DNA from: Chitinophaga agri
GTDB lineage: Bacteria; Bacteroidota; Bacteroidia; Chitinophagales; Chitinophagaceae
Assembly (NCBI RefSeq): GCF_010093065.1
Contig: NZ_CP048113.1
Coordinates: 6,280,001-6,344,000 of the forward strand
Reading direction: 5' to 3'
DNA: 64,000 nt
Position numbers and translations under genes: made by a program. Of the stretch, positions 1 to 64,000 are shown in pieces. Within the stretch, counting starts at the first letter, position 1; each line of letters opens with the position of its first letter. The notes beneath the pieces are model-generated. The model saw nothing but the letters and a program-made list of their open reading frames with translations, ran no database searches and was not told the DNA's origin.

Positions 1-256
1 ATACAATTACGAATTTTGCAAGTATATAAAAGTAGGTTGAGAATAAAAAATAAGACTCTTATAATGTATTGTAGATAAATGTAATATTTTTGATAAATTC
101 ATTAAAAATGAGGCATTAACAGTTTAATACTTAAATTGCTGGATAACAGCGTAGGTAACAATGGAAAGTAGCCCAGCCATATAAAGATATGAGTGCGATA
201 TCACTTCATTTTACTTTCAAAACCGGTACACCATAATATATATTAACCTTAACCGA
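1..256. other. AT-rich intergenic region at left edge
   Basis: No open frame with recognisable product and no RNA gene was seen. The stretch is AT-rich and probably holds the promoter of the gene starting at 257. I did not find a clean TAnnTTTG box close to that start. Confidence 0.5.
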
Positions 257-1021
257 ATGGATATAGTAATTATTGGCGCAGGAAATGTGGCGCATTGTTT
301 TGGTCATTTATTGAAGATACACGGTCACCAGATACTACAGGTGATCAGCCGTAGTAAAGAGCATGCTGTGGAGCTGGCGGAATCGCTGCATTCTACCGGT
401 ACCAATGACCTGCTGGATATTAATATGGAGGCGGACGTGTACCTGATGGCGGTAAGTGATTCCGCCATACCGGAACTAAACGATGAACTGAGACTGGGCA
501 AGCGCTTTGTAGTGCATACTGCTGGTGCAGTACCGCTGGATGCTATTAAAAAGATCTCGATCAATACCGGCGTAATGTATCCGTTACAGTCGCTCCGTAA
601 GGAAGTAAAGAATTATCCGCCCATCCCGTTACTGCTGGAAGGCGCTAATGAGGAAGTGATGCGACGATTAAAGGCTGTCGCTCAAAGTGTTAGTCCGGAT
701 ATAAGGGAAGTGAATTCTGAACAGCGTCTCCAGTTGCATCTGGCGGGGGTGCTGGTGAATAACTTTACTAATCATCTGATAGCCAGGGCTAAACGTTATT
801 GTGAAGCTGCCGGCCTTGATTTTACCCTGCTGCAACCTATTATTAAGGAGACCTTTGACCGGCTCGAGAAGTTTCCGCCAGAGTCAGTACAAACCGGTCC
901 TGCTATCCGTAAGGATGAAATAACGATGTCCCGTCACCGGGCACTCCTCGAAAAAGAAGAGTATCTGAAACTGATCTACCAGGTGATGTCAGACAGTATT
1001 TATGACTTTCATAAGAGCTAA
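257..1021 (+). CDS. Rossmann-like / DUF2520 NAD(P)-binding protein
   Basis: This 254-residue protein starts with a dinucleotide-binding fold: the strand M-D-I-V-I-I runs straight into G-A-G-N-V-A at residues 7-12. The C-terminal half, from about residue 120, is helical and fits DUF2520, the dimerisation domain of this family of predicted F420/NADP- or beta-hydroxyacid-type oxidoreductases. The substrate is unknown. Length is normal for the family. It precedes a KdsC-like phosphatase, a prenyltransferase and Maf on the same strand, but a 135-bp gap holding an inverted repeat separates it from kdsC, so co-transcription is uncertain. Family assignment is confident; a specific reaction cannot be given. 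Confidence 0.85.
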   Translation: MDIVIIGAGNVAHCFGHLLKIHGHQILQVISRSKEHAVELAESLHSTGTNDLLDINMEADVYLMAVSDSAIPELNDELRLGKRFVVHTAGAVPLDAIKKISINTGVMYPLQSLRKEVKNYPPIPLLLEGANEEVMRRLKAVAQSVSPDIREVNSEQRLQLHLAGVLVNNFTNHLIARAKRYCEAAGLDFTLLQPIIKETFDRLEKFPPESVQTGPAIRKDEITMSRHRALLEKEEYLKLIYQVMSDSIYDFHKS

Positions 1022-1057
1022 CGATCGCTGACATCAAAAATCTGTATTACTTTTGGC

Positions 1058-1148
1058 AATTAGGAATTAGGAATTGGGAATTAAGCATCGAGCTGTTTAC
1101 AAATGGCTGTCCTCTTAATTCCTGATCCCTGATTTCCAATTCCTAATT
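1058..1148. repeat. GGAATTA-type inverted repeat (copy A)
   Basis: The left arm (1058-1085) consists of repeated AATTAGGAATT-like words ending in GGAATTAAG. The right arm (1114-1148) is its imperfect reverse complement, running from CTTAATTCC to CCTAATT. The arms flank a loop of about 28 nt. It fills the gap between the DUF2520 gene and kdsC. The word GGAATTAAGCATC in this copy recurs in the similar element at 54831-54984, so this is probably a dispersed intergenic repeat family. It could fold into a hairpin in the transcript; a terminator role is possible but no clean U-tract follows. Confidence 0.7.
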
Positions 1149-1156
1149 ATCACATA

Positions 1157-1678
1157 ATGAATATTTTAGCTCTCTTTAAGCCTATTTCCACTTTTGTATT
1201 TGATGTTGATGGTGTACTGACAGACGGAACCGTACAGTTATTGCCTAACGGGGAACAGTCGCGCAGGATGCATATCCGGGATGGATATGCCTTACAGCTG
1301 GCTGTGAAGAAAGGATACCGTGTGGTGATCATCTCCGGTGGAAGATCAGAGAGTGTGGTGAGTCGTTTACAGGGGCTGGGTATAAAGGACATATATATGG
1401 GTGTACTGGACAAGCAGGAGAAGCTGCAGGACTATGCATTTGAAAATGACCTGAAATGGGAGGAGATCCTGTTTATGGGTGACGATATTCCTGACTACCG
1501 GCCCATGCAGCTGGTGGGATTGCCGGTATGCCCTGCAGATGCTGCACCGGAAATCAAAGGTATCTGCCGTTATGTATCTCCTGTTAACGGCGGTCACGGT
1601 TGTGTACGTGAAGTGATTGAGAAAGTACTGAAACTGAATGACCACTGGATGATGGATGAGGAAGTGGCCAGCCGTTAA
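1157..1678 (+). CDS. kdsC: KdsC-like HAD phosphatase (KDO-8-phosphate phosphatase)
   Basis: A 173-residue HAD-superfamily phosphatase of the small C0 (capless) type. Motif I is F-D-V-D-G-V-L-T-D-G with the catalytic aspartates at 16 and 18. Motif II is I-S-G-G-R, and the C-terminal acidic motif is M-G-D-D-I-P-D. The KdsC family hydrolyses 3-deoxy-D-manno-octulosonate 8-phosphate to KDO, the inner sugar of lipid A-linked core in Gram-negative bacteria. Length and motif spacing match the family. No other KDO gene is adjacent, so the substrate rests on family similarity; a related sugar-acid phosphatase role remains possible. It may be co-transcribed with the downstream prenyltransferase (55-nt gap). 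Confidence 0.85.
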   Translation: MNILALFKPISTFVFDVDGVLTDGTVQLLPNGEQSRRMHIRDGYALQLAVKKGYRVVIISGGRSESVVSRLQGLGIKDIYMGVLDKQEKLQDYAFENDLKWEEILFMGDDIPDYRPMQLVGLPVCPADAAPEIKGICRYVSPVNGGHGCVREVIEKVLKLNDHWMMDEEVASR

Positions 1679-1733
1679 CAGCTGCGGCCATACTATCTAT
1701 AACCGGAATTACATTTACCGCAATTATTGAATT

Positions 1734-2675
1734 ATGAAATTGCTGATTGCCTTCCTCAAGCTGATCCGATATCCGAATCTTATTTATATAGCCCTGACAC
1801 AGTTCCTCCTGCAATATTGTGTGGTAGCACCGGTATTAGCTTATAATGGAGAAACGCCTTCCCTGTCATGGGTATCATTCTGGCTGTTGTCACTATCTAC
1901 AGTATTGATAGCAGCAGCTGGTAATATTATTAACGACTATTTTGATATCAACATTGATATTATTAACAAGCCGGAGAAGATGGTACTTGATAAGATCATC
2001 AACCGCCGCTGGGCAATGGCCTGGCATACCATTTTTAATATGGCGGGTGTATCTATCGGCTTTATAGTGGCCTGGCGTATCGGGGTGATCTATCTCGGAT
2101 TCACCCAGGTGATCTGTTCACTGATCCTCTGGTTTTACTCTACTTCGTTTAAACGGCAGGTCATGATCGGCAATGTGCTGATCTCCCTGCTGACAGCACT
2201 GGCTGTTGTTGTCGTAGGATTTTACGAAAAACAGATCTATGAGAGCTTTGAGGCTATCATGTCACCGATAGGCCGCAAGCTGATACAGGTGATCGGTGTA
2301 TATGCCCTCTTTGCTTTTATCATCTCTCTCATCCGGGAAATTGTGAAAGACCTGGAAGATATGCTGGGAGATAGCAAAGATGGTTGCCGTACGATCCCTA
2401 TCGTATGGGGGGTGAATCCCGCGAAACAGATCTGCTATGCACTGATGCTGATATTGCTGGTACTGATCCTGCTGGTACAGATCAGGATCGCCTTTATTGG
2501 CTGGTGGCCTGCTATCATTTACCTGGTATTGCTGGTACAGGCGCCTGTATTTTATATTTATGCTTTACTGAGGAAGGCACATCTGCAGGAACATTATCAC
2601 AAGGTAAGTTCACTTGTGAAATGGCTGATGCTGACCGGAATCTTATCAATGATCTTCTTTAAAATATTACTCTGA
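1734..2675 (+). CDS. UbiA-family prenyltransferase
   Basis: A 313-residue polytopic inner-membrane protein of the UbiA superfamily, which transfers isoprenyl chains to aromatic or other acceptors. The first Asp-rich motif is N-D-Y-F-D-I-N-I-D (residues 67-75), used to bind Mg2+-diphosphate. The second is K-D-L-E-D-M-L-G-D-S-K-D (205-216). Eight or so hydrophobic segments fill the rest. The NDxxDxxxD form and the motif G-D-S-K-D-G resemble the geranylgeranylglycerol-phosphate/chlorophyll-synthase-like branch rather than classical UbiA or MenA; the acceptor is unknown. Its TGA shares its last base with the ATG of the next gene (2675), implying translational coupling to maf. Confidence 0.85.
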   Translation: MKLLIAFLKLIRYPNLIYIALTQFLLQYCVVAPVLAYNGETPSLSWVSFWLLSLSTVLIAAAGNIINDYFDINIDIINKPEKMVLDKIINRRWAMAWHTIFNMAGVSIGFIVAWRIGVIYLGFTQVICSLILWFYSTSFKRQVMIGNVLISLLTALAVVVVGFYEKQIYESFEAIMSPIGRKLIQVIGVYALFAFIISLIREIVKDLEDMLGDSKDGCRTIPIVWGVNPAKQICYALMLILLVLILLVQIRIAFIGWWPAIIYLVLLVQAPVFYIYALLRKAHLQEHYHKVSSLVKWLMLTGILSMIFFKILL

Positions 2676-3253
2676 TGTATACCGGAAAAAGGGTGGTGCT
2701 TGCGTCACAATCTCCCCGCAGAAAGCAGTTGCTGGAACAGGCAGGTATTCCCTTTGATGTGAAGGTGGTGGATACTGCCGAGACGTTTCCTGCCGACATG
2801 GCTATTCCTGAAGTACCTGTGCATATTGCCCGCCAGAAATCAGTAGCAGTGGCGGCCCTGTGTACAGACGACGATATTGTGATCACGGCGGATACGGTCG
2901 TGGTACTGGATGATACGATCATAGGCAAGCCTAAAGACAGGGATGACGCCATTCGTATACTTTCTGCGCTCAGTGGACGTATCCATCGTGTTATTACGGG
3001 TGTGGTGATCAGACAGAACGGTCAGGAATCTTCTTTTTCCAAAGAAACAGAGGTTCATTTCAAACCACTGACCCATGAGCAGATCACTTATTATGTGGAT
3101 GCTTATAAACCCTACGATAAAGCAGGTGCATATGCTATTCAGGAATGGATCGGTGCAGTCGGTATTGATCGTATAAATGGTTGTTTCTACAATGTGATGG
3201 GACTGCCGGTAAGTAATGTAGTGGAAGCGCTGGACGCTATCGCCAAAAAATAG
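2675..3253 (+). CDS. maf: Maf-family nucleoside triphosphate pyrophosphatase
   Basis: A 192-residue Maf/YhdE-type protein. The family hydrolyses dTTP, UTP or modified nucleotides to the monophosphate and is thought to clean non-canonical nucleotides from the pool. The N-terminal S-x-R motif is in L-A-S-Q-S-P-R-R-K. The conserved acidic segment is I-T-A-D-T-V-V, followed by G-K-P-K-D-R-D-D-A and by Y-K-P-Y-D-K-A-G-A-Y-A-I-Q-E-W, the last typical of the dTTP/UTP-specific branch. The start codon overlaps the stop of the prenyltransferase gene by one base. A strong hairpin terminator follows the stop. Confidence 0.93.
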   Translation: MYTGKRVVLASQSPRRKQLLEQAGIPFDVKVVDTAETFPADMAIPEVPVHIARQKSVAVAALCTDDDIVITADTVVVLDDTIIGKPKDRDDAIRILSALSGRIHRVITGVVIRQNGQESSFSKETEVHFKPLTHEQITYYVDAYKPYDKAGAYAIQEWIGAVGIDRINGCFYNVMGLPVSNVVEALDAIAKK

Positions 3254-3256
3254 TAC

Positions 3257-3292
3257 AGCAGTAAGATGGCTGCAGTCATCTTACTGCTTCTT
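3257..3292 (+). terminator. Intrinsic terminator after maf
   Basis: A perfect 12-bp stem, AGCAGTAAGATG (3257-3268) with CATCTTACTGCT (3277-3288), and an 8-nt loop, followed by TCTTTTTATTTT. It ends the plus-strand run. The stem also overlaps the stop codon of the converging minus-strand gene (3281), so it may serve both directions. Confidence 0.85.
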
Positions 3293-3646
3293 TTTATTTT
3301 CCCGACTTTGTTTAACCCTGTATTTCACGATCCGCGTAATCAGGTCCAGCGGCATTGGCTGGTCCAGCGGAAACTGCACAGACCCTTTTCCCTGCTTATA
3401 GACCGATAATTCCTGCTCAAATTCTTCTATGCCCGTTGGTGTAGGATAGAAGCCAATATGGTTTTTAAAGGCTGCAAAATGCACCAGGTTGCCATTCAGT
3501 ACAAATGTAGGGATGGCATATTTGATATCTTCCGTTGCGTCGGGTGCCGCCTGGTGAATAGTCGCGCGGATTTGCCGGAGGATAGCCTGCACATCTTCGG
3601 GGAAGTCAGCAATGTAGGCATCAATATCAGGCGCTGTAGTTTTCAT
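3281..3646 (-). CDS. DUF1801 / YdhG-like protein
   Basis: A small (121-residue) cytosolic protein of the DUF1801 family (YdhG/YdeI-like), whose fold resembles frataxin-like iron chaperones although the function is unproven. Visible family features are the N-terminal I-D-A-Y-I-A-D-F-P segment, K-Y-A-I-P-T-F near the middle, and I-G-F-Y-P-T-P. An upstream in-frame start at 3676 would add ten residues, but a -7 promoter box at 3665-3672 lies inside that extension, so transcription would begin downstream of it. I therefore choose the ATG at 3646. The gene stands alone between convergent maf and co-directional tolC. Confidence 0.85.
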   Translation of the reverse strand: MKTTAPDIDAYIADFPEDVQAILRQIRATIHQAAPDATEDIKYAIPTFVLNGNLVHFAAFKNHIGFYPTPTGIEEFEQELSVYKQGKGSVQFPLDQPMPLDLITRIVKYRVKQSRENKKKQ

Positions 3647-3664
3647 GATAGTGGAGTTTGTATA

Positions 3665-3672
3665 CAAATATA
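3665..3672 (-). promoter_or_regulatory. -7 promoter box of the DUF1801 gene
   Basis: Read on the minus strand this is TATATTTG, an exact match to the Bacteroidota -7 consensus TAnnTTTG, 18 nt upstream of the chosen ATG. I see no convincing -33 TTG at the usual distance. Confidence 0.5.
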
Positions 3673-3697
3673 ACAAGCCACTGCTACCTGATAAAAA

Positions 3698-5167
3698 CTA
3701 CCTTCCACTGATGTTTTTATGGGTACTGAAATCATAGAGGGTTATTTTCCGCAACGTGAAATAAAGCAGCCAGTAGGTATGCAGGTTAGTGAGATAGTCG
3801 ACAGCTGCCCTGTCTTTATCCTGCTGCGCATTGTTGAAGTCCGTATAGCTAAGTCCGCCGGCGGCATATTTTTCTTTGGCAATATTATAACGTTGCTGTG
3901 CCAGCTCACTGGCTTCTTTTGATATATTCATCTGTTCTTCCTGCATATTCCATTGCATCACTTTATAGTTAATATCCTGTTCGAAGGCGAGCTGCTCCTG
4001 TGTGATGTTATTTAATTCCAGTTCAAGATTGGCTTCAGCCCTCTTCCGGCTCGACCGGTTCACACCCCAGTCTAATAAAGGGATGTTAAATCCGATGCTG
4101 ACAGCCTGGTTACGGAGGAGGTCATTATAAGCCCTGCCCAGCGAGTTGCCTGTTTGCGTAAGTCCTACATTCGCGCTCATGTTAATAGAGGGGCCCGTCT
4201 CTGATCTGACACGGGCAATAGCCTGCTCTGCTTCCAGTTTTCTTCTCTTATGGGAAATGGCGTATTGTCTGTTTTGAGAGGCTTTGGAGATAGCTGTTTG
4301 AGGGTCTATTTCGAAGAAGGTAAGTGTGTCGGGTAATAGCAGTTCTGGCGTTGTATTTCGGCTTAAGTTGAGGTATAGTGTGAATTGCTGTTCGGCGTCT
4401 TTTAATGCAAGCCGTGAATTAGCCAGCGCTTTACGTGCATTCAGTAAACTCACTTTCGCCTGTAGTACGTCATTCAGTTCTACTGTGCCTATATCGAACC
4501 TTGCCTGCGTGATCTTAATGAGTGTATCTATATTCTGGAAGTTTTGTTTATCCAGCTTGACCTGTAACATCGCATTGAGCAGATTGAAATATTTATCGAC
4601 CGTGTTACACGCGATGTTTTCCATGTTTTCAAGGTATTCTCTTTCTGATTCCTGATAACGCAGTGGTTCTATTTTATTGAACCATTTGTATTCGTTGTAG
4701 AAGACATTACGCTGGTAATAACTAAAGGTGAGCGGTACAGCAGTATAGGCCGTATTACTGAATGAACCGAAGTTGTCCAGCCGTTGCAGAGAGGAAGATA
4801 CAGAAATAGCGCCACCGGTAAGACCTATCTGCTGTGTAAGGTTCAGGTGCGCGTTAGAGCTGGCGACATTCTGTGAGACAAAATCATATTTACCATCTGG
4901 CAGGGTGATCATGTTGATCACACGATAGTAATCTGGCAGGCTACCCTGGAGAGATAATTTTGGCAGGAAGCCGGCTTTATAAGCACGGTAGTTCCAGTAA
5001 GCTGAATTAATGATATTGTCCGCCTTCTTTTTATCCAGCGAGCTACCAGCGCTGAGAGAAATGGCATTGTGCAGCGAAAGTCTTATCGTTTCCTGACTGC
5101 TGGCGGATGAGCAGCAAAGTAGTATGAGCACAAACGGCAGCAGTACATATCTTGAAATGAGATGCAT
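3698..5167 (-). CDS. TolC-family outer-membrane efflux protein
   Basis: A 489-residue TolC-like protein with an N-terminal signal peptide (hydrophobic core L-L-P-F-V-L-I-L-L-C, cleavage near S-S-A-S-S-Q). Two long coiled-coil stretches with repeated A-x-x-x-L heptads correspond to the periplasmic tunnel helices. Sequences such as S-I-G-F-N-I-P-L-L-D-W-G are typical of the second beta-barrel strand set. The family forms trimeric outer-membrane channels for RND, ABC or MFS exporters. It lies 30 nt behind a LytTR regulator and is divergent from the peptide/RND operon at 5980-17338, which has an adaptor and permeases but no outer-membrane channel of its own. I infer it is that system's exit duct. 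Confidence 0.9.
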   Translation of the reverse strand: MHLISRYVLLPFVLILLCCSSASSQETIRLSLHNAISLSAGSSLDKKKADNIINSAYWNYRAYKAGFLPKLSLQGSLPDYYRVINMITLPDGKYDFVSQNVASSNAHLNLTQQIGLTGGAISVSSSLQRLDNFGSFSNTAYTAVPLTFSYYQRNVFYNEYKWFNKIEPLRYQESEREYLENMENIACNTVDKYFNLLNAMLQVKLDKQNFQNIDTLIKITQARFDIGTVELNDVLQAKVSLLNARKALANSRLALKDAEQQFTLYLNLSRNTTPELLLPDTLTFFEIDPQTAISKASQNRQYAISHKRRKLEAEQAIARVRSETGPSINMSANVGLTQTGNSLGRAYNDLLRNQAVSIGFNIPLLDWGVNRSSRKRAEANLELELNNITQEQLAFEQDINYKVMQWNMQEEQMNISKEASELAQQRYNIAKEKYAAGGLSYTDFNNAQQDKDRAAVDYLTNLHTYWLLYFTLRKITLYDFSTHKNISGR

Positions 5168-5197
5168 AGGTAAGTGGAATGAAAGGTAAATCTGTTT

Positions 5198-5563
5198 TCA
5201 GATCTCTGTTGTATCGTGTAATGGCGTTGGTAATGTCAGGTCCTGCCGGATCAGTTCCACCAGCTTTTTGACAGACACTGTAAAAGGCAGCTGGTGTTTA
5301 TCGGTGATGCTGATCTCCTTTTTCTTTTTGTCTATACTGTTGATGAAATTTCTGTTGACGAGAAATGACTGACTTACTCTTATAAATATGGGGTGCTGCA
5401 CTTCCTTTTCCAGTTTGGATAATGATTTTGAGATAACATAATTACGGCCATCTGTGAGGTATACATGGGTATAATAGTTATCCGATTTGAAAAACAGCAC
5501 GGCGGCATAGGCCACTACATAGATCTTATCCTGATAAGGGATCAATATTCTCTCGATGGACAT
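5198..5563 (-). CDS. Stand-alone LytTR DNA-binding regulator
   Basis: A 121-residue protein made almost entirely of one LytTR DNA-binding domain. Typical signatures are F-F-K-S-D-N-Y-Y-T-H-V-Y near residue 25, then S-K-S-L-S-K-L-E, F-I-R-V-S-Q-S-F-L-V-N, and I-N-S-I-D-K-K. LytTR proteins usually carry an N-terminal receiver or membrane domain; none is present here, so the input signal must come from another protein, from abundance, or from a ligand to this domain. It leads the lytTR-tolC transcript and sits divergent, 416 bp away, from the secreted-peptide/RND operon. It is the only candidate regulator in the locus. Confidence 0.88.
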   Translation of the reverse strand: MSIERILIPYQDKIYVVAYAAVLFFKSDNYYTHVYLTDGRNYVISKSLSKLEKEVQHPIFIRVSQSFLVNRNFINSIDKKKKEISITDKHQLPFTVSVKKLVELIRQDLTLPTPLHDTTEI

Positions 5564-5979
5564 TATGGGTTACAGTGTTAATAGTAAAACAGATTTGTTT
5601 GTGTGCTTAATGAGATTGGTTGAAATTGCCGTTACGAGCATGTGTGTCTGGTGTACCGAAACTAAAAATTTTAATCAGAGAAAAAAAATGGAAATAAACG
5701 CTAAGATTTGGCGGTCGGGTTGCTTTAGGGTTGGAAAATAACAAATTGCGGCGGGATAACGATAAGATCTGTACAGGTTTATACTTTATACAGTGTGCAG
5801 ACTTTTTTATGAGTACCCGTCTTTTCCTGCATTTAAGTAAAAACAGGAGATCCTGTGAGAATGAGAGTGGATTCCGGAGATAATGACCTGTATTCTTAAT
5901 TGTGTTTGAATGGACTGAAATGTTTGAGTTTATCAGTTAGTTTTGAGAACATACAACCATTGTAACCTTATACCGCTTT
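5564..5979. other. Divergent intergenic region, lytTR / peptide-export operon
   Basis: A 416-bp region between divergent start codons. No plausible gene was seen in either strand. It should hold both promoters and the operator of the LytTR protein. A -7-like box lies at 5938-5945 towards the plus operon. For the minus strand I did not identify a clean TAnnTTTG box. The size is generous for a simple promoter pair and suggests additional regulatory sites. Confidence 0.5.
5938..5945 (+). promoter_or_regulatory. -7 promoter box of the peptide/RND operon
   Basis: TAGTTTTG matches the Bacteroidota consensus TAnnTTTG, 34 nt upstream of the ATG at 5980. A TTTG occurs 11 nt further upstream, which is closer than the usual 19-22 nt spacing, so the -33 element is unconvincing. 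Weak or activator-dependent initiation would fit a regulated operon. Confidence 0.4.
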
Positions 5980-7053
5980 ATGAGTACCAAGACACGTTTA
6001 ACCTGTCCATTATTGTTCGTCATTGTAATGCTGTTTTTTTGTTCCTGTAGTTCAGGCGTGAAATACAGGCGGGGTAGTCTTTCCGAGATCCTTGAACAGG
6101 CAAAAGAGGAGAATAAGAAGGTGTTTGTCCTGGTAGCTGATTCTACCTGTCCGCGATGCAAGGCATTTGCTGAATACCTTGATACGCTACCCGGTGTAGC
6201 AGATGCCATCAACAAAGACTTTATTCCATATAAAGTTTATCTGAGTGACCCTGAACAAAATGTACTTGCACAGATCTTAAAAGTAAATGCCCTGCCATTT
6301 CCCTACTTTCTTGATAGTGATGGAAAGATACTTGCATTCGGATTTCCGAATTCAAAATATTTTAATGTAGGTGATATGGACAGCATTTATATAGACCCGT
6401 ATAAATTTCAGGAGAGCTTTCAATTGGGGATCTCAATTGAGAAATATAAGGAAATGGTATACTATGCATTGCAGGCCTATCTGGAGGCTGAAAAGATCCC
6501 TCAGCAGAAAGGTACATTGCAGCATGCCATGGAGCTGACAAGGAAGTCGCTTGAGAAAGGTGAGTACCTGTATAATTTTTATCAGATGTATAGTTTCAGC
6601 AGGAGGATGGGGCTTAATGAGCAGGCAACAGCTTACCAGGTGAAAATCGCACATAATTACACAGGCAGGGACCGCTTTCTATATGGCCCGTTAATGAGAA
6701 AGATTGGATTGCCGGATGACGCTTATGCGACCTCTCCAAAAGTAAATTCAGATGAACTGTTTTTTGAAAATGAAGAACTGACGGCCGATAGCGTGTCTGC
6801 AGGTAAAGACCTGTATTTTACATTCCGCTTCAAAAATGTCAGCACACATCCTGTAATTATACAACGAGCAGAACATCATTGTGATTGCATACAACTTACA
6901 TGGCCTGAAATGCCTATTGCCCCATCCGACACCGGTAGTATAACAGGTGTATTTCATACATCTGAAGCAGGCAGTTACGATAAAGACATATTTGTTCATA
7001 TGAACACCAATGCTTCCTATAAAACGATCCATCTCAAAGGCGTCGTGCTTTAA
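5980..7053 (+). CDS. Lipoprotein with thioredoxin-like (CPRC) and DUF1573 domains
   Basis: A 357-residue protein with a lipoprotein-type leader (hydrophobic core, then F-C-S-C with the acceptor probably Cys23). Residues about 33-140 form a thioredoxin-like domain with the redox pair C57-P-R-C60 and a cis-Pro segment A-L-P-F-P-Y. The middle is helical. Residues about 270-355 match DUF1573, an Ig-like periplasmic domain, including the C-D-C-I motif typical of that family and two V/I-rich strands near the end. It is the first gene of the operon that encodes two Cys-rich secreted proteins (48 nt downstream), so I infer a role as periplasmic thiol oxidase, reductase or isomerase for them. The family assignment is good; the redox direction is unknown. 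Confidence 0.82.
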   Translation: MSTKTRLTCPLLFVIVMLFFCSCSSGVKYRRGSLSEILEQAKEENKKVFVLVADSTCPRCKAFAEYLDTLPGVADAINKDFIPYKVYLSDPEQNVLAQILKVNALPFPYFLDSDGKILAFGFPNSKYFNVGDMDSIYIDPYKFQESFQLGISIEKYKEMVYYALQAYLEAEKIPQQKGTLQHAMELTRKSLEKGEYLYNFYQMYSFSRRMGLNEQATAYQVKIAHNYTGRDRFLYGPLMRKIGLPDDAYATSPKVNSDELFFENEELTADSVSAGKDLYFTFRFKNVSTHPVIIQRAEHHCDCIQLTWPEMPIAPSDTGSITGVFHTSEAGSYDKDIFVHMNTNASYKTIHLKGVVL

Positions 7054-7100
7054 TCAAATCAACCAGTATCTTTTTTTGTTAACATTAAAACCAAGTCTAC

Positions 7101-7493
7101 ATGAAAAAGTTGCTTAAACGCATCGTAATTGTTTGCAGCATGCTTGCTGTTGTTTTAGGAAGTATGAGAAGTTCTATTGCTTCAAGCCCCCTTTATGGAC
7201 AATGTGGTGGTGAAGGCTGGACTGGCTCTACCACCTGCGCTGACGGCGGATACTGTGAAATGGTGAATCAATATTACTCACAATGCCTTCCTGGAGGCGG
7301 TTGCCCAGGCAGGTGCTCCGGCGGTGGTTGTGGTGCATCGTCATGTACTATCACAGCTGCTACAATTCCAGGTACCGGTGGCGGTGGTGCATCAAAATCA
7401 GTAACAGCCAGCGCCGGCTATTTTGCTTGTTGCTATAGCGATGTAGTAACAATTTATGCCAGGACATACCCCAACAGCTGTTGCCCTTTGTAA
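7101..7493 (+). CDS. Small secreted Cys-rich protein with CBM1-like module (copy 1)
   Basis: A 130-residue protein. Residues 1-27 are a Sec signal peptide (K-K-L-L-K-R, then a hydrophobic core, cleavage after S-I-A). Residues 32-62 match the fungal cellulose-binding module family CBM1: Y32-[13 protein letters not shown]46, C52, and N56-Q-Y-Y-S-Q-C62. The four cysteines have CBM1 spacing, and the flat-face aromatics (Y32, Y58, Y59) plus N56 and Q61 are present. A Gly-rich linker leads to a second domain with C68, C72, C77, C82, a GGGG stretch, then a C110-C111 pair and a C127-C128 pair near the C-terminus. The mature part has 12 cysteines. CBM1 is almost confined to fungi and similar eukaryotes. 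I do not know the function of the C-terminal part. Confidence 0.82.
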
Positions 7494-7580
7494 GAGATGC
7501 TGCACTAGCATTGATCCCGCATAAACCGATCTATATGCGATGTATGTTTCCATTTATTTTTTACCTCAAGATTAAATAGC

Positions 7581-7988
7581 ATGAAAAAGTTAGTTCGACG
7601 TTTGGCAGTCATTTGCAGCATGACTGCTATTGTTTTAGGAAGTATGACAAGTTCCATTGCACAGAGCCCTCTTTGGGGACAATGTGGTGGTGAAGGCTGG
7701 ACTGGTACTACCTTTTGTGTATCTGGTGCCACATGTAATTTCGTAAATCAGTTCTACTCGCAATGTGTCCCTGGCGACGGCGGCGGCGACGGTAGTGGTT
7801 GTCCAAGCAGATGTTCCGGCGGCGGTTGCGGTTCAACATCATGTACGATTACGGCTCCCACAATTCCCGGAGTTGGTGGCGGTGGCGCATCCAAATCTGT
7901 AACTGCTGGTAGTGGTTACTTCGCTTGCTGTTATAGCACTGGAGTTACATTATATGCAAAGGCTTATCCAAACAGCTGCTGTAACTAA
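7581..7988 (+). CDS. Small secreted Cys-rich protein with CBM1-like module (copy 2)
   Basis: A 135-residue paralogue of the preceding gene. Signal peptide 1-27 (cleavage A27/Q28), CBM1-like module 32-62 (W32-G-Q-C-G-G; C46; C52; N56-Q-F-Y-S-Q-C62), a longer Gly/Asp linker (65-73) and the same C-terminal domain with G-Y-F-A-C-C-Y and a final S-C-C-N. All 12 mature cysteines are conserved with copy 1. The gene lies exactly 480 bp after copy 1 and shares long identical DNA runs in the signal and CBM1 parts, so it is a tandem duplication. The binding-face aromatics vary conservatively (Y to W, Y to F). It may bind cellulose, chitin or another glycan, or use the fold for something else. Confidence 0.82.
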
Positions 7989-8063
7989 TTAAGCATAATC
8001 ACCGGATGCATACAGGGATGAAGTAATAGGACCGGTATTCCTGGTGATGAGCTGATCATTAAC

Positions 8064-8093
8064 TGACATTGTATGCACCTGCATACAATGTCA
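8064..8093 (+). terminator. Hairpin / probable attenuator after the peptide genes
   Basis: A perfect 13-bp inverted repeat, TGACATTGTATGC (8064-8076) with GCATACAATGTCA (8081-8093) around the loop ACCT. Only a weak T-rich run (ATCCTTTA) follows, so it is not a full intrinsic terminator. Its position between the small secreted proteins and the exporter genes suits partial termination or 3'-end protection, giving more peptide message than exporter message. Confidence 0.55.
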
Positions 8094-8123
8094 TCCTTTA
8101 CTCAAATATACCTATCATAGAAA

Positions 8124-9377
8124 ATGCGTAATGTTTTTATTCTGTTAGCCCTTTCGCTCACTGCCTGCAAGAGTAAGACTTCTACTGATGAGAATAATGG
8201 GCCTGTCCGTTACAATGCTACTACAGCTAATGAAAACCTGACAAAGATCAGCGTACCCGTAAGTTCAGGTCAGTTAAAGTTATCGGCTGTTACTGATGGT
8301 TACCAGGTCGTACGACCTGACAGTAAAAGTGACCATATGTTTGGAGAGATCAAGCAACTGAATATCACTGCTGATAAGTACATCATCTACGATGATATCT
8401 CATCTGCGGTTATGATCTTTGATAAGGACGGGAAGTTCATCAATAAGATAAAAGCAGGCGCTATTGACTCAGCCAATCTGCAATCTATAGATGCTATAGA
8501 TACCTATAAAGATAAGATCTATGTTAAGAGTGCGACCAGTAATAACTTGTCTGTATTTAACACAGACGGGCAACTATTGAAGCAAAATAAACTGCGCTTC
8601 TTCTATAGCAATTTTATGGTACTGAATGATAGAGAGGACATCCTGATGAATACAGATAAGATGATTAACTACATGTATGCCGGTGATACAATGGTGGCTG
8701 ACTGTGCGAATATGTATGTTTTTACTCCACCAGCGCAACAGTCAATCGCTTCTCAGTCCGGCCTGCTCAATACACCAAAATTACAACGTTATTTCCCTTT
8801 CAGTGTAAAGAAGTTTCCTAACGGCTCTTTGCATTTTTATGTGAATAATCCATTCAGCCGTGTTGGAGATGAAGTATATTATAATCTCGTATTCAGTGAT
8901 ACGATCTACACCATCACTGCTCCTGAAGTAGTAAAGCCTAAGTACGTTATTGACTTTGGTGACCATAAGAGTACATTCGATTTGCTGGAAAGGACCGGGG
9001 AAGAGATTTCTACCTATTTAAAGAAGCTGCCTGAAGAAGCATGCATGGTATCTAACTTTTTCGAGACACCTTCTTTTATTCACTTCGGTTATGCGTACCA
9101 TGGACAGTATAATACCGCTATCTATTCCAAGAAAAGCGGGAAGATTATCACCGGGCATTTAGAGAACGATCTCTTTGCACAGGAGCTGATGTTTATTGCT
9201 GCCGATGGGGATGAATTTATTGCTACCGTAAAGCCTTATAAAATGAAAGAGCTTGTGGCAAAATCATCCGCAACTACTACAGATCCCAATGCATTGCAGC
9301 AATTGGTGAAAATGACGACGGGGATGAGCGATAACGACAATGAGATGATCGTACGTTGTAAATTCAAAGCGTTCTAG
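8124..9377 (+). CDS. 6-bladed beta-propeller lipoprotein
   Basis: A 417-residue protein with a lipoprotein signal (L-S-L-T-A-C15). The body consists of repeated blade-like units such as Y-I-I-Y-D-D-I-S-S-A-V-M-I-F-D-K-D-G-K and K-I-Y-V-K-S-A-T followed by L-S-V-F-N-T-D-G-Q, as in the Bacteroidota 6-bladed beta-propeller family. Members are periplasmic or surface lipoproteins, commonly encoded beside small secreted peptides, thioredoxin-like proteins and exporters; their biochemical role is not established. Here it sits between the CBM1 proteins and the thioredoxin-like protein, only 2 nt ahead of the latter, so it is very probably part of the same system, perhaps as a chaperone or docking protein. 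Confidence 0.82.
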   Translation: MRNVFILLALSLTACKSKTSTDENNGPVRYNATTANENLTKISVPVSSGQLKLSAVTDGYQVVRPDSKSDHMFGEIKQLNITADKYIIYDDISSAVMIFDKDGKFINKIKAGAIDSANLQSIDAIDTYKDKIYVKSATSNNLSVFNTDGQLLKQNKLRFFYSNFMVLNDREDILMNTDKMINYMYAGDTMVADCANMYVFTPPAQQSIASQSGLLNTPKLQRYFPFSVKKFPNGSLHFYVNNPFSRVGDEVYYNLVFSDTIYTITAPEVVKPKYVIDFGDHKSTFDLLERTGEEISTYLKKLPEEACMVSNFFETPSFIHFGYAYHGQYNTAIYSKKSGKIITGHLENDLFAQELMFIAADGDEFIATVKPYKMKELVAKSSATTTDPNALQQLVKMTTGMSDNDNEMIVRCKFKAF

Positions 9378-9379
9378 TC

Positions 9380-10018
9380 ATGAAAATGAAAATCTTTTCG
9401 GGACTGCTTATACTGGCGTTCGCAGGAAATATTATACTGTTCTTTAAGAATAAAAGCAACGCACATAATGTGCCGGGGAATGTGGCCGTCAATAAGGAGC
9501 TGGCACAGCTTCAGATGAGTGAAACAAATAACAGAGTATTACAGCAAACGATGCAGCAATTTATGATAGAGCAGTTCACCAATGACGGAGTGCAACTGCC
9601 TGATCATATAACATTGACCGGTGGAGAGCAAATAGCTGCAAATAAGTTATTGCCCGCCTGTCATCGGGTGCTGGTCTTCCTGTTTGACAGGAATGCCTGT
9701 TCTGCCTGTGTGGAGCATGAACTAACAAATATTGCGGCCTTAAAAGAAGAATTGCACACAGATGAAGTGGTGATCCTGTCATCCTCCTTTCCTACACTCA
9801 CACAGGCACAGTTATATATAGAGCGGTTTAAGGTGCCGTATAAAGTATATAATATTGCGGATACGCTTGGATTCACCACGGAACACCTGCAACAGCCCTG
9901 TTATTTTGTACTGGACGATGCAAAAAAGACATCCCTCTTTTTTATGCCTGACAAGAATAATCCTTCTTTGTCCGATAGTTACCTGCAAATAGTACGTAAA
10001 CGTTTCTTTCATCATTAA
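9380..10018 (+). CDS. Membrane-anchored thioredoxin-like protein (CSAC)
   Basis: A 212-residue protein with one N-terminal membrane anchor (F-S-G-L-L-I-L-A-F-A-G-N-I-I-L-F-F) and a periplasmic thioredoxin-like domain. The redox motif C-S-A-C follows strand V-L-V-F-L-F-D-R-N-A, and L-Q-Q-P-C-Y-F-V-L-D looks like the cis-Pro loop. A helical stretch separates anchor and domain. It is the second thioredoxin-fold protein in the operon, 2 nt after the beta-propeller gene and 15 nt before the adaptor gene. Together with the CPRC lipoprotein it suggests an oxidising/reducing or isomerising pair for the 12-Cys secreted proteins. Whether it draws electrons from a DsbD-like partner is not visible here. 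Confidence 0.8.
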   Translation: MKMKIFSGLLILAFAGNIILFFKNKSNAHNVPGNVAVNKELAQLQMSETNNRVLQQTMQQFMIEQFTNDGVQLPDHITLTGGEQIAANKLLPACHRVLVFLFDRNACSACVEHELTNIAALKEELHTDEVVILSSSFPTLTQAQLYIERFKVPYKVYNIADTLGFTTEHLQQPCYFVLDDAKKTSLFFMPDKNNPSLSDSYLQIVRKRFFHH

Positions 10019-10033
10019 CCTTGTGACTGTAGT

Positions 10034-11113
10034 ATGATATTTTGCTGGAGATTGGTTGGGGTAGCCGGACTGTGTGCTTTTGCAGCATGCCAGTCTGCGC
10101 CTGCACGTACAGATAATATGGGCCAGGTTTTCGCCGGAAAGGAAGATAGTTTCTTTACTACCCGCGTACAGGTGCGTACCGTAGAGATGAGTGATTTTGA
10201 GCAGCAGATCTTCACAAATGGTAAGCTTGAAAGCCTGGAAACGCAGGTTATTAAATTTCCTTTTAATGAAAAGATCAGCCGTATCAATGTAAAGAACGGA
10301 CAGTATGTGCATAAATCACAGGTAATGGCCGAACTGGACAAAACAGCGGCTTTGCGTAAGCTGGTACGTACGAAAGATGCCTGGGAGCGGGCCATGATTG
10401 CGCTGGATGATAAGCTGATCGATTACGGTTACCGGTTGGCGGATACTGCCCGTGTACCACCAGGCATTCTTAAAATGGCGAAGATCAAAAGCAGCTATAC
10501 AACCTCCTGGCTGGATCTGGAAGAAGTGCGTTATGAAGTAGCGCAGGCTGACATCACAGCGCCGGTGGATGGTGTTGTATCTGGCCTGGAAGCAAAGACC
10601 GGTAGTTATGCAGAGACGTATAATATGCAATTCTGTACACTCATCTCTAACAGTAAGATGCTAGTCTCTTTTACCTTACTGGAATCAGATATTGTTTATC
10701 TCAAAGAAGGAATGGCAGTAACCGTTAACAGTTATGGAGGAAAGAATAAGATATTAAAGGGACACTTGCATGCTATCAATCCGGTGGTCGATAAAGACGG
10801 TATGATTAAGGTACAGGCGATAGTATCAGTACCAGCAGATAACGGTTACCTCAGTGGTATGAATGTGAAGGTCTGTATCCTGAATACTATTCCTACAAAG
10901 ATCAGTATACCCAAAGAAGCCATTGTACAGAAGCAGAATGGGAAAGTAGTATATACTTTTGAAAATGGAGTGGCTAAGCTTAACTATGTGGAGACCGGGC
11001 CGGATAATGAGAAATATATTGTGATCAATACCGGCCTGAAAACAGGGCAACAGATCATTGTCTCTAATCCGGAATTGCTGACCAACGGCGCGGCGGTTAT
11101 CGTTGACAAATAA
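10034..11113 (+). CDS. HlyD/RND-type periplasmic adaptor lipoprotein
   Basis: A 359-residue membrane-fusion protein with a lipobox (A-F-A-A-C19). It shows the split lipoyl-like domain: first half K-I-S-R-I-N-V-K-N-G-Q-Y-V-H-K, second half A-D-I-T-A-P-V-D-G-V-V-S-G. A short helical hairpin of roughly 60 residues lies between them, much shorter than in drug-efflux adaptors. The beta-barrel and membrane-proximal domains follow (K-I-S-I-P-K-E-A-I-V). It should bridge the two RND permeases encoded next and a TolC channel. The downstream permease begins 4 nt after its stop if the first ATG is used. Confidence 0.88.
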   Translation: MIFCWRLVGVAGLCAFAACQSAPARTDNMGQVFAGKEDSFFTTRVQVRTVEMSDFEQQIFTNGKLESLETQVIKFPFNEKISRINVKNGQYVHKSQVMAELDKTAALRKLVRTKDAWERAMIALDDKLIDYGYRLADTARVPPGILKMAKIKSSYTTSWLDLEEVRYEVAQADITAPVDGVVSGLEAKTGSYAETYNMQFCTLISNSKMLVSFTLLESDIVYLKEGMAVTVNSYGGKNKILKGHLHAINPVVDKDGMIKVQAIVSVPADNGYLSGMNVKVCILNTIPTKISIPKEAIVQKQNGKVVYTFENGVAKLNYVETGPDNEKYIVINTGLKTGQQIIVSNPELLTNGAAVIVDK

Positions 11114-11117
11114 CAAC

Positions 11118-14100
11118 ATGCAGCCTATGAAAGTATCCGATTTCTCAGTGATCGTGTTTTTCTTTGCATTAGCAGTGACTGGTTATTTTCTGTTGCCGCA
11201 GTTGCCTGTTAAACTGACACCGGAAAGGACCTCTCATGATATTAGTATTCATTGCAGTTATCCGGGTATGGCTGCCGCTAAAGTAGAACAGGATGTATCG
11301 CTGAAACTGGAAGGAGTCATTGCTACATTACCAGAGGTAAAAAACATCCGGACTGTGTCTGAGCCGGGGCAGTGCAATATTTCAGTTACCCTGGATGAGA
11401 ATGTGAATATCAGAGAAGCCAAATTAGAGATATCTACGCTTATAAGGCAACTGCATAAACTGCTGCCCGAAGGTGCATCTTATCCAATCATTACCGCCGG
11501 TGGTAGCAATACAGATGGAAGTAGTGTGATTTTATCCTATACATTTAGCGGTCCGGGTACAGCCAGAGAGCTGGCTACTTATTTTGATAAGCGCATATTG
11601 CCTGCGATTAATAGCATTCCCGGTATTAGTAAAGTAGTCATTAGTGGAAGACCGGAGAGGAAGCTGGTTATTCGTTATAGCAGTGAAAAGATTAGCAATC
11701 ATGGAATGACCAGTGAAACGATCAGTAGGGAGATCAGTAAATATATAGAACGGCAACAACTGGGCAGGGTAACTGAAACCGATGATAACGGCAAGGATCG
11801 GCGTGTTTACTTATCCGTGAGTAATTTGGTGGACGGTAATACTATCAGGTGGCAGCAGATTCCTGTCGCTGTGCTGAATGGGCATACCGTCTTGTTAGGA
11901 GAGGTTGCAACCGTTGCAATGGAAGATGAGGAAGGACCGGGCACATTAAGAATAAATGCACACCAGGCTATTACGTTCGGCCTTATTAGTGCAGGTTATG
12001 CCAATTCGCTGCATGCGGAAGCCGCTTCAGCACAGATCACTGCTATACTTCGAAAGCGACTTCCCGTCGGATATGATCTGATGTTACAGGAGAATAGTGT
12101 ATCGGTAGTGCGCAATACATTGAAAGAAATGATATGGCGTATATCGGGGATCATGTTGGCAGCCATACTATCAGGTATGCTGCTATTTAAAGGATATAGA
12201 TATGTATTTGTCCTGCTTTTATCACAGCTATGTATTGTTGGTATATGGAGCGTAATCGCTTATGCACTACATTACACCCTCACGGTACCTTTGATGGTAG
12301 GACTGTGCATAGCACTGATCTTTAGTATATATGGAGTCGTCATAAGGATGGTGAACAGCTCATTGGTTCGTTCGGGGGTGTTGTATACACTTGCGGGCAT
12401 ACATCTGATAGTCATCAGTACGTTATTAAGTTTGTTTGTTACCGATGCATTTGTCAGGGCAGATATCTGGGATATTGCGGGTCCCCTGATTACTTATACG
12501 TTGGTATCCTTACTGTCAGTATGGTTATTTGTACCAGCACTATGTAATAAGCTTCAGATAACTGTCAGGCGGTGGCGGCGCAGGAGCTATACAGCACCAA
12601 TACTGAGAGTCCCCTGTTATTTATACCTTTTCTATTCATCCCTATATCGTTGTAAATGGTTGTTAATACCGGGGGGTGTCCTGTTTTTCGGACTCCCCCT
12701 ATTTTTATTGCCTCAATACATGCAGCCTGGTCAGCCTGGTGCCGGATTGTATAATAAAACCATCGGTACATCAATTTATCGGTATACTATCAGACCTGTT
12801 ACAGATAAATGGCTCGGAGGTACATTGTCGCAATTTGTGAACCAGCAGATGTCGCCTTTCGCATATCAGCGGAAAGATCAGCGGACCCAATTAGAGATCA
12901 GTATCTCTGTTCCTGTGGGTATATCAGACAACCGGCTTGTTGCTGTGTCAGGTGCTTTTGAAAGCTATCTCAGGGATATGCCACAGTTAGAACAGTTCAG
13001 CACCAGAATGAAAGGTGATGGGAGTGCGCAGATGCGCATTGTTTTTAAGGATGCATATGCACAAGGCGGTTTTCCCATTTATCTGAAAAGTCGTCTTGAA
13101 GAGAAGGCTGCACAAACAGGACTGGCTAGTTTCATTATTACAGGACTGGGCGCTGGATTCAGTAATGTGAAAAGAAATGAGCTGGGTAATTATATGATCG
13201 AGGTGGCTGGATATAATTACAGGCAACTGTACGCTATTGCCGCAGATATCAGAAGAAAGTTATTAGAACAGCCACGCGTGAAAAGTGCTGTAGTAAGGAA
13301 TACTCATAGTAACACGGAGCGTTTGGGAGAAGGCATTTCCTATGAGTTCAGTTTCGGAATGATGGGAAATACTATACTTCGTGATGCTGATATGCAGGCT
13401 ATTGCAAGACAGAACGGCCATAATAGTAATACAGCACGTACCCTTGTTAGTATTCCTATGGAAGGGCAGCTGGTGCCTGTTGTATTACAGTCGGATAGTA
13501 GCACAACAATAGATCTGTGGAGCCTGCTGCATAGTCCCATCTCCAAAGATTCTGCTGCCTGGCTCAGACTATCGGAACAGGGGGGAATCGATACCATCTC
13601 AAAATCCTCAGCGATCGTACGTCAGAACCAACAGTATAACCAGGTGGTCCATTACACCTTACTGGGTGATGAACATTTTGGAGAATACTTCCGTGATAAT
13701 ATGATAGCAGATATCAGCGGACATCTTCCTATTGGCTATAAGATAGCTGCCAGTACGTCTATGGAAGCTTTACAGGCAGCACGTCAGTTGTGCGCCGCAT
13801 TGTTACTGGCAATGGTAGCTGTCTTTATTACAGGTAGTGTTGTGTTGAATGATCTGCGGCAGCCATTGTATATCACGTTGATAGTACTTTTCTCTTTTAC
13901 GGGAGTATTTATTACAGCCGTATTTTTAGAAGTTACGTTCAATGAATGCGCGATCGCGTTCTTTTTATGTAGCGGCTTTGTGGCCGGGGGGCCATTGCTG
14001 ATCACAATATTATATAGCGGCTTATTGAAAAGCCATGGTAACAGATGGGCTGTATTATTGTTGTTCATCACATTGCGAAGGACGGCCTTACCGGTTATAC

Positions 14101-14297
14101 TGTCAGCTATTTTCTGTGCAGGCGGCTTTTTGAGTTTCTGGTATTATACCAGTGATACGACCAACTATCTAAAGATGGTATGTGTAGCAGGCAGCATACT
14201 GATCGCCCTGCCTGCTTACTTTCTGTTCCTGCCTGTATGCCTGGCAGGTAAGCGCATACATCAGCAATACAATCACCTGCAGCGATATAAAAAATAA
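11118..14297 (+). CDS. Divergent RND permease subunit lacking proton-relay residues
   Basis: A roughly 1059-residue RND-superfamily permease with the usual layout: TM1, a large periplasmic loop (K-L-T-P-E-R-T and G-M-A-A-A-K-V-E-Q-D-V near the start), TM2-6, second loop, TM8-12. I choose the ATG at 11118; an in-frame TTG at 11103 would overlap the adaptor. TM4, where active pumps carry an Asp pair, reads G-L-C-I-A-L-I-F-S-I-Y-G-V-V-I-R with no acid. TM10, where AcrB has G-L-S-A-K-N, reads G-F-V-A-G-G-P-L-L-I with no Lys or Asn. This subunit is therefore unlikely to translocate protons alone and probably pairs with the next gene, 5 nt downstream, in a hetero-oligomer. Confidence 0.85.
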   Translation: MQPMKVSDFSVIVFFFALAVTGYFLLPQLPVKLTPERTSHDISIHCSYPGMAAAKVEQDVSLKLEGVIATLPEVKNIRTVSEPGQCNISVTLDENVNIREAKLEISTLIRQLHKLLPEGASYPIITAGGSNTDGSSVILSYTFSGPGTARELATYFDKRILPAINSIPGISKVVISGRPERKLVIRYSSEKISNHGMTSETISREISKYIERQQLGRVTETDDNGKDRRVYLSVSNLVDGNTIRWQQIPVAVLNGHTVLLGEVATVAMEDEEGPGTLRINAHQAITFGLISAGYANSLHAEAASAQITAILRKRLPVGYDLMLQENSVSVVRNTLKEMIWRISGIMLAAILSGMLLFKGYRYVFVLLLSQLCIVGIWSVIAYALHYTLTVPLMVGLCIALIFSIYGVVIRMVNSSLVRSGVLYTLAGIHLIVISTLLSLFVTDAFVRADIWDIAGPLITYTLVSLLSVWLFVPALCNKLQITVRRWRRRSYTAPILRVPCYLYLFYSSLYRCKWLLIPGGVLFFGLPLFLLPQYMQPGQPGAGLYNKTIGTSIYRYTIRPVTDKWLGGTLSQFVNQQMSPFAYQRKDQRTQLEISISVPVGISDNRLVAVSGAFESYLRDMPQLEQFSTRMKGDGSAQMRIVFKDAYAQGGFPIYLKSRLEEKAAQTGLASFIITGLGAGFSNVKRNELGNYMIEVAGYNYRQLYAIAADIRRKLLEQPRVKSAVVRNTHSNTERLGEGISYEFSFGMMGNTILRDADMQAIARQNGHNSNTARTLVSIPMEGQLVPVVLQSDSSTTIDLWSLLHSPISKDSAAWLRLSEQGGIDTISKSSAIVRQNQQYNQVVHYTLLGDEHFGEYFRDNMIADISGHLPIGYKIAASTSMEALQAARQLCAALLLAMVAVFITGSVVLNDLRQPLYITLIVLFSFTGVFITAVFLEVTFNECAIAFFLCSGFVAGGPLLITILYSGLLKSHGNRWAVLLLFITLRRTALPVILSAIFCAGGFLSFWYYTSDTTNYLKMVCVAGSILIALPAYFLFLPVCLAGKRIHQQYNHLQRYKK

Positions 14298-14302
14298 GTG
14301 TT

Positions 14303-17300
14303 ATGAAGGCCTTGCTCGGCAAACCAGTGTCTGTATTATCAGTATTTATATCGTTATTGTTATTAGGGTTGGTAGCTTCCCGGCATATACCCATATTGCC
14401 ATTACCTGATGTAGAAATACCTGAAATCTCGGTTTATCTGCATAATAAACAGTTTTCAGCAGTAGAGTTGGAAGAGACGATGACCGGATTGTTGCGTGGT
14501 ACACTGGGCCAGATGGCCGATGTCAATGAGGTTGAAAGTGAGACAAAGGACGGTGCCGCAGTGATCCATATCAAGTTCAGACATGGCACCGGTATGCATC
14601 ATGCCTTTATTGATGTCAATGAAAAGATCGATCTTTTTATGTCCAGGTTTCCTGCCAATACTGAACGTCCCCGCGTGGTGAGGGCTAGTCTGACGGATAT
14701 TCCGGTATTGTTTATCAATATGCAGCTTAAAGGCCAGGGGAATGAGCAGCAGGACGTCGGAGGCCTGGTACGCCTTGGAGAGCTGGCAACAGAGACTATT
14801 AAAAAAAGATTGGAACAACTACATGAAGTGGCACTGGTAGACGTGACAGGTGTGGAATATCCCGAAGTAAGGATCATACCAGATACGGCTACTATGATGG
14901 CGATCGGTATCCGACCGGAACAGTTCGTTGCAGTGCTGGAGCAACAACATATATCAATGGGTAGTGCATTGGTAAAAGACGGTATCTTTCAATACGTACT
15001 CTCATTTTCTTCAGCCGGATTGAATACAGTTGAAGATATACGAAATATAAAGTTCAGCTGGAGAGACAGGATCTATAAAATGGATGATGTAGCAGAGGTC
15101 AGCATTCGTCAGAAAGAGCGGGAGGGAGGTTATTTCATAGGAAATGCCGCAGGCATTAATCTGGCCGTTTTTCAGCATGATAAGGCCCGTATCGGCGATC
15201 TGAAAGCGGTTGTGAATACAGCTATTGAGCAGTTCAGCAAAGACTATCCACAGGTAGCTTTTACTGTTACAAGAGACCAGACTGCCTTGCTGGATGCTTC
15301 CATAAATAACCTGATGCAGGATCTTGTATTTGGTGGGATACTTGCTTATTTTATTCTCTTCTTCTTCATAAGAAACTGGCGTATCCCTATATTGATAGGT
15401 GTTACAATCCCTTCAGCGCTGATTATAAGTCTGCTGTTATTTTATATAATCGGCTTGTCTATCAACATCATTTCTCTTTCAGGATTGGTACTTGGATTAG
15501 GGCTGATGATAGACAATGCGATTATTGTCATTGACAATATTGTACAAAAATGCATGGACGGTATGCCGTTTGGAAAAGCATGTTTGTATGGCACTGCAGG
15601 TATGATCAGGCCTATGATCTCATCAGCGTTTGCAACAGTGTCAGTATTCATTCCACTGATCTTTATGGGAGGAATATCGGGTGCATTGTTTTATGATGAG
15701 GCCATTGCTATCACATTAGGTATTGCCGCTTCTTTGCTGATAGCAGTGATACTTTTACCAACATTGTTCATCATGTTTGAACGCAGTATATTAAAAGGTG
15801 GACTGATGGAGCAGCGGGTGAGAGAAGATGGTCCATTGACGAAAATATACGAAGCAGGTATCCATTGGGTATTTAAACATAAGCTGATAACAATGTTGCT
15901 GGTGCTGGTCGTATTGGGCACTGGATATGGATTGTTGTCGATATTGAGACAGGAACAGTTGCCACAGATCGAGCAGTCAGATCTGATAGTCAACATTGAC
16001 TGGAATGAGAATATTACATTCGATGAAAATGTGAGCAGGGTACAGGCATTGATTGGAGGGTATCTGAAGACTACAACGCGTATAGAAAGTTATATCGGTG
16101 AGCAACAGTTTATTCTGTCCAGGGAAAAAGAGCAGTCACCGGCTGCATGCGGCATCTATCTGATAGGTATGCGTGGGGCTGGACTGGAAAAAGTAAAGGC
16201 GGATATTGCACGGCAACTACAGTACAGATATCCACATGCTATTTTTAGTGTAAGAGCCCCGGCTTCCATTTTCGAACAGATCTTTGATGAATCGGCTTAT
16301 CCACTGGTGGCGCATTTAGCTGCTGCAGAAAATGGCGTCTTTCCTGATCCTGCAATGGCGGGTCAGATATTGCAGGACTGGCGTCGCCGTTTGGGAGATC
16401 AGCAGGTCATGCCCGTACCTGTGACGCTGAACAAAGAGCTGATACTTGATACGGAGAAATTGTTACTGTATCATGTAACAGCGGAGAGCATTTACAGGCA
16501 GTTAAAATTTATGATAGCAGATAACAGCGTCTTTGATATCAAAAACGGCAACCAGTTCCTGCCTGTTACGATGGGAGGGAATAGCGGAACACTGGATGAT
16601 ATATTGCGCAATGCGACAGTAATGAATGAACAAGGCTTACGATTGCCCGTACGGGAGATGGTTACTATCCGGAACAGGGTGAATTTTAAGATGATAGATG
16701 GCGGCAGGGAGGGGAAGTATATCAAGGTTCCGTTGAGTACCAGTGACCCCGAGAGGACGATGGCATTGCTGGCAGATAGTGTGAAAGATAGTGGTATGCA
16801 GGTGACGTTTGCAGGTGCTTATTTCGAAAGGCAGGAACTGATAAGGAATATAGGAGTCGTACTATTACTTTCTGTATTACTGCTGTACTTCATCCTGGCT
16901 GCACAGTTTGAATCCATGTTACAGCCATTGATTGTACTGGCAGAGTTGCCCATCAGTATTGCAGGCGCATTCATTATGCTCTACGTGTTTAAGTCTTCTG
17001 TAAATGTGATGTCACTGATCGGCATTATTGTGATCTGTGGTATTATACTCAATGACTCCATACTTAAAATAGATACCATCAATACGTTGATCAGGAAGCA
17101 GGGCATGTCAGTGATCGATGCCATCCATTTGGGCGGTAAAATGAGGCTGCATGCTATTTTAATGACCAGCATGACCACTACTTTATCAGTTGTACCTTTT
17201 CTCTTTGGGAATGATCTGGGGAATACATTACAACGGCCGCTGTCATTGACAGTAATAGGAGGGATGCTGTTCGGCACCTTCGTAAGTCTGTTCTTTATTC

Positions 17301-17338
17301 CACTGATCTATTGGTGGTGTTACCGTACGAAGGCATAA
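14303..17338 (+). CDS. RND permease subunit (putatively energised partner)
   Basis: A 1011-residue RND permease with two large periplasmic loops and about 12 membrane segments. TM4 reads G-L-M-I-D404-N-A-I-I-V-I-D-N, keeping one of the two canonical relay aspartates. TM10 reads I-L-N-D918-S-I-L-K922-I-D924, so charged residues are present but arranged differently from AcrB-type G-L-S-A-K-N. The family exports small molecules, metals or lipids; here the neighbours (secreted Cys-rich proteins, thioredoxins, propeller lipoprotein) suggest a peptide or envelope-related substrate. The gene closes the plus-strand operon that begins at 5980. Confidence 0.9.
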   Translation: MKALLGKPVSVLSVFISLLLLGLVASRHIPILPLPDVEIPEISVYLHNKQFSAVELEETMTGLLRGTLGQMADVNEVESETKDGAAVIHIKFRHGTGMHHAFIDVNEKIDLFMSRFPANTERPRVVRASLTDIPVLFINMQLKGQGNEQQDVGGLVRLGELATETIKKRLEQLHEVALVDVTGVEYPEVRIIPDTATMMAIGIRPEQFVAVLEQQHISMGSALVKDGIFQYVLSFSSAGLNTVEDIRNIKFSWRDRIYKMDDVAEVSIRQKEREGGYFIGNAAGINLAVFQHDKARIGDLKAVVNTAIEQFSKDYPQVAFTVTRDQTALLDASINNLMQDLVFGGILAYFILFFFIRNWRIPILIGVTIPSALIISLLLFYIIGLSINIISLSGLVLGLGLMIDNAIIVIDNIVQKCMDGMPFGKACLYGTAGMIRPMISSAFATVSVFIPLIFMGGISGALFYDEAIAITLGIAASLLIAVILLPTLFIMFERSILKGGLMEQRVREDGPLTKIYEAGIHWVFKHKLITMLLVLVVLGTGYGLLSILRQEQLPQIEQSDLIVNIDWNENITFDENVSRVQALIGGYLKTTTRIESYIGEQQFILSREKEQSPAACGIYLIGMRGAGLEKVKADIARQLQYRYPHAIFSVRAPASIFEQIFDESAYPLVAHLAAAENGVFPDPAMAGQILQDWRRRLGDQQVMPVPVTLNKELILDTEKLLLYHVTAESIYRQLKFMIADNSVFDIKNGNQFLPVTMGGNSGTLDDILRNATVMNEQGLRLPVREMVTIRNRVNFKMIDGGREGKYIKVPLSTSDPERTMALLADSVKDSGMQVTFAGAYFERQELIRNIGVVLLLSVLLLYFILAAQFESMLQPLIVLAELPISIAGAFIMLYVFKSSVNVMSLIGIIVICGIILNDSILKIDTINTLIRKQGMSVIDAIHLGGKMRLHAILMTSMTTTLSVVPFLFGNDLGNTLQRPLSLTVIGGMLFGTFVSLFFIPLIYWWCYRTKA

Positions 17339-17397
17339 AGAAAGAGGCGCCCGGTGAGTACCAGACGCCTGCAAATATATGGCTGATTAAGTGATGA

Positions 17398-18594
17398 CTA
17401 ACGTGCGTGATCTTCGCCCAGTACCAACAGGTTGACATCTTTGTTTTTTAACCATGCTGCTCCTTTTAATTTCTGCAGGTTGATCACACCTACCACATAG
17501 CTGTAGGTAGATGATTCATATTTTTCAGAGATGTTGTAGAAGTCAGTCAGATGCACCTGTGAGGCATTGCTGTAACGCAGGTAGATTTTCAGCTGTACAT
17601 CATTGGTAAATGCCGGCTGATTGGACTGTTTGATCTTTTTATATTCGTAACGGTAGTTGTAGAGTAATGCAGAGATGTCGGACAATACAGCGCTACCAGT
17701 GGCGGTACCACCGGCACCTTTACCTACAAAGAACTGTTTGTCGGTGAATGCGCTTTCCAGCAATACACCGTTGTATTCATTATAAACATCGTACAGCAGA
17801 TTATGTTCACGGATGAGGTGAGGTAATACGTACGCGTTTACATGGCCATTCTGTCTGCGACAGTTACCGATCAGTTTGATGGTGCAGTTACGCTGTTTGG
17901 CAAACTGGATATCAAAGTCGTTCAGGTGATGGATACCGAAGTTGAACACTTCTTCAGGTTTGACAAAAGTGCCAAAAGCATGCAGTAGCAGAATAACTAT
18001 CTTGAACTTAGGATCATATCCTTCGATATCGAGGGTCGGATCTGTTTCTGCGAAGCCCTTATCCTGTGCTTGTTGCAGCGCAGTTTCAAAGCTCAGATTA
18101 TCTTCAAATATTTTGGTGAGGATGTAGTTGGTGGAACCGTTACAGATACCTTCTACAGCATTCAGCAGGTCATTGTCATAGTATTCTTCCAGGTTACGGA
18201 TAATAGGAATACTTGCACAGCTGGAAGCTTCATAGAGGAAAGGAACTTTGTTCTCTACCTGCAGTTGATATAGCGCAGGCAGGTTTTCAGCGATCATACG
18301 TTTGCTGGCGCTTACTACAGCTTTGCCATTACGCAGTGCCGTACTTACTATTTCGAAAGCTGCCTCTGTTTCATTGATCAATTCTACTACAACGTCGATG
18401 GTTGGATCGTTGAGAATTTCGTTCTTATCGGTAGTGAAATAACTGGCGTCAATAGGACGTGGTTTGTTGGGGTCTTTAATACATATCTTTTTGATACGGG
18501 CATTGATACCTTTTGTTCTGTTGAGTACCTCGTATAACCCTTGTCCCACGACACCAAATCCGAAAATGCCTAAATTGATGATTTTGTTTTCCAT
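17398..18594 (-). CDS. hom: Homoserine dehydrogenase
   Basis: A 398-residue enzyme that reduces aspartate-4-semialdehyde to homoserine for methionine and threonine synthesis. The N-terminal Rossmann motif is G-I-F-G-F-G-V-V-G-Q-G, and the catalytic domain shows G-I-C-N-G-S-T-N-Y-I-L-T, G-F-A-E-T-D-P-T-L-D-I-E-G-Y-D and the G-K-G-A-G-G-T-A-T-G-S-A-V motif. The C-terminal tail of about 70 residues is short and I do not see a clear ACT domain. It lies 109 nt downstream of the cystathionine gamma-synthase-like gene behind a SAM-I riboswitch, so its expression should fall when S-adenosylmethionine is abundant. Confidence 0.93.
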   Translation of the reverse strand: MENKIINLGIFGFGVVGQGLYEVLNRTKGINARIKKICIKDPNKPRPIDASYFTTDKNEILNDPTIDVVVELINETEAAFEIVSTALRNGKAVVSASKRMIAENLPALYQLQVENKVPFLYEASSCASIPIIRNLEEYYDNDLLNAVEGICNGSTNYILTKIFEDNLSFETALQQAQDKGFAETDPTLDIEGYDPKFKIVILLLHAFGTFVKPEEVFNFGIHHLNDFDIQFAKQRNCTIKLIGNCRRQNGHVNAYVLPHLIREHNLLYDVYNEYNGVLLESAFTDKQFFVGKGAGGTATGSAVLSDISALLYNYRYEYKKIKQSNQPAFTNDVQLKIYLRYSNASQVHLTDFYNISEKYESSTYSYVVGVINLQKLKGAAWLKNKDVNLLVLGEDHAR

Positions 18595-18703
18595 GTTCTA
18601 TACTTAGTGCTTATACTTCCTTTTGTGCAGCTGGTTGATAAAGCATTGCTGCGATATGATGAATAATATAGTTACTGATTGTTTGTCTCTGGCAGGTCCG
18701 TTG

Positions 18704-19882
18704 TTATTGCAGTACGGTCATCTGTTTTCCTGCAGGCAGATTGAGTTTGTCAAGTGCCTGTTTAAGGTCATTGATGAGATCTTCTGCGTCTTCTATTCCT
18801 ACTGAGAGGCGGATACAGGAGTCAGGTAAGCCGGTTTTCCTGCGGAAATCTTCTGGTATGTTGCGATGAGTCATGGTAGCCGGATGGTCCAGCATGCTTT
18901 TGACACCACCGAAGCTTTCAGCGAGTTTGAACAGTTTGGTGGCATTTACAACACGGATGGCGTTTTTGATATTGTCATTTTTCAGAGAGAAGCTGACAAG
19001 TGCGCCATATTGCTTTTGTTGCTTACGTGCAATGTGGTGGTTTTTGTGTGTGCTGAGACCCGGATAAAACACTTTATCTATTGCAGGATGGGCAGTGAGC
19101 CAGGTGGCGATAGCCATGGCATTGCTGCATTGTTTATCCAGGCGAAGGCTGAGTGTTTCGATGCCTCTGATAGTGAGCCAGGCTTCAAACGGACTGAGTA
19201 TACTGCCGGAAATATTCTGGTTAAAGCGCAGCTGGTCGGCGAGCGCTTTCGAATTTACGACTACGAGACCGGCAATGACATCTGTATGTCCTGCCAGATA
19301 CTTTGTAGCACTGTGTATAATAATATCAGCACCCAGTGGCATTGGCTGCTGGAGAAGCGGCGTGCAGAGGGTGTTATCTACTACCAGCAGAATATTGTGC
19401 TGCTTTGCTATTTTGCTGATAGATTTAATATCTGATATACGTAATGTAGGGTTGGTTGGAGATTCCAGCCAGATCATTTTTGTATTGGGCGTGATCGCAG
19501 CCAGTACTTTATCAGTGTTGCTGGTATCTACGAAATTAGCTTTGATACCGAAGCGTTCAAACATATGCTGGAACATCTGAAAAATACCGCCATAAGTGTC
19601 TTCCACAGCCATAATTTCATCACCGCTTTTCAGCAGTTTCATTACAGCGTCAATAGCGGCCATACCACTTGCGAAAGCGAAGCCGGCGTGCCCTTCTTCG
19701 AGATTGCAGATCAGGTTTTCGAGTACTTTGCGGGTAGGATTATTGGCACGGGAGAACTCGAAGCCTTTGTTGATCCCCGGAGATTCCTGCACAAAAGTGG
19801 AGGTTTGGTAGATGGGAACGGATATGGCGCCCGTTAACTCATCTACAGGGATGCTGTGCAATAATTGAGTCGCTATTTTCAA
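18704..19882 (-). CDS. Cystathionine gamma-synthase-like PLP enzyme
   Basis: A 392-residue member of the Cys/Met-metabolism PLP-dependent family. Family marks are Y-Q-T-S-T-F near the start, the Y-S-R-type substrate loop (F-S-R-A-N-N-P-T-R), G-M-A-A-I, and the PLP lysine in H-S-A-T-K-Y-L-A-G-H-T-D. The family includes cystathionine gamma-synthase, gamma- and beta-lyases and sulfhydrylases. Control by a SAM-I riboswitch and linkage to homoserine dehydrogenase favour a biosynthetic role (gamma-synthase or homoserine sulfhydrylation) over a lyase; sequence alone does not settle it. The protein ends near K-Q-M-T-V-L-Q. Confidence 0.9.
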   Translation of the reverse strand: MKIATQLLHSIPVDELTGAISVPIYQTSTFVQESPGINKGFEFSRANNPTRKVLENLICNLEEGHAGFAFASGMAAIDAVMKLLKSGDEIMAVEDTYGGIFQMFQHMFERFGIKANFVDTSNTDKVLAAITPNTKMIWLESPTNPTLRISDIKSISKIAKQHNILLVVDNTLCTPLLQQPMPLGADIIIHSATKYLAGHTDVIAGLVVVNSKALADQLRFNQNISGSILSPFEAWLTIRGIETLSLRLDKQCSNAMAIATWLTAHPAIDKVFYPGLSTHKNHHIARKQQKQYGALVSFSLKNDNIKNAIRVVNATKLFKLAESFGGVKSMLDHPATMTHRNIPEDFRRKTGLPDSCIRLSVGIEDAEDLINDLKQALDKLNLPAGKQMTVLQ

Positions 19883-19971
19883 TCTTCAAAGTAATTATAC
19901 GGTTAGTAAACCCTGGTTGGCATATGCACAATCAGACATTCATTCAGCCAGATAACTACCAGAACGGGCAT

Positions 19972-20003
19972 AAAAAAAGCCCTTCCGTTGTTGGAAGAGC
20001 CTT
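19972..20003 (-). terminator. Riboswitch expression-platform terminator
   Basis: Read on the minus strand: an 8-bp stem GCTCTTCC with GGAAGGGC around AACAAC (19979-20000), extended by an AAG/TTT base of the stem, then a run of seven T. It lies between the SAM-I aptamer and the gene starting at 19882, which is the placement expected for transcription termination when SAM is bound. Confidence 0.88.
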
Positions 20004-20040
20004 CAAGTATTTTATTACAGTGAATTTCAATCTCTGCCAA

Positions 20041-20156
20041 CTTATCTTCCCTCGGTTATTGTGTAACCGGGGCCGGAATTAGCACCTTTCCCTACGTTTC
20101 TGCAGGTTGGTTGCTAAGGCATCGCAGGGCCAAGTCCCTCCGCCTTTCTGGATAAG
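20041..20156 (-). ncRNA. SAM-I riboswitch (S box) aptamer
   Basis: Read on the minus strand the P1 arms are CTTATCCAGA (5') and GATAAG (3'). Between them are the conserved S-box blocks: GGCGGAGGGAC, TGGCCCTGCGATGCC, TTAGCAACC, then GGTGCTAATTCC. The 3' half contains a GGCCCCGG/CCGAG helix. Order, spacing and identity match the SAM-I family closely. It precedes a terminator hairpin and a cystathionine gamma-synthase-like gene with homoserine dehydrogenase behind it. High SAM should stabilise the aptamer and lead to termination at 19972-20003. Confidence 0.96.
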
Positions 20157-20176
20157 TCATGTGTAAGAACTGGTTG

Positions 20177-20209
20177 CAAAGTTAAGGGTACTTTTATCAA
20201 ATTTCCAAA
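20177..20209 (-). promoter_or_regulatory. Promoter of the SAM-riboswitch operon
   Basis: On the minus strand, TTTG (20206-20209) is followed after 21 nt by TAACTTTG (20177-20184). Both fit the Bacteroidota primary sigma consensus TTTG-N19-22-TAnnTTTG. The inferred start is a few bases downstream, about 15 nt before the riboswitch P1 helix. Confidence 0.75.
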
Positions 20210-20301
20210 TGGCTCCATTTTAATTTTTTTTCATGTACCTGTTTTTTTATTAATTTGACAGAGATTGTCAGTAGTTTAATTATTCTGTTAACCAACCAAT
20301 T

Positions 20302-21804
20302 ATGACCATTGTGAATGTTGATCCGTTCATGTCAGAAGAGCTGTTTCAGCATATCTGGCAATTCCGTTTATTTACGCAGTCAGGACTGACCACGCTGGAA
20401 GGAGATCCTGTACAGATTGATCACACGGGGCAGTTAAACCGGCATGCGGGACCTGATTTTACCGGTGCACGTATCCGTATTGGCACTACATTATGGGTGG
20501 GCAATGTGGAAATGCACCTGAAGACATCTGACTGGTTCAGGCACGGGCATCAGTATAATCTGCAATATCGCAATGTCGTATTGCATGTTGTATTTGAGCA
20601 TGATATGGAAGGCGTCAGCACACATGGTATTCCTGTGCTGCAGCTACAGCATTGTATTCCCCGGTTATTACTCCAACGTTATAAAGGACTGTGGCAGTCG
20701 GCTGCCTATGTGCCCTGTGCCGGGTCAGTACAGGAGGTGTCCTCACTGGTGTGGACCGGTTGGAAGGACCGGTTACTGATTGAGCGGCTGGAGCAAAAGA
20801 CTGTATTATTCCGATCCTGGTTAGTGCAAACACAATATAACTGGGAAGAAGTATGCTACAGGGCGCTGGCCAGAGGTGCAGGATCGCCTGTGAACGGAGA
20901 GGTATTCCTGGCACTGGCACATTCGCTTCCCTATAAACTACTGTTGCGGCATCAACATGACCAGGGGCAGCTGGAGGCTTTGCTGTTCGGACAGGCTGGT
21001 ATGTTGGGCATGGGGAGGCGGGCAGGAGACGATATACGTCAGGGGGACGTAATAGGAGGTATGCCGCCGGATAAGCGCAGGAATTTAGGTGAAGATGAGG
21101 TGGACCTGATGGTGTCAAATGGCTGTTTATCAATCGATAAAGGAGTGTGTGGGAAACAGGTGCTTCCGGGGATCACTGATATAGATACGGGTACCACCAG
21201 CCGTGAAAAAAGCAGGATCATCCCGGATGACTATATGGTGTATCTGCAGCGGGAATATGCTTATCTCCGGCATAAATATAAACTCGCCCCGCTTGATGAA
21301 CAACGCTGGAAATGGTTACGGATGCGACCTGCATCTTTTCCCAGTATGAAAATAGCCGCTATGGCTGCGTTATTGCACCATCAAAGGCGCTTATTCTCTG
21401 CCATGCTGGACGCGCCTGATGTGAAACATCTGGAAAGTATGTTATCTGTATCTCCGTCTGATTACTGGAAGACGCATTACCGGTTTGGAAAGCCAGTACG
21501 ACGAACAAGTATGCCAGGCAGGACTGCAGTACATAATATGTTGATCAATACAGTATTACCGTTATTATACATGTATGGGAAAGAAAAGAAAGATGCAGTC
21601 TTTCAGGAGAAGATCATTTCTTTTATGGGACAGTTGCCGGCGGAGGACAATCATGTGATGCGGGCATGGAAGGCCTTGCATATCAATGCCGGATCGGCAG
21701 GCGAAACGCAGGCGTTATTGCAGTTGAAACAGGCATATTGTGAGCAAAAAAGATGTCTGCAATGTGCAATAGGAGCAAAGCTGTTAAGGAGTGGAATTGC
21801 GTAG
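20302..21804 (+). CDS. DUF2851 family protein
   Basis: A 500-residue protein of the DUF2851 family, found mainly in Bacteroidota and without known biochemical function. The N-terminal half is strongly typical (S-E-E-L-F-Q-H-I-W, then D-H-T-G-Q-L-N-R-H-A-G-P-D-F, G-N-V-E-M-H, and H-V-V-F-E-H-D). The C-terminal part with L-A-P-L-D-E-Q-R-W-K-W and R-P-A-S-F-P also fits. Residues about 236-306 form a Gly/Asp-rich, low-similarity stretch between the G-Q-A-G-M-L segment and D-D-Y-M-V-Y-L; from memory of the family this gap is normally short, so it looks like an insertion. No operon partner is evident. Confidence 0.88.
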   Translation: MTIVNVDPFMSEELFQHIWQFRLFTQSGLTTLEGDPVQIDHTGQLNRHAGPDFTGARIRIGTTLWVGNVEMHLKTSDWFRHGHQYNLQYRNVVLHVVFEHDMEGVSTHGIPVLQLQHCIPRLLLQRYKGLWQSAAYVPCAGSVQEVSSLVWTGWKDRLLIERLEQKTVLFRSWLVQTQYNWEEVCYRALARGAGSPVNGEVFLALAHSLPYKLLLRHQHDQGQLEALLFGQAGMLGMGRRAGDDIRQGDVIGGMPPDKRRNLGEDEVDLMVSNGCLSIDKGVCGKQVLPGITDIDTGTTSREKSRIIPDDYMVYLQREYAYLRHKYKLAPLDEQRWKWLRMRPASFPSMKIAAMAALLHHQRRLFSAMLDAPDVKHLESMLSVSPSDYWKTHYRFGKPVRRTSMPGRTAVHNMLINTVLPLLYMYGKEKKDAVFQEKIISFMGQLPAEDNHVMRAWKALHINAGSAGETQALLQLKQAYCEQKRCLQCAIGAKLLRSGIA

Positions 21805-21998
21805 GAGCAAATCTCTGTAACCATTTTCTCATCCAGGCGTTATATATACATGGACGTGGGTTTACAAAGAAAAACAAATTTACACATGAAAGAAAAAACG
21901 TGTAGGTTTGTAACAGCAGGCATACCAATATAATGTCCCTTGCGTTTATATAGCATAGCCCGGAGGCTATACTCCCTTAACTAAACAAATCTACACAG

Positions 21999-22847
21999 GT
22001 GAAAAGACTATACTTATCCTTGCTTTTAGTGGCCATGGCGGGTGGTTTGTATGCCCAGACTTCCAATACTGATGCTCCTTCAAAAAAGCAGCAGCGGGAA
22101 GAACGCAAGTTGAAGCGTATTTCATTGTTTAAACAGCTGGAAGAAGGAGAGAATCTATATCAAAGGGAATTTTCAATGGGTGGCCGTATCAATACGGATG
22201 GCTGGGGAGGTTTCTTTGAACTTGGCTGGCGTAAGAGCAGGCAGCAGGTGACCTATTTCCAGTTTGAGTTTGGTGAGAAGAAGAACCCCAAGGAGGATAA
22301 GAAGCCAGGCGCTTTAAAAGATATTGATCAGTATGGTTTTATCTATTCAGAGAAGCCATATATATATGGTAAGCAAAATAACTTCTACCAGGCTAAGCTG
22401 GGGGTTGGTCAGCAGAGGCTGATCGGCGGTAAGGGCAATAAAAACGGCGTACTGGTGAATGCTATTTATTACGGTGGCCTGTCAGTGGGACTGAAAAAAC
22501 CTTATTACCTGAATATCGTAGATCCTAATACAGAAAGAGGCATACAGGTGAAATATGGCCAGGATCCTTTATACGATCAGGCTTTTCTGGACAGAGCATC
22601 TATTATAGGTGGTGCCGGTTTTGGAAAGGGCTGGGGGGAGGTAAGTGTGGTACCTGGTTTGCATGCTAAAACCGGTCTCCGGTTTGACTGGGCCCGCTTT
22701 AATGAAGTGGTGAGTGCCCTGGAAGTAGGCGTTAATGCTGAATATTATATGAAGGATGTTAATATTATGATTGACCAGGACGCCAAGAAATTTTTCTTTA
22801 ATGCATACATTGCGCTGCAGTTTGGAAAGCGTTGGGACAAGAAATAG
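21999..22847 (+). CDS. Secreted outer-membrane beta-barrel-like protein
   Basis: A 282-residue protein with a clear signal peptide (K-R-L-Y-L-S-L-L-L-V-A-M-A-G-G-L-Y-A-Q, cleavage after Y-A). The start codon is GTG at 21999; no in-frame ATG suits the signal peptide better. The mature part begins with a charged K/R/E-rich segment and continues as alternating aromatic/polar strands (for example G-G-F-F-E-L-G-W, V-T-Y-F-Q-F-E-F), ending in N-A-Y-I-A-L-Q-F-G-K-R-W, like a beta-barrel of the outer membrane. I do not recognise a named family. It is followed by lipA, which has its own promoter-like box. Confidence 0.75.
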   Translation: MKRLYLSLLLVAMAGGLYAQTSNTDAPSKKQQREERKLKRISLFKQLEEGENLYQREFSMGGRINTDGWGGFFELGWRKSRQQVTYFQFEFGEKKNPKEDKKPGALKDIDQYGFIYSEKPYIYGKQNNFYQAKLGVGQQRLIGGKGNKNGVLVNAIYYGGLSVGLKKPYYLNIVDPNTERGIQVKYGQDPLYDQAFLDRASIIGGAGFGKGWGEVSVVPGLHAKTGLRFDWARFNEVVSALEVGVNAEYYMKDVNIMIDQDAKKFFFNAYIALQFGKRWDKK

Positions 22848-22858
22848 TTCAGAAGTAT

Positions 22859-22866
22859 TAAATTTG
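22859..22866 (+). promoter_or_regulatory. -7 promoter box of lipA
   Basis: TAAATTTG matches TAnnTTTG, 22 nt upstream of the lipA ATG. A TTG lies 24 nt upstream of it, slightly longer than the usual spacing. It suggests lipA is transcribed separately from the preceding gene. Confidence 0.45.
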
Positions 22867-22888
22867 TGTTTTAAAGAAAGGATCAGAG

Positions 22889-23803
22889 ATGGAAGAAACA
22901 CCGATCACGACCGCAACGCCTTGCAGCACAGCGCCTGCTGCCCCTAGGACTAAAAAGCCTGACTGGCTGAGGGTTAAGTTGCCAATAGGAGAGAGTTATA
23001 AACAGGTACGCAACCTGGTCGATACGCATAAATTACACACTATCTGCGAAAGCGGTAACTGTCCTAATATGGGCGAATGCTGGGGAGCCGGCACTGCGAC
23101 CTTTATGATACTCGGTAATATCTGCACCCGTAGTTGCGGGTTCTGTGCGGTAGCGACCGGTAGACCGGATGCGGTAGACTGGGATGAACCTCAGCGTGTA
23201 GCGGAAGCGATTTACCTGATGAAGGTAAAACATGCTGTTATTACCTCGGTAGACAGAGATGAACTGAAAGATGGTGGTTCCATTATCTGGGCCAATACGA
23301 TAAAAGCTGTCAGATCACTGAATCCTGAGACAACTATGGAAACATTGATCCCTGATTTTAGAGGACAGTGGGAAAACCTCCAGCGCATCATTGATGTAGC
23401 GCCGGAAATCGTGTCTCACAACCTGGAAACAGTGGAGAGAATGACTAAAAAAGTGCGTATCCAGGCAAAATACCATCGTAGCCTGGAAGTTATTCGCCGG
23501 TTGAAAGACGGAGGTATGCGTACCAAAAGCGGTATCATGCTGGGTCTCGGCGAAACTAAAGAGGAAGTAATACAGGCCATGCAAGACCTGTATGATAATG
23601 GATGTGATGTGGTTACACTCGGACAATACCTTCAACCTACCCCAAAACATTTACCGGTAGTCCGTTTTGTACACCCAGATGAGTTCGCAGAATTGCGTGA
23701 AATAGGATATAACATGGGGCTTGATTATGTTGAATCAGGACCATTGGTGAGATCCTCCTACCATGCAGAAAAACATATTCACAGTGGACGTGCCGCAAAA
23801 TAA
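22889..23803 (+). CDS. lipA: Lipoyl synthase
   Basis: A 304-residue radical-SAM enzyme that inserts two sulfurs into the octanoyl chain on lipoyl-dependent proteins such as the E2 subunits of pyruvate and oxoglutarate dehydrogenases. The auxiliary 4Fe-4S cluster ligands are C53-x4-C58-x5-C64, the radical-SAM cluster is C79-x3-C83-x2-C86, and the conserved R-S-S-Y serine motif lies near the C-terminus (R-S-S-Y-H-A-E-K). Length and order are standard. No lipB is adjacent, so octanoyl transfer must be encoded elsewhere. Confidence 0.97.
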
Positions 23804-23826
23804 ATTTAAACTGTTGTTTAAATTTA
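23801..23826. repeat. AT-rich perfect inverted repeat at the lipA stop
   Basis: TAAATTTAAAC (23801-23811) and GTTTAAATTTA (23816-23826) form an 11-bp perfect dyad around TGTT. It begins with the lipA stop codon. No U-tract follows, so it may be a weak 3' stem rather than a true terminator, or a DNA dyad. Confidence 0.5.
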
Positions 23827-23860
23827 CATCAGTGGTAACATGTTTCTGATTGCGAGTCAT

Positions 23861-23868
23861 TATCTTTG
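23861..23868 (+). promoter_or_regulatory. -7 promoter box of the efflux operon
   Basis: TATCTTTG is an exact TAnnTTTG match. Transcription from here would give a leader of about 260 nt before the TolC start at 24134. No good -33 element was seen. Confidence 0.45.
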
Positions 23869-23875
23869 CCCTGCA

Positions 23876-24133
23876 ATCGCGGGAACGAGGTTAGCTACAG
23901 CTCCCTATGGGAGCTGATTTGCCGCCTTTTTAGGATGGCAATATCCCAAGATTTGTTTCAACCGTTAACGACCTGAACCTACCTGTTTGCAGTTTGTGCA
24001 TAATGCTAAACTGTGCCCGTCGGATTTTTGCTGAAGATCACATTAGCATCTGATTGATAACATATATATAAAGGACAATATCGTCGTTGTCCGCCGATTG
24101 GTGTAAAGAAGATTCTGATTGTCAAAACCTTTT
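23876..24133 (+). other. Long structured leader of the efflux operon
   Basis: This untranslated stretch holds several hairpins: CAGCTCCC/GGGAGCTG (23898-23916, perfect, 3-nt loop), a TTGCC...GGCAA hairpin (about 23919-23941) and GGACAA/TTGTCC (24073-24092). No reading frame of note and no known riboswitch class was recognised. It may be a regulatory 5' leader or contain a small RNA; the function is unknown. Confidence 0.35.
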
Positions 24134-25465
24134 ATGAAAAGAGTATTTTATCTGACCGCCGTACTGGGTGCTATGCTATGTAATGCACCTACCTATGCGC
24201 AAAAGGTCTCCGATTCATTGCTTCCTCAGGCTACCCTGCAGGCGTGCATTCAGTATGCACTTAACCATCAGCCCGTTGTAAAACAGGCCCAACTGGATGA
24301 AGATATTACTGAATACACCATTAAGGGAAAACTGGCGGATTGGTATCCTCAGATTGGCCTGGATTACAGTCTTACCCATTATCTGAAGATTCCCACTTCC
24401 TATTTTAATGGAAACTACGTACAACTGGGAGTAGAGAATAACTCCGCTGCCCTGTTCCAATGGAACCAGAACCTGTTCACCCGCGACTTGCTGTTAGCTG
24501 GCAGAACTGCCCGGGATGTGCGTAAGCAGGCGAAACAGAATACAGAAAGCTACCGTATTGATGTTGTGTCAAATGTGACGAAAGCCTATTATGGTATGCT
24601 ACTGACGCAGCGCCAGATCGATGTACTGGATGAAGATGTGGTACGTCTGGAGCGTAGTTTGAAAGATGCCTATAACCAGTATCAGGGCGGTATCGTGGAT
24701 AAGACAGATTATAAGCGGGCTACGATCTCCCTGAACAATACCCGGGCACAGAGGAAAACGGCTGCTGAACAACTGATAGCCAACGAAGCGCAGCTTCGTC
24801 AGCTGATGGGGTATCCAACCAGGGGCCCGCTGCCACTGGTGTATGACACCGTGCAAATGCAGCAGAACATTCAGTTGGACACAACGATCACTGTAACTTA
24901 TAATAACAGGATCGAAATGCAGTTGCTTCAGACGCAGAAAACCCTGCTGGATGCACAGCTGAAGTATAACAAATGGAGCTTTATCCCAACAGTATCCGCT
25001 TTCGCAAACTATAACTTCAACTACCTGAACCCGGAATTTTCCAAGTTGTATAACAACAACGTACCTAGTTCCCAGGTAGGACTGAAAGTATCTGTGCCTA
25101 TCTTCCAGGGCTCTAAACGAATCTACAATATCCGTCAGGCGGAACTGCAGATCAAACGGAATGACCTGGATATAGAAAACCTGCATAATCAGATCAATAC
25201 GGAGTATACACAGGCAATGGCTACCTATAAAGGTAACCTGAACCAGTTTTATGTGATGAAGGAGAATGTGGACCTGGCCCAGGAAGTATACAACCTGATT
25301 GAAATGCAGTACCGCGAAGGGGTGAAGACCTATCTTGAGGTGATCACCGCTCAGACAGACCTGCGTTCCGCACAGCTCAACTATTATAATGCAATGTATA
25401 CTGTACTGTCCAGCAAAGTGGACCTGCAACGTGCATTAGGTACAATATCAACTAACAACTACTAA
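24134..25465 (+). CDS. TolC-family outer-membrane channel of an efflux pump
   Basis: A 443-residue TolC-like protein. I choose the ATG at 24134 because it opens directly on a signal peptide (K-R-V-F-Y-L-T-A-V-L-G-A-M-L, cleavage at T-Y-A-Q); an in-frame TTG lies 15 nt upstream. Two internally similar halves contain long amphipathic helices of the periplasmic tunnel and short barrel strands such as V-G-L-K-V-S-V-P-I-F-Q-G. It forms the outer-membrane exit of the adaptor and RND pump encoded immediately downstream (gaps 56 and 36 nt), a standard three-gene drug-efflux operon. Confidence 0.92.
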   Translation: MKRVFYLTAVLGAMLCNAPTYAQKVSDSLLPQATLQACIQYALNHQPVVKQAQLDEDITEYTIKGKLADWYPQIGLDYSLTHYLKIPTSYFNGNYVQLGVENNSAALFQWNQNLFTRDLLLAGRTARDVRKQAKQNTESYRIDVVSNVTKAYYGMLLTQRQIDVLDEDVVRLERSLKDAYNQYQGGIVDKTDYKRATISLNNTRAQRKTAAEQLIANEAQLRQLMGYPTRGPLPLVYDTVQMQQNIQLDTTITVTYNNRIEMQLLQTQKTLLDAQLKYNKWSFIPTVSAFANYNFNYLNPEFSKLYNNNVPSSQVGLKVSVPIFQGSKRIYNIRQAELQIKRNDLDIENLHNQINTEYTQAMATYKGNLNQFYVMKENVDLAQEVYNLIEMQYREGVKTYLEVITAQTDLRSAQLNYYNAMYTVLSSKVDLQRALGTISTNNY

Positions 25466-25521
25466 TAAGGTAACTGGTCAGGTCCGTACAATCTGACCAT
25501 TGAAAGGACAAATATTTTCAG

Positions 25522-26661
25522 ATGAAAACAAAGCAACACATTCTCCTCATTGGCGCTACAAGCTTATTTTACCTGGCTGCCTGTAAAGGCAAGGATCAGA
25601 AAACAGCGATGGTAGTGCCTCCGACACCGGTAAGTGTAGTACCTGCAGTTACAGGCGCTGCTATATACTATGATAAGTATCCCGCTACTGTAGTGGCCTT
25701 GAACCAGGTGGAACTGCGTGCACAGGTATCAGGATATATTACCGGCATTTTCTTTAAGGAAGGTGAAGTGGTACAGAAGGGAAAACCGCTCTATGAAATA
25801 GATCGCCGTAAGTATGAAGCTGCTTATCGCCAGGCAGAAGCAACTATCGCTCAGGCAAAAGCAAATTTGAATAAAGCGCAGAAAGATGCAGACCGTTATC
25901 ATAAACTGGCTGAACAAGATGCGATCGCCCGTCAGACAGTCGATAACGCTGAAGCTGCACTGGATGTTGCCCGTAGTCAGGTAGCTGCAGGCGAGGCATC
26001 ATTACTGGCCGCCCGTACAGACCTCGATTATTCTGTTATAAAAGCGCCGTTCACCGGCCGTATCGGTATCTCTCAGGTAAAACTGGGTGCGCAGGTAGGT
26101 GCAGGAACGACTTTATTGAATACGATTTCTTCAGAGAACCCGATCGCGGTTGATTTCGTGGTAAACGAAAACGACATTGCCCGTTTCTCTGCTATGCAGG
26201 GTAAGGCTGTTGCGCCGGGCGACTCTACTTTCCGTTTGCAACTGCCTAACGGACAGGCATATTCTGAGTCAGGTCGTCTGACAGTTGTTGACCGTGGTGT
26301 GGATAACCTGACAGCTACGATCAAAGTACGTATCGAATTCAACAATCCTAAGAATGAACTGAAAGAAGGTATGAGCAGCGTAATGAATGTGCTGAACGAT
26401 CAGTCAGGAGACCGCGTGATCATCCCTTACAAATCTGTTATTGAACAGATGGGTGAGTTCTTCGTGTTTGTTGCAAAAGATACAGTGGCTGAGCAACGGA
26501 AAATCCATCTCGGTCCCCGCCTGAGAGATAAGGTTGTGGTATTGGATGGTGTACAGCAGGGTGAGCTGGTAGTATCAGAAGGTCTGCAGCGTTTACGTGA
26601 TGGAGGTAAGATCGATACCTCTACCGTGAAGAAAGCACCGCCTGCGGCAGCTAAGAAATAG
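25522..26661 (+). CDS. RND efflux periplasmic adaptor lipoprotein (HlyD/AcrA type)
   Basis: A 379-residue membrane-fusion protein with lipobox Y-L-A-A-C21. It contains the biotinyl-lipoyl-like halves (V-S-G-Y-I-T-G-I-F-F-K-E-G-E-V-V and S-V-I-K-A-P-F-T-G-R-I-G), an alpha-hairpin rich in A-Q-A-K-A-N-L-N-K-A-Q-K, and beta-barrel domains ending in G-L-Q-R-L-R-D-G. These are typical of AcrA/MexA adaptors for HAE1-type RND pumps. It lies between the tolC and RND genes of the same operon. Confidence 0.95.
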   Translation: MKTKQHILLIGATSLFYLAACKGKDQKTAMVVPPTPVSVVPAVTGAAIYYDKYPATVVALNQVELRAQVSGYITGIFFKEGEVVQKGKPLYEIDRRKYEAAYRQAEATIAQAKANLNKAQKDADRYHKLAEQDAIARQTVDNAEAALDVARSQVAAGEASLLAARTDLDYSVIKAPFTGRIGISQVKLGAQVGAGTTLLNTISSENPIAVDFVVNENDIARFSAMQGKAVAPGDSTFRLQLPNGQAYSESGRLTVVDRGVDNLTATIKVRIEFNNPKNELKEGMSSVMNVLNDQSGDRVIIPYKSVIEQMGEFFVFVAKDTVAEQRKIHLGPRLRDKVVVLDGVQQGELVVSEGLQRLRDGGKIDTSTVKKAPPAAAKK

Positions 26662-26697
26662 ATAATAGTTTGAGTTTGAATCAATAGAAGAAGAAAC

Positions 26698-29600
26698 ATG
26701 ATTGCAAATACTTTTATTCGCAGACCGGTTACCGCAATAGTTATTTCTGTTGTATTGGTGCTGGTGGGGCTGCTGGCCATGACAAACCTGCCAATCGGCC
26801 AGTACCCTGAAATTTCGCCCCCCACTGTTCAGGTGACCGGTACATATATCGGTGCTGATGCGCAGACTGTGGAGCAAACAACAGCCACGCCTGTGGAAGT
26901 ACAGGTGAACGGTACGCCTGGTATGACCTACATGACCAGTAACAGTACCAATAGTGGTGCAATGAGCTTAACGGTAAACTTTGAGGTAGGTACTGACATC
27001 AATATTGCTGCACTGGACGTACAAAACCGTGTAGGTATTGCACAGCCAACCCTGCCTCAGGAAGTTCAGCGTTTGGGTCTGACCGTAAGAAAACGTAATC
27101 CCAGCATCCTCATGCTGGTAGCATTATATTCTCCGAAAGGCACGCATGATGTGACTTTCCTGGATAACTATACCAACGTATATATTAAAGACGCCCTGTT
27201 GCGTGCAAAAGGTGTGGGTGATATCTTCACCCGTGCGGACGACTTTAGTATGCGTATATGGCTGAAACCTGACAAGCTGGCCCAGATGGGCGTAACGGCT
27301 GAGGAAGTGAGAGCTGCTATCACTGAGCAGAACGCGCAGATCTCAGCAGGTACGGTAGGTGCTCCTCCACAGAAAACCGGACAGACGTACGAATACACCA
27401 TCTTCGTGAAAGGTCGTCTCGTAACGGCAGAAGAATTTGGTAATATCGTTATCAAAACCCGTCCGGACGATGGTGCACTTGTATATCTGAAAGATGTGGC
27501 ACGTGTACAGCTGGGAAAATTCAGCTACAGCAACAACTCTTATGTAGATGGAAAGAGAGCGTCTTACCTGCTGGTATACCAGGCGCCAGGTAGTAACGCA
27601 ATCGAAACGGCGGAAGCAGTGACCGAAACAATGGAGCAGCTGAAGAAGACCTTCCCTAAAGACGTGGAATATGTGGTACCATTCGAATCTGTATCTGTGA
27701 TCGAGGTATCTATTCACGAGGTAGTGGAAACATTACTGGAAGCACTTGTGCTGGTGGTAATCGTGGTATTCCTCTTCCTGCAAAGCTGGAGAGCGACCGT
27801 TATTCCCGTACTCGCGATTCCGGTATCCATTATTGCAACGTTCATCTTCTTCATACCACTCGGATTTACCATCAATACACTTACCTTGTTCGGTTTCGTA
27901 CTGGCGATTGGTATCGTGGTGGATGACGCCATCGTGGTGGTGGAGGCCGTCCAGCATAATATGGACCATGAACAGATGACGCCTAAAGAGGCAACGTATG
28001 CTGCGATGAAAGAGATCTCCGGACCAGTTATGGCAATTGCCCTGATCCTAGCAGCAGTATTCGTACCAGTGGGTTTCATCCCTGGTATCGTAGGGCGTCT
28101 GTATCAGCAGTTTGCGATCACTATTGCGATCTCCGTACTGATTTCCGCGTTTGTGGCATTGTCACTGACACCGGCATTGTGTACGCTGATTCTCAGACCT
28201 ATGCACCTGGATAAGAATTCGAAAGGGCTGGATAAATTCTTCTTCAAGTTCAACGTATGGTTTGGACACGTGACCAGCCGTTATTCACTGGGTGTTAAGA
28301 AAAGTATCCGTTTCGGTCGTTATGTGATCATACTGCTGATTTGTATTGTGGTGGGCACCCTGTTCTTATTCAAGGGTAAACCGACAGGATTCATTCCAAC
28401 AGAGGATGATGGTCGTGTGTATATCACTTTTGACCTGCCGGAATCTTCTTCTACAGAGCGTACGATCGGTGTAATGACAGAGATGATGCATACACTTGAC
28501 AGCGTAAAAGCAATCGGTCACTATGCAGCATTGGGTGGTTTGAACGTAGTAAGTTTCGCAACGAAGTCTAACAGTGGTACTATCTTCTGTCAGCTGAAAC
28601 CATGGGATCAGCGTAAGGATAAGTCACAACAGATATTTGGAGTTGTAGCAGAACTGCAGGCTAAATTGTCCAGGTTTAAAGAAGCGAATGTAGTGGTAAT
28701 CCCGCCACCAGCGATTCCTGGTCTGGGATCTACTGCAGGTTTCTCCTTCATTCTTCAGCAGAAGAGTGGTGGTGGCGATATCAAAGAATTTGAGGGTGTA
28801 TTGCAGAAATTCACCGGAGCTATCAACCAGCGTCCTGAAATAGCACGTGCATTCTCCTTCTTCACAGCACGTACACCAGGCTATCAGCTGGAGATCGACC
28901 GCGAGAAAGCAAAGAAAATGGGTGTACAGATATCCTCTATCGCTACCGCGTTACAAACTTACCTGGGTAGTGCCTATGTGAACGACTTTACGGTGTACGG
29001 CCGTAACTTCCGTGTGGTAACACAGGCGGATTCTACTTACAGGGGCGATATTAAAGATCTGAATCAATACTTTGTAAAGAATTCAGCTGGTACGATGGTG
29101 CCGTTGAGTGCCCTGACATCTTATAAGGTGACAGAAAGTGCGCCAGTGATCTCTCACTATAACCTGTTCCGTTCTGCAGAGATAAACGGTAGCCCGGCTC
29201 CCGGTTACAGTAGTGGTGATGCGATCAAGGCCCTGGAAGAAGTGGCTGCGCAGGTATTACCTGAAGGATATGGATATGAGTTCTCCGGTTTGAGCCGTGA
29301 GGAGATATTATCCGGATCGAAAACGGTTTACATCTTCGCTCTCTCTATCATATTCGTATTCCTCTTCCTGGCAGCACTGTATGAGAGCTGGTCAGTACCA
29401 TTCTCAGTACTCCTGGCTGTACCTATTGGGGCATTTGGTGCGATCCTTACCCTGACGTTCCTGCCAAATCTGACGAATAACGTATATGCTCAGATCGGTC
29501 TGATCACGTTGATTGGTCTGTCGGCAAAGAACGCGATCCTGATCGTTGAGTTTGCTAAAGAGCGTGTAGATAGAGGTATGGAGCTTGTGACAGCGACAGT

Positions 29601-29871
29601 AGAGGCAGCTAAGCTGCGTTTACGTCCTATTATTATGACATCCCTGGCGTTCCTGCTGGGTATCCTGCCACTTGTATTGTCCAGCGGAGCGGGTGCAGAA
29701 TCCCGTAAAACGATGGGTTGGACGGTGTTAGGTGGTATGTTCACTGCCACGTTCCTGGCGATCTTTATTGTACCTGTGCTGTATGTGGTGATTACCCGTC
29801 TGGCATACGGTAAAGATAAACTGAAGCAAATGCAGGATAATTACACGTCAATGCAGCATCACGATATATAG
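26698..29871 (+). CDS. HAE1-type RND multidrug efflux permease
   Basis: A 1057-residue inner-membrane pump of the AcrB/MexB class. The N-terminus F-I-R-R-P-V-T-A is typical. TM4 carries the proton-relay pair G-I-V-V-D409-D410-A-I-V-V-V-E, and TM10 carries G-L-S-A-K-N-A-I-L-I-V-E-F, all canonical. Porter-domain motifs such as G-T-P-G-M-T-Y-M-T-S-N-S are present. It probably expels hydrophobic drugs, dyes or detergents through the TolC protein encoded at 24134. It offers a useful contrast with the divergent RND pair at 11118-17338. A bidirectional terminator follows. Confidence 0.96.
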   Translation: MIANTFIRRPVTAIVISVVLVLVGLLAMTNLPIGQYPEISPPTVQVTGTYIGADAQTVEQTTATPVEVQVNGTPGMTYMTSNSTNSGAMSLTVNFEVGTDINIAALDVQNRVGIAQPTLPQEVQRLGLTVRKRNPSILMLVALYSPKGTHDVTFLDNYTNVYIKDALLRAKGVGDIFTRADDFSMRIWLKPDKLAQMGVTAEEVRAAITEQNAQISAGTVGAPPQKTGQTYEYTIFVKGRLVTAEEFGNIVIKTRPDDGALVYLKDVARVQLGKFSYSNNSYVDGKRASYLLVYQAPGSNAIETAEAVTETMEQLKKTFPKDVEYVVPFESVSVIEVSIHEVVETLLEALVLVVIVVFLFLQSWRATVIPVLAIPVSIIATFIFFIPLGFTINTLTLFGFVLAIGIVVDDAIVVVEAVQHNMDHEQMTPKEATYAAMKEISGPVMAIALILAAVFVPVGFIPGIVGRLYQQFAITIAISVLISAFVALSLTPALCTLILRPMHLDKNSKGLDKFFFKFNVWFGHVTSRYSLGVKKSIRFGRYVIILLICIVVGTLFLFKGKPTGFIPTEDDGRVYITFDLPESSSTERTIGVMTEMMHTLDSVKAIGHYAALGGLNVVSFATKSNSGTIFCQLKPWDQRKDKSQQIFGVVAELQAKLSRFKEANVVVIPPPAIPGLGSTAGFSFILQQKSGGGDIKEFEGVLQKFTGAINQRPEIARAFSFFTARTPGYQLEIDREKAKKMGVQISSIATALQTYLGSAYVNDFTVYGRNFRVVTQADSTYRGDIKDLNQYFVKNSAGTMVPLSALTSYKVTESAPVISHYNLFRSAEINGSPAPGYSSGDAIKALEEVAAQVLPEGYGYEFSGLSREEILSGSKTVYIFALSIIFVFLFLAALYESWSVPFSVLLAVPIGAFGAILTLTFLPNLTNNVYAQIGLITLIGLSAKNAILIVEFAKERVDRGMELVTATVEAAKLRLRPIIMTSLAFLLGILPLVLSSGAGAESRKTMGWTVLGGMFTATFLAIFIVPVLYVVITRLAYGKDKLKQMQDNYTSMQHHDI

Positions 29872-29889
29872 ACGGAAAACATTGCAATT

Positions 29890-29922
29890 AAAAAAGGCGT
29901 TCGCTATTGCGGACGCCTTTTT
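29890..29922. terminator. Bidirectional terminator
   Basis: A 9-bp stem GGCGTTCGC (29896-29904) with GCGGACGCC (29909-29917), loop TATT, flanked by AAAAAA on the left and TTTTT on the right. It serves the RND operon and the converging gene that ends at 29948. Confidence 0.92.
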
Positions 29923-29947
29923 CGTTTTATTGAAGTATAATAAGATT

Positions 29948-30358
29948 TTATTTGCTGAGGGTCATGTAAAAGAAGTAAATGGAAGCCATGAGTGAAACAG
30001 CGATCATTACCAGGAGAGAAATTAATAATAATTTCCAGCCTATGTGTACCCGCATTTTATTGGTCGGGGGCTGTATATCTTCATAGTGTACATCTTTTCT
30101 GTTGTACCAAAACCCCGTTGCCGGCCTGTCTGTCTCCAATGCAATTTGTTGCATAAGAGACGTTTTCAGGTGTGCAGGTGGTAATGCTGCTTCTTTGAAC
30201 GACAGTCGTTCAAGACGCCGTTCAACTTCATCTGACTCGGTCTGGATCTCCGGAAACAGGTCCAGGTGAATGCGATACTCGGTTTCTTCTTCCGGAGTAG
30301 CAAAACCTAGAAGCACTTTTTCGATATTTCCATCTGATATGTAACGTTCGTAATCCAT
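29948..30358 (-). CDS. Anti-sigma-factor-like membrane protein
   Basis: A 136-residue protein. The N-terminal segment (I-E-K-V-L-L-G-F-A-T-P-E-E-E-T-E-Y) and the following acidic helix with P-E-I-Q-T-E resemble the cytosolic sigma-binding domain of Bacteroidota anti-sigma factors. One membrane helix spans about residues 106-131, and only a few residues follow it, so no periplasmic sensor domain is present. No sigma-factor gene is adjacent, which weakens the assignment. It lies downstream of the AsmA gene on the same strand, separated by a terminator, and so probably has its own promoter. Confidence 0.55.
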   Translation of the reverse strand: MDYERYISDGNIEKVLLGFATPEEETEYRIHLDLFPEIQTESDEVERRLERLSFKEAALPPAHLKTSLMQQIALETDRPATGFWYNRKDVHYEDIQPPTNKMRVHIGWKLLLISLLVMIAVSLMASIYFFYMTLSK

Positions 30359-30492
30359 AGTTACATGTGGGTATTTCTCAAGTTAACACATCCAATATTG
30401 CAGGATGGAGAATAAAATAATATGCAGTTCTGCGAAGGTGATAAAAAAGTCAGACAAAAAGTTGTCCAAACTAGTGAAATAAGTAAATACTT

Positions 30493-30542
30493 ATAAAAAA
30501 ATAAGATAAACCGGTCCAGGGTTGGAAAGTGGCCGGTTTATC
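30493..30542 (-). terminator. Terminator after the AsmA-family gene
   Basis: On the minus strand, GATAAACCGG and CCGGTTTATC (30505-30542) form a 10-bp stem around an 18-nt loop, followed by TTATTTTTTTATAAG. It lies 12 nt after the AsmA stop. Confidence 0.8.
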
Positions 30543-30553
30543 TGTTTTATAGC

Positions 30554-33232
30554 TTAGTTACTTTTCTTTTTGAAAATATTTCCCAGGGTGCTTTTTACCG
30601 CTTGTTCTGCCTGTTTGCCAGCATTCTGCAAAGGTTGCGCCTTAGTTCCTGAAGTATCTTTCTGACCCGTGATCTGTTTAGTGATCTGGTCTTTCAGTCC
30701 GGCTACTGCCTGGTCTTTAACTGAATTTAAGGAGTCTTTCAGCGCTGCTTTTGTGCTATCTACCCTGTTCTTAACAAGGGCAGTTGCCTGGTCCTTCAGG
30801 TTATTAAGTGTACCGGTGGCAGTTTCCTGCAGGTCTGTTTTATAGGTCGGCTTCATGATATTACCACCGAGCAATACATTCAGGTGCACACTGTCGCTGA
30901 TGTTGACCGGTATACCTTTATTGGTAGCCTGAGAAGCGAGACTGGTGATCAGCGCATCTCCCTGTTTCCCAATGACGCTGCGTGGGAGGGTCATCTGAAG
31001 TGTATAGTCCAGCGACTGATCGAAACCATGTGAGCCGCCTACCAGCATACTGATATTGCTTACATTTACTTTGAATGGATTCACTTTTACACGGCCATTT
31101 TCAAAAGCAAAATAAGTCTTGATATCTTTCAGAGAGAAGTTTTTCAGCTGGGTAACGTTCAGTGTATTAGCCAGTTGCTCTATTGGAGCAAATTTCTGTA
31201 ATGCACCCTCGAGTACCAACAGGTTACCGTCACCGGTCAGACTACTCAGCAGTGGCATCATATCCTGCCCCAGTTTACCGGTCAGCTCCAGCTTGGAGTT
31301 GATCTTACCACTCAGGAACTTAGCAACCGGCATGAGCGCCTGTACTGTATTGAAGGCATTGAATGTTTGCTGTACGTCCACGTTCTGCACATTATAGGAC
31401 ATATTGATGTCCGGATTGGTCTTACTGTTCTTGGTACTATAACTACCATTTACCTCCATGTTACCCTGTAAGGCGTTAGCCTTGATCTGCTGCATGGAAA
31501 CAGTTTCGTCTTTCAGTAACAGGTTACCGGAGAGGTTGGACATATCCAGCTTATCATAGTGTACCTGGTCTACCTGTGCCTGTAACGCAAGGTTCAGGTT
31601 TGCCGGAACGGCAAAAGGAGCGCTGGCGGTATCGGCTGGTGTTACGGCAGTTGTTGTTTCTGTGGTACCCATCCACTTATCAAGATCCACCTTGTCTGCT
31701 TTTACATTTAGTTTACCATCCAGTGGCTGGTTTTTCAGCATGTAGGCCAGCATATTGTTTACTTCGCCATTTGCCTGGAAGTTGGTACCCATGTATTGTC
31801 CGTCAAACCTGGAAACGGTTACGTTCTTTGGGTTGAACTGCATAGAAAGGGTATTTACTTTCACGCCGTCAGGGTAGTCTTTGCTGCGGTATAACAGATC
31901 GCTGATCAGGATACTGCCGGCAGCATAGAATTTATCATATGCCTGTTTTTCGATTGCGCTCATATTTCCTTTAGCAGAAACATCCGCATCTATCAGACCA
32001 GTCAGCGCCGTGCCTTCTTCCAGTTTTACAAACTGGGACACTTTGGACAGGTCCAGTTTACCTTTGGCAGCACCGTCCACGTACATGTCCGAAACAGGTG
32101 TTTTTACCAACAGGCGTATATCTAATGGCGTATTGTCCATTTCCGCATGAGCGGCAGGGATGTCTACGACAGTATGGTCAGGAATACCGTCCGGATTATT
32201 AACACTCATCTTCACCTGGATGTTTTTCACAGGTTTAGGGAGATCAGGGTATTGGAAGAAGCCGTCTTTCACCGCGAGGTTAAGTCCGAAGGCCGGCATT
32301 TCATTGGTGCTGTAATTACCTTTCACATAACCATCAAAAGCGGCAGTACCGGAAGTTTTGATTTTGTCAAAGTCCTGCATGAATATAGCGGGTACCAGGG
32401 AGAGGATGTCTTTAAACTGAGTAGAAGGTGCCTTCATGGTCAGATCCATACCATAGGTACTGTCGTTCACCAGTTTGAAAAAGCCCTGGAACGCCAGTTC
32501 AAGATTGTTCAGGGTAGCTTTACCTTGCTGGAAGGTGTAGGTGCTGGTTTTATTGTCTACCTGTATATCAGCGTCCATTGTAGTTTTGGTGCGCAGCAGG
32601 TAAGGAATAAGGCCATAACGGAAAGTTACACCTTCAGCCTGGGTTTTTGTTTGCAGCGTGAAGAGGTCCTGCGTAAAATCGCCTTTTCCCTGGTGGTCCA
32701 GTCCTTCGATGAGCATGCCCATATCGCCCTGTTCATCATCATAGCGGATGGTTGCATCTTCGATACTATACTGTTGCAGGTCCAGTGCAAATTTAGCGGA
32801 AGCTGTATCAGCCGGAGTAGTCTGTGCAGTGTCAGGTTTGGTGATCTCCCAGTTAGCCTGACCCTGTTTATTAATAATGGCATGAATGCGGGGAGAAATG
32901 ACAGCTACGTTGTAGATATCCATTTTATCGCCTTTGATCACGCTCATCAGATTGAGTGCCAGATCGATTTTTTTTACGGCAAACAGGGTGTCTCCTGCAA
33001 AAGGAGCTCTGTTTACCACGCTCAGGTCTTCCAGGGCTACTGCCAGTCTGGGAAAGTGTCTTATCAGGCTGATATCCACATCTTTAAAGTCGACATCAGC
33101 TACAAGCTGCTTATTCAGCTCTGTTTTGACCAGAGACATGATCTTGCCCTTGAAAAAGTATGGGATAGCAATGGCTGCGATAACCAATACCAGCAAGAAG
33201 ATTCCTACAAATTTGAGGATTTTTTTGAGCAT
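30554..33232 (-). CDS. AsmA-family envelope protein
   Basis: An 892-residue protein with an N-terminal membrane anchor (L-K-F-V-G-I-F-L-L-V-L-V-I-A-A-I-A-I-P-Y) and a long periplasmic region. The start contains the AsmA signature (V-D-F-K-D-V-D-I-S-L-I-R-H-F-P-R-L-A), and a C-terminal AsmA-like beta-groove segment follows (L-P-R-S-V-I-G-K-Q-G-D-A). The last 110 residues are Lys/Gln/Ala-rich and helical. AsmA/TamB-like proteins are thought to move or regulate phospholipids between membranes. The gene is monocistronic, with its own terminator and a promoter-like box at 33287-33294. Confidence 0.88.
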   Translation of the reverse strand: MLKKILKFVGIFLLVLVIAAIAIPYFFKGKIMSLVKTELNKQLVADVDFKDVDISLIRHFPRLAVALEDLSVVNRAPFAGDTLFAVKKIDLALNLMSVIKGDKMDIYNVAVISPRIHAIINKQGQANWEITKPDTAQTTPADTASAKFALDLQQYSIEDATIRYDDEQGDMGMLIEGLDHQGKGDFTQDLFTLQTKTQAEGVTFRYGLIPYLLRTKTTMDADIQVDNKTSTYTFQQGKATLNNLELAFQGFFKLVNDSTYGMDLTMKAPSTQFKDILSLVPAIFMQDFDKIKTSGTAAFDGYVKGNYSTNEMPAFGLNLAVKDGFFQYPDLPKPVKNIQVKMSVNNPDGIPDHTVVDIPAAHAEMDNTPLDIRLLVKTPVSDMYVDGAAKGKLDLSKVSQFVKLEEGTALTGLIDADVSAKGNMSAIEKQAYDKFYAAGSILISDLLYRSKDYPDGVKVNTLSMQFNPKNVTVSRFDGQYMGTNFQANGEVNNMLAYMLKNQPLDGKLNVKADKVDLDKWMGTTETTTAVTPADTASAPFAVPANLNLALQAQVDQVHYDKLDMSNLSGNLLLKDETVSMQQIKANALQGNMEVNGSYSTKNSKTNPDINMSYNVQNVDVQQTFNAFNTVQALMPVAKFLSGKINSKLELTGKLGQDMMPLLSSLTGDGNLLVLEGALQKFAPIEQLANTLNVTQLKNFSLKDIKTYFAFENGRVKVNPFKVNVSNISMLVGGSHGFDQSLDYTLQMTLPRSVIGKQGDALITSLASQATNKGIPVNISDSVHLNVLLGGNIMKPTYKTDLQETATGTLNNLKDQATALVKNRVDSTKAALKDSLNSVKDQAVAGLKDQITKQITGQKDTSGTKAQPLQNAGKQAEQAVKSTLGNIFKKKSN

Positions 33233-33286
33233 GTTTTAGATAGATGTTTTTTATTATGTATGAAGGTAGTAAGGAAAAGCGGTATT

Positions 33287-33294
33287 CAAAAGTA
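33287..33294 (-). promoter_or_regulatory. -7 promoter box of the AsmA gene
   Basis: On the minus strand TACTTTTG matches TAnnTTTG, 54 nt upstream of the start codon. It lies only 10 nt from the plus-strand box at 33305, so the two divergent promoters nearly abut. Confidence 0.45.
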
Positions 33295-33304
33295 TGAATT
33301 GAGT

Positions 33305-33312
33305 TAAATTTG
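33305..33312 (+). promoter_or_regulatory. -7 promoter box of the TrmH-type gene
   Basis: TAAATTTG matches TAnnTTTG and lies 27 nt upstream of the ATG at 33340. It overlaps the TTG that would be an alternative start at 33310, which argues for the ATG. Confidence 0.5.
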
Positions 33313-33339
33313 CCAGCGAAAATATATATACAACTGATT

Positions 33340-33933
33340 ATGACGCCTGAACGTAGGGAAAGGTTACTATCTGTGCTAAATAAAAGACAAGCGGGGCTGA
33401 CGGTGGTCCTGGAAAACGTGTTTGACCCGCACAATATATCCGCAGTAATGCGCACCTGTGATGCTGTGGGCATTCAGGATGTATATGTGTTAAATACGAG
33501 GATCGCACGGCATAAGAAATGGGGTGTCAGGAGTTCTTCTGGTGCTTCCAAGTGGATGACGGTTCATCAGTTTACAGATACAGCGACCTGCGTCGCGGCC
33601 TTAAGGCAGAAGTATGAAAAGATCTATACTACCCACCTGGCAGCCGATTCAGTGAGCCTCTACGATATTAATTTCACTGGTTCCATCGCCCTGGTATTTG
33701 GCAATGAGCAGGAGGGTGTAAGCGATGAGATGAGAGCACTGTGTGATGGGAATTTTATCATTCCGCAGATGGGCGTGATCAAATCGCTCAATATTTCCGT
33801 GGCCTGTGCAGTGAGCATTTACGAGGCATTGAGACAAAAAACAATTGCAGGTCATTATGAACAAAAAAGCTTACCGGATGCTCAATTCAATGCATTGCTT
33901 GAGCAATGGGGCTTTGAGGAGGATGACATGTAA
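33340..33933 (+). CDS. TrmH/SpoU-type RNA 2'-O-methyltransferase
   Basis: A 197-residue SPOUT-fold methyltransferase. Motif 1 is F-D-P-H-N-I-S-A-V-M-R-T-C-D-A, motif 2 is L-V-F-G-N-E-Q-E-G-V-S, and motif 3 is I-P-Q-M-G-V-I-K-S-L-N-I-S-V-A. The family methylates ribose 2'-OH of tRNA G18 or rRNA; the C-terminal tail (E-Q-W-G-F-E-E-D-D) and N-terminal R-R-E-R-L-L-S-V-L-N-K-R-Q resemble TrmH (tRNA Gm18). The start was chosen from the promoter box at 33305. It is divergent from the AsmA gene. Confidence 0.9.
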   Translation: MTPERRERLLSVLNKRQAGLTVVLENVFDPHNISAVMRTCDAVGIQDVYVLNTRIARHKKWGVRSSSGASKWMTVHQFTDTATCVAALRQKYEKIYTTHLAADSVSLYDINFTGSIALVFGNEQEGVSDEMRALCDGNFIIPQMGVIKSLNISVACAVSIYEALRQKTIAGHYEQKSLPDAQFNALLEQWGFEEDDM

Positions 33934-33963
33934 TATCAACGGTTCGTCACCATAGCTATCAGG

Positions 33964-33992
33964 TATAGCAGGAAAGAAGGCGTCCTGCTATA
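33964..33992. repeat. Inverted repeat after the TrmH-type gene
   Basis: TATAGCAGGA and TCCTGCTATA form a 10-bp perfect stem around a 9-nt loop. There is no U-tract on the plus side. It may stabilise the 3' end of the message. The rest of 33934-34139 shows no gene. Confidence 0.5.
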
Positions 33993-34139
33993 GAAGCGAT
34001 TTTTGGCTGTGATCGACAGCACAATATTACCAATCTCTGGTAGACCTACACCACAAATTCGCTTGAGATAGCTTTCTCATACGAAGGTCAGACAGACATT
34101 GTCCCGGTCTATCTGCAGCATATTTAACTGGCCATATAC

Positions 34140-34178
34140 AAAACAGGCAGTCCGGTTACCGGACTGCCTGTTTTGTTG
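34140..34178. terminator. Strong symmetric terminator between convergent genes
   Basis: AAAACAGGCAGTCCGGT (34140-34156) and its exact reverse complement (34158-34174) are separated by one base. With A-rich and T-rich ends, it can act in both directions for the TrmH-type gene and the NmrA-like gene. Confidence 0.9.
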
Positions 34179-34207
34179 CTAAATAGTACGGGAAATTATT
34201 AAGCTTT

Positions 34208-35116
34208 TCAATTCGCTGTATTGACTTGTAGCAGTGAATTGATAAATGTTTTTGCCCCTGTCAGTTTGATATCACTGTATCGGTTATTGTTCAATGGAAA
34301 TAATGTTGTGCTAAACATACTACGCATATATTGCAGCTGTTGCCAGGCAGGATACAACTCGTTTTCACCTTCCGGATGTGCCGCTCTTTCCCTTTGAATA
34401 ACAGCCCACAAATCCTCCAGGCTACCCTGCCGTATCAGTTTAAATTCCTGTTCTTTCATCTCACCTGCTAATGCTGCAAGTTCTTTGGGAGAAACCTGAA
34501 AGCCTGCAATACGCATAAAACGAGGTGTTGTTGCATCCATCGCAGCCGCAGCCGTAAATGCAGCAACATCATTCATGGTAGTGAAATCTATTCGCTGATT
34601 TTCATCTTCCCAGTAACTTATACTATTATTGCTCAGGTCCAGCAGTGGATTGCCATAGGTCAATATCTCCGCAAATGCACCATTCAGTATTGATGTTGCT
34701 GCTATAGGTGCTTTTTCAAGCTGTTCGTGGAATTTACGCCTCAGGTCGAAATTACGGTTTTCTCCTGCCGCTTGTTTGGTGAAGTCACTGGAGAAATCAG
34801 ATGGGATAAAACGGGGAACACCAGCATTTACTGCCGCCTGCAACAAGGCAGACTGTACGTCAACGATAACGTCTTCAAGGCCCTGCAAAGCAGAAATAAC
34901 ACAATCTACATCTTTGCAGGCAAGCGTTAGTTCATTGATATTGGTCAGGTCCGTCTGAATAACGCCAATATCATATTGCTTCAAAGTGCCGATTTTCTCC
35001 AAGGGTGTATTAGGACGGATGACGGCACGTACTTCAGCGCCTTCATCCAGTAGTTTATGGATGATCTGTCCGCCCAGGTTGCCCGTTCCGCCTGCTATCA
35101 GAATTTTTGCGTTCAT
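34208..35116 (-). CDS. NmrA-like NAD(P)-dependent reductase
   Basis: A 302-residue atypical short-chain dehydrogenase of the NmrA/isoflavone-reductase type. The N-terminal cofactor motif is I-A-G-G-T-G-N-L-G-G-Q, followed by R-A-V-I-R-P-N-T, which suggests NADP preference. I-P-S-D-F-S-S-D-F-T is the family's conserved loop. The substrate is unknown; relatives reduce aromatic or quinone-like compounds or sense NADP. It stands alone between two terminators, downstream of the ribonucleotide reductase operon. Confidence 0.82.
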   Translation of the reverse strand: MNAKILIAGGTGNLGGQIIHKLLDEGAEVRAVIRPNTPLEKIGTLKQYDIGVIQTDLTNINELTLACKDVDCVISALQGLEDVIVDVQSALLQAAVNAGVPRFIPSDFSSDFTKQAAGENRNFDLRRKFHEQLEKAPIAATSILNGAFAEILTYGNPLLDLSNNSISYWEDENQRIDFTTMNDVAAFTAAAAMDATTPRFMRIAGFQVSPKELAALAGEMKEQEFKLIRQGSLEDLWAVIQRERAAHPEGENELYPAWQQLQYMRSMFSTTLFPLNNNRYSDIKLTGAKTFINSLLQVNTAN

Positions 35117-35183
35117 ACTATTCTTCGTTTGTTTGGCATATACCGCATTATTGATGCCTGTTTTTTTAAAATTTACACATATT

Positions 35184-35213
35184 AAAAAGGGTAGTCTGTG
35201 ATGACTACCCTTT
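35184..35213 (-). terminator. Terminator of the nrdBA operon
   Basis: On the minus strand AAAGGGTAGTC and GACTACCCTTT form an 11-bp stem with a 6-nt loop, followed by a short T-run. It lies 27 nt after the nrdA stop. Confidence 0.85.
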
Positions 35214-35239
35214 CGTTATAATGCTATTTTGTTATTTCA

Positions 35240-37648
35240 TTATGCACTACAGGTGACACAGCCTTCTTCCATCGTACAAACTGCACCCTCAACAAATTCT
35301 ACTTCATCGAGTTTAGCGTCTACTGTTTTGGTCGCTTTCACCTCCCCGTTTTTCTTTTCCACCATTGGTTCGATCTGCTGTCCGCCTTGTTTTTCAACAG
35401 TGAACTGTACGGCCTGAGCCGCTGCTTGTGTACGCAGGTAGTACATACCTGTTTTGAGCCCTTTCTTCCATGCATAGAAGTGCATAGATGTCAGTTTTGC
35501 TGCGGACGGAGTATCCACGAAAAGGTTTAGTGACTGAGACTGGCAGATGAAAGCCCCGCGATCGGCTGCCATGTCAATGATAGTACGCTGCTTGATCTCC
35601 CATACTGTTTTATACAGATCTTTGATCTGTGAAGGGATTTCAGGGATCTGCTGAATAGAGCCATTGGAAGTAATGATCTTGTTTTTCATATCATTATCCC
35701 ACAGACCGAGTTCTACCAGATCTTTCAGCAGGTGTTTATTTACTACTACAAACTCACCGCTTAATACGCGACGGGTGTATATATTTGACGTATATGGTTC
35801 GAAACATTCGTTATTACCCAGGATCTGAGATGTAGAAGCTGTCGGCATGGGCGCAAGTAACAATGAGTTCCGTACGCCATGCTTTTTGATCTCTTCTTTC
35901 AGTGATGCCCAATCCCAGCGTGCGGATGGAGTTACACCCCACATGTCATACTGGAGGATACCTTTTGATACAGGAGAACCTGCATATGTTTCGTAAGCGC
36001 CGTCTTTTATTGCCAGGTCCTTAGAGGCTGTTAAGGCAGCAAAGTAGATAGTCTCAAAGATTTCGCTATTCAGTTTTTTCGCTTCTTCGCTTTCAAACGG
36101 ATAACGCATCAGAATGAACGCATCAGCAAGTCCCTGTACCCCGAGACCGATCGGACGGTGGCGCATGTTACTGTTACGTGCTTCTTCTACGGGGTAGAAG
36201 TTATTATCGATGATACGGTTCAGGTTCAGTGCTGCCTGGTAAGTTACTTCATACAGCTTCTCATGATCGAATTTTCCATCAATTACGAAGCGTGGCAACG
36301 CCAGTGAAGCAAGGTTACATACAGCTACTTCATTTGCATCAGTATATTCGATGATTTCAGTACACAGATTAGAACTCTTGATGGTACCCAGATTCTGCTG
36401 GTTCGATTTACGGTTGGCCGAATCTTTATACAACAGATAAGGATTGCCTGTTTCAATTTGTGCATCCAGAATAGAGAACCACAGGTCTTGTGCTTTTACG
36501 GTCTTACGTGCACGGTTTTCTGATTCATATTTTGTATAGAGTTTTTCAAATTCTTCGCCCCAGCATTCATGCAGGCCTGGTGCTTCATGAGGGCAGAAGA
36601 GACTCCATTCCCCATTTTCTTCTACGCGCTTCATGAACAGGTCTGGTACCCATAATGCATAGAACAGATCTCTTGCACGCATTTCCTCTTTACCATGGTT
36701 CTTACGCAGGTCCAGAAATTCAAAGATATCGGCATGCCATGGTTCCAGGTAAATAGCGAAAGCGCCTTTACGTTTACCACCACCCTGGTCTACATAACGT
36801 GCAGTATCGTTAAATACGCGTAGCATAGGGATGATGCCATTGGATGTACCATTAGTGCCACTGATGTAGGAACCTGTAGCACGAATATTGTGAATGCTCA
36901 GACCAATACCACCAGCGCTCTGGGAGATCTTCGCGGTTTGTTTTAATGTATCGTATATCCCCTCAATACTATCATCCTGCATGGTTAATAGAAAGCAGCT
37001 GGACATCTGAGGTTTAGGTGTGCCGGCATTAAAGAGGGTAGGAGTAGCATGTGTGAACCAGCGTTCGCTCATCAGGTTATACGTCTTGATGGCTGCATCG
37101 ATATCTTCTTTATGGATACCGACAGATACACGCATGAGCATATGTTGAGGGCGTTCAGCCACCTTACCGTCTATTTTCAGCAGGTAAGAACGCTCCAGTG
37201 TTTTGAAACCAAAATAGTCGAAAGCAAAGTCACGATCGTAAATAATGCTGGAGTCAAGGATCTCCGCATTTTTCCTGATAATCTCATACACATCATCAGC
37301 TAATAACGGTGCAGGTTTGCCTACTTTTGGATCGACATATTCATACAGTTTTTTCATCGTTTTGGAGAATGATTTCACTGTATTTTTATGGAGATTGCTT
37401 ACCGCAATACGAGAGGCAAGCAAGGCATAGTCAGGATGTTTTGTAGTAAGCGACGCTGCAGTTTCTGCGGCAAGATTATCCAGTTCGCTGGTGGTTACTC
37501 CATCATATAAACCCTGTATCACTTTTTTGGCTACGTCTATGGCATCTACGTACTCAGCATTCAGTCCATAGCACAGCTTTTCAACACGAGCAGTAATCTT
37601 GTCAAACTTAACAGCTTCTTTGTGGCCGTCGCGCTTAATTACAAACAT
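35240..37648 (-). CDS. nrdA: Class I ribonucleotide reductase, alpha subunit
   Basis: An 802-residue catalytic subunit that reduces ribonucleoside diphosphates to deoxyribonucleotides. Residues 1-90 form an ATP-cone ([16 protein letters not shown]), the allosteric activity site. Catalytic landmarks are [14 protein letters not shown] and A-V-C-N-L-A-S, with Y-T-S-N-I-Y-T-R-R near the C-terminal half. The tail ends [12 protein letters not shown], providing the redox-shuttle cysteines. It follows nrdB after 89 nt on the same transcript and is closed by a terminator. Confidence 0.97.
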
Positions 37649-37737
37649 GGTTAAATGAATTTAAGAGGTTGAGTAAAGTATTTATGAAAATGTGGTTGTC
37701 GGCAAATTCTGCAATAACATGCAATTATTATGCCTTA

Positions 37738-38709
37738 TTAGAAATCTTCGTCCAGACTAAATGTCTGTGTGTCCTTGCCGGACATGACACCCGCTTTCTG
37801 ATAGTCACCCACCCGTTTTTCGAAGAAGTTTGTCTTACCCTGCAGAGAGATCATCTCCATGAAGTCAAACGGATTTGCTGTATTGTAAATTTTAGCATAT
37901 CCCAGTTCGCCTAACCAGCGGTCAGCTACGAACTCGATATATTCACTCATCAGTTTACTGTTCATACCGATCAGTGCAACCGGCAGTGCATCTATGATGA
38001 ATTCTTTTTCGATAGATACTGCGTCACGTATGATGGTGTGTACCTGGTCCTGAGATAATTTGTTTTCCAGCATGCTATACAGCAGACAGGCAAATTCGCA
38101 ATGCAATCCTTCATCACGGCTGATCAGCTCATTGGAAAAGGTCAGACCTGGCATTAGTCCTCTTTTCTTCAGCCAGAAGATAGAGCAGAAGCTCCCACTG
38201 AAGAAAATACCTTCTACTGCAGCAAATGCAACAAGGCGTTCAGCAAAATTGCCGTTTTCAATCCAGCGTAACGCCCATTCTGCTTTTTTTGTCACAGCTG
38301 GTACTGTTTCGATCGCATGAAACAACCGGTCTTTTTCTGCCGGATCTTTCACGTATGTATCGATCAGCAATGCATATGTTTCAGAATGGATGTTTTCCAT
38401 CATGATCTGAAAACCGTAGAAACAACGCGCCTCAGGTAACTGTACCTCGCTCATGAAATTCACGGCGAGATTTTCATTCACAATACCGTCACTTGCGGCA
38501 AAAAATGCCAGTACGTGAGTAATGAAATGACGTTCCCCATCATTGAGATTATTCCAGTCCTTCATATCTGCACTTAAATCAATCTCCTCTGCTGTCCAGA
38601 AACTAGCCTCATGTTGCTTGTATTTCTCCCATACCTTCGGATAATTGATAGGCAGCAATACAAATCTGTCTTTGTTTTCCTTTAAAAGCAGTTCATTCTC
38701 TAAATTCAT
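37738..38709 (-). CDS. nrdB: Class Ia ribonucleotide reductase, beta subunit
   Basis: A 323-residue radical-generating subunit. Diiron ligands are visible in [14 protein letters not shown] and R-D-E-G-L-H; the Tyr of H-S-E-T-Y is the expected stable radical. The C-terminal F-S-L-D-E-D-F is the docking tail for the alpha subunit. The gene precedes nrdA, the order common in Bacteroidota. The mRNA leader upstream is long and looks structured. Confidence 0.97.
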
Positions 38710-38939
38710 CGCTCAATAAATTTTATATGGTTAACGTATACAGATAGAAAGGACATGAAGGAGACGTTAACCCCCCGCAATAAATGACTAGTTTGAAACC
38801 CTTTCCTAAAACCCTTTGATACGTGAATGTGTTCCGATCGAAATTTCTTGTGCCAGCTCGGTTAGAATTAATCCTTCCCGGCCACCGGGGTGTTCGCTCA
38901 TATCCCTTGGAGACTTGTTACTCGTATCGTGAACTCTTA
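38710..38939 (-). other. Long leader of the nrdBA transcript
   Basis: If transcription starts at the box at 38940-38947, the message has about 220 untranslated nucleotides. On the minus strand this stretch contains CACCCCGGTGGCCGGG followed by GGATTAATTCTAACC and GAGCTGGC, with several possible helices. I saw no NrdR-box pair and cannot match it to a known riboswitch. No credible gene was found in it. Confidence 0.35.
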
Positions 38940-38947
38940 CAAATGTA
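38940..38947 (-). promoter_or_regulatory. -7 promoter box of nrdBA
   Basis: On the minus strand TACATTTG matches TAnnTTTG, 230 nt upstream of the nrdB start. No clear -33 TTG was found at the usual distance. Confidence 0.4.
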
Positions 38948-39057
38948 CACAGGAATAATACCGGTGCACTTTTTAGTTTTTAACAGACTGTGGAAAAAGA
39001 AACCGGAAATTATGAAGAGGGTGATGGAGCGTGTGCTTAGCCAGATAAGTGAAAATA

Positions 39058-39079
39058 AAATTCCCGGATCCGGGAATTT
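39058..39079. repeat. 22-bp perfect palindrome
   Basis: AAATTCCCGGA is immediately followed by its exact reverse complement, with no loop. It sits in the gap between nrdB and the ABC gene. No T-run follows, so it is more likely a DNA dyad (operator-like) than a terminator. Confidence 0.5.
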
Positions 39080-39199
39080 GCTGCGCACGAAATGACTGAG
39101 TACTGCCGTGAAACGGGAAAAATTTTGTTAAATCCGCTCTTGTTAACTGTAAGTCAGCTATTTATTCTACATATTTACATTTAAATCATATTTCTCCTT

Positions 39200-39832
39200 A
39201 TGGCGTCACATATATTGCATCTTTCCAATATTATAAAGGCATACCATGACACAGTCGTGCTGGATATCCCCAGCCTTGAACTGGATTACGGTGTATATTG
39301 GTTGTTGGGAGGAAATGGCGCTGGTAAGACAACGTCCATGAAGGTAATGGCGGGGCTGATCCCTTTCAGGGGAGACATCCTGCTGAATGGAAAGGTGAGT
39401 TGCAATAAACAACCGGTACAATACCGTAAGCTGGTCAATTATGCGGAGGCAGAGCCGCTATATCCTGGATTTATTACCGGTAGTGATCTTGTGGCACTGT
39501 ATGTAAAAACCAAGGGAGAAGGGTACACAGATATACAGAAAATTATTGATTTACTGGGAGTTAGTTCTTTTATCCACCAACCAGTAAGTAGCTATTCTTC
39601 CGGCATGCTGAAGAAGGTATCGTTGCTGCTGGCATTTACCGGCAGGTCAAAGGTGATCCTGCTCGATGAGCCACTGATCACGCTTGATACACAGTCACTT
39701 CCGTTATTATATGCATTAGTGGAAGAATTCCATCAGCAATATGGCGTTACTTTTTGTATTACATCCCATCAACCGGTCACAGCCGGATCAATACGGTTGG
39801 AAGTACAGGGCAAAAACATTGTGAAAATCTAA
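39200..39832 (+). CDS. ABC transporter ATP-binding protein
   Basis: A 210-residue single ATPase domain. Walker A is G-G-N-G-A-G-K-T-T, the signature is Y-S-S-G-M-L-K-K, and Walker B is V-I-L-L-D-E-P-L, with the switch His in T-S-H-Q-P. The signature deviates from the usual L-S-G-G-Q towards the Y-S-x-G-M form common in ABC-2-type exporters. It is followed after 9 nt by a polytopic membrane protein, its likely permease. The substrate is unknown. Confidence 0.9.
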   Translation: MASHILHLSNIIKAYHDTVVLDIPSLELDYGVYWLLGGNGAGKTTSMKVMAGLIPFRGDILLNGKVSCNKQPVQYRKLVNYAEAEPLYPGFITGSDLVALYVKTKGEGYTDIQKIIDLLGVSSFIHQPVSSYSSGMLKKVSLLLAFTGRSKVILLDEPLITLDTQSLPLLYALVEEFHQQYGVTFCITSHQPVTAGSIRLEVQGKNIVKI

Positions 39833-39841
39833 TTATCCACA

Positions 39842-40948
39842 ATGGCATTATCCAAGATATTCACTATGCGTTTTTATGCCAGGAACACAGGCTTTTTCCT
39901 GGTACTGTTTTATTTTTTCTTCGGCATTGTTCCGGGTGGACAATTACTTTCCTACCACTATACACTGATTAAAGGCTTTACAGGCAGTCTGGATTTTCTC
40001 GCGATCGTCTGTGTCATCTGGTTGCTGTATAATTTGAAGTGTATTGCTTTTATTATTAATGTTCTTTCCACAAAAGAACACACCTTCCTGTATGGTACGC
40101 TCGGGATACTCGAAGGCGCCGCTAAATGGCGTACCTGGTTATGGCTGCATGTAACGCTCTACGCGCCTGTGCTGATATATAGTTTGGTCTCAGCCACAAT
40201 AGCTGTGCGGTTACATGCATATACGGCTGCATTTGTCATCGGACTGTTTAACATAATAATGATAACAGCGCCGTTGTGGTTCTACTCGCATAAGATGGGA
40301 CATCCAGGCACCGTGTCATTCCTGGCCAGATGGCAGCAATGGTTCAATAAGACTGTCAGGAAACCCATATGGTCCTTCTATGGGTATGAACTGCTTAATA
40401 ATAATATACGTTCGTTCTTTATTGCCAAAGTAGTTGCTGCTGTTGTGGTGATCATTACCTGCTCGCTAATGGGAGGCAAATATGATGAGCGTTTTCTACT
40501 GGTGGGAGGCCTGATCTGTGTGCTGGCCCAAAGCGTACTGGTATACCATCACCAGCGCTTTGATGATCTCTATTTGTCTATGTTACCTCAGCTGCCTATT
40601 CCTTTGTGGAAAAGGTATGTGCAGATATGTATATTATACCTGATACTCTTAGCTCCGGAAAGCATCCTGCTGGTATATAAGACATGGCAGTCAGCCACAT
40701 TAATGCACTGGTTAATGCTGATCCTGACCGGACTCTCGCTCATGACGCTGTTCCGTAGTCTGCTGTACCTGCCCAATATAGACCAGGACAAGTATTTCAG
40801 ATGGGTACTGATCATTATTGTGATCATCCTGTTTATGGGCCTCGCACGCTGGTATTGGTATGGTATCCTGCTATTGCAGTCGCTCGCCCTGGTGATTTTC
40901 TGCTATAGGTATTACCGTTATGAGGCGCCGTTAGAGAAAGTGGATTAA
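39842..40948 (+). CDS. Polytopic membrane protein, putative ABC permease
   Basis: A 368-residue protein with about eight to ten hydrophobic segments and short charged loops, with no signal peptide. It begins 9 nt after the ATPase gene, which strongly suggests the two form one ABC-2-type transporter. I do not recognise a named family with certainty; it is smaller than many Bacteroidota membrane partners of this kind. A role in export of a lipid, drug or small peptide cannot be resolved from sequence. Confidence 0.7.
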   Translation: MALSKIFTMRFYARNTGFFLVLFYFFFGIVPGGQLLSYHYTLIKGFTGSLDFLAIVCVIWLLYNLKCIAFIINVLSTKEHTFLYGTLGILEGAAKWRTWLWLHVTLYAPVLIYSLVSATIAVRLHAYTAAFVIGLFNIIMITAPLWFYSHKMGHPGTVSFLARWQQWFNKTVRKPIWSFYGYELLNNNIRSFFIAKVVAAVVVIITCSLMGGKYDERFLLVGGLICVLAQSVLVYHHQRFDDLYLSMLPQLPIPLWKRYVQICILYLILLAPESILLVYKTWQSATLMHWLMLILTGLSLMTLFRSLLYLPNIDQDKYFRWVLIIIVIILFMGLARWYWYGILLLQSLALVIFCYRYYRYEAPLEKVD

Positions 40949-41040
40949 AAGCTCATTATCATAATAAAAATATGGGTATATTCGTCATAGAGCCGCAAAA
41001 TAGTAAGAAGGAAGACACATATTTTATACAACCATCATCT

Positions 41041-41913
41041 ATGGGTTTCTTATCCAAATTCTTTGGTAAACGTAGCAAAGCTGATTTAGAGAACCCAATG
41101 CAGGGGCTGCATATAGCTGAAGACGATGAACGAATGAGCTGGGCCATCGAAAAGGCCATTGCCACTTTGCACTATTTTCAGAATAGCCTGCTGGAGCCGG
41201 AACCGGTTCAGCAATATTTTTCCGTAAAAGTATTAATTGACGATGGCGTACATCGTGAACATCTGTGGCTGACATCCCCGAGTTTCGATGATGAAGGTAA
41301 TCTTTATGGTATAGTTGGTAATAAGCCCGTGTATGTCAATTCTGTAACAATGAACCAGAAAATCGGTATTGATCCGTGTTTTATTTCCGACTGGATGATC
41401 ATTGAAGATGGCCGCCTGATAGGCGGTTACACTATCCGCGCGGTCCGTGAAGGAAAACCCGTGCACGAGCGGGCAGAATTTGACAGGCAGGTAGGGCTTT
41501 ACATTGATGAAGGTATTGATTACTTTGTGCATGATTTTTCCACACCGGAAGGAGCCATACTATGTCTTGAGGATGCATATGATGAACATAATATAGAGAA
41601 AGCCATCGCTTGTAAGAACTTTATAGAAGAAGCACGATTATTGCTGATGAAAATGAACGATATATATAATGGGAATGATATATTGCTGACCACTGCCGAT
41701 ATTCTACGCACATCGTTCATCAGAAGTCTTGAAAAAGATGGTTTTCCCGTATTCAGTGACCTGCGCCGGGCGTTCCCTTATCGCAAAAAGATCACTGACA
41801 GACTGTATCTCATCACAGAAGTCTGCATCTTCCCGGATGGCGGAAAAAGTACGCAGCAGATCTACACCTTTAAAGGTGAAGATGGATGGCGGGTATTAAA
41901 CGTTATTGAATAA
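41041..41913 (+). CDS. DUF2314 domain protein
   Basis: A roughly 290-residue protein. The N-terminal half contains a DUF2314 domain: F-S-V-K-V-L-I-D-D-G, then E-H-L-W-L-T, I-S-D-W-M-I-I-E-D-G-R-L-I-G-G-Y-T-I-R. The rest is a conserved-looking but unnamed helical/beta region. I prefer the ATG at 41041 (G-F-L-S-K-F-F-G-K-R, a common beginning for such proteins); an in-frame ATG at 40972 would add 23 residues and is also possible. There is no signal peptide. It follows the ABC genes on the same strand and its function is unknown. Confidence 0.72.
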   Translation: MGFLSKFFGKRSKADLENPMQGLHIAEDDERMSWAIEKAIATLHYFQNSLLEPEPVQQYFSVKVLIDDGVHREHLWLTSPSFDDEGNLYGIVGNKPVYVNSVTMNQKIGIDPCFISDWMIIEDGRLIGGYTIRAVREGKPVHERAEFDRQVGLYIDEGIDYFVHDFSTPEGAILCLEDAYDEHNIEKAIACKNFIEEARLLLMKMNDIYNGNDILLTTADILRTSFIRSLEKDGFPVFSDLRRAFPYRKKITDRLYLITEVCIFPDGGKSTQQIYTFKGEDGWRVLNVIE

Positions 41914-41943
41914 AATTATCCTCAGGTCCAAAGACTCCATGTC

Positions 41944-43026
41944 ATGACAAAGACTTTCACACTGGGACTGCTGCTTTTGCTGGCAGCCGTTACCACTATT
42001 GCACAGCAAAAAATATTGAATGTAGGCGTAGCCGGATTATCCCATGACCACGTACATCTGTTGATGCATCAGTGGAAAAAAGGACAGGTAACCATTGCTG
42101 GTATCGCGGAACCGGATGCGCAACTCATCGCCCGTTACAAAAAAAGTTATCAGTTGCCCGACTCTCTCTTCTACCCTGACATGGCGGCTTTACTGAAGCA
42201 TAAGCACCCGGATGCAGTGCTGGCATATAATGCAGTAGCAGACCATATTGATGTTGTGGAAGCCTGCGCTCCTCGGGGTATATCTGTCATGGTGGAAAAG
42301 CCATTAGCTACTACTGTTGCGCAGGCAGAACGTATGGCGGCGCTGGCAAAGAAACACAACATCCACCTGCTGACCAACTACGAAACTACCTGGTATAATA
42401 CCAACCAGTATGTATACGATCTGGTGAAAAAACAGGAGGCGGTAGGGCCGGTGAGAAAAATGGTCGTTCATGACGGACATGAAGGACCGAGAGAAATAGG
42501 TTGTAGCGAAGACTTTCTGAAATGGCTGACTGACCCGGTAAAAAACGGGGGCGGCGCGCTGATGGATTTCGGCTGTTATGGTGCTAATCTCATGACCTGG
42601 CTGATGGATGGAAAAGCACCTGTGGCAGTTACCGCCGTAGCCCGGCATATCAAACCTGCAGTATATCCCAAAGTAGAAGATGATGCGACCATCCTGCTGG
42701 AATATCCGGAAGCCACCGGTATCATTGAGGCATCGTGGAACTGGCCTTTCAGTATCAAAGACTGGGAGGTATTCGGGAAATCAGGTTATCTGCATGCACT
42801 GAATCCTACAGATCTTCAACAGCGTAGGAAAAATGAATACCAGCCGGTTAAAGTACCAGAAGCTACCTATACGGATAATATTACATATCTTGCAGCTGTG
42901 TTGAATGGCTCCCTGAAACCTGAAAATGATCTTTCTTCGCTGGAAAACAATCTGATCGTCGTACGTATACTGGAAGCAGCACGTACATCGGTTAAAGAAG
43001 GCAAAAGAATCGTCCTGAAAAAATAG
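41944..43026 (+). CDS. Secreted Gfo/Idh/MocA-family oxidoreductase
   Basis: A 360-residue NAD(P)-dependent dehydrogenase of the Gfo/Idh/MocA family, preceded by a signal peptide (F-T-L-G-L-L-L-L-L-A-A-V-T-T-I-A-Q). After it come the Rossmann strand L-N-V-G-V-A-G-L-S-H-D-H, then the family hallmark E-K-P-L-A-T-T, and a C-terminal G-G-G-A-L-M-D-F-G-C-Y-G segment with the usual catalytic surroundings. Export suggests a bound cofactor and a periplasmic sugar substrate, as seen in many Bacteroidota members. The exact sugar is unknown. Confidence 0.88.
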   Translation: MTKTFTLGLLLLLAAVTTIAQQKILNVGVAGLSHDHVHLLMHQWKKGQVTIAGIAEPDAQLIARYKKSYQLPDSLFYPDMAALLKHKHPDAVLAYNAVADHIDVVEACAPRGISVMVEKPLATTVAQAERMAALAKKHNIHLLTNYETTWYNTNQYVYDLVKKQEAVGPVRKMVVHDGHEGPREIGCSEDFLKWLTDPVKNGGGALMDFGCYGANLMTWLMDGKAPVAVTAVARHIKPAVYPKVEDDATILLEYPEATGIIEASWNWPFSIKDWEVFGKSGYLHALNPTDLQQRRKNEYQPVKVPEATYTDNITYLAAVLNGSLKPENDLSSLENNLIVVRILEAARTSVKEGKRIVLKK

Positions 43027-43081
43027 CATCAGCGCCATCAGCGGACTACCTTATACCGAACAGAAAATACGAACATATGCG

Positions 43082-43121
43082 CAGCCACATCGTTGCTTAC
43101 AGGCAACGGTGTGGCTGTCTT
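43082..43121 (+). terminator. Probable terminator
   Basis: CAGCCACATCGTTGC (43082-43096) pairs with GCAACGGTGTGGCTG (43103-43117), a 15-bp stem with one G-T wobble and a 6-nt loop. Only TCTTG follows, so termination efficiency is uncertain. Confidence 0.6.
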
Positions 43122-43164
43122 GATAATAGACTATCCATCAGTAACACTATTTTAAAAGGAACCT

Positions 43165-44025
43165 ATGTCCAACCAAACCAAGAAAAGCCAGCCGTTAACA
43201 GATCGTGGCTGGATCATTACCCTGACCGCACTGTTTGGAATAACAGCTGTCTTCCTGTTCTACCTCATTATTTGTATCTGGCCTTCCGGCTATGTGAGTA
43301 GCCAGGACCCCTTCCGCTTATTCGGTGCAGTGTATAAGATCACTGCGGAACACCGTTTCCTGCTCCTGATGATCCTTGGAGGGGCATTAGGTGCCAATGT
43401 TCACCTCATTATCTCATTTACCGCCTTTGTTGGCAACCGCATGTTTGTTACCACCTGGATTCCCTGGTATCTTCTCAGACCGGTGATCGGTGCTGGTATG
43501 GCTATGTTCTTTTACATGCTGCTGAGAGGTGGGATACTCACTTATAGTCCGCCGGTAGCTCCGGAGTTGCCTGAGCATAACCCGGTAACAGAAAATACTA
43601 CAGCTGCTGTAACAGAGGGCAACGTCGGCGAAGGCAATGTTAGCGAAGGCAATGTCAGACCAGATTCTCCTGAGCAGGCAGCTACTACACAGGACACCGC
43701 CAGGAAATCAGATTGCCCGCCGGTAGCTGGCAGCGGAAATGAGGCAATTCCTGCAGCTACCAGAGACGAGGCTAACCAGTCGAGGGACAGTGTGCCGCTG
43801 AACCCATATGGTATGATGGCAATTGCCTGTCTGGTGGGATTGTTCTCAAAAGAAGCTTCTGAGAAACTGGAAGAAGTCTTCAAGACCTTATTCAACGTGA
43901 AGGAAAAGGTACAGTACAAAGACCCTCTGCCTGAAGACAGAGATCCAGGCATCCGGGAAAATAACGGAGAAACTACAGGAGCGGATACCGACCTGAACGA
44001 TCAGAAAACTGAACCGGAGCAATAA
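43165..44025 (+). CDS. Uncharacterised membrane protein with EGNV repeats
   Basis: A 286-residue protein with three membrane helices in the first 125 residues (for example W-I-I-T-L-T-A-L-F-G-I-T-A-V-F-L-F), then a long hydrophilic, Pro/Glu/Thr-rich region, and a short hydrophobic segment near Y-G-M-M-A-I-A-C-L-V-G-L-F. The variable region contains a short tandem repeat of E-G-N-V-(G/S), three copies, coded by a 15-bp repeat at 43615-43659. I do not recognise a family. The C-terminal segment K-E-A-S-E-K-L-E-E-V-F-K-T-L looks like a cytosolic helix. It probably sits in the inner membrane. Confidence 0.65.
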   Translation: MSNQTKKSQPLTDRGWIITLTALFGITAVFLFYLIICIWPSGYVSSQDPFRLFGAVYKITAEHRFLLLMILGGALGANVHLIISFTAFVGNRMFVTTWIPWYLLRPVIGAGMAMFFYMLLRGGILTYSPPVAPELPEHNPVTENTTAAVTEGNVGEGNVSEGNVRPDSPEQAATTQDTARKSDCPPVAGSGNEAIPAATRDEANQSRDSVPLNPYGMMAIACLVGLFSKEASEKLEEVFKTLFNVKEKVQYKDPLPEDRDPGIRENNGETTGADTDLNDQKTEPEQ

Positions 44026-44029
44026 CCCG

Positions 44030-45583
44030 TCAGATCCTTTTTTCTTTCCGAACGAATTTCCGGTGTATGATCTCCTGCACCGGAATTCCCTCTATCTTAC
44101 TTTCCAGCCACGATATAATATCCAGGTACAGGAAGGATCTGCGTTCATACGGGTTCTGTGATAATTGCACCAGCCTTTCTTTCAGATCGGCAAAGGCGCT
44201 TCGCAGCGCTTTCGGATGCGCGTAGATATTTCTGCGTAGGAATTTGAGAATTTCCTCCATTACCTGTCCAAGGTCTTTGTTTTTGGCAATGAAGTGGTAA
44301 ACGGATTTGATCAGGTATTCTACCAGGCTGTAATTTTCCAGTTCATAATGAGCGATCAGGTGTAAGATTCGTGCAAAGCATTGAATATCAGCTCTAAGAT
44401 TGCCTATCCTGAGCTGAATGATCTTATTCAGGTAGACGATAGCTTTGTTATTATCACCACTACCGAAATACATACAGGCAATCTTGTAGTAGAATAACAG
44501 CACACGATGCTGGTCTATTTTAAGCTGATGTTCCGCTATCTCTGCTTCCAGTTGAGGTACCAGTGACAGGCCCTCACGGAAGGTACCTTCCAGGAAAAAG
44601 TGGTTGATACGGGCGGTGTATACATATACAAAAGCAGAGGTCTTGGTATTTTCGTTGAAGCTTTCCTGATTTTCTGCTATAAACGTCTCCAGTCTGTCCA
44701 GGTCTTTCATGAACTTGTCATGGTTCATGGTATAGAAGTGGGCGGTGAGAAGGTTATGCATTGCCTTTATATAGAGCTCTACGTCTGTACGTTGCAGGGA
44801 AGGGTATTCGTCAAAAAGGTTGACCCATTTCTGGGTATACCGGTAAAACATGATGAAGTCCTGGAGGATATAGTAATACCAGCTGTAGGCCTGGTAAAGA
44901 TGTATCTTCTCATAAAAGCTCATGTCCTTGCTGCAGTCCGGTGGTAGTTCCTTCTCGAAGAAACTGCGTACCATATCGGCATCCCGTTCGTCCCGGGCAT
45001 GTCCCAGTTTCAGGTAAAGACCATACATACGGAGGGAGAGGGTAGACAGGCGACTGATATTACTGAGCCGCAGTTCGATCTGGCGTGATTCAGCACTGAG
45101 TTCGTCCGCCCTGTTTTCCAGGCTGCGGGTAATGTGCCGGCTCTCTATTTGCTTTTCGAACTCGATAATTTCATAGCTTAGCATAACTTCTTCCTGCTCA
45201 ATAGCTGTCGCTTTAGCTTTGGAGAGGATTCTGAGGCTCTGGGTGTAAAGTCCTTTACTGTATAAAACACGGGCATAATCCAGCTGTTCCCTGAGGTCGA
45301 TCAGGGGGTCTTTCTGCTTGTACAGCAGTCGGAGACTGGTAAGTAATTGTTTGTACAGGTGAGCTTTTACATTGCTTAGCTGCTGTTTTTTGATAGCGGG
45401 TATTTTTTTGAGGATCACCTCTTCATCATACTCCTTTAACTTGTCCAGGGTATTGAATAGCTGAATGAAAAGAACGTCCTCCTTAGTATTATTTTTATTA
45501 AAAGCAAGTTGAAAATTCCGCTTTTCGGCTTTTGTGAGTGTTTTAATTAAAATAAAGAGAGCGTCGTGCTGATTGTTGGACAT
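44030..45583 (-). CDS. Uncharacterised all-helical (TPR-like) protein
   Basis: A 517-residue cytosolic protein made of repeated amphipathic helices with TPR-like features (A-R-V-L-Y-S-K-G-L-Y-T-Q-S-L-R-I-L; A-C-M-Y-F-G-S-G-D-N-N-K-A-I-V-Y). No enzyme motif, membrane segment or signal peptide was seen. The ATG at 45583 is preferred over a TTG ten codons upstream because a -7 box lies at 45615-45622, just above the TTG. It is convergent with the preceding membrane-protein gene (5-nt gap) and divergent from leuC. Function unknown; such helical solenoids are usually scaffolds. Confidence 0.72.
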   Translation of the reverse strand: MSNNQHDALFILIKTLTKAEKRNFQLAFNKNNTKEDVLFIQLFNTLDKLKEYDEEVILKKIPAIKKQQLSNVKAHLYKQLLTSLRLLYKQKDPLIDLREQLDYARVLYSKGLYTQSLRILSKAKATAIEQEEVMLSYEIIEFEKQIESRHITRSLENRADELSAESRQIELRLSNISRLSTLSLRMYGLYLKLGHARDERDADMVRSFFEKELPPDCSKDMSFYEKIHLYQAYSWYYYILQDFIMFYRYTQKWVNLFDEYPSLQRTDVELYIKAMHNLLTAHFYTMNHDKFMKDLDRLETFIAENQESFNENTKTSAFVYVYTARINHFFLEGTFREGLSLVPQLEAEIAEHQLKIDQHRVLLFYYKIACMYFGSGDNNKAIVYLNKIIQLRIGNLRADIQCFARILHLIAHYELENYSLVEYLIKSVYHFIAKNKDLGQVMEEILKFLRRNIYAHPKALRSAFADLKERLVQLSQNPYERRSFLYLDIISWLESKIEGIPVQEIIHRKFVRKEKRI

Positions 45584-45614
45584 CGTTAATAATATGTTAT
45601 AATCGACTGACAAT

Positions 45615-45622
45615 CAAAATTA
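45615..45622 (-). promoter_or_regulatory. -7 promoter box of the helical-protein gene
   Basis: On the minus strand TAATTTTG matches TAnnTTTG, 31 nt upstream of the ATG at 45583. It helps decide the start codon. Confidence 0.5.
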
Positions 45623-45694
45623 TAATTGAAGTCAGGCGTAGTTATATATCGTAATTAAGTCAAATTTAGCTATATGGTAATTAACATTGACCAT

Positions 45695-45702
45695 TAGCTT
45701 TG
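45695..45702 (+). promoter_or_regulatory. -7 promoter box of the leucine operon
   Basis: TAGCTTTG matches TAnnTTTG, 98 nt upstream of leuC. The leader of about 90 nt between it and leuC contains a GGTGCCG...CGGCAC hairpin (about 45746-45780) but no evident Leu-codon leader peptide. Confidence 0.5.
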
Positions 45703-45800
45703 AAGGTACAAACAAACTAGGAAGCACAAAATTATCAATTTCGCTGGTGCCGACGGTCTGATTACTTCAGCCCGGCACACCACAAAATGTAAAATTACGG

Positions 45801-47198
45801 ATGGGAAAAACATTATTTGACAAGATCTGGGATAGCCACGTAGTGGTAAGCAAACCCGGCTTTCCGGATGCAGTATACATCAATACACACTTCATTCACG
45901 AAGTGACCAGCCCGCAGGCATTTGATGGCTTGCGCAAAAGAGGCATACCGGTTTTCCGTACTGCTAAAACAAGGGCGACGGCTGACCATAACGTGCCAAC
46001 CATTGACCAGCATCTGCCAATTAAAGAGGCCCTGAGCCGCAAACAGGTAGAAATGCTGACCACCAACACTTCCGAATTTGGCGTTGAACTGTATGGTCTG
46101 GGACATCCTTACCAGGGTATCGTTCACGTGATCGGACCTGAACTGGGTATCACCCTGCCAGGTATGACCATCGTATGTGGAGACAGCCATACCAGCACAC
46201 ACGGTGCATTTGGTGCGATCGCATTTGGTATCGGTACTTCTGAGGTAGAGCAGGTACTGGCTACCCAGTGTATCCTTCAATACCGTCCTAAACGTATGAA
46301 GATCGAAGTGAACGGCAAACTGAAAAAGGGCGTTGTTTCCAAAGATATCATCCTCTACATTATTTCCAAGATCTCCGCTTCCGGCGCTACCGGCTATTTT
46401 GTGGAATATGCCGGTGAGGCTATCCGCAGCCTGAGCATGGAAGCCCGCATGACCATCTGTAACATGAGTATCGAGATGGGTGCACGTGGAGGTCTGATCG
46501 CTCCGGACGAAACTACATTCGAATATATTAAAGGCCGGGAGTTTGCTCCGAAAGGCGCTGACTGGGATAAAGCCCTGGCATACTGGCAAACACTGTATAC
46601 AGATGCTGACGCAGTATTTGATGAAGTGCTGACATTTGATGCAGCTGACATCGAACCAATGATCACCTACGGTACTAACCCGGGTATGGGTATCGGTGTA
46701 ACCCAGCATATCCCTTCCCTGGAGCAGCTGGACGACAAGGAAAAACCATCTTTCAAAAAATCCCTGGAATATATGGGACTGGAGCCAGGCAGCGGCCTGC
46801 TGGGCAAGAAAGTGGATTATGTGTTCATTGGTAGCTGTACTAACTCCCGCATTGAAGACCTCCGTATGGTGGCCGACTTTGTAAAGGGTAAGAAAAAAGC
46901 GGACGATGTAGTAGTATGGATCGTACCGGGTTCCAAACAGGTAGAAGCACAGGCTAAGAAAGAAGGTATAGATAAGATATTTGAAGAAGCTGGTTTTAAC
47001 TTACGTCAGCCAGGTTGTTCTGCATGTCTGGGTATGAACGAAGATAAAGTACCTGCCGGCATGTATTGTATCTCTACTTCCAACCGTAACTTCGAAGGCC
47101 GTCAGGGTCCCAATGCCCGTACCTTCCTGGCTAGCCCGTTGTCTGCAGCTGCAGCAGCGATCACTGGTAAAGTAACCGATGTAAGAGAACTGGTATAA
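45801..47198 (+). CDS. leuC: 3-isopropylmalate dehydratase, large subunit
   Basis: A 465-residue aconitase-family enzyme subunit that isomerises 2- to 3-isopropylmalate in leucine synthesis. The 4Fe-4S ligands are visible in G-S-C-T-N-S-R and in [10 protein letters not shown]. The substrate-binding [12 protein letters not shown] motif is also present. It pairs with LeuD (48010). It opens the operon leuC-methyltransferase-leuD-leuB-leuA. Confidence 0.97.
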
Positions 47199-47208
47199 TA
47201 TAACTGAA

Positions 47209-47970
47209 ATGGCCTGGAACGCTGAATTATATAAGGACAAGCACGCTTTTGTGTTCGCATATGGTAATAGCCTGATTGAATGGCTGCAGCCAGTGGCAGG
47301 AGAGAACATCCTGGACCTGGGCTGTGGTACCGGTGAACTGACGGCTCAGCTGGCAGAGACCGGTGCAAAGGTGACAGGCATTGATAGTTCGGCTTCCATG
47401 ATCGGGAATGCACAGGCAAACTTCCCGGGTGTTAATTTCCTGGTAGCCGACGCCACTTCGTTTTCCTTTCCGGATGAACAGTTCGATGCTGTATTTTCCA
47501 ATGCCACGCTCCACTGGATCCGCCAGCAGGAAAAAGCGCTGGACCGCATCCATCGTCACCTGAAACCGGGAGGACGTTTCGTCCTGGAAATGGGTGGTAA
47601 AGGTAATGTGGATGATATTACCGGCGCTTTGGAGAAAGCGATGCAAACCAGGGGCTACACTTATAAACCCTTCTGGTACTTTCCTTCGGTAGGAGAATAT
47701 ACATCCCTGCTGGAAGAATATGGGTTCAGGGTAAACCAGGTACATTATTTTGACCGCGACACCGAACTGGCAGACCCTGAAAATGGTATTGTGGAATGGC
47801 TGCAGATGTTCGGCGCACACTTTCTGGACCAGGTACCGGAGCAGGACAGATTACCTATCCTGCAGGAAGCACAGGAGTCTCTCAGGACTACCAACTTCCG
47901 CGATGGTAAATGGTACACGAAGTATGTACGCTTGCGGATAAAAGCAGAGAAAATTAAAACAGATCTTTAA
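47209..47970 (+). CDS. SAM-dependent methyltransferase between leuC and leuD (Tam-like)
   Basis: A 253-residue class I methyltransferase starting 10 nt after leuC. Motif I is I-L-D-L-G-C-G-T-G-E-L, followed by V-T-G-I-D-S-S-A-S-M-I, V-A-D-A-T-S-F-S-F-P and F-S-N-A-T-L-H-W-I. The last element, together with L-K-P-G-G-R-F-V-L-E-M-G-G, resembles trans-aconitate methyltransferase (Tam/Tmt1). Known Tmt1 in yeast methylates trans-aconitate and also 3-isopropylmalate, the product of the neighbouring LeuCD enzyme. I infer a role in leucine-pathway side chemistry or damage control; a generic methyltransferase captured by the operon is the alternative. Confidence 0.85.
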   Translation: MAWNAELYKDKHAFVFAYGNSLIEWLQPVAGENILDLGCGTGELTAQLAETGAKVTGIDSSASMIGNAQANFPGVNFLVADATSFSFPDEQFDAVFSNATLHWIRQQEKALDRIHRHLKPGGRFVLEMGGKGNVDDITGALEKAMQTRGYTYKPFWYFPSVGEYTSLLEEYGFRVNQVHYFDRDTELADPENGIVEWLQMFGAHFLDQVPEQDRLPILQEAQESLRTTNFRDGKWYTKYVRLRIKAEKIKTDL

Positions 47971-48009
47971 CTTTAAAATGAAAGACCTTCTCCGGAGGGC
48001 TATAATATA

Positions 48010-48609
48010 ATGAGTAAGAATTTTCAACACCTTGTATCCACCGCAGTTCCTATTGCGATTGAAAACATTGATACAGACCAGATCATTCCGGCGCGCTTCC
48101 TGAAAGCGACCACAAGGGATGGTTTCGGCGAGAACCTGTTCCGTGACTGGCGTTTTGACACAAACAATGAACCTAAACAGGACTTTATCCTGAACAATCC
48201 GATCTATAAAGGTCAGATCCTTGTAGCGGGTAAAAACTTTGGTTGTGGTTCATCCCGTGAGCACGCTGCATGGGCGATCGGTGACTATGGTTTCAAAGTG
48301 GTGATCAGCAGCTTTTTTGCTGATATCTTCAAGAACAATGCGCTGAATAACTTCATTCTGCCTATTACTGTTACAGACGAGTTTCTGGACAAAATCTTCA
48401 AAGCTATCGAAGCAGATCCTGCTGCGCAGCTGGAAGTAGACCTGGAAAATCAGACATTGAAAATCGCAGCAACAGGGGAAGAAGCGAAATTCGACATCAA
48501 CCCATACAAGAAAGCCTGCCTCGTTAACGGCTATGACGATATTGACTACCTGTTGAGCCTTCGTAAGGAAATCGAAACCTACGAAGCCAGCCGCGAGTTT
48601 AATTTTTAA
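48010..48609 (+). CDS. leuD: 3-isopropylmalate dehydratase, small subunit
   Basis: A 199-residue swivel-domain subunit. Key segments are [26 protein letters not shown] and [13 protein letters not shown]. It completes the LeuCD isomerase. It is 39 nt downstream of the methyltransferase gene and 95 nt upstream of leuB. Confidence 0.97.
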
Positions 48610-48704
48610 CATTTCACTTCAGTGGTTTAGCTTTACTTTTCATAAGAAAGGTATGCCACCAGGTGTACAGAAGTAAACATCAATTCTAATCAACTTTAAA
48701 CTAA

Positions 48705-49784
48705 ATGGGCGTAGACAAAAAGATACTGGTAATTCCCGGAGATGGTATAGGACAGGAAGTGACTGCCTGGGGACAGAAAGTACTGCAAACAATTGCTGTA
48801 AACTACAAACACAATTTTGTTTTTGAAGAAGGCATAATGGGGCACGTTGCCATCGAAGCTACCGGTACTCCACTGCCTGATGAGACACTGGAAAAAGCCC
48901 GCAAAAGCGATGCAATCCTATTCGGTGCGATCGGTCATGCGAAATACGATAATGATCCTACACTGAAGGTGCGTCCTGAACAGGGATTGCTGAAGATCCG
49001 CAAGGAGCTGGGCCTCTACGCTAATCTGCGACCTATTAAGTTGTTTGATGAACTGCTGGAAGCTTCCAGCATCAAACCGGAAATACTCCGTGGGGCAGAT
49101 ATCCTGTTCTTCCGTGAGCTGACCGGGGATGTATACTTCGGTGAAAAGAAACGTTCAGAAGATCGTAACACAGCCTCTGACCTCATGATCTATCACCGCT
49201 ACGAGGTAGAACGTATCGCCCGTAAAGCATACGAAGCCGCACGCAGCCGCCGTAAAAAGCTTTGCTCTGTAGATAAAGCAAACGTACTGGAATCAAGCCG
49301 TCTGTGGCGTGAAGTGGTGCAGGAGCTCGCGAAGGAATATTCCGACGTGGAAACTGAACACATGTTCATTGACAACGCAGCTATGCAGCTGGTGAAAGAC
49401 CCTAAACGTTTTGATGTGGTGCTGACAGCTAACCTGTTTGGCGACATCCTGACTGATGAGGCTTCCCAAATCGCTGGTTCCATGGGTATGCTGGCTTCAG
49501 CTTCCGTAGGCGATAGCACCGGTTTCTACGAACCTATTCACGGTTCTGCGCATGATATCGCTGGTAAAGGTATCGCTAATCCTCTGGCGTCTATCCTTTC
49601 CGCAGCACTGATGCTGGATATCTCTTTCGGACTGAAAACCGAATCTCTGCGTGTGATCAAAGCTGTTGAAGCTACGCTCAAACAAGGCTACCGCACTATG
49701 GATATTGCCAACAAGCATACCGAAAATCACTTTGTGATGGGTACAGATGCAATGGGTGCAAAAGTGCTGGAAAACCTGAGCTGA
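48705..49784 (+). CDS. leuB: 3-isopropylmalate dehydrogenase
   Basis: A 359-residue enzyme that oxidatively decarboxylates 3-isopropylmalate. Landmarks are P-G-D-G-I-G-Q-E-V, L-R-P-E-Q-G-L-L-K-I-R-K (substrate arginines), R-E-L-T-G-D-V-Y-F-G, D-K-A-N-V-L-E-S-S-R, and the Asp-rich loop N-L-F-G-D-I-L-T-D-E. The C-terminal region has G-S-A-H-D-I-A-G-K-G, which suits NAD. It is in the order leuD-leuB-leuA. Confidence 0.96.
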   Translation: MGVDKKILVIPGDGIGQEVTAWGQKVLQTIAVNYKHNFVFEEGIMGHVAIEATGTPLPDETLEKARKSDAILFGAIGHAKYDNDPTLKVRPEQGLLKIRKELGLYANLRPIKLFDELLEASSIKPEILRGADILFFRELTGDVYFGEKKRSEDRNTASDLMIYHRYEVERIARKAYEAARSRRKKLCSVDKANVLESSRLWREVVQELAKEYSDVETEHMFIDNAAMQLVKDPKRFDVVLTANLFGDILTDEASQIAGSMGMLASASVGDSTGFYEPIHGSAHDIAGKGIANPLASILSAALMLDISFGLKTESLRVIKAVEATLKQGYRTMDIANKHTENHFVMGTDAMGAKVLENLS

Positions 49785-49843
49785 TTATTTTCAACATGAT
49801 TGCCTGAATAAAGTAAATTCTCCAATAACACAATTAATTTAAG

Positions 49844-51352
49844 ATGAGCGATAAAAATCGTGTATACGTCTTCGATACTACTCTCCGTGATGGTGAACAG
49901 GTCCCTGGTTGCCAGCTGACCACTGTCGAAAAAATTGAGGTAGCAAAGGAGCTGGAATTACTGGGAGTAGATGTTATTGAAGCTGGGTTCCCTATATCCA
50001 GCCCCGGCGATTTCCAAAGTGTGGTTGAAATATCCAAAGCAGTAAGCGAACCAATCATCTGTGCGCTGACCCGTGCTAACACAATGGATATTGATGCTGC
50101 TGCTGAAGCGCTTCGCTTTGCAAAACGTAAACGTATCCATACTGGTATCGGTGCTTCCGATATGCACATCAAATATAAATTCAACAGTACCCGTGAAGAC
50201 ATCCTGAAACGTGCAGTTGATGCCGTGAAGTATGCCCGTAAATACGTGGATGATATTGAATTTTACGCTGAGGACGCAGGTCGCGCTGATAACGAATACC
50301 TGGCAAGAATGGTAGAAGCGGTAATCGCTGCCGGTGCTACTGTAGTGAACATTCCTGATACGAATGGTTACTGTCTGCCTGACCAGTATGGCGCGAAGAT
50401 CAAATACCTGGTAGATAATGTTTCCAATATTGATAAAGCCATCATTTCCGTACACTGTCACAATGACCTGGGTCTGGCTACCGCCAACACGATCGCTGGT
50501 GTGATGAACGGCGCACGTCAGGTGGAGTGTACGATCAATGGTATCGGTGAACGTGCCGGTAACACTTCTCTGGAAGAAGTGGCCATGATCCTGAAAACCC
50601 ATCATGCTATGGGTTATCACACTGGTATCAATTCCAAACGTATCTACGGTATCAGCAACATGGTGGAAACCATGATGCGGATGCCGGTACAGGCGAATAA
50701 GGCTATCATCGGACGTAATGCTTTTGCACATAGCTCCGGTATTCACCAGGATGGTGTATTGAAACATCGGGAAAACTATGAGATCCTGAATCCTGAGGAT
50801 GTAGGTATCCCTTCCAACGCGATTATCCTGACTGCCCGTAGTGGCCGTCACGCACTGAAGCACCACCTGGAGCGTCTGGGGTATAAACTGGATAAAGTGA
50901 ACCTGGATGAGGTATATCAGCGCTTCCTGATAATGGCAGATCAGAAAAAAGATATTAACGATGCTGACCTGCAGGAACTGATGGGTGATGGTGATGATAA
51001 GAACTATGATGATAAAGCGATTAAGGTAACCCTGCTGCAGGTAGTATGTGGAGATCCGCTGCGTCCGATGGCAACGGTGAAACTGAAGATCAACGGTGAA
51101 GAGAAAGAAGCCAGCTCCGCAGGTAACGGTCCTGTAGATGCAGCTATCAACGCTATTCACGAGATCATCAAAGACCAGATAGATATTGATGAATTCAATA
51201 TCCAGTCAATGCGTGGTGGTAGTAAAGATGTAAGTAAAGTTAACATGCGTGTGAAGCACAATGGCCAGTCTTACTATGGCTACGGTTACTCTACTGATAT
51301 CGTGAACGCCTCTATGCATGCGTATGTAGACGCACTGAATAAGATCTATTAA
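49844..51352 (+). CDS. leuA: 2-isopropylmalate synthase
   Basis: A 502-residue Claisen-type enzyme joining acetyl-CoA and 2-ketoisovalerate. The N-terminal TIM-barrel has [12 protein letters not shown] and the metal-binding [13 protein letters not shown] regulatory LeuA dimerisation domain follows from about residue 380 ([14 protein letters not shown]), the usual site of leucine feedback. It is the last gene of the leucine operon and is followed by a bidirectional terminator. Confidence 0.96.
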
Positions 51353-51370
51353 GCTACGCAGATATGAATG

Positions 51371-51402
51371 AAAAAGCCCTGTCTTACTGACGGGGCTTTT
51401 TT
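51371..51402. terminator. Bidirectional terminator after leuA
   Basis: GCCCTGTC (51376-51383) and GACGGGGC (51389-51396) form an 8-bp stem with one G-T wobble and a 5-nt loop, flanked by AAAAA and TTTTTT. It also closes the converging dipeptidase gene, whose stop begins at 51401. Confidence 0.9.
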
Positions 51403-52120
51403 ATTTGATACTGCTGAAAGGTATATTCATCAAAGGATACTGTTTGTTGTCCTTCAGATAATAATGCCACCATTCTGTGGCCAGTGGTGTGAAACCGTAC
51501 TTTTCCATAGTGCTGCGCAGGAGTCTTCTGTTGGCCGCAATGATTGTATCTGATATTGCATAGTCATGATGCGCTTTTTCTGTAAAATCATCAAAACCGG
51601 TGGGCATGGCAACTGGCTTTCCTGTATGCAGCTCAATGATGCTCAAATCAACAGCAATACCCCTGTTATGTCCTGAGCCGTTGCGCGGATTCGCGGCATA
51701 CCGGTCATCAGGCACGATCTCCCACATCTTTTCTGTAATACCATAGGGCCGGTAGGCATCATAAATAATTAATCCCAGTCCCTGTTCATTCAGTTCCATT
51801 TGTACTGCCCTCAATGCTTTTGCCGCAGGCAAACGCAGGTATACACCTGCATAAGGGTATAGTATCTGGTGGGTGAAGTTGGCGCTGGTCGCATACCGGA
51901 CATCTTTACGGATATTAGGTATGTATGTCATGATATCAATCAACGCCTGATTGCTGTCTGCCGATACCAGCTGTTTATAAAGTGCCATTGTATTCACCAC
52001 AGGCAATCCATATTTATTTGGCGGGATATCCTGTGCATAACCCATCGGAATATTAGTTGTCATCATGACATAAATGCTGAAGATAGCTTGCATGATGGCA
52101 GTCTGGTAATTGATTTTCAA
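51401..52120 (-). CDS. D-Ala-D-Ala dipeptidase (VanX/DdpX-like, M15D)
   Basis: A 239-residue zinc peptidase with a signal peptide (cleavage at G-Y-A-Q, near residue 30). It has the VanX signature S-G-H151-N-R-G-I-A-V-D158 and E216-W-W-H219, giving the three zinc ligands and the catalytic Glu, plus the conserved Arg of D-A-Y-R124-P. The family cleaves D-alanyl-D-alanine. Outside van operons, secreted members recycle or scavenge D-Ala-D-Ala from cell-wall turnover. There are no vanHA neighbours, so glycopeptide resistance is not implied. Confidence 0.92.
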   Translation of the reverse strand: MKINYQTAIMQAIFSIYVMMTTNIPMGYAQDIPPNKYGLPVVNTMALYKQLVSADSNQALIDIMTYIPNIRKDVRYATSANFTHQILYPYAGVYLRLPAAKALRAVQMELNEQGLGLIIYDAYRPYGITEKMWEIVPDDRYAANPRNGSGHNRGIAVDLSIIELHTGKPVAMPTGFDDFTEKAHHDYAISDTIIAANRRLLRSTMEKYGFTPLATEWWHYYLKDNKQYPLMNIPFSSIK

Positions 52121-52235
52121 CTGTTTTTTATTTAAAAATTCCTAAATATGGTAATAAAGTACAAGTTCCTGGTAAAAAAGGATAGTTTTTGCCTCGGTAA
52201 AAGGGTTATTTTAGAACCCTTAAATTAAGGAAATT

Positions 52236-53018
52236 ATGAACCTGTTTAGATTAGACAACAAAGTGGCTGTGATCACCGGTGGTGGCAGCGGCATAGGGCA
52301 GGCTATCGCGAAGGTATTTGCGGCGCAGGGCGCCAATGTACATATCATTGAGCTGAATGAGGACGGCGGTAAACAAACAGCGGCTGATATTGCGGCTGCG
52401 GGCGGCAGTGCACAGGTACATGCCTGCAACGTTGCTCAGCAGGCAGCGGTTGTCAGCACAATGGACAAGATCATTACTGCGGCAGGTCGTATCGACATTC
52501 TGGTGAACTGTGCGGGTATTGCACATGTGGGCAAGCTGGAAGGCACTACGGAGGAAGATCTCGACAGGATATATAATGTGAATGTGAAAGGTACATATAA
52601 CTGTATGTTCGCCGTGATCAAACAAATGAAAGAACAGAAGGGCGGTGTGATCCTGAACGTAGCTTCCATCGCTTCCAGCGTGGGTATTCCGGACAGATTT
52701 GCTTACTCTATGAGTAAAGGTGCGGTACTGACCATGACCCTTTCTGTAGCAAAAGATTATATCAATGATGGTATCCGTTGTAACTGCGTGTCTCCGGCCC
52801 GCGTACACACACCATTTGTAGATGGTTTCATCGCGAAGAACTATCCTGGTAAAGAACAGGAAATGTTTGAAAAACTGTCTAAAACACAGCCGATCGGCCG
52901 TATGGCGAAACCTGATGAGGTAGGTACGCTGGCTTTATTCCTGTGTTCTTCTGAAGCTGGTTTTATCACTGGTTGCGATTACCCGCTGGATGGTGGCTTT
53001 ATCAAGCTGAATAACTAA
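52236..53018 (+). CDS. SDR oxidoreductase, likely 2-keto-3-deoxy-L-fuconate dehydrogenase
   Basis: A 260-residue classical short-chain dehydrogenase. The cofactor motif is V-I-T-G-G-G-S-G-I-G-Q-A, the catalytic Tyr and Lys are in Y-S-M-S-K, and N-C-A-G-I is present. Its place at the head of L-fucose genes (FAH-type hydrolase, mutarotase, lactonase, fucose dehydrogenase, FucP) suggests oxidation of 2-keto-3-deoxy-L-fuconate to the 2,4-diketo acid, the step before the FAH-family hydrolase. The substrate assignment is inferred from context; the family itself is certain. Confidence 0.78.
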   Translation: MNLFRLDNKVAVITGGGSGIGQAIAKVFAAQGANVHIIELNEDGGKQTAADIAAAGGSAQVHACNVAQQAAVVSTMDKIITAAGRIDILVNCAGIAHVGKLEGTTEEDLDRIYNVNVKGTYNCMFAVIKQMKEQKGGVILNVASIASSVGIPDRFAYSMSKGAVLTMTLSVAKDYINDGIRCNCVSPARVHTPFVDGFIAKNYPGKEQEMFEKLSKTQPIGRMAKPDEVGTLALFLCSSEAGFITGCDYPLDGGFIKLNN

Positions 53019-53097
53019 GGGATGGTAAAATGCAGCTTACGAATCGCGGATTGGTTATATTCGTAACGCACATTTCTTAGTACTCATTCGTAAATCA

Positions 53098-53862
53098 ATG
53101 CATAATTCCATGAAAGCTTGGTCTTTACTACTTATTACAACATTATTCTTTGCCTGTGATCCTTCTCCGAAGAATGCTGCCTCTGCCGATGAAAATGATA
53201 AAACGTCTGCAGGAGAAGCATTCAAACCAGCAGAACCTGCAGGGAAATTATCCGTTTCCTTTCCGGTGACTGATACTACCGAAATCAAACTGGTGTTTGA
53301 GATGGATGGGAAAACAAAAGAGAAAACATTTGAACTGCCACTGGCAAAAGAGGTGCCTGAAAAAGACCTTTTCCGCCTGGTATGGGACAAGCCGAACAGC
53401 TGTTATATTGGTGTGCTGAAACAGAATCGTGATACCCGCTACTATCACGCAAGTGTAGATGAAAAGGGTTATCCGCAGATCTTTCACGTAGGCACGCCTC
53501 CGGCTGAAGTATGGCAGTACGCAGAGAATAAGCTGGGACTGGGAAAGATCAGTTCAGCAACCGCTGCACAGATCGTACAATCCTACAAACAGAATTTTCA
53601 GTCAGGAAAGATCATTGCTGACTTTATTGTTCAGGTAAAACCAGGTGCTTCCGACGCTGCAGTAGAAATATACGCCGAATTTGGAGGAGCCAACAGAACA
53701 TTGCCACTGGCAGTGCCAGCAGGTTCCAAAGCGGGACTACTGCTGCAAAAAGGTCGTCCGGAACAATGTTTCGTTGTACTGGAAACAGATGGTAAACTGT
53801 CCAACACCTACGAAATCAAGGTAGAAAACGGACGTCTGCAGATCAATACATTAACAAGATAA
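53098..53862 (+). CDS. Uncharacterised lipoprotein in the fucose gene cluster
   Basis: A 254-residue protein with a lipoprotein signal (S-L-L-L-I-T-T-L-F-F-A-C20). An internal ATG four codons in (53110) could also start it. The mature part has a spacer rich in Ala, Glu, Asp and Lys, then mixed beta structure without recognised motifs. It lies between the SDR gene and the FAH-family gene but has no evident metabolic role; it may be part of the same transcript by position only. Confidence 0.6.
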   Translation: MHNSMKAWSLLLITTLFFACDPSPKNAASADENDKTSAGEAFKPAEPAGKLSVSFPVTDTTEIKLVFEMDGKTKEKTFELPLAKEVPEKDLFRLVWDKPNSCYIGVLKQNRDTRYYHASVDEKGYPQIFHVGTPPAEVWQYAENKLGLGKISSATAAQIVQSYKQNFQSGKIIADFIVQVKPGASDAAVEIYAEFGGANRTLPLAVPAGSKAGLLLQKGRPEQCFVVLETDGKLSNTYEIKVENGRLQINTLTR

Positions 53863-53978
53863 TAAGTCACTGTCCTTATCCGAACGTTTATCTTACGTGC
53901 TAAGCAGGATGAACTGACGATCTGGACAGTCCGTGCTCTCCGGAGTACTTTAGAAAATAGAAAAACAGTAATTTTTAT

Positions 53979-54830
53979 ATGAAACTGATCAGATTTGGTT
54001 TACCGGGTGCAGAGAAACCAGGTATCGTAACAGAAGCAGGTACATTCGATGTAAGTGCATTTGGTGAAGACTTTGGTGAGAAATTCTTTGAGACCGACGG
54101 ATTACAGCGTCTGGCTGCATGGTGGGAAAAGAACAATGGTAGTTGTCCGCAGGTAACTGAAGGTACCCGTCTGGGCGCTCCGGTGCAGCGTCCTTCCAAA
54201 ATTATCTGTATTGGTCTGAACTATGCTGACCACGCAAAGGAAACCAACGCACAGATCCCACAGGAGCCGATCGTGTTCTTCAAGAGCACCTCTTCCCTGG
54301 TAGGTCCTAATGATGATCTGACTATTCCGCGTAACAGTGAAAAAACTGACTGGGAAGTGGAACTGGCAGTAGTTATCGGTAAAAAAGCCAGCTACGTGGA
54401 AGAAAAGGATGCACTGGATTATATCGCAGGTTACGCATTACACAACGACTACAGCGAACGCGCTTTCCAGCTGGAACGTGGTGGTCAGTGGGTAAAAGGT
54501 AAGAGCTGTGATACATTTGCGCCACTGGGCCCATGGCTGGTAACCAAAGATGAAATAAAAGATGTGGATAACCTGCGTCTGTGGCTGACCGTAAATGGTA
54601 AGACCATGCAGGACGGTACTACCGCCAACCTGATCTTCAAAATACCTTTCCTGGTATCTTATCTGAGCCAGTTTATGACCCTGCTTCCAGGTGATGTGAT
54701 CTCTACTGGTACACCTGCAGGTGTTGGTCTGGGTATGAATCCACAGGTATACATTAAAGCCGGTGATGTGATAGAACTGGGTATCGATGGCCTGGGTTCC
54801 TCTAAGCAGACAGCGGTTGCTTATAAATAG
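53979..54830 (+). CDS. FAH-family hydrolase, likely 2,4-diketo-3-deoxy-L-fuconate hydrolase
   Basis: A 283-residue fumarylacetoacetate-hydrolase-fold enzyme. Metal-binding features are I-G-L-N-Y-A-D-H-A-K-E, W-E-V-E-L-A-V-V-I-G and G-Y-A-L-H-N-D-Y-S-E-R. In the non-phosphorylative L-fucose pathway such an enzyme splits 2,4-diketo-3-deoxy-L-fuconate to pyruvate and lactate, which fits the gene context. Other family members are ureidoglycolate lyases and acylpyruvases, so the substrate remains an inference. Confidence 0.85.
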   Translation: MKLIRFGLPGAEKPGIVTEAGTFDVSAFGEDFGEKFFETDGLQRLAAWWEKNNGSCPQVTEGTRLGAPVQRPSKIICIGLNYADHAKETNAQIPQEPIVFFKSTSSLVGPNDDLTIPRNSEKTDWEVELAVVIGKKASYVEEKDALDYIAGYALHNDYSERAFQLERGGQWVKGKSCDTFAPLGPWLVTKDEIKDVDNLRLWLTVNGKTMQDGTTANLIFKIPFLVSYLSQFMTLLPGDVISTGTPAGVGLGMNPQVYIKAGDVIELGIDGLGSSKQTAVAYK

Positions 54831-54984
54831 TTAATTAAGCATTAGGAATTAAGCATCAGGAATTGAATAATAAGTGTCAGCATTATTGGTTGACGAATTC
54901 AGTTTTACCTATGCTTAATTCCTCATTTCTCTTTTGACTTGTATAGGAATTAATGCCTGGTTCCTAATTCGTAATTCCTAATTG
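54831..54984. repeat. GGAATTA-type inverted repeat (copy B)
   Basis: The stretch between the FAH-family gene and the mutarotase gene is filled with GGAATTA-like words on the left (for example GGAATTAAGCATC at 54846-54858) and their complements on the right (TGCTTAATTCC; CCTAATTCGTAATTCC up to 54984). It is longer and less regular than the element at 1058-1148, with which it shares the 13-nt word. It lies within a presumed operon and may form a stem in the mRNA. Confidence 0.65.
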
Positions 54985-54985
54985 A

Positions 54986-55321
54986 ATGAACATGCGTTAT
55001 TGCCTCGCGCTTGATCTCGTCAACGATCCCGTGCTGATAGCAGAATACGAAGCCTATCATCGGGAGATATGGCCTGAAATAAAAAAGAGTATCGTTGACA
55101 GCGGTATTACCAATATGGAGATCTACCGTGTCTCTGACCGGCTTTTTATGATCATGGAGGTGAACGAAAGTTTCTCTTTTGATGCAAAAGGTGCGGCAGA
55201 TGCGGCAAATCCAAAAGTACAGGAGTGGGAAAAGCTGATGTGGAAATATCAGCAGGCCCTGCCTGTAGCAAAGCCCGGAGAAAAATGGGTAATGATGGAC
55301 AAGATCTTTTCTCTACATTAA
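54986..55321 (+). CDS. L-fucose/L-rhamnose mutarotase (RhaM-like)
   Basis: A 111-residue protein of the L-rhamnose mutarotase family (dimeric ferredoxin-like fold), which speeds anomer interconversion. The typical helix is Y-E-A-Y-H-R-E-I-W-P-E-I, followed by D-S-G-I-T-N-M-E-I-Y-R and W-E-K-L-M-W-K-Y-Q. The cluster is for L-fucose, so fucose is the probable sugar. It may start at 54986 or at the second Met two codons later. Confidence 0.88.
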   Translation: MNMRYCLALDLVNDPVLIAEYEAYHREIWPEIKKSIVDSGITNMEIYRVSDRLFMIMEVNESFSFDAKGAADAANPKVQEWEKLMWKYQQALPVAKPGEKWVMMDKIFSLH

Positions 55322-55390
55322 TGTCGGGAGAACGCAGTATGGAAGTATAGCTTTATAGCCACTGATAAGGAAGAAAAACGTTATGAAATA

Positions 55391-56218
55391 ATGATTATAG
55401 ACGCACACCAGCATTTCTGGCAATACCACCCTGTAAAGGATGCCTGGATCACTGACGATATGAAAGTCATCCAGGAAGATTTCATGCCGCAACACCTGCT
55501 GCCTGTGTTACAGGAGAATGGCGTGGATGGTTGTATTGCAGTGCAGGCAGACCAGTCAGAAGCCGAGACACTTTTCCTGCTGGACCTTGCCGGTAAACAT
55601 GATTTTATCAAAGGGGTAGTGGGATGGATCGATCTCCGAAGTGATCATCTTTCTGACAGACTGGTTCATTTCAGTCAGTATGAAAAACTGAAAGGTTTCA
55701 GGCACATTGTGCAGGGTGAGCCGGATCCGGCGTTCATCCTGAGAGAAGATTTCTGCCGTGGTATTCGCGCACTGGCGGCCCATGATTTCACATACGACAT
55801 TCTTGTATATCCTGTACAGCTGCCGGCAGTGGCCGCATTTGTACAGCAATTTCCTGATCAGCGGCTGGTAATAGATCATATGGCCAAGCCCTATTTCAAA
55901 ACTGGCGATATCAGTGCATGGGAAACACATATGCGGGCTATCGCTCAGCAACCACATGTATACTGTAAGCTCAGTGGACTAGTCACCGAGGCTGACTGGC
56001 AGAAATGGGAAGCATCGCATTTTACGCCTTTTCTGGATGTGGCACTGGAGGCTTTCGGTCCTGAACGCCTGATGTTCGGATCTGACTGGCCGGTATGTAA
56101 ACTAGCCGCCAGCTATACGGAAGTGAAAGCGATCGTTACCGATTATATCAGCCCCCTTTCTGCATCAGAAAGGGCCGGAATTATGGGCGGAAATGCTGTA
56201 AGGTTCTACGGTCTGTAG
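55391..56218 (+). CDS. Amidohydrolase-fold lactonase, likely L-fuconolactonase
   Basis: A 275-residue member of the amidohydrolase_2 family. The first metal-binding motif is I-D-A-H-Q-H-F-W; later come V-I-D-H-M-A-K-P and F-G-S-D-W-P-V. Such lactonases open sugar-acid lactones; in this cluster the expected reaction is L-fucono-lactone to L-fuconate. It is 36 nt upstream of the fucose dehydrogenase-like gene. Confidence 0.88.
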   Translation: MIIDAHQHFWQYHPVKDAWITDDMKVIQEDFMPQHLLPVLQENGVDGCIAVQADQSEAETLFLLDLAGKHDFIKGVVGWIDLRSDHLSDRLVHFSQYEKLKGFRHIVQGEPDPAFILREDFCRGIRALAAHDFTYDILVYPVQLPAVAAFVQQFPDQRLVIDHMAKPYFKTGDISAWETHMRAIAQQPHVYCKLSGLVTEADWQKWEASHFTPFLDVALEAFGPERLMFGSDWPVCKLAASYTEVKAIVTDYISPLSASERAGIMGGNAVRFYGL

Positions 56219-56254
56219 TGCCTTTGCTTATTTAAAATAATTTAAATCATTGAT

Positions 56255-57037
56255 ATGGATCTGGGATTAAAAGATAAAGTGTTTATAGTAACAGGTGGAG
56301 CAAAAGGTATTGGCGAGGCGATCTCTAAACTGATCGCAGCTGAAGGCGGTATCACCGTGATCGCTGGCAGAAGTACAGCTGATAATGAAAAGACAGTAGC
56401 TGAGATCGTAGCAGCTGGCGGACAGGCAGTAGAGGTGACTGGGGAACTGGGTGAAGCAGAGGCCTGTAAACGCGTGATCGAGTTCACCGCGCAACGTTTC
56501 GGACGAATTGATGGTCTGATCAACAATGCCGGAGTAAATGATGGCTGTGGCCTGGAAAGCGGTAGCCCTGAGAAATTCATGGCTTCCCTGCAGAAGAACA
56601 TCTCTCACTACTATAACCTGGCCCACTACGCACTGCCTTACCTGAAGGAAACAAAAGGTAACATTGTCAATATCGGTTCCAAAGTAGCTGATACCGGTCA
56701 GGGCAATACTTCCGGTTATGCAGCTTCCAAAGGTGGTATCAATGCATTGACCCGGGAATGGGCAGTAGAACTGCTGCCTTACGGTATCCGTGTGAATACC
56801 GTGATCCCTGCGGAAGTATGGACTCCATTATATGAAACCTGGATCAACTCATTACCGGATCCGGAAGAAAAACTGGCTTCTATCGTTGCGAAGATCCCAT
56901 ACGAAAAACGTATGACCACTTCGGCCGAAATCGCCAGCATGACGGTGTTCCTGTTGTCCGGCGTATCCTCTCATACCACTGGTCAGATCATATACGTGGA
57001 TGGCGGTTATACACACCTGGACAGATCCATCAGCTAG
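56255..57037 (+). CDS. SDR oxidoreductase, likely L-fucose dehydrogenase
   Basis: A 260-residue SDR with cofactor motif V-T-G-G-A-K-G-I-G-E-A, N-N-A-G-V-N, and the catalytic Y-A-A-S-K. Close to lactonase, mutarotase and FucP genes, it most likely oxidises L-fucose to the lactone with NAD(P). It differs clearly from the other SDR of the cluster at 52236, which supports two separate oxidation steps. Confidence 0.82.
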   Translation: MDLGLKDKVFIVTGGAKGIGEAISKLIAAEGGITVIAGRSTADNEKTVAEIVAAGGQAVEVTGELGEAEACKRVIEFTAQRFGRIDGLINNAGVNDGCGLESGSPEKFMASLQKNISHYYNLAHYALPYLKETKGNIVNIGSKVADTGQGNTSGYAASKGGINALTREWAVELLPYGIRVNTVIPAEVWTPLYETWINSLPDPEEKLASIVAKIPYEKRMTTSAEIASMTVFLLSGVSSHTTGQIIYVDGGYTHLDRSIS

Positions 57038-57073
57038 CTGCCAACAGCAATTTTCATCATATAAATTATACTT

Positions 57074-58369
57074 ATGGCCGGAGCCGCAATGCCCACTTCC
57101 ACAGTTAAGGCAAACATTGATACAAAAAAGAGTTACCTGTTCCCGTTTATACTGGTAACCAGTTTATTTTTTCTCTGGGCGCTGATCCATAACATGAGCC
57201 CTATACTTATTCCACACCTGAAAAAGGCCTGTCAGTTGTCAGATATGCAATCTGCTTTCGTAGATTCTGCTGTCTTCGCAGCCTATTTTCTGATGGCATT
57301 GCCGGCAGGTTATGTGATGAAAAAGTTTGGCTATAAGGTAGGTATCATCTTCGGTCTTTGTCTGTATGCCATAGGCGCGTTCCTGTTCATACCGGCTGCC
57401 AATGCCCGTGAGTATAGTTTTTTCCTTGGCGCCCTGTTCGTCATTGCTTCAGGTCTTACTTTTCTGGAAACGGCCGCCAACCCTTATGTGTCTGTACTGG
57501 GTAGTCCTGAGACATCCACACAGCGCCTGAGTCTCGCCCAATCCTTTAACGGGGTGGGCGCCATGGTTGGACCTATCATAGGAATGAAATTTATATTGAC
57601 AGGCAGTGAGCTGTCAGAAGCACAGGTGAAAGCCATGTCTCCTGATGCACTGCAGCAATACCTGATCGGTGAAGCCAGCACAGTAAAGGTACCTTACATG
57701 GTGATCGGTATTGTGGTGCTACTCATCGCGGCACTGTTTGTAGTAACGAAAATGCCAGAGATCACACAGGCCGATGATGAAGAAATAGACACTACTACCA
57801 ATACGAAAGGCAGCATCTTCAGACATAGGCATTTGATTGCTGCGGTAGTGGCGATGTTCTTTTATATCGGTGGACAGGTAGGAGTGAACGCCTTCTTTAT
57901 CCGCTTTGCGAAATTCTCCGCAGGCATCGGCGAGCAGACAGCCGCAGGGATGTTAAGCTATGCTGGTTTTGGATTTATGGCAGGCCGCTTTGTAGGCACT
58001 TTCCTCATGCGTAAATTCAGACCGGAAGTGTTGTTGTCTGTCTTTGGTATTGTGAATGTAGTACTCGTGCTGATCGCGATGACAACCAAAGGAGAGCTCG
58101 CTGTGTGGAATGTGTTGCTGGTGCCGTTCTTTATGTCCATCATGTTCCCGATCATCTTTTCACTTGGTATCAGGGGCCTCGGTGCGGATACCAAATTTGG
58201 TTCCTCCCTGCTGATCATGGCAATTGTTGGAGGTGCTGTTATTCCTCCGCTGATGGGACTGATCTCTGATAACTCAAATATCCAGATGGCCTATATCCTG
58301 CCGCTGATCTGCTTCGCAGTGGTAGTATGGTTTGGTACGAAAGGGTATAAGCTGGATAAAGCACATTAA
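57074..58369 (+). CDS. fucP: L-fucose:proton symporter
   Basis: A 431-residue MFS transporter of the FucP family with 12 membrane helices. Typical features are F-F-L-W-A-L-I-H-N-M-S-P-I-L-I-P-H in TM1, F-L-E-T-A-A-N-P-Y (TM4-5 region), and Q-R-L-S-L-A-Q-S-F-N-G-V-G. It imports the sugar used by the enzymes encoded upstream. A terminator follows. Confidence 0.92.
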   Translation: MAGAAMPTSTVKANIDTKKSYLFPFILVTSLFFLWALIHNMSPILIPHLKKACQLSDMQSAFVDSAVFAAYFLMALPAGYVMKKFGYKVGIIFGLCLYAIGAFLFIPAANAREYSFFLGALFVIASGLTFLETAANPYVSVLGSPETSTQRLSLAQSFNGVGAMVGPIIGMKFILTGSELSEAQVKAMSPDALQQYLIGEASTVKVPYMVIGIVVLLIAALFVVTKMPEITQADDEEIDTTTNTKGSIFRHRHLIAAVVAMFFYIGGQVGVNAFFIRFAKFSAGIGEQTAAGMLSYAGFGFMAGRFVGTFLMRKFRPEVLLSVFGIVNVVLVLIAMTTKGELAVWNVLLVPFFMSIMFPIIFSLGIRGLGADTKFGSSLLIMAIVGGAVIPPLMGLISDNSNIQMAYILPLICFAVVVWFGTKGYKLDKAH

Positions 58370-58387
58370 AATAATTATCCGATAGTG

Positions 58388-58424
58388 AAAAAGGTCCGCC
58401 TCACATCAGGCGGACCTTTTTTAT
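58388..58424. terminator. Bidirectional terminator after fucP
   Basis: AAAAAGGTCCGCCT (58388-58401) and AGGCGGACCTTTTT (58408-58421) form a 14-bp perfect stem around CACATC. It separates fucP from the converging methyltransferase gene, whose stop codon is at 58421. Confidence 0.95.
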
Positions 58425-59026
58425 TTCTTTACAGCGATTATAATGCCCGATGCCCATACCTGTTTGGTGAGGATCAGGTCTTCCCTGGCCTCCAGGTCCT
58501 TAATGAGCTGTGTGGCTTTTTCCTGGTGTCCTTCCGGCCAGTTCGCCTGTGGTAACATGTCGTCCACAATATACAGGCCGCCCTTATTTAGCATCGCCAG
58601 CGTCTCGTCCAGCATCAGGTACTTCCCATGCCAGGTATCAGCGAATATGAAATCAAACTTCCGGCGTCTGTTCTCCTTCAGCCATTCTCCTCCATCTGCA
58701 TGCACCAGTTTTATTCTGCTATCATCTCCCAGGAAACGGGTGGCAATATCCAGGTATTCCTGTGTATTATCCACAGAGATCAGGGTACTTTCCCTGTCCA
58801 TACCGTCCAGTATCCAGGAAGTGGAGAGGCCGGTGCCGGTGCCTAACTCAAGAAAACTACCATAGGGCTTTCCCGCAGCCAGTGTGCGGAGCAGGGAACA
58901 GGTTAATGGTTCAGATGCCATCGTAAAGCCGGATGCGTTCGTGGCGTCAACTATGTACTGATAATGTACAGGGTATTGCTGGAGTATATCCTCTGTCATG
59001 AGCTGTTTTATTAATAGGTCTTTCAA
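58421..59026 (-). CDS. O-methyltransferase-like SAM-dependent protein
   Basis: A 201-residue class I methyltransferase. Motif I is F-L-E-L-G-T-G-T-G-L-S-T-S, followed by L-I-S-V-D-N-T, and F-I-F-A-D-T-W-H-G-K-Y, similar to COG4122-type (YrrM/catechol-like) O-methyltransferases. The C-terminus is I-I-I-A-V-K-K. The substrate is unknown. It is monocistronic between a terminator and a divergent gene. Confidence 0.82.
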   Translation of the reverse strand: MKDLLIKQLMTEDILQQYPVHYQYIVDATNASGFTMASEPLTCSLLRTLAAGKPYGSFLELGTGTGLSTSWILDGMDRESTLISVDNTQEYLDIATRFLGDDSRIKLVHADGGEWLKENRRRKFDFIFADTWHGKYLMLDETLAMLNKGGLYIVDDMLPQANWPEGHQEKATQLIKDLEAREDLILTKQVWASGIIIAVKK

Positions 59027-59061
59027 CCAAGGTAATAAAAAAAATCGCTTACTTTGGGTAT

Positions 59062-59784
59062 ATGAAGCGGCTGATACTACTGATCCTCCTGTTTACCTAT
59101 ACGGGCACAACTGCGCAGCAGGTGCAGGTCGAGATCAGTCACGTGGTAGGTGCATTACCTATGCAACTGAAAACCACAACTTACCACAACGCTGCAGGTG
59201 ATACTTTTAATATCACGTTGTTCAGATACTACCTTAGTAATTTCCTGCTCACCGATGCAACCGGAAAGACAGTGAGTGCGGATAAGGCTTATTTTCTCGT
59301 CAGTGAAGATAGTGCCGCGTCAAAACAGCTCTTGTTACAACAATTCCCCGCCGGAAAGTATACGCAATTATCATTCATGATCGGTGTAGATAGTGTACTG
59401 AATTTCAGTGGCCCGCAATCCGGATCGCTGGACCCGGTGTATGGTATGTTCTGGACCTGGAACAGTGGTTATATCATGGCGAAGCTGGAAGGTTATTCTC
59501 CTTCCTCCCGTCTGCCCAACCATATGATCCAGTTTCATATCGGCGGTTACAGAGCCCCGCACGTTACACAGCGGATGGTGACGCTGCTATTAGCAAAACC
59601 ACTCGAGATCAGTGCTGGAAATACACCAAAGATCAGGTTACAGGCAGACGCTGCCACCTGGTTTAACGGAGATTATAAGGTTAGCTTCCGGCAGATCCCG
59701 GGGTTCATGTCGCCGGGAATGCCGGCTGACAGGATAGCGGATAATTATCAGCATATGTTTACCGTTCAAGCAATAGTCAATTAA
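59062..59784 (+). CDS. MbnP-like secreted protein
   Basis: A 240-residue protein with signal peptide (L-I-L-L-I-L-L-F-T-Y-T-G-T-T-A-Q). The body is beta-rich and resembles the MbnP family: V-E-I-S-H-V-V-G-A-L-P, then F-R-Y-Y-L-S-N-F, and M-F-W-T-W-N-S-G-Y-I-M-A-K-L-E-G. MbnP partners with MbnH, a di-heme enzyme encoded next door in methanobactin operons and elsewhere; MbnH oxidises a Trp of MbnP to kynurenine, which creates a copper site. The W-T-W segment is the natural candidate. No methanobactin gene is present. The family is inferred from partner and sequence. Confidence 0.75.
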   Translation: MKRLILLILLFTYTGTTAQQVQVEISHVVGALPMQLKTTTYHNAAGDTFNITLFRYYLSNFLLTDATGKTVSADKAYFLVSEDSAASKQLLLQQFPAGKYTQLSFMIGVDSVLNFSGPQSGSLDPVYGMFWTWNSGYIMAKLEGYSPSSRLPNHMIQFHIGGYRAPHVTQRMVTLLLAKPLEISAGNTPKIRLQADAATWFNGDYKVSFRQIPGFMSPGMPADRIADNYQHMFTVQAIVN

Positions 59785-59793
59785 TCGTAACGT

Positions 59794-60852
59794 ATGAGCC
59801 GGAAGGGAATATATCTGCTCGTTGCCTTTTGCCTGTGGTTGTGGATCATGGGTGGAAGCCGTGCTGCGTTGACCGCCCATTCCCCTGTTGTAGACTACTA
59901 CGAGCTCAAGATCCCGGATAGCCTGCCCCCACCTGTATACGACTTTAAAAAGAACCCGCTCACCAAACAGGGGATAGCCCTCGGCAGACACCTGTTCTAC
60001 GATCCTAAGCTGTCGCTGGATAGTTCTATCTCCTGCGGATTTTGCCACCAGCAGTTTGCTGCCTTTGGCCATTTTGACCATGCTATCAGTCATGGTGTGC
60101 TGGGCAGAACAGGGAACCGGTCTGTACCGACACTATTCAACCTGATCTGGCAGAAGGATTTTATGTGGGATGGTGGCGTGAATCACCTCGATATTCAGCC
60201 TTTAACGCCCATTACAGACGAAAATGAGATGGGAATGGACCTTAAGGCGTTAATTGATCGTTTGCAGGGAAATCAGACCTATAAGCAGCTATTCAAGGAG
60301 GCCTACGGTTCGGAAGAGGTCACTACTGAACGCATGTTCAAGGCACTATCCCAGTTCATGGCCACCATGATCTCTTTTGAATCAAAATATGATAGCGTCA
60401 TGCGGAGAGAACCCGGCGTTACTTTTACTGCGGAAGAACAGGGCGGATATCGGACGTTCACTCAGAAATGTGCCAGCTGCCATAAACCACCGTTGTTTAC
60501 AGATAATACCCTGCGTAATAACGGACTGCCTTATCTGCCTTCCATGAATGACGTTGGCAGAATGCGGATCACGAATAATACGGCCGACTACCTTAAGTTT
60601 AAAGTCCCTTCCCTGCGCAATGTGCTGGTCAGTTCACCCTACATGCATGACGGCCGCTTCTTTGATATTTTCCAGGTATTTGATATGTACGATCACGGGC
60701 AGGAAAAAGGGAATACCATTGATCCTCTCGTGAAGAACGGTATTCCCCTGAATGAAAAAGAAAAACGTCAGTTATATATGTTCCTGAATACGTTAACGGA
60801 TAGGAAATTTATCAGTAACAAAGCATTCAGTGAGATACTGATCACAGATTGA
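59794..60852 (+). CDS. MbnH/MauG/CcpA-family di-heme enzyme
   Basis: A 352-residue periplasmic di-heme c-type protein with an N-terminal hydrophobic signal. Heme motifs are C81-G-F-C84-H85 and C226-A-S-C229-H230. Further hallmarks are Q-G-I-A-L-G-R-H-L-F-Y-D-P, S-V-P-T-L-F-N and F-K-V-P-S-L-R-N-V-L. The family includes cytochrome-c peroxidases, MauG and MbnH. Being 9 nt downstream of an MbnP-like gene points to MbnH. Confidence 0.85.
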   Translation: MSRKGIYLLVAFCLWLWIMGGSRAALTAHSPVVDYYELKIPDSLPPPVYDFKKNPLTKQGIALGRHLFYDPKLSLDSSISCGFCHQQFAAFGHFDHAISHGVLGRTGNRSVPTLFNLIWQKDFMWDGGVNHLDIQPLTPITDENEMGMDLKALIDRLQGNQTYKQLFKEAYGSEEVTTERMFKALSQFMATMISFESKYDSVMRREPGVTFTAEEQGGYRTFTQKCASCHKPPLFTDNTLRNNGLPYLPSMNDVGRMRITNNTADYLKFKVPSLRNVLVSSPYMHDGRFFDIFQVFDMYDHGQEKGNTIDPLVKNGIPLNEKEKRQLYMFLNTLTDRKFISNKAFSEILITD

Positions 60853-60855
60853 TCA

Positions 60856-63072
60856 CTACAGTTTCCAGTTCTCGATCACTTCACTTACCATCTTTTTATA
60901 TGCTACCAGGTCTGCCTGTGTCTGTTGTATGAAGCCATTGTCTTCCAGTTTTCCGATCACCGTTTCCATTTCCGCTTCACTTTCATACGTCATCTGACGG
61001 AACGGATTCTGGTAGTCTTTCGCACGGGAGTGACGGATACCTTCTGTCAGGAAAGTTTGCATATGCAGTGACTGTAACAGGCAGTCCTTCAGGAAGGCTG
61101 GTGTGAAATCGCGCGCGTTCTTTTCTTCTACATATAACAACGATGCCAGTGCGTGCTGCAGTTTGTCCATCGCATAATGTTCACCAGCTGTTTTGTAGTA
61201 CGCATGTACTTCAGGCCAGCCGCTGATAGCGCCTGAACGTATGTTACTTTTGAGCTCGGACAGTACTTCGTCTTTCATTAGTTGTCCGCCAACGTTGTGC
61301 CAGGGTCCGCGTTCCGCTGTTTCAACGATGCCCCGCAGTGAGGTGAAGTTATGGGTACTATCTGCCTGTATGTAACTAAAGATATTACGTACCGCGTACA
61401 GGTTGATCAGCTCTTTGAAGAGCGGATAGGACCTGTGTACTTTTAGCAGCTGCACTTTACGGGAGCTGTTCTCTACGTTCACCGCAAAGATCTGCAGCTT
61501 ACCTGCTTCTTCCGGATCATGGAGTAGCAGCTCTTTTCCTTTTTCCTGGAAATCGTGTTCCGACAGTGACCCTGTATCCTGCTGGAACTTGGTATACCAT
61601 GCCTTACCGGTGGCGATCTCCATCAGTGCCATGGCATGGATCATTTCTTCCACGCTGTCAGGCGCCAGGTAATCGTATTCTATCAGCTGTAATTTATCAG
61701 TACGTTTATCACGGTCAATGTATTTCCAGGAGTTACGTGCCAGTGCGTACATGTTATGCAGGAACCAGTAGCCGGTCATGATCCGCAGGCAGTTCTGTTG
61801 TTCATCATTCAGTATCAGGCTGAATGGGAACGGTACATCCATTTCGTACATGTACGTACCTTTGGCAATCAGCGTAAAGCTGGCAAAGCGGGAGTTATGT
61901 TTCAGGCTCACACAGAGTCCGGGCCAGAAACCTCTGCCTGCAATGACCTCCCCATCTGCACCACGGGAGTTATGATTGGAGCCGATCGTGGCCCCGGCAG
62001 CCATATTACTCTGTCCCATGATCAGTGCTGCACACAGGAAAGAGTTGTTATGGTGTTGCTCATGTGCCGGAAAGATCAGTGAGTTCAGTACTTCACAGCA
62101 GGAGATCGTTGCGTTGTTACCCAGGTAAGAATTGATCAGGCGTGCGCCGTATTTCAACTGTGAATGAGAGGCCATGACAAAACGTACAGCCTTCACACCA
62201 TAAAATACACGGCAGCCATAACCAACTATACCATTCACCAGTTCACAGCCTTCACCGATCTGACTGGTAGCTTCTGCGGAACTATTGATCGTTACATTTT
62301 TGATCTTATTGGCGCCTTTAAGATAGGCATCGGTACCGATGGTGACATCCTTGATGATCTTACAGTTCTTGATCACACTGCGGTCACCTACCATGCCGTA
62401 GTAACCACGTTTTTTATCGAACTGTTTTTCAGTGAATGACTTGAATTGTTGTTGCAGGGTGGTATCGTTCCTGTTGCGTGTCCATAGCCATGCATCGCCC
62501 GGCAGCATACCATCAAACGGCATTACACTACGTCCGCCGTTTTCGTTACACAGTTCCAGCCAGATGCGCAGCGATTCAGATTCACCTTCCTTAATGATAC
62601 CATTACCAAATTTAGCGTGATCAGTTGTTGTCATTTCATTGACATTGCAGATGATCACTTCATTGCCGATGATATAGTGAGAGAGATAGTTGACATTATG
62701 TATGACCGCATTATCGCCAAAGTCGCAGGAAGAGATCGTACTGTTGTACAATCCCACAGGCAGTCTAAGGTTGTGAAATTCGAGGTAGTACGGCTCCAGT
62801 TTGCCGATGCGTACCACACCAAAAAAATGACAGTGTTTTACCAGCTGCGGGCTGAATGCCTCTGCCACAAAGATGTTGTTCCAGTCATCAGAAGTGTTAT
62901 CATTACGTACCAGTATTTCAATCTCAAGGGCACTGAGTTTACGATAGTTGGTTTGTTGTTTGCCCAGTTGCCGGTTCCGCAGGTAATACTCATCTTTGCC
63001 TTCGGGTAAATAAGGACCCGCTACAAAATTGTAGCCTAACTCGGTGAGTGGCTTCTTCTGTATTACATTCAT
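60856..63072 (-). CDS. DUF4954 left-handed beta-helix protein
   Basis: A 738-residue protein of the DUF4954 family, frequent in Bacteroidota and of unknown function. Residues about 110-380 contain hexapeptide-like repeats (I-I-G-N-E-V-I-I; I-G-T-D-A-Y-L-K-G; I-G-E-G-C-E-L-V-N), pointing to a left-handed beta-helix as in nucleotidyl/acyl transferases. The C-terminal half is helical. It lies 21 nt after glmS, in the same direction, and may act in amino-sugar or cell-envelope nucleotide-sugar metabolism; that is inferred only from position and fold. Confidence 0.82.
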   Translation of the reverse strand: MNVIQKKPLTELGYNFVAGPYLPEGKDEYYLRNRQLGKQQTNYRKLSALEIEILVRNDNTSDDWNNIFVAEAFSPQLVKHCHFFGVVRIGKLEPYYLEFHNLRLPVGLYNSTISSCDFGDNAVIHNVNYLSHYIIGNEVIICNVNEMTTTDHAKFGNGIIKEGESESLRIWLELCNENGGRSVMPFDGMLPGDAWLWTRNRNDTTLQQQFKSFTEKQFDKKRGYYGMVGDRSVIKNCKIIKDVTIGTDAYLKGANKIKNVTINSSAEATSQIGEGCELVNGIVGYGCRVFYGVKAVRFVMASHSQLKYGARLINSYLGNNATISCCEVLNSLIFPAHEQHHNNSFLCAALIMGQSNMAAGATIGSNHNSRGADGEVIAGRGFWPGLCVSLKHNSRFASFTLIAKGTYMYEMDVPFPFSLILNDEQQNCLRIMTGYWFLHNMYALARNSWKYIDRDKRTDKLQLIEYDYLAPDSVEEMIHAMALMEIATGKAWYTKFQQDTGSLSEHDFQEKGKELLLHDPEEAGKLQIFAVNVENSSRKVQLLKVHRSYPLFKELINLYAVRNIFSYIQADSTHNFTSLRGIVETAERGPWHNVGGQLMKDEVLSELKSNIRSGAISGWPEVHAYYKTAGEHYAMDKLQHALASLLYVEEKNARDFTPAFLKDCLLQSLHMQTFLTEGIRHSRAKDYQNPFRQMTYESEAEMETVIGKLEDNGFIQQTQADLVAYKKMVSEVIENWKL

Positions 63073-63093
63073 CGAAAATATTGTTGATGTTTA

Positions 63094-64000
63094 CTATTCT
63101 ACGGTTACTGATTTCGCCAGATTTCTTGGTTTATCCACATCGAACCCTTTCAGTACACCTATATGATATGCAAGCAGCTGCATCGGAATAACAGATACGA
63201 TCGGTGCTACCAGTTCGTCAGACGCTGGAACTTCAATGATATCATCCGCCATGCCGCGAATGGTCTGATCACCTTCTGTTACTACCGCAATTACTTTTCC
63301 TTTTCGTGCTTTAATTTCCTGTATGTTGGAGACAACCTTTTCGTAATAGCTGTCACGTGTAGCGACAAAAACAACAGGTAGGTTTTCATCTACCAGTGCA
63401 ATCGGACCGTGTTTCATTTCGGCTGCCGGATAACCTTCCGCGTGGATGTAGGATATTTCTTTCAGCTTTAATGCGCCTTCCAGTGCTACCGGGAAGTTAT
63501 AACCACGTCCGAGGTAAAGGAAGTCACGGGCATCTTTATATTTATCAGCGATCTCTCTGATCTTATCATTTAATTTCAGGGCGGTTGCTACTTTTTCAGG
63601 AATAGCATCCAGCTCGTCGATCAGGTGCTGTAAGCGCTGCTGTGTGATGCTGCCTTTTTCCTGTGCGACCCTTAGTCCTATCATACACAGTACTGCGAGT
63701 TGGGCAGTGAATGCCTTCGTACTTGCCACACCTATTTCAGGACCAGCATGGGTATAAGCGCCGGCATGTGAGATACGTGCAATAGATGAACCTACTACGT
63801 TGCACACGCCAAGGATGATGGCGCCTTTTTCCTTCGCACTTTCAATGGCGACCAGGGTATCTGCAGTTTCGCCGGACTGTGACACTGCAATGATCACGTC
63901 ACCTTCACCTACCACCGGATTTCGGTAACGAAATTCGGAGGCATATTCTACTTCTACCGGGATGCGGCACAGTTCTTCGATCATATACTCGGCTACCAGT
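63094..64000 (-). CDS. glmS: Glucosamine-6-phosphate synthase, C-terminal part (partial)
   Basis: The 5' end lies beyond the window; the frame stays open to base 64000. The visible part is the isomerase half with two SIS domains: A-V-S-Q-S-G-E-T-A-D-T, E-I-G-V-A-S-T-K-A-F-T, Y-L-G-R-G-Y-N-F-P-V-A-L-E-G-A-L-K-L-K-E, and the ending D-K-P-R-N-L-A-K-S-V-T-V-E. GlmS makes glucosamine-6-phosphate from fructose-6-phosphate and glutamine, the first step of peptidoglycan and lipopolysaccharide amino-sugar synthesis. The glutaminase half is not in the window. Confidence 0.96.
   Translation of the reverse strand, partial: LVAEYMIEELCRIPVEVEYASEFRYRNPVVGEGDVIIAVSQSGETADTLVAIESAKEKGAIILGVCNVVGSSIARISHAGAYTHAGPEIGVASTKAFTAQLAVLCMIGLRVAQEKGSITQQRLQHLIDELDAIPEKVATALKLNDKIREIADKYKDARDFLYLGRGYNFPVALEGALKLKEISYIHAEGYPAAEMKHGPIALVDENLPVVFVATRDSYYEKVVSNIQEIKARKGKVIAVVTEGDQTIRGMADDIIEVPASDELVAPIVSVIPMQLLAYHIGVLKGFDVDKPRNLAKSVTVE

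Follow-up and report, generated by a model that had tools for sequence, protein, structure and literature searches.

The locus described here raises the question of why a soil bacterium, Chitinophaga agri, keeps two small cysteine-rich secreted proteins together with thioredoxin-like proteins and an RND pump. It lies in a window of 64,000 nucleotides (the whole stretch of DNA that was analysed), within an assembly of 7.97 Mb on a single contig. The initial annotation proposed that Sec delivers the two proteins to the periplasm, that two thioredoxin-like proteins act as a pair on their disulfides and that an adaptor-RND-TolC complex moves them or a related product outward. Based on the analysis below, the cluster is real, conserved and unusual, and consists of two largely separable modules. 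Judging from sequence, we consider it just about probable that it serves as a dedicated fold-and-export system for two small secreted carbohydrate-binding proteins.

A check of open reading frames and translations found the ten genes of the cluster at the places noted earlier, as follows:

3698..5167, minus strand: TolC-family outer-membrane channel, 489 aa (PF02321, 1.9e-33)
5198..5563, minus strand: single-domain LytTR regulator, 121 aa, diverging from the operon (PF04397, 3.4e-16)
5564..5979, no strand: divergent intergenic region, presumed promoter region from the gene layout
5980..7053, plus strand: thioredoxin (CPRC)-DUF1573 lipoprotein (PF13098; PF07610, 1.2e-20)
7101..7493, plus strand: cargo a, 130 aa, with signal peptide, CBM1 (residues 31-59) and 8-Cys C-terminal domain (PF00734, 4.4e-11)
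7581..7988, plus strand: cargo b, 135 aa, with signal peptide, CBM1 (residues 31-59) and 8-Cys C-terminal domain (PF00734, 1.1e-12)
8124..9377, plus strand: 6-bladed beta-propeller lipoprotein (DUF5128; PF17170, 4e-25; lipobox in the translation)
9380..10018, plus strand: membrane-anchored CSAC protein, 212 aa, predicted thioredoxin fold (AlphaFold model and Foldseek)
10034..11113, plus strand: RND-type periplasmic adaptor of the HlyD family, lipoprotein by its leader (TIGR01730, 155.5 bits, above cut-off; PF13437, HlyD_3)
11103..14297, plus strand: RND1, divergent permease with Tyr for the TM4 proton-relay Asp (PF00873, ACR_tran, 3.9e-50)
14303..17338, plus strand: RND2, permease with the TM4 Asp (PF00873, ACR_tran, 1.2e-133)

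The regulator and TolC indeed diverge from the operon, and all families were matched with the exception of that of the CSAC protein. The tight spacing described between 8124 and 17338 was also confirmed, with gaps of 2, 15, -11 and 5 bases, the three gaps upstream, starting from the thioredoxin-DUF1573 gene, being looser (47, 87 and 135 bases). Either TTG 11103 or ATG 11118 is possible as start codon of RND1. A promoter scan returned 39 sites versus 36.0 expected from shuffles, and no promoter site is claimed. The LytTR regulator occurs at all four CBM1 loci of the genus (the window, L046, L047 and L058; 33 loci were fetched) and is absent from the other 30 loci searched. Counterparts of the TolC-family protein, which is likely the exit duct, share 78% identity in L046 and 56% in L047.

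CBM1 is a cellulose-binding domain that is, to our knowledge, almost exclusively fungal otherwise. In both mini-proteins CBM_1 (PF00734) scores 42.9 and 48.0 bits against a curated cut-off of 20.6, more than twice the Pfam threshold, and by these scores the domains are genuine. When a profile of seven CBM1 mini-protein sequences was compared with solved structures, CBM1 domains of fungal cellobiohydrolases ranked best (5x39 and 1cbh among them; lowest E 1.8e-11). Cargo b is 73% identical to cargo a; each has 12 cysteines beyond residue 18, every one of which is invariant in an alignment of seven sequences that includes both window proteins, among them C35, C46, C52 and C62 of the CBM1 domain. 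The three aromatic places of CBM1 are, as we take them to be positioned, Trp/Tyr, Phe/Tyr and Tyr. The domain thus resembles fungal CBM1 in its score and its four conserved cysteines, but it is bacterial, N-terminal and carried by a mini-protein without an enzyme. Presumably it binds cellulose or chitin.

Apart from CBM1, no second Pfam or NCBIfam domain was found in either mini-protein, and the CBM1 is not attached to a carbohydrate-active enzyme. Both proteins have plain signal peptides and no lipobox, from which delivery to the periplasm by Sec may be inferred. No NCBIfam or Pfam model of a C-terminal sorting domain, as used in type 9 secretion, matches them, although a diverged version could escape such models. 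Within the same genome there is no further CBM1 at E<=0.1, and four of the 79 genus genomes contain the domain. It was reported in two of 195 genomes drawn from the family, one of these matches (PF00734 in G080) being a 19-aa open frame that was not counted. Three more CBM1 mini-proteins, 68-70% identical, were retrieved from a protein collection. Scanning named genomes for the conserved pattern of the CBM1 alignment gave no relative, and a plasmid search with a mini-protein gave no match. The AlphaFold model of a CBM1 cargo (pLDDT 63) was too weak, and no fold or disulfide map is claimed. An assignment to the NVEALA-type peptides was rejected, with no match to Pfam NVEALA in the two window cargo proteins or in 18 cargo proteins of relatives that were scanned.

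The CPRC and CSAC motifs were read straight from the translations. Although the CSAC protein has no Pfam match, the thioredoxin-like character given to it in the initial annotation is supported by an AlphaFold (AF2) model with a pLDDT of 74 and by Foldseek matches of this model to Bcp1, ResA and CcmG (E of about 3e-8 to 3e-6). Both cysteines of its motif are invariant in eight aligned sequences. A thioredoxin fold is therefore predicted for this protein.

Next, the same gene order was sought in other genomes, as the initial annotation had suggested. G262 and G225, both likewise Chitinophaga, have the complete gene order, and elsewhere the pump module is found with other small cysteine proteins at the position of the cargo. 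In a fourth genome, G234, the LytTR regulator and the thioredoxin-DUF1573 lipoprotein accompany a 65-aa CBM1 protein that has no C-terminal domain, and neither adaptor nor permease was matched within the 19.5 kb fetched.

A search of the 79 genus genomes with RND1 found permeases of this type above 150 bits in 12 further genomes and a weaker one in G224. In the family survey they were found in at least 4 of 244 genomes, a lower bound since three candidates were scored per genome at a cut-off of 1e-150, and three further pump loci came from there. Of 18 genomes with RND1 matches, the 13 at more than 150 bits and G224 supplied pump loci, to which the three from the family search were added, making 17. 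Seven other RND places of the genus served as controls, comprising low-scoring ones in G238, G244, G245 and G258 and second places in G225, G224 and G000. Where identified, the neighbours at the other pump loci are a propeller, HlyD, RND2 and mostly a thioredoxin-like protein and TolC. The propeller is of the DUF5128 type (Pfam) in L049, L052, L054, L107 and L108 and of the DUF4221 type in L055, L056, L060, L109 and L165; none was identified in L057. In L107 and L108 no thioredoxin-like protein was identified, and a DUF1573 protein takes that position instead. The pump genes of G239 are in pieces and were listed separately rather than joined.

Candidate cargo was defined as an ATG frame of 50-175 aa with a signal-like start and at least four cysteines after residue 18, lying outside larger frames. 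With this filter, a small secreted cysteine protein was found in 17/17 pump loci and was absent from six of the seven control places. The exception among the controls, L165, belongs to the same genome as the window and was reassigned once annotated: it encodes a second pump of this kind, together with a propeller of the DUF4221 type and a cargo of 56 aa. After this move the count stands at 18/18 pump loci versus 0/6 controls.

The cargo itself differs between loci. In three genomes the pump loci encode proteins with CBM14, also called peritrophin-A, an animal-type chitin-binding domain: two in G205, two in G267 and three in G242. Four of these seven proteins were scanned and score 55.5-62.4 bits for PF01607 against a cut-off of 22.1 (E 6e-15 to 4e-17), and all seven places were recovered by the genome search. 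Apart from these and the CBM1 loci, the pump loci (12/18) have secreted proteins of about 56-162 aa with at least four cysteines and without a CBM. In L048-L052 and L054 their leaders resemble those of NVEALA-type peptides, with DUF5128 propellers nearby.

The CBM proteins fall into two layouts. At pump loci (n=11) they measure 127-163 aa with 10-13 cysteines, versus 65-105 aa and 4-9 cysteines for those beside a thioredoxin-DUF1573 gene without a pump (n=18 in the protein list). This list omits one CBM14 copy each of G204 and G242:C12, which also show the CBM-only layout, as well as a broken copy in G256 and the proteins of G106 and G222. Using tblastn, eight adaptor and permease queries gave no match in 16 pump-less CBM loci of 10.7-19.5 kb each. 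Across genomes, the pump (counted as the 13 genomes above 150 bits) is found in 6/18 of those with a CBM and in 7/61 of the others, which is not significant (p = 0.06). The genomes are related, and Fisher p-values overstate their independence. An association of CBM presence and pump as such was therefore dropped as unsupported. As, in addition, no pump lies near the proteins that consist of a CBM only, it is the C-terminal cysteine domain that the pump follows and not the CBM. In line with this, the C-terminal part of a G205 CBM14 cargo is similar to the cargo without CBM in G214/G261/G209 (37.0 and 35.8 bits versus 25.4 for the best of 1000 shuffles).

The other module centres on the thioredoxin-DUF1573 lipoprotein. 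Its lipobox cysteine and the CxC of DUF1573 are invariant in 17 aligned sequences, and the CxxC is near-invariant, one G205 copy being without it. In the 79 genus genomes its profile gave 21 matches at E<=1e-30, in 16 genomes. All 21 of these full-type matches lie at CBM1 or CBM14 loci, so that 16/18 CBM genomes versus 0/61 other genomes of the genus have one; such loci had also supplied the sequences of the profile, which called for a test outside them. In G106 and G222, CBM14 proteins of a different layout occur with neither the full-type lipoprotein nor the pump. When all frames of the 18 pump loci were searched, the full type was present in 6/6 loci with a CBM and 0/12 without.

One case of the association lies in another genus. 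A family search (244 genomes, E<=1e-10, eight candidates scored per genome) gave, among the matches listed and beyond the main ones of G000 and G114, only coverage of about positions 202-357, mainly over the DUF1573 half. G114, of another genus, has a full-length match of 249.5 bits with a CBM14 gene adjoining it (L164), and its CBM14 match is the sole one outside the genus that is both above 30 bits and free of stops; those of G019 and G296 contain stops and that of G032 is below the cut-off. Among 395 genomes drawn from the phylum, CBM14 was found in one, G512, of another family. Here a thioredoxin lipoprotein, separated from the CBM14 protein by one gene, matches the profile over its thioredoxin half only (41.8 bits). 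When named genomes were scanned for the conserved pattern of the thioredoxin-DUF1573 protein, five Chitinophaga records were returned.

Accordingly, the pairing first proposed for the thioredoxin-like proteins is not borne out: the full-type thioredoxin-DUF1573 protein tracks the CBM domain with or without the pump, and the CSAC protein tracks the pump. Of that reading, co-occurrence, signal peptides and the CSAC fold were upheld; this point was lost, and the outward movement of cargo by the RND pair stays a proposal. The clean split into two modules is weakened by other DUF1573 proteins in 4/12 CBM-less pump loci, namely DUF1573-only proteins in L107, L108 and L109 and, in L054, a 386-aa protein in which a CSAC-like thioredoxin part is joined to DUF1573. 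DUF1573 may thus serve the pump as well, and what is peculiar to the CBM loci is the particular thioredoxin-DUF1573 family and not DUF1573 as such. This protein is presumed to be a dedicated folding factor of the CBM domain.

The pump of the window consists, as in HAE-1-type tripartite pumps, of ACR_tran permeases, RND adaptor and TolC (Pfam, NCBIfam), and no ABC transporter family was matched by Pfam in the ten window proteins. MdtB is the best solved match both of the RND1 profile and of RND2. The TM4 aspartate is kept in 10/10 aligned RND2 sequences and in 8/11 for RND1, with Tyr or Ser in its place at the three CBM1 loci. Lacking it, the RND1 of these loci is, by inference from the family, unlikely to be an AcrB-like proton carrier and could hardly work as an ordinary proton-driven permease by itself. 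In the RND2 tree CBM cargo falls into at least two well separated groups (split support 100/100), and in the RND1 tree, where some branches are long, it is found in three places.

These observations suggest the following route. After Sec delivery, the thioredoxin-DUF1573 protein would form or edit the disulfides of the CBM part, a role suggested by its presence with two unrelated disulfide-rich CBM folds. The 8-Cys C-terminal domain would be the handle for the second module, in which the CSAC protein and the propeller lipoprotein would mature or receive it; which factor acts on which domain follows here from the domain-module correlation. The HlyD-(RND1/RND2)-TolC pump would then move the mini-protein from the periplasm to the outside, an export role suggested by the constant association of the pump with small cysteine proteins, with RND2 as the proton-driven half and RND1 as probably a passive or substrate-binding half. 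Once released, the mini-protein would bind a fungal or plant wall polymer. The full version of this proposal is put forward tentatively, with somewhat less than even confidence: a proton-driven RND pump secreting folded disulfide-rich proteins by a C-terminal cysteine domain as export handle, to which CBM1 or CBM14 was added on two or more occasions, always together with a folding factor of the one thioredoxin-DUF1573 family, so as to aim it at a fungal, insect or plant wall polymer.

In the strongest competitor, the C-terminal domain is what the locus ultimately makes. Released from a precursor by cleavage, it would be a toxic or signalling peptide or a bacteriocin-like molecule, which the propeller and thioredoxin proteins modify and the pump exports; the CBM would be an aiming or leader part added in some lineages only. 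The many loci with CBM-less cargo, some of it just 56-83 aa, point in this direction, as does the placement of CBM cargo in separate RND2 clades; at some of these loci GT-C mannosyltransferases lie beside Ser/Thr-rich cargo, as if the cargo were modified. However, no protease family was matched among the proteins of the window operon (Pfam, NCBIfam), and both halves with all 12 cysteines are conserved together in the CBM1 set. We regard this explanation as unlikely. A less likely one is that another small compound, whose synthesis or sensing accompanies the mini-proteins, is exported or cleared by RND-TolC; the mini-proteins themselves would reach the surface otherwise or stay periplasmic. RND pumps are known, and described in textbooks, as exporters of small molecules, and HlyD, RND and TolC match ordinary family profiles here. 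A small cysteine protein nevertheless occurs at every pump locus although the cargo families differ, no biosynthetic enzyme was matched in the window operon (among accessory proteins scanned at other loci, glycosyltransferases occur at some only), and the sorting-domain models for another route match neither the window cargo nor the relatives' cargo scanned. Finally, and least likely of the three, the thioredoxin-DUF1573 protein may anchor the CBM protein to the outer membrane rather than fold it, so that both together adhere to cellulose, chitin or fungal hyphae without need for export into the medium: it is a lipoprotein by its leader, like the adaptor and the propeller, has an Ig-like DUF1573 domain and constantly adjoins CBM-only proteins (13 genus loci and G114), but its near-invariant CxxC and invariant CxC fit redox work better, and the G512 lipoprotein resembles the thioredoxin part only.

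Compared with known systems, the fold-and-export proposal combines familiar parts in an unfamiliar way. In the literature searched, no precedent was found for an RND pump exporting proteins of about 105 residues. Small secreted NVEALA-type peptides lie beside propellers in Bacteroidota, and the leaders and DUF5128 propellers mentioned above resemble this arrangement, although no cargo scanned matches Pfam NVEALA. Tachycitin is a small protein. Like MdtABC-TolC, the window has an adaptor, two unlike RND permeases and TolC; unlike it, the pump goes with small secreted cysteine proteins as well as with a propeller and a protein of predicted thioredoxin fold, and its RND1 lacks the TM4 aspartate. 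The review PMC8277102 describes MdtBC as a rare heterotrimer. According to PMC5985334, the tripartite pump MacAB-TolC carries a periplasmic protein toxin out of the cell; the window pump would do likewise with its cargo, but driven by protons, and MacB is an ABC transporter whereas the window permeases match ACR_tran. Avr4-type CBM14 effectors and tachycitin are, according to PMC6128652, small secreted proteins around a single CBM14 domain. On that description, the pump-less CBM14 proteins of Chitinophaga share the one-CBM14 layout, but they are bacterial, have a thioredoxin-DUF1573 partner and are putative chitin binders. Literature searches, mostly of open-access scope and judged by title and start of abstract, covered NVEALA, bacterial CBM1, CBM14 in Chitinophaga, RND peptide export, DUF1573-thioredoxin and Bacteroidetes peritrophin and gave no such system.

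If the proposal holds, an RND pump with small folded proteins as its dedicated cargo would extend the known range of the RND family and would add a protein export route in Bacteroidota beside types 1 and 9. Because it accompanies two unrelated cysteine-rich CBM folds, the thioredoxin-DUF1573 family makes it possible to test whether a disulfide factor can be specific to a domain class rather than to a single protein. Chitinophaga live with fungi and insects, and the secreted CBM1 and CBM14 mini-proteins may therefore be adhesins, shields or antifungal agents. Clear predictions for deletions also follow from the correlation of domains with modules.

With regard to the history of the cluster, the GC content across the locus is 0.395-0.452 in 1.5-kb steps, versus 0.425-0.481 for what remains of the first 30 kb, and does not clearly point to a recent acquisition. 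A plasmid search with the thioredoxin-DUF1573 protein gave one match, in Prevotella, at 27% coverage. In G262 the cluster occupies the same chromosomal place, with shared left-hand neighbours, a homoserine dehydrogenase-type gene on the right and one extra redoxin gene. In G225 it lies on a 33-kb contig close to a relaxase and a YWFCY gene, and this copy may therefore be mobile.

Besides the pump locus in the window, the genome of Chitinophaga agri carries a second one of this type elsewhere (L165, G000:C1:7429500-7448500, 394-11012; coordinates of L loci are local to each locus).

394-11012: RND1-like, RND2, HlyD, DUF4221 propeller and thioredoxin-like genes
6293-6463: Cys-rich cargo of 56 aa

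At three CBM-less pump loci, the Ser/Thr-rich cargo is adjoined by GT-C mannosyltransferases (GT22, PMT_2).

L048, 14026-15525: GT-C mannosyltransferase
L052, 3478-4965 and 9421-10779: GT-C mannosyltransferases
L054, 7588-9042: GT-C mannosyltransferase

These loci look as if their Ser/Thr-rich cargo were O-glycosylated in the periplasm. DUF1573 proteins are also present at CBM-less pump loci, in a layout other than that of the thioredoxin-DUF1573 lipoprotein of CBM1 and CBM14 loci.

L054, 12823-13980: DUF1573 protein fused to a CSAC-like thioredoxin part
L107, 10227-10661: DUF1573 protein
L108, 10566-10946: DUF1573 protein
L109, 9019-9447: DUF1573 protein

One of these pump loci also has an O-antigen-ligase-like gene.

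L109, 9447-11240: O-antigen-ligase-like gene

As tabulated in PMC10434189, B. thetaiotaomicron encodes an O-antigen ligase (BT0662), a 6-bladed propeller (BT0664) and an RND adaptor (BT0669), which perhaps form a related locus.

The G225 copy of the window locus (L047, G225:C5) is adjoined by the following genes, which point to a conjugative element.

409-2652: relaxase and YWFCY genes

In G239, whose genome is 80% complete, the pump permease genes are in pieces (L057, G239:C1:2578500-2597500, 4088-7236 and 14087-17321), reflecting either decay or sequencing errors. A lone CBM14 mini-protein was found in G512, which shares the class but belongs to a distant family (L181, G512:C18:3000-20000, about 8260-9899), close to a thioredoxin lipoprotein without DUF1573.

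Within the window, a riboswitch lies immediately upstream of the minus-strand frame 18704-19882.

20039-20158, minus strand: SAM riboswitch (RF00162, 80.4 bits)
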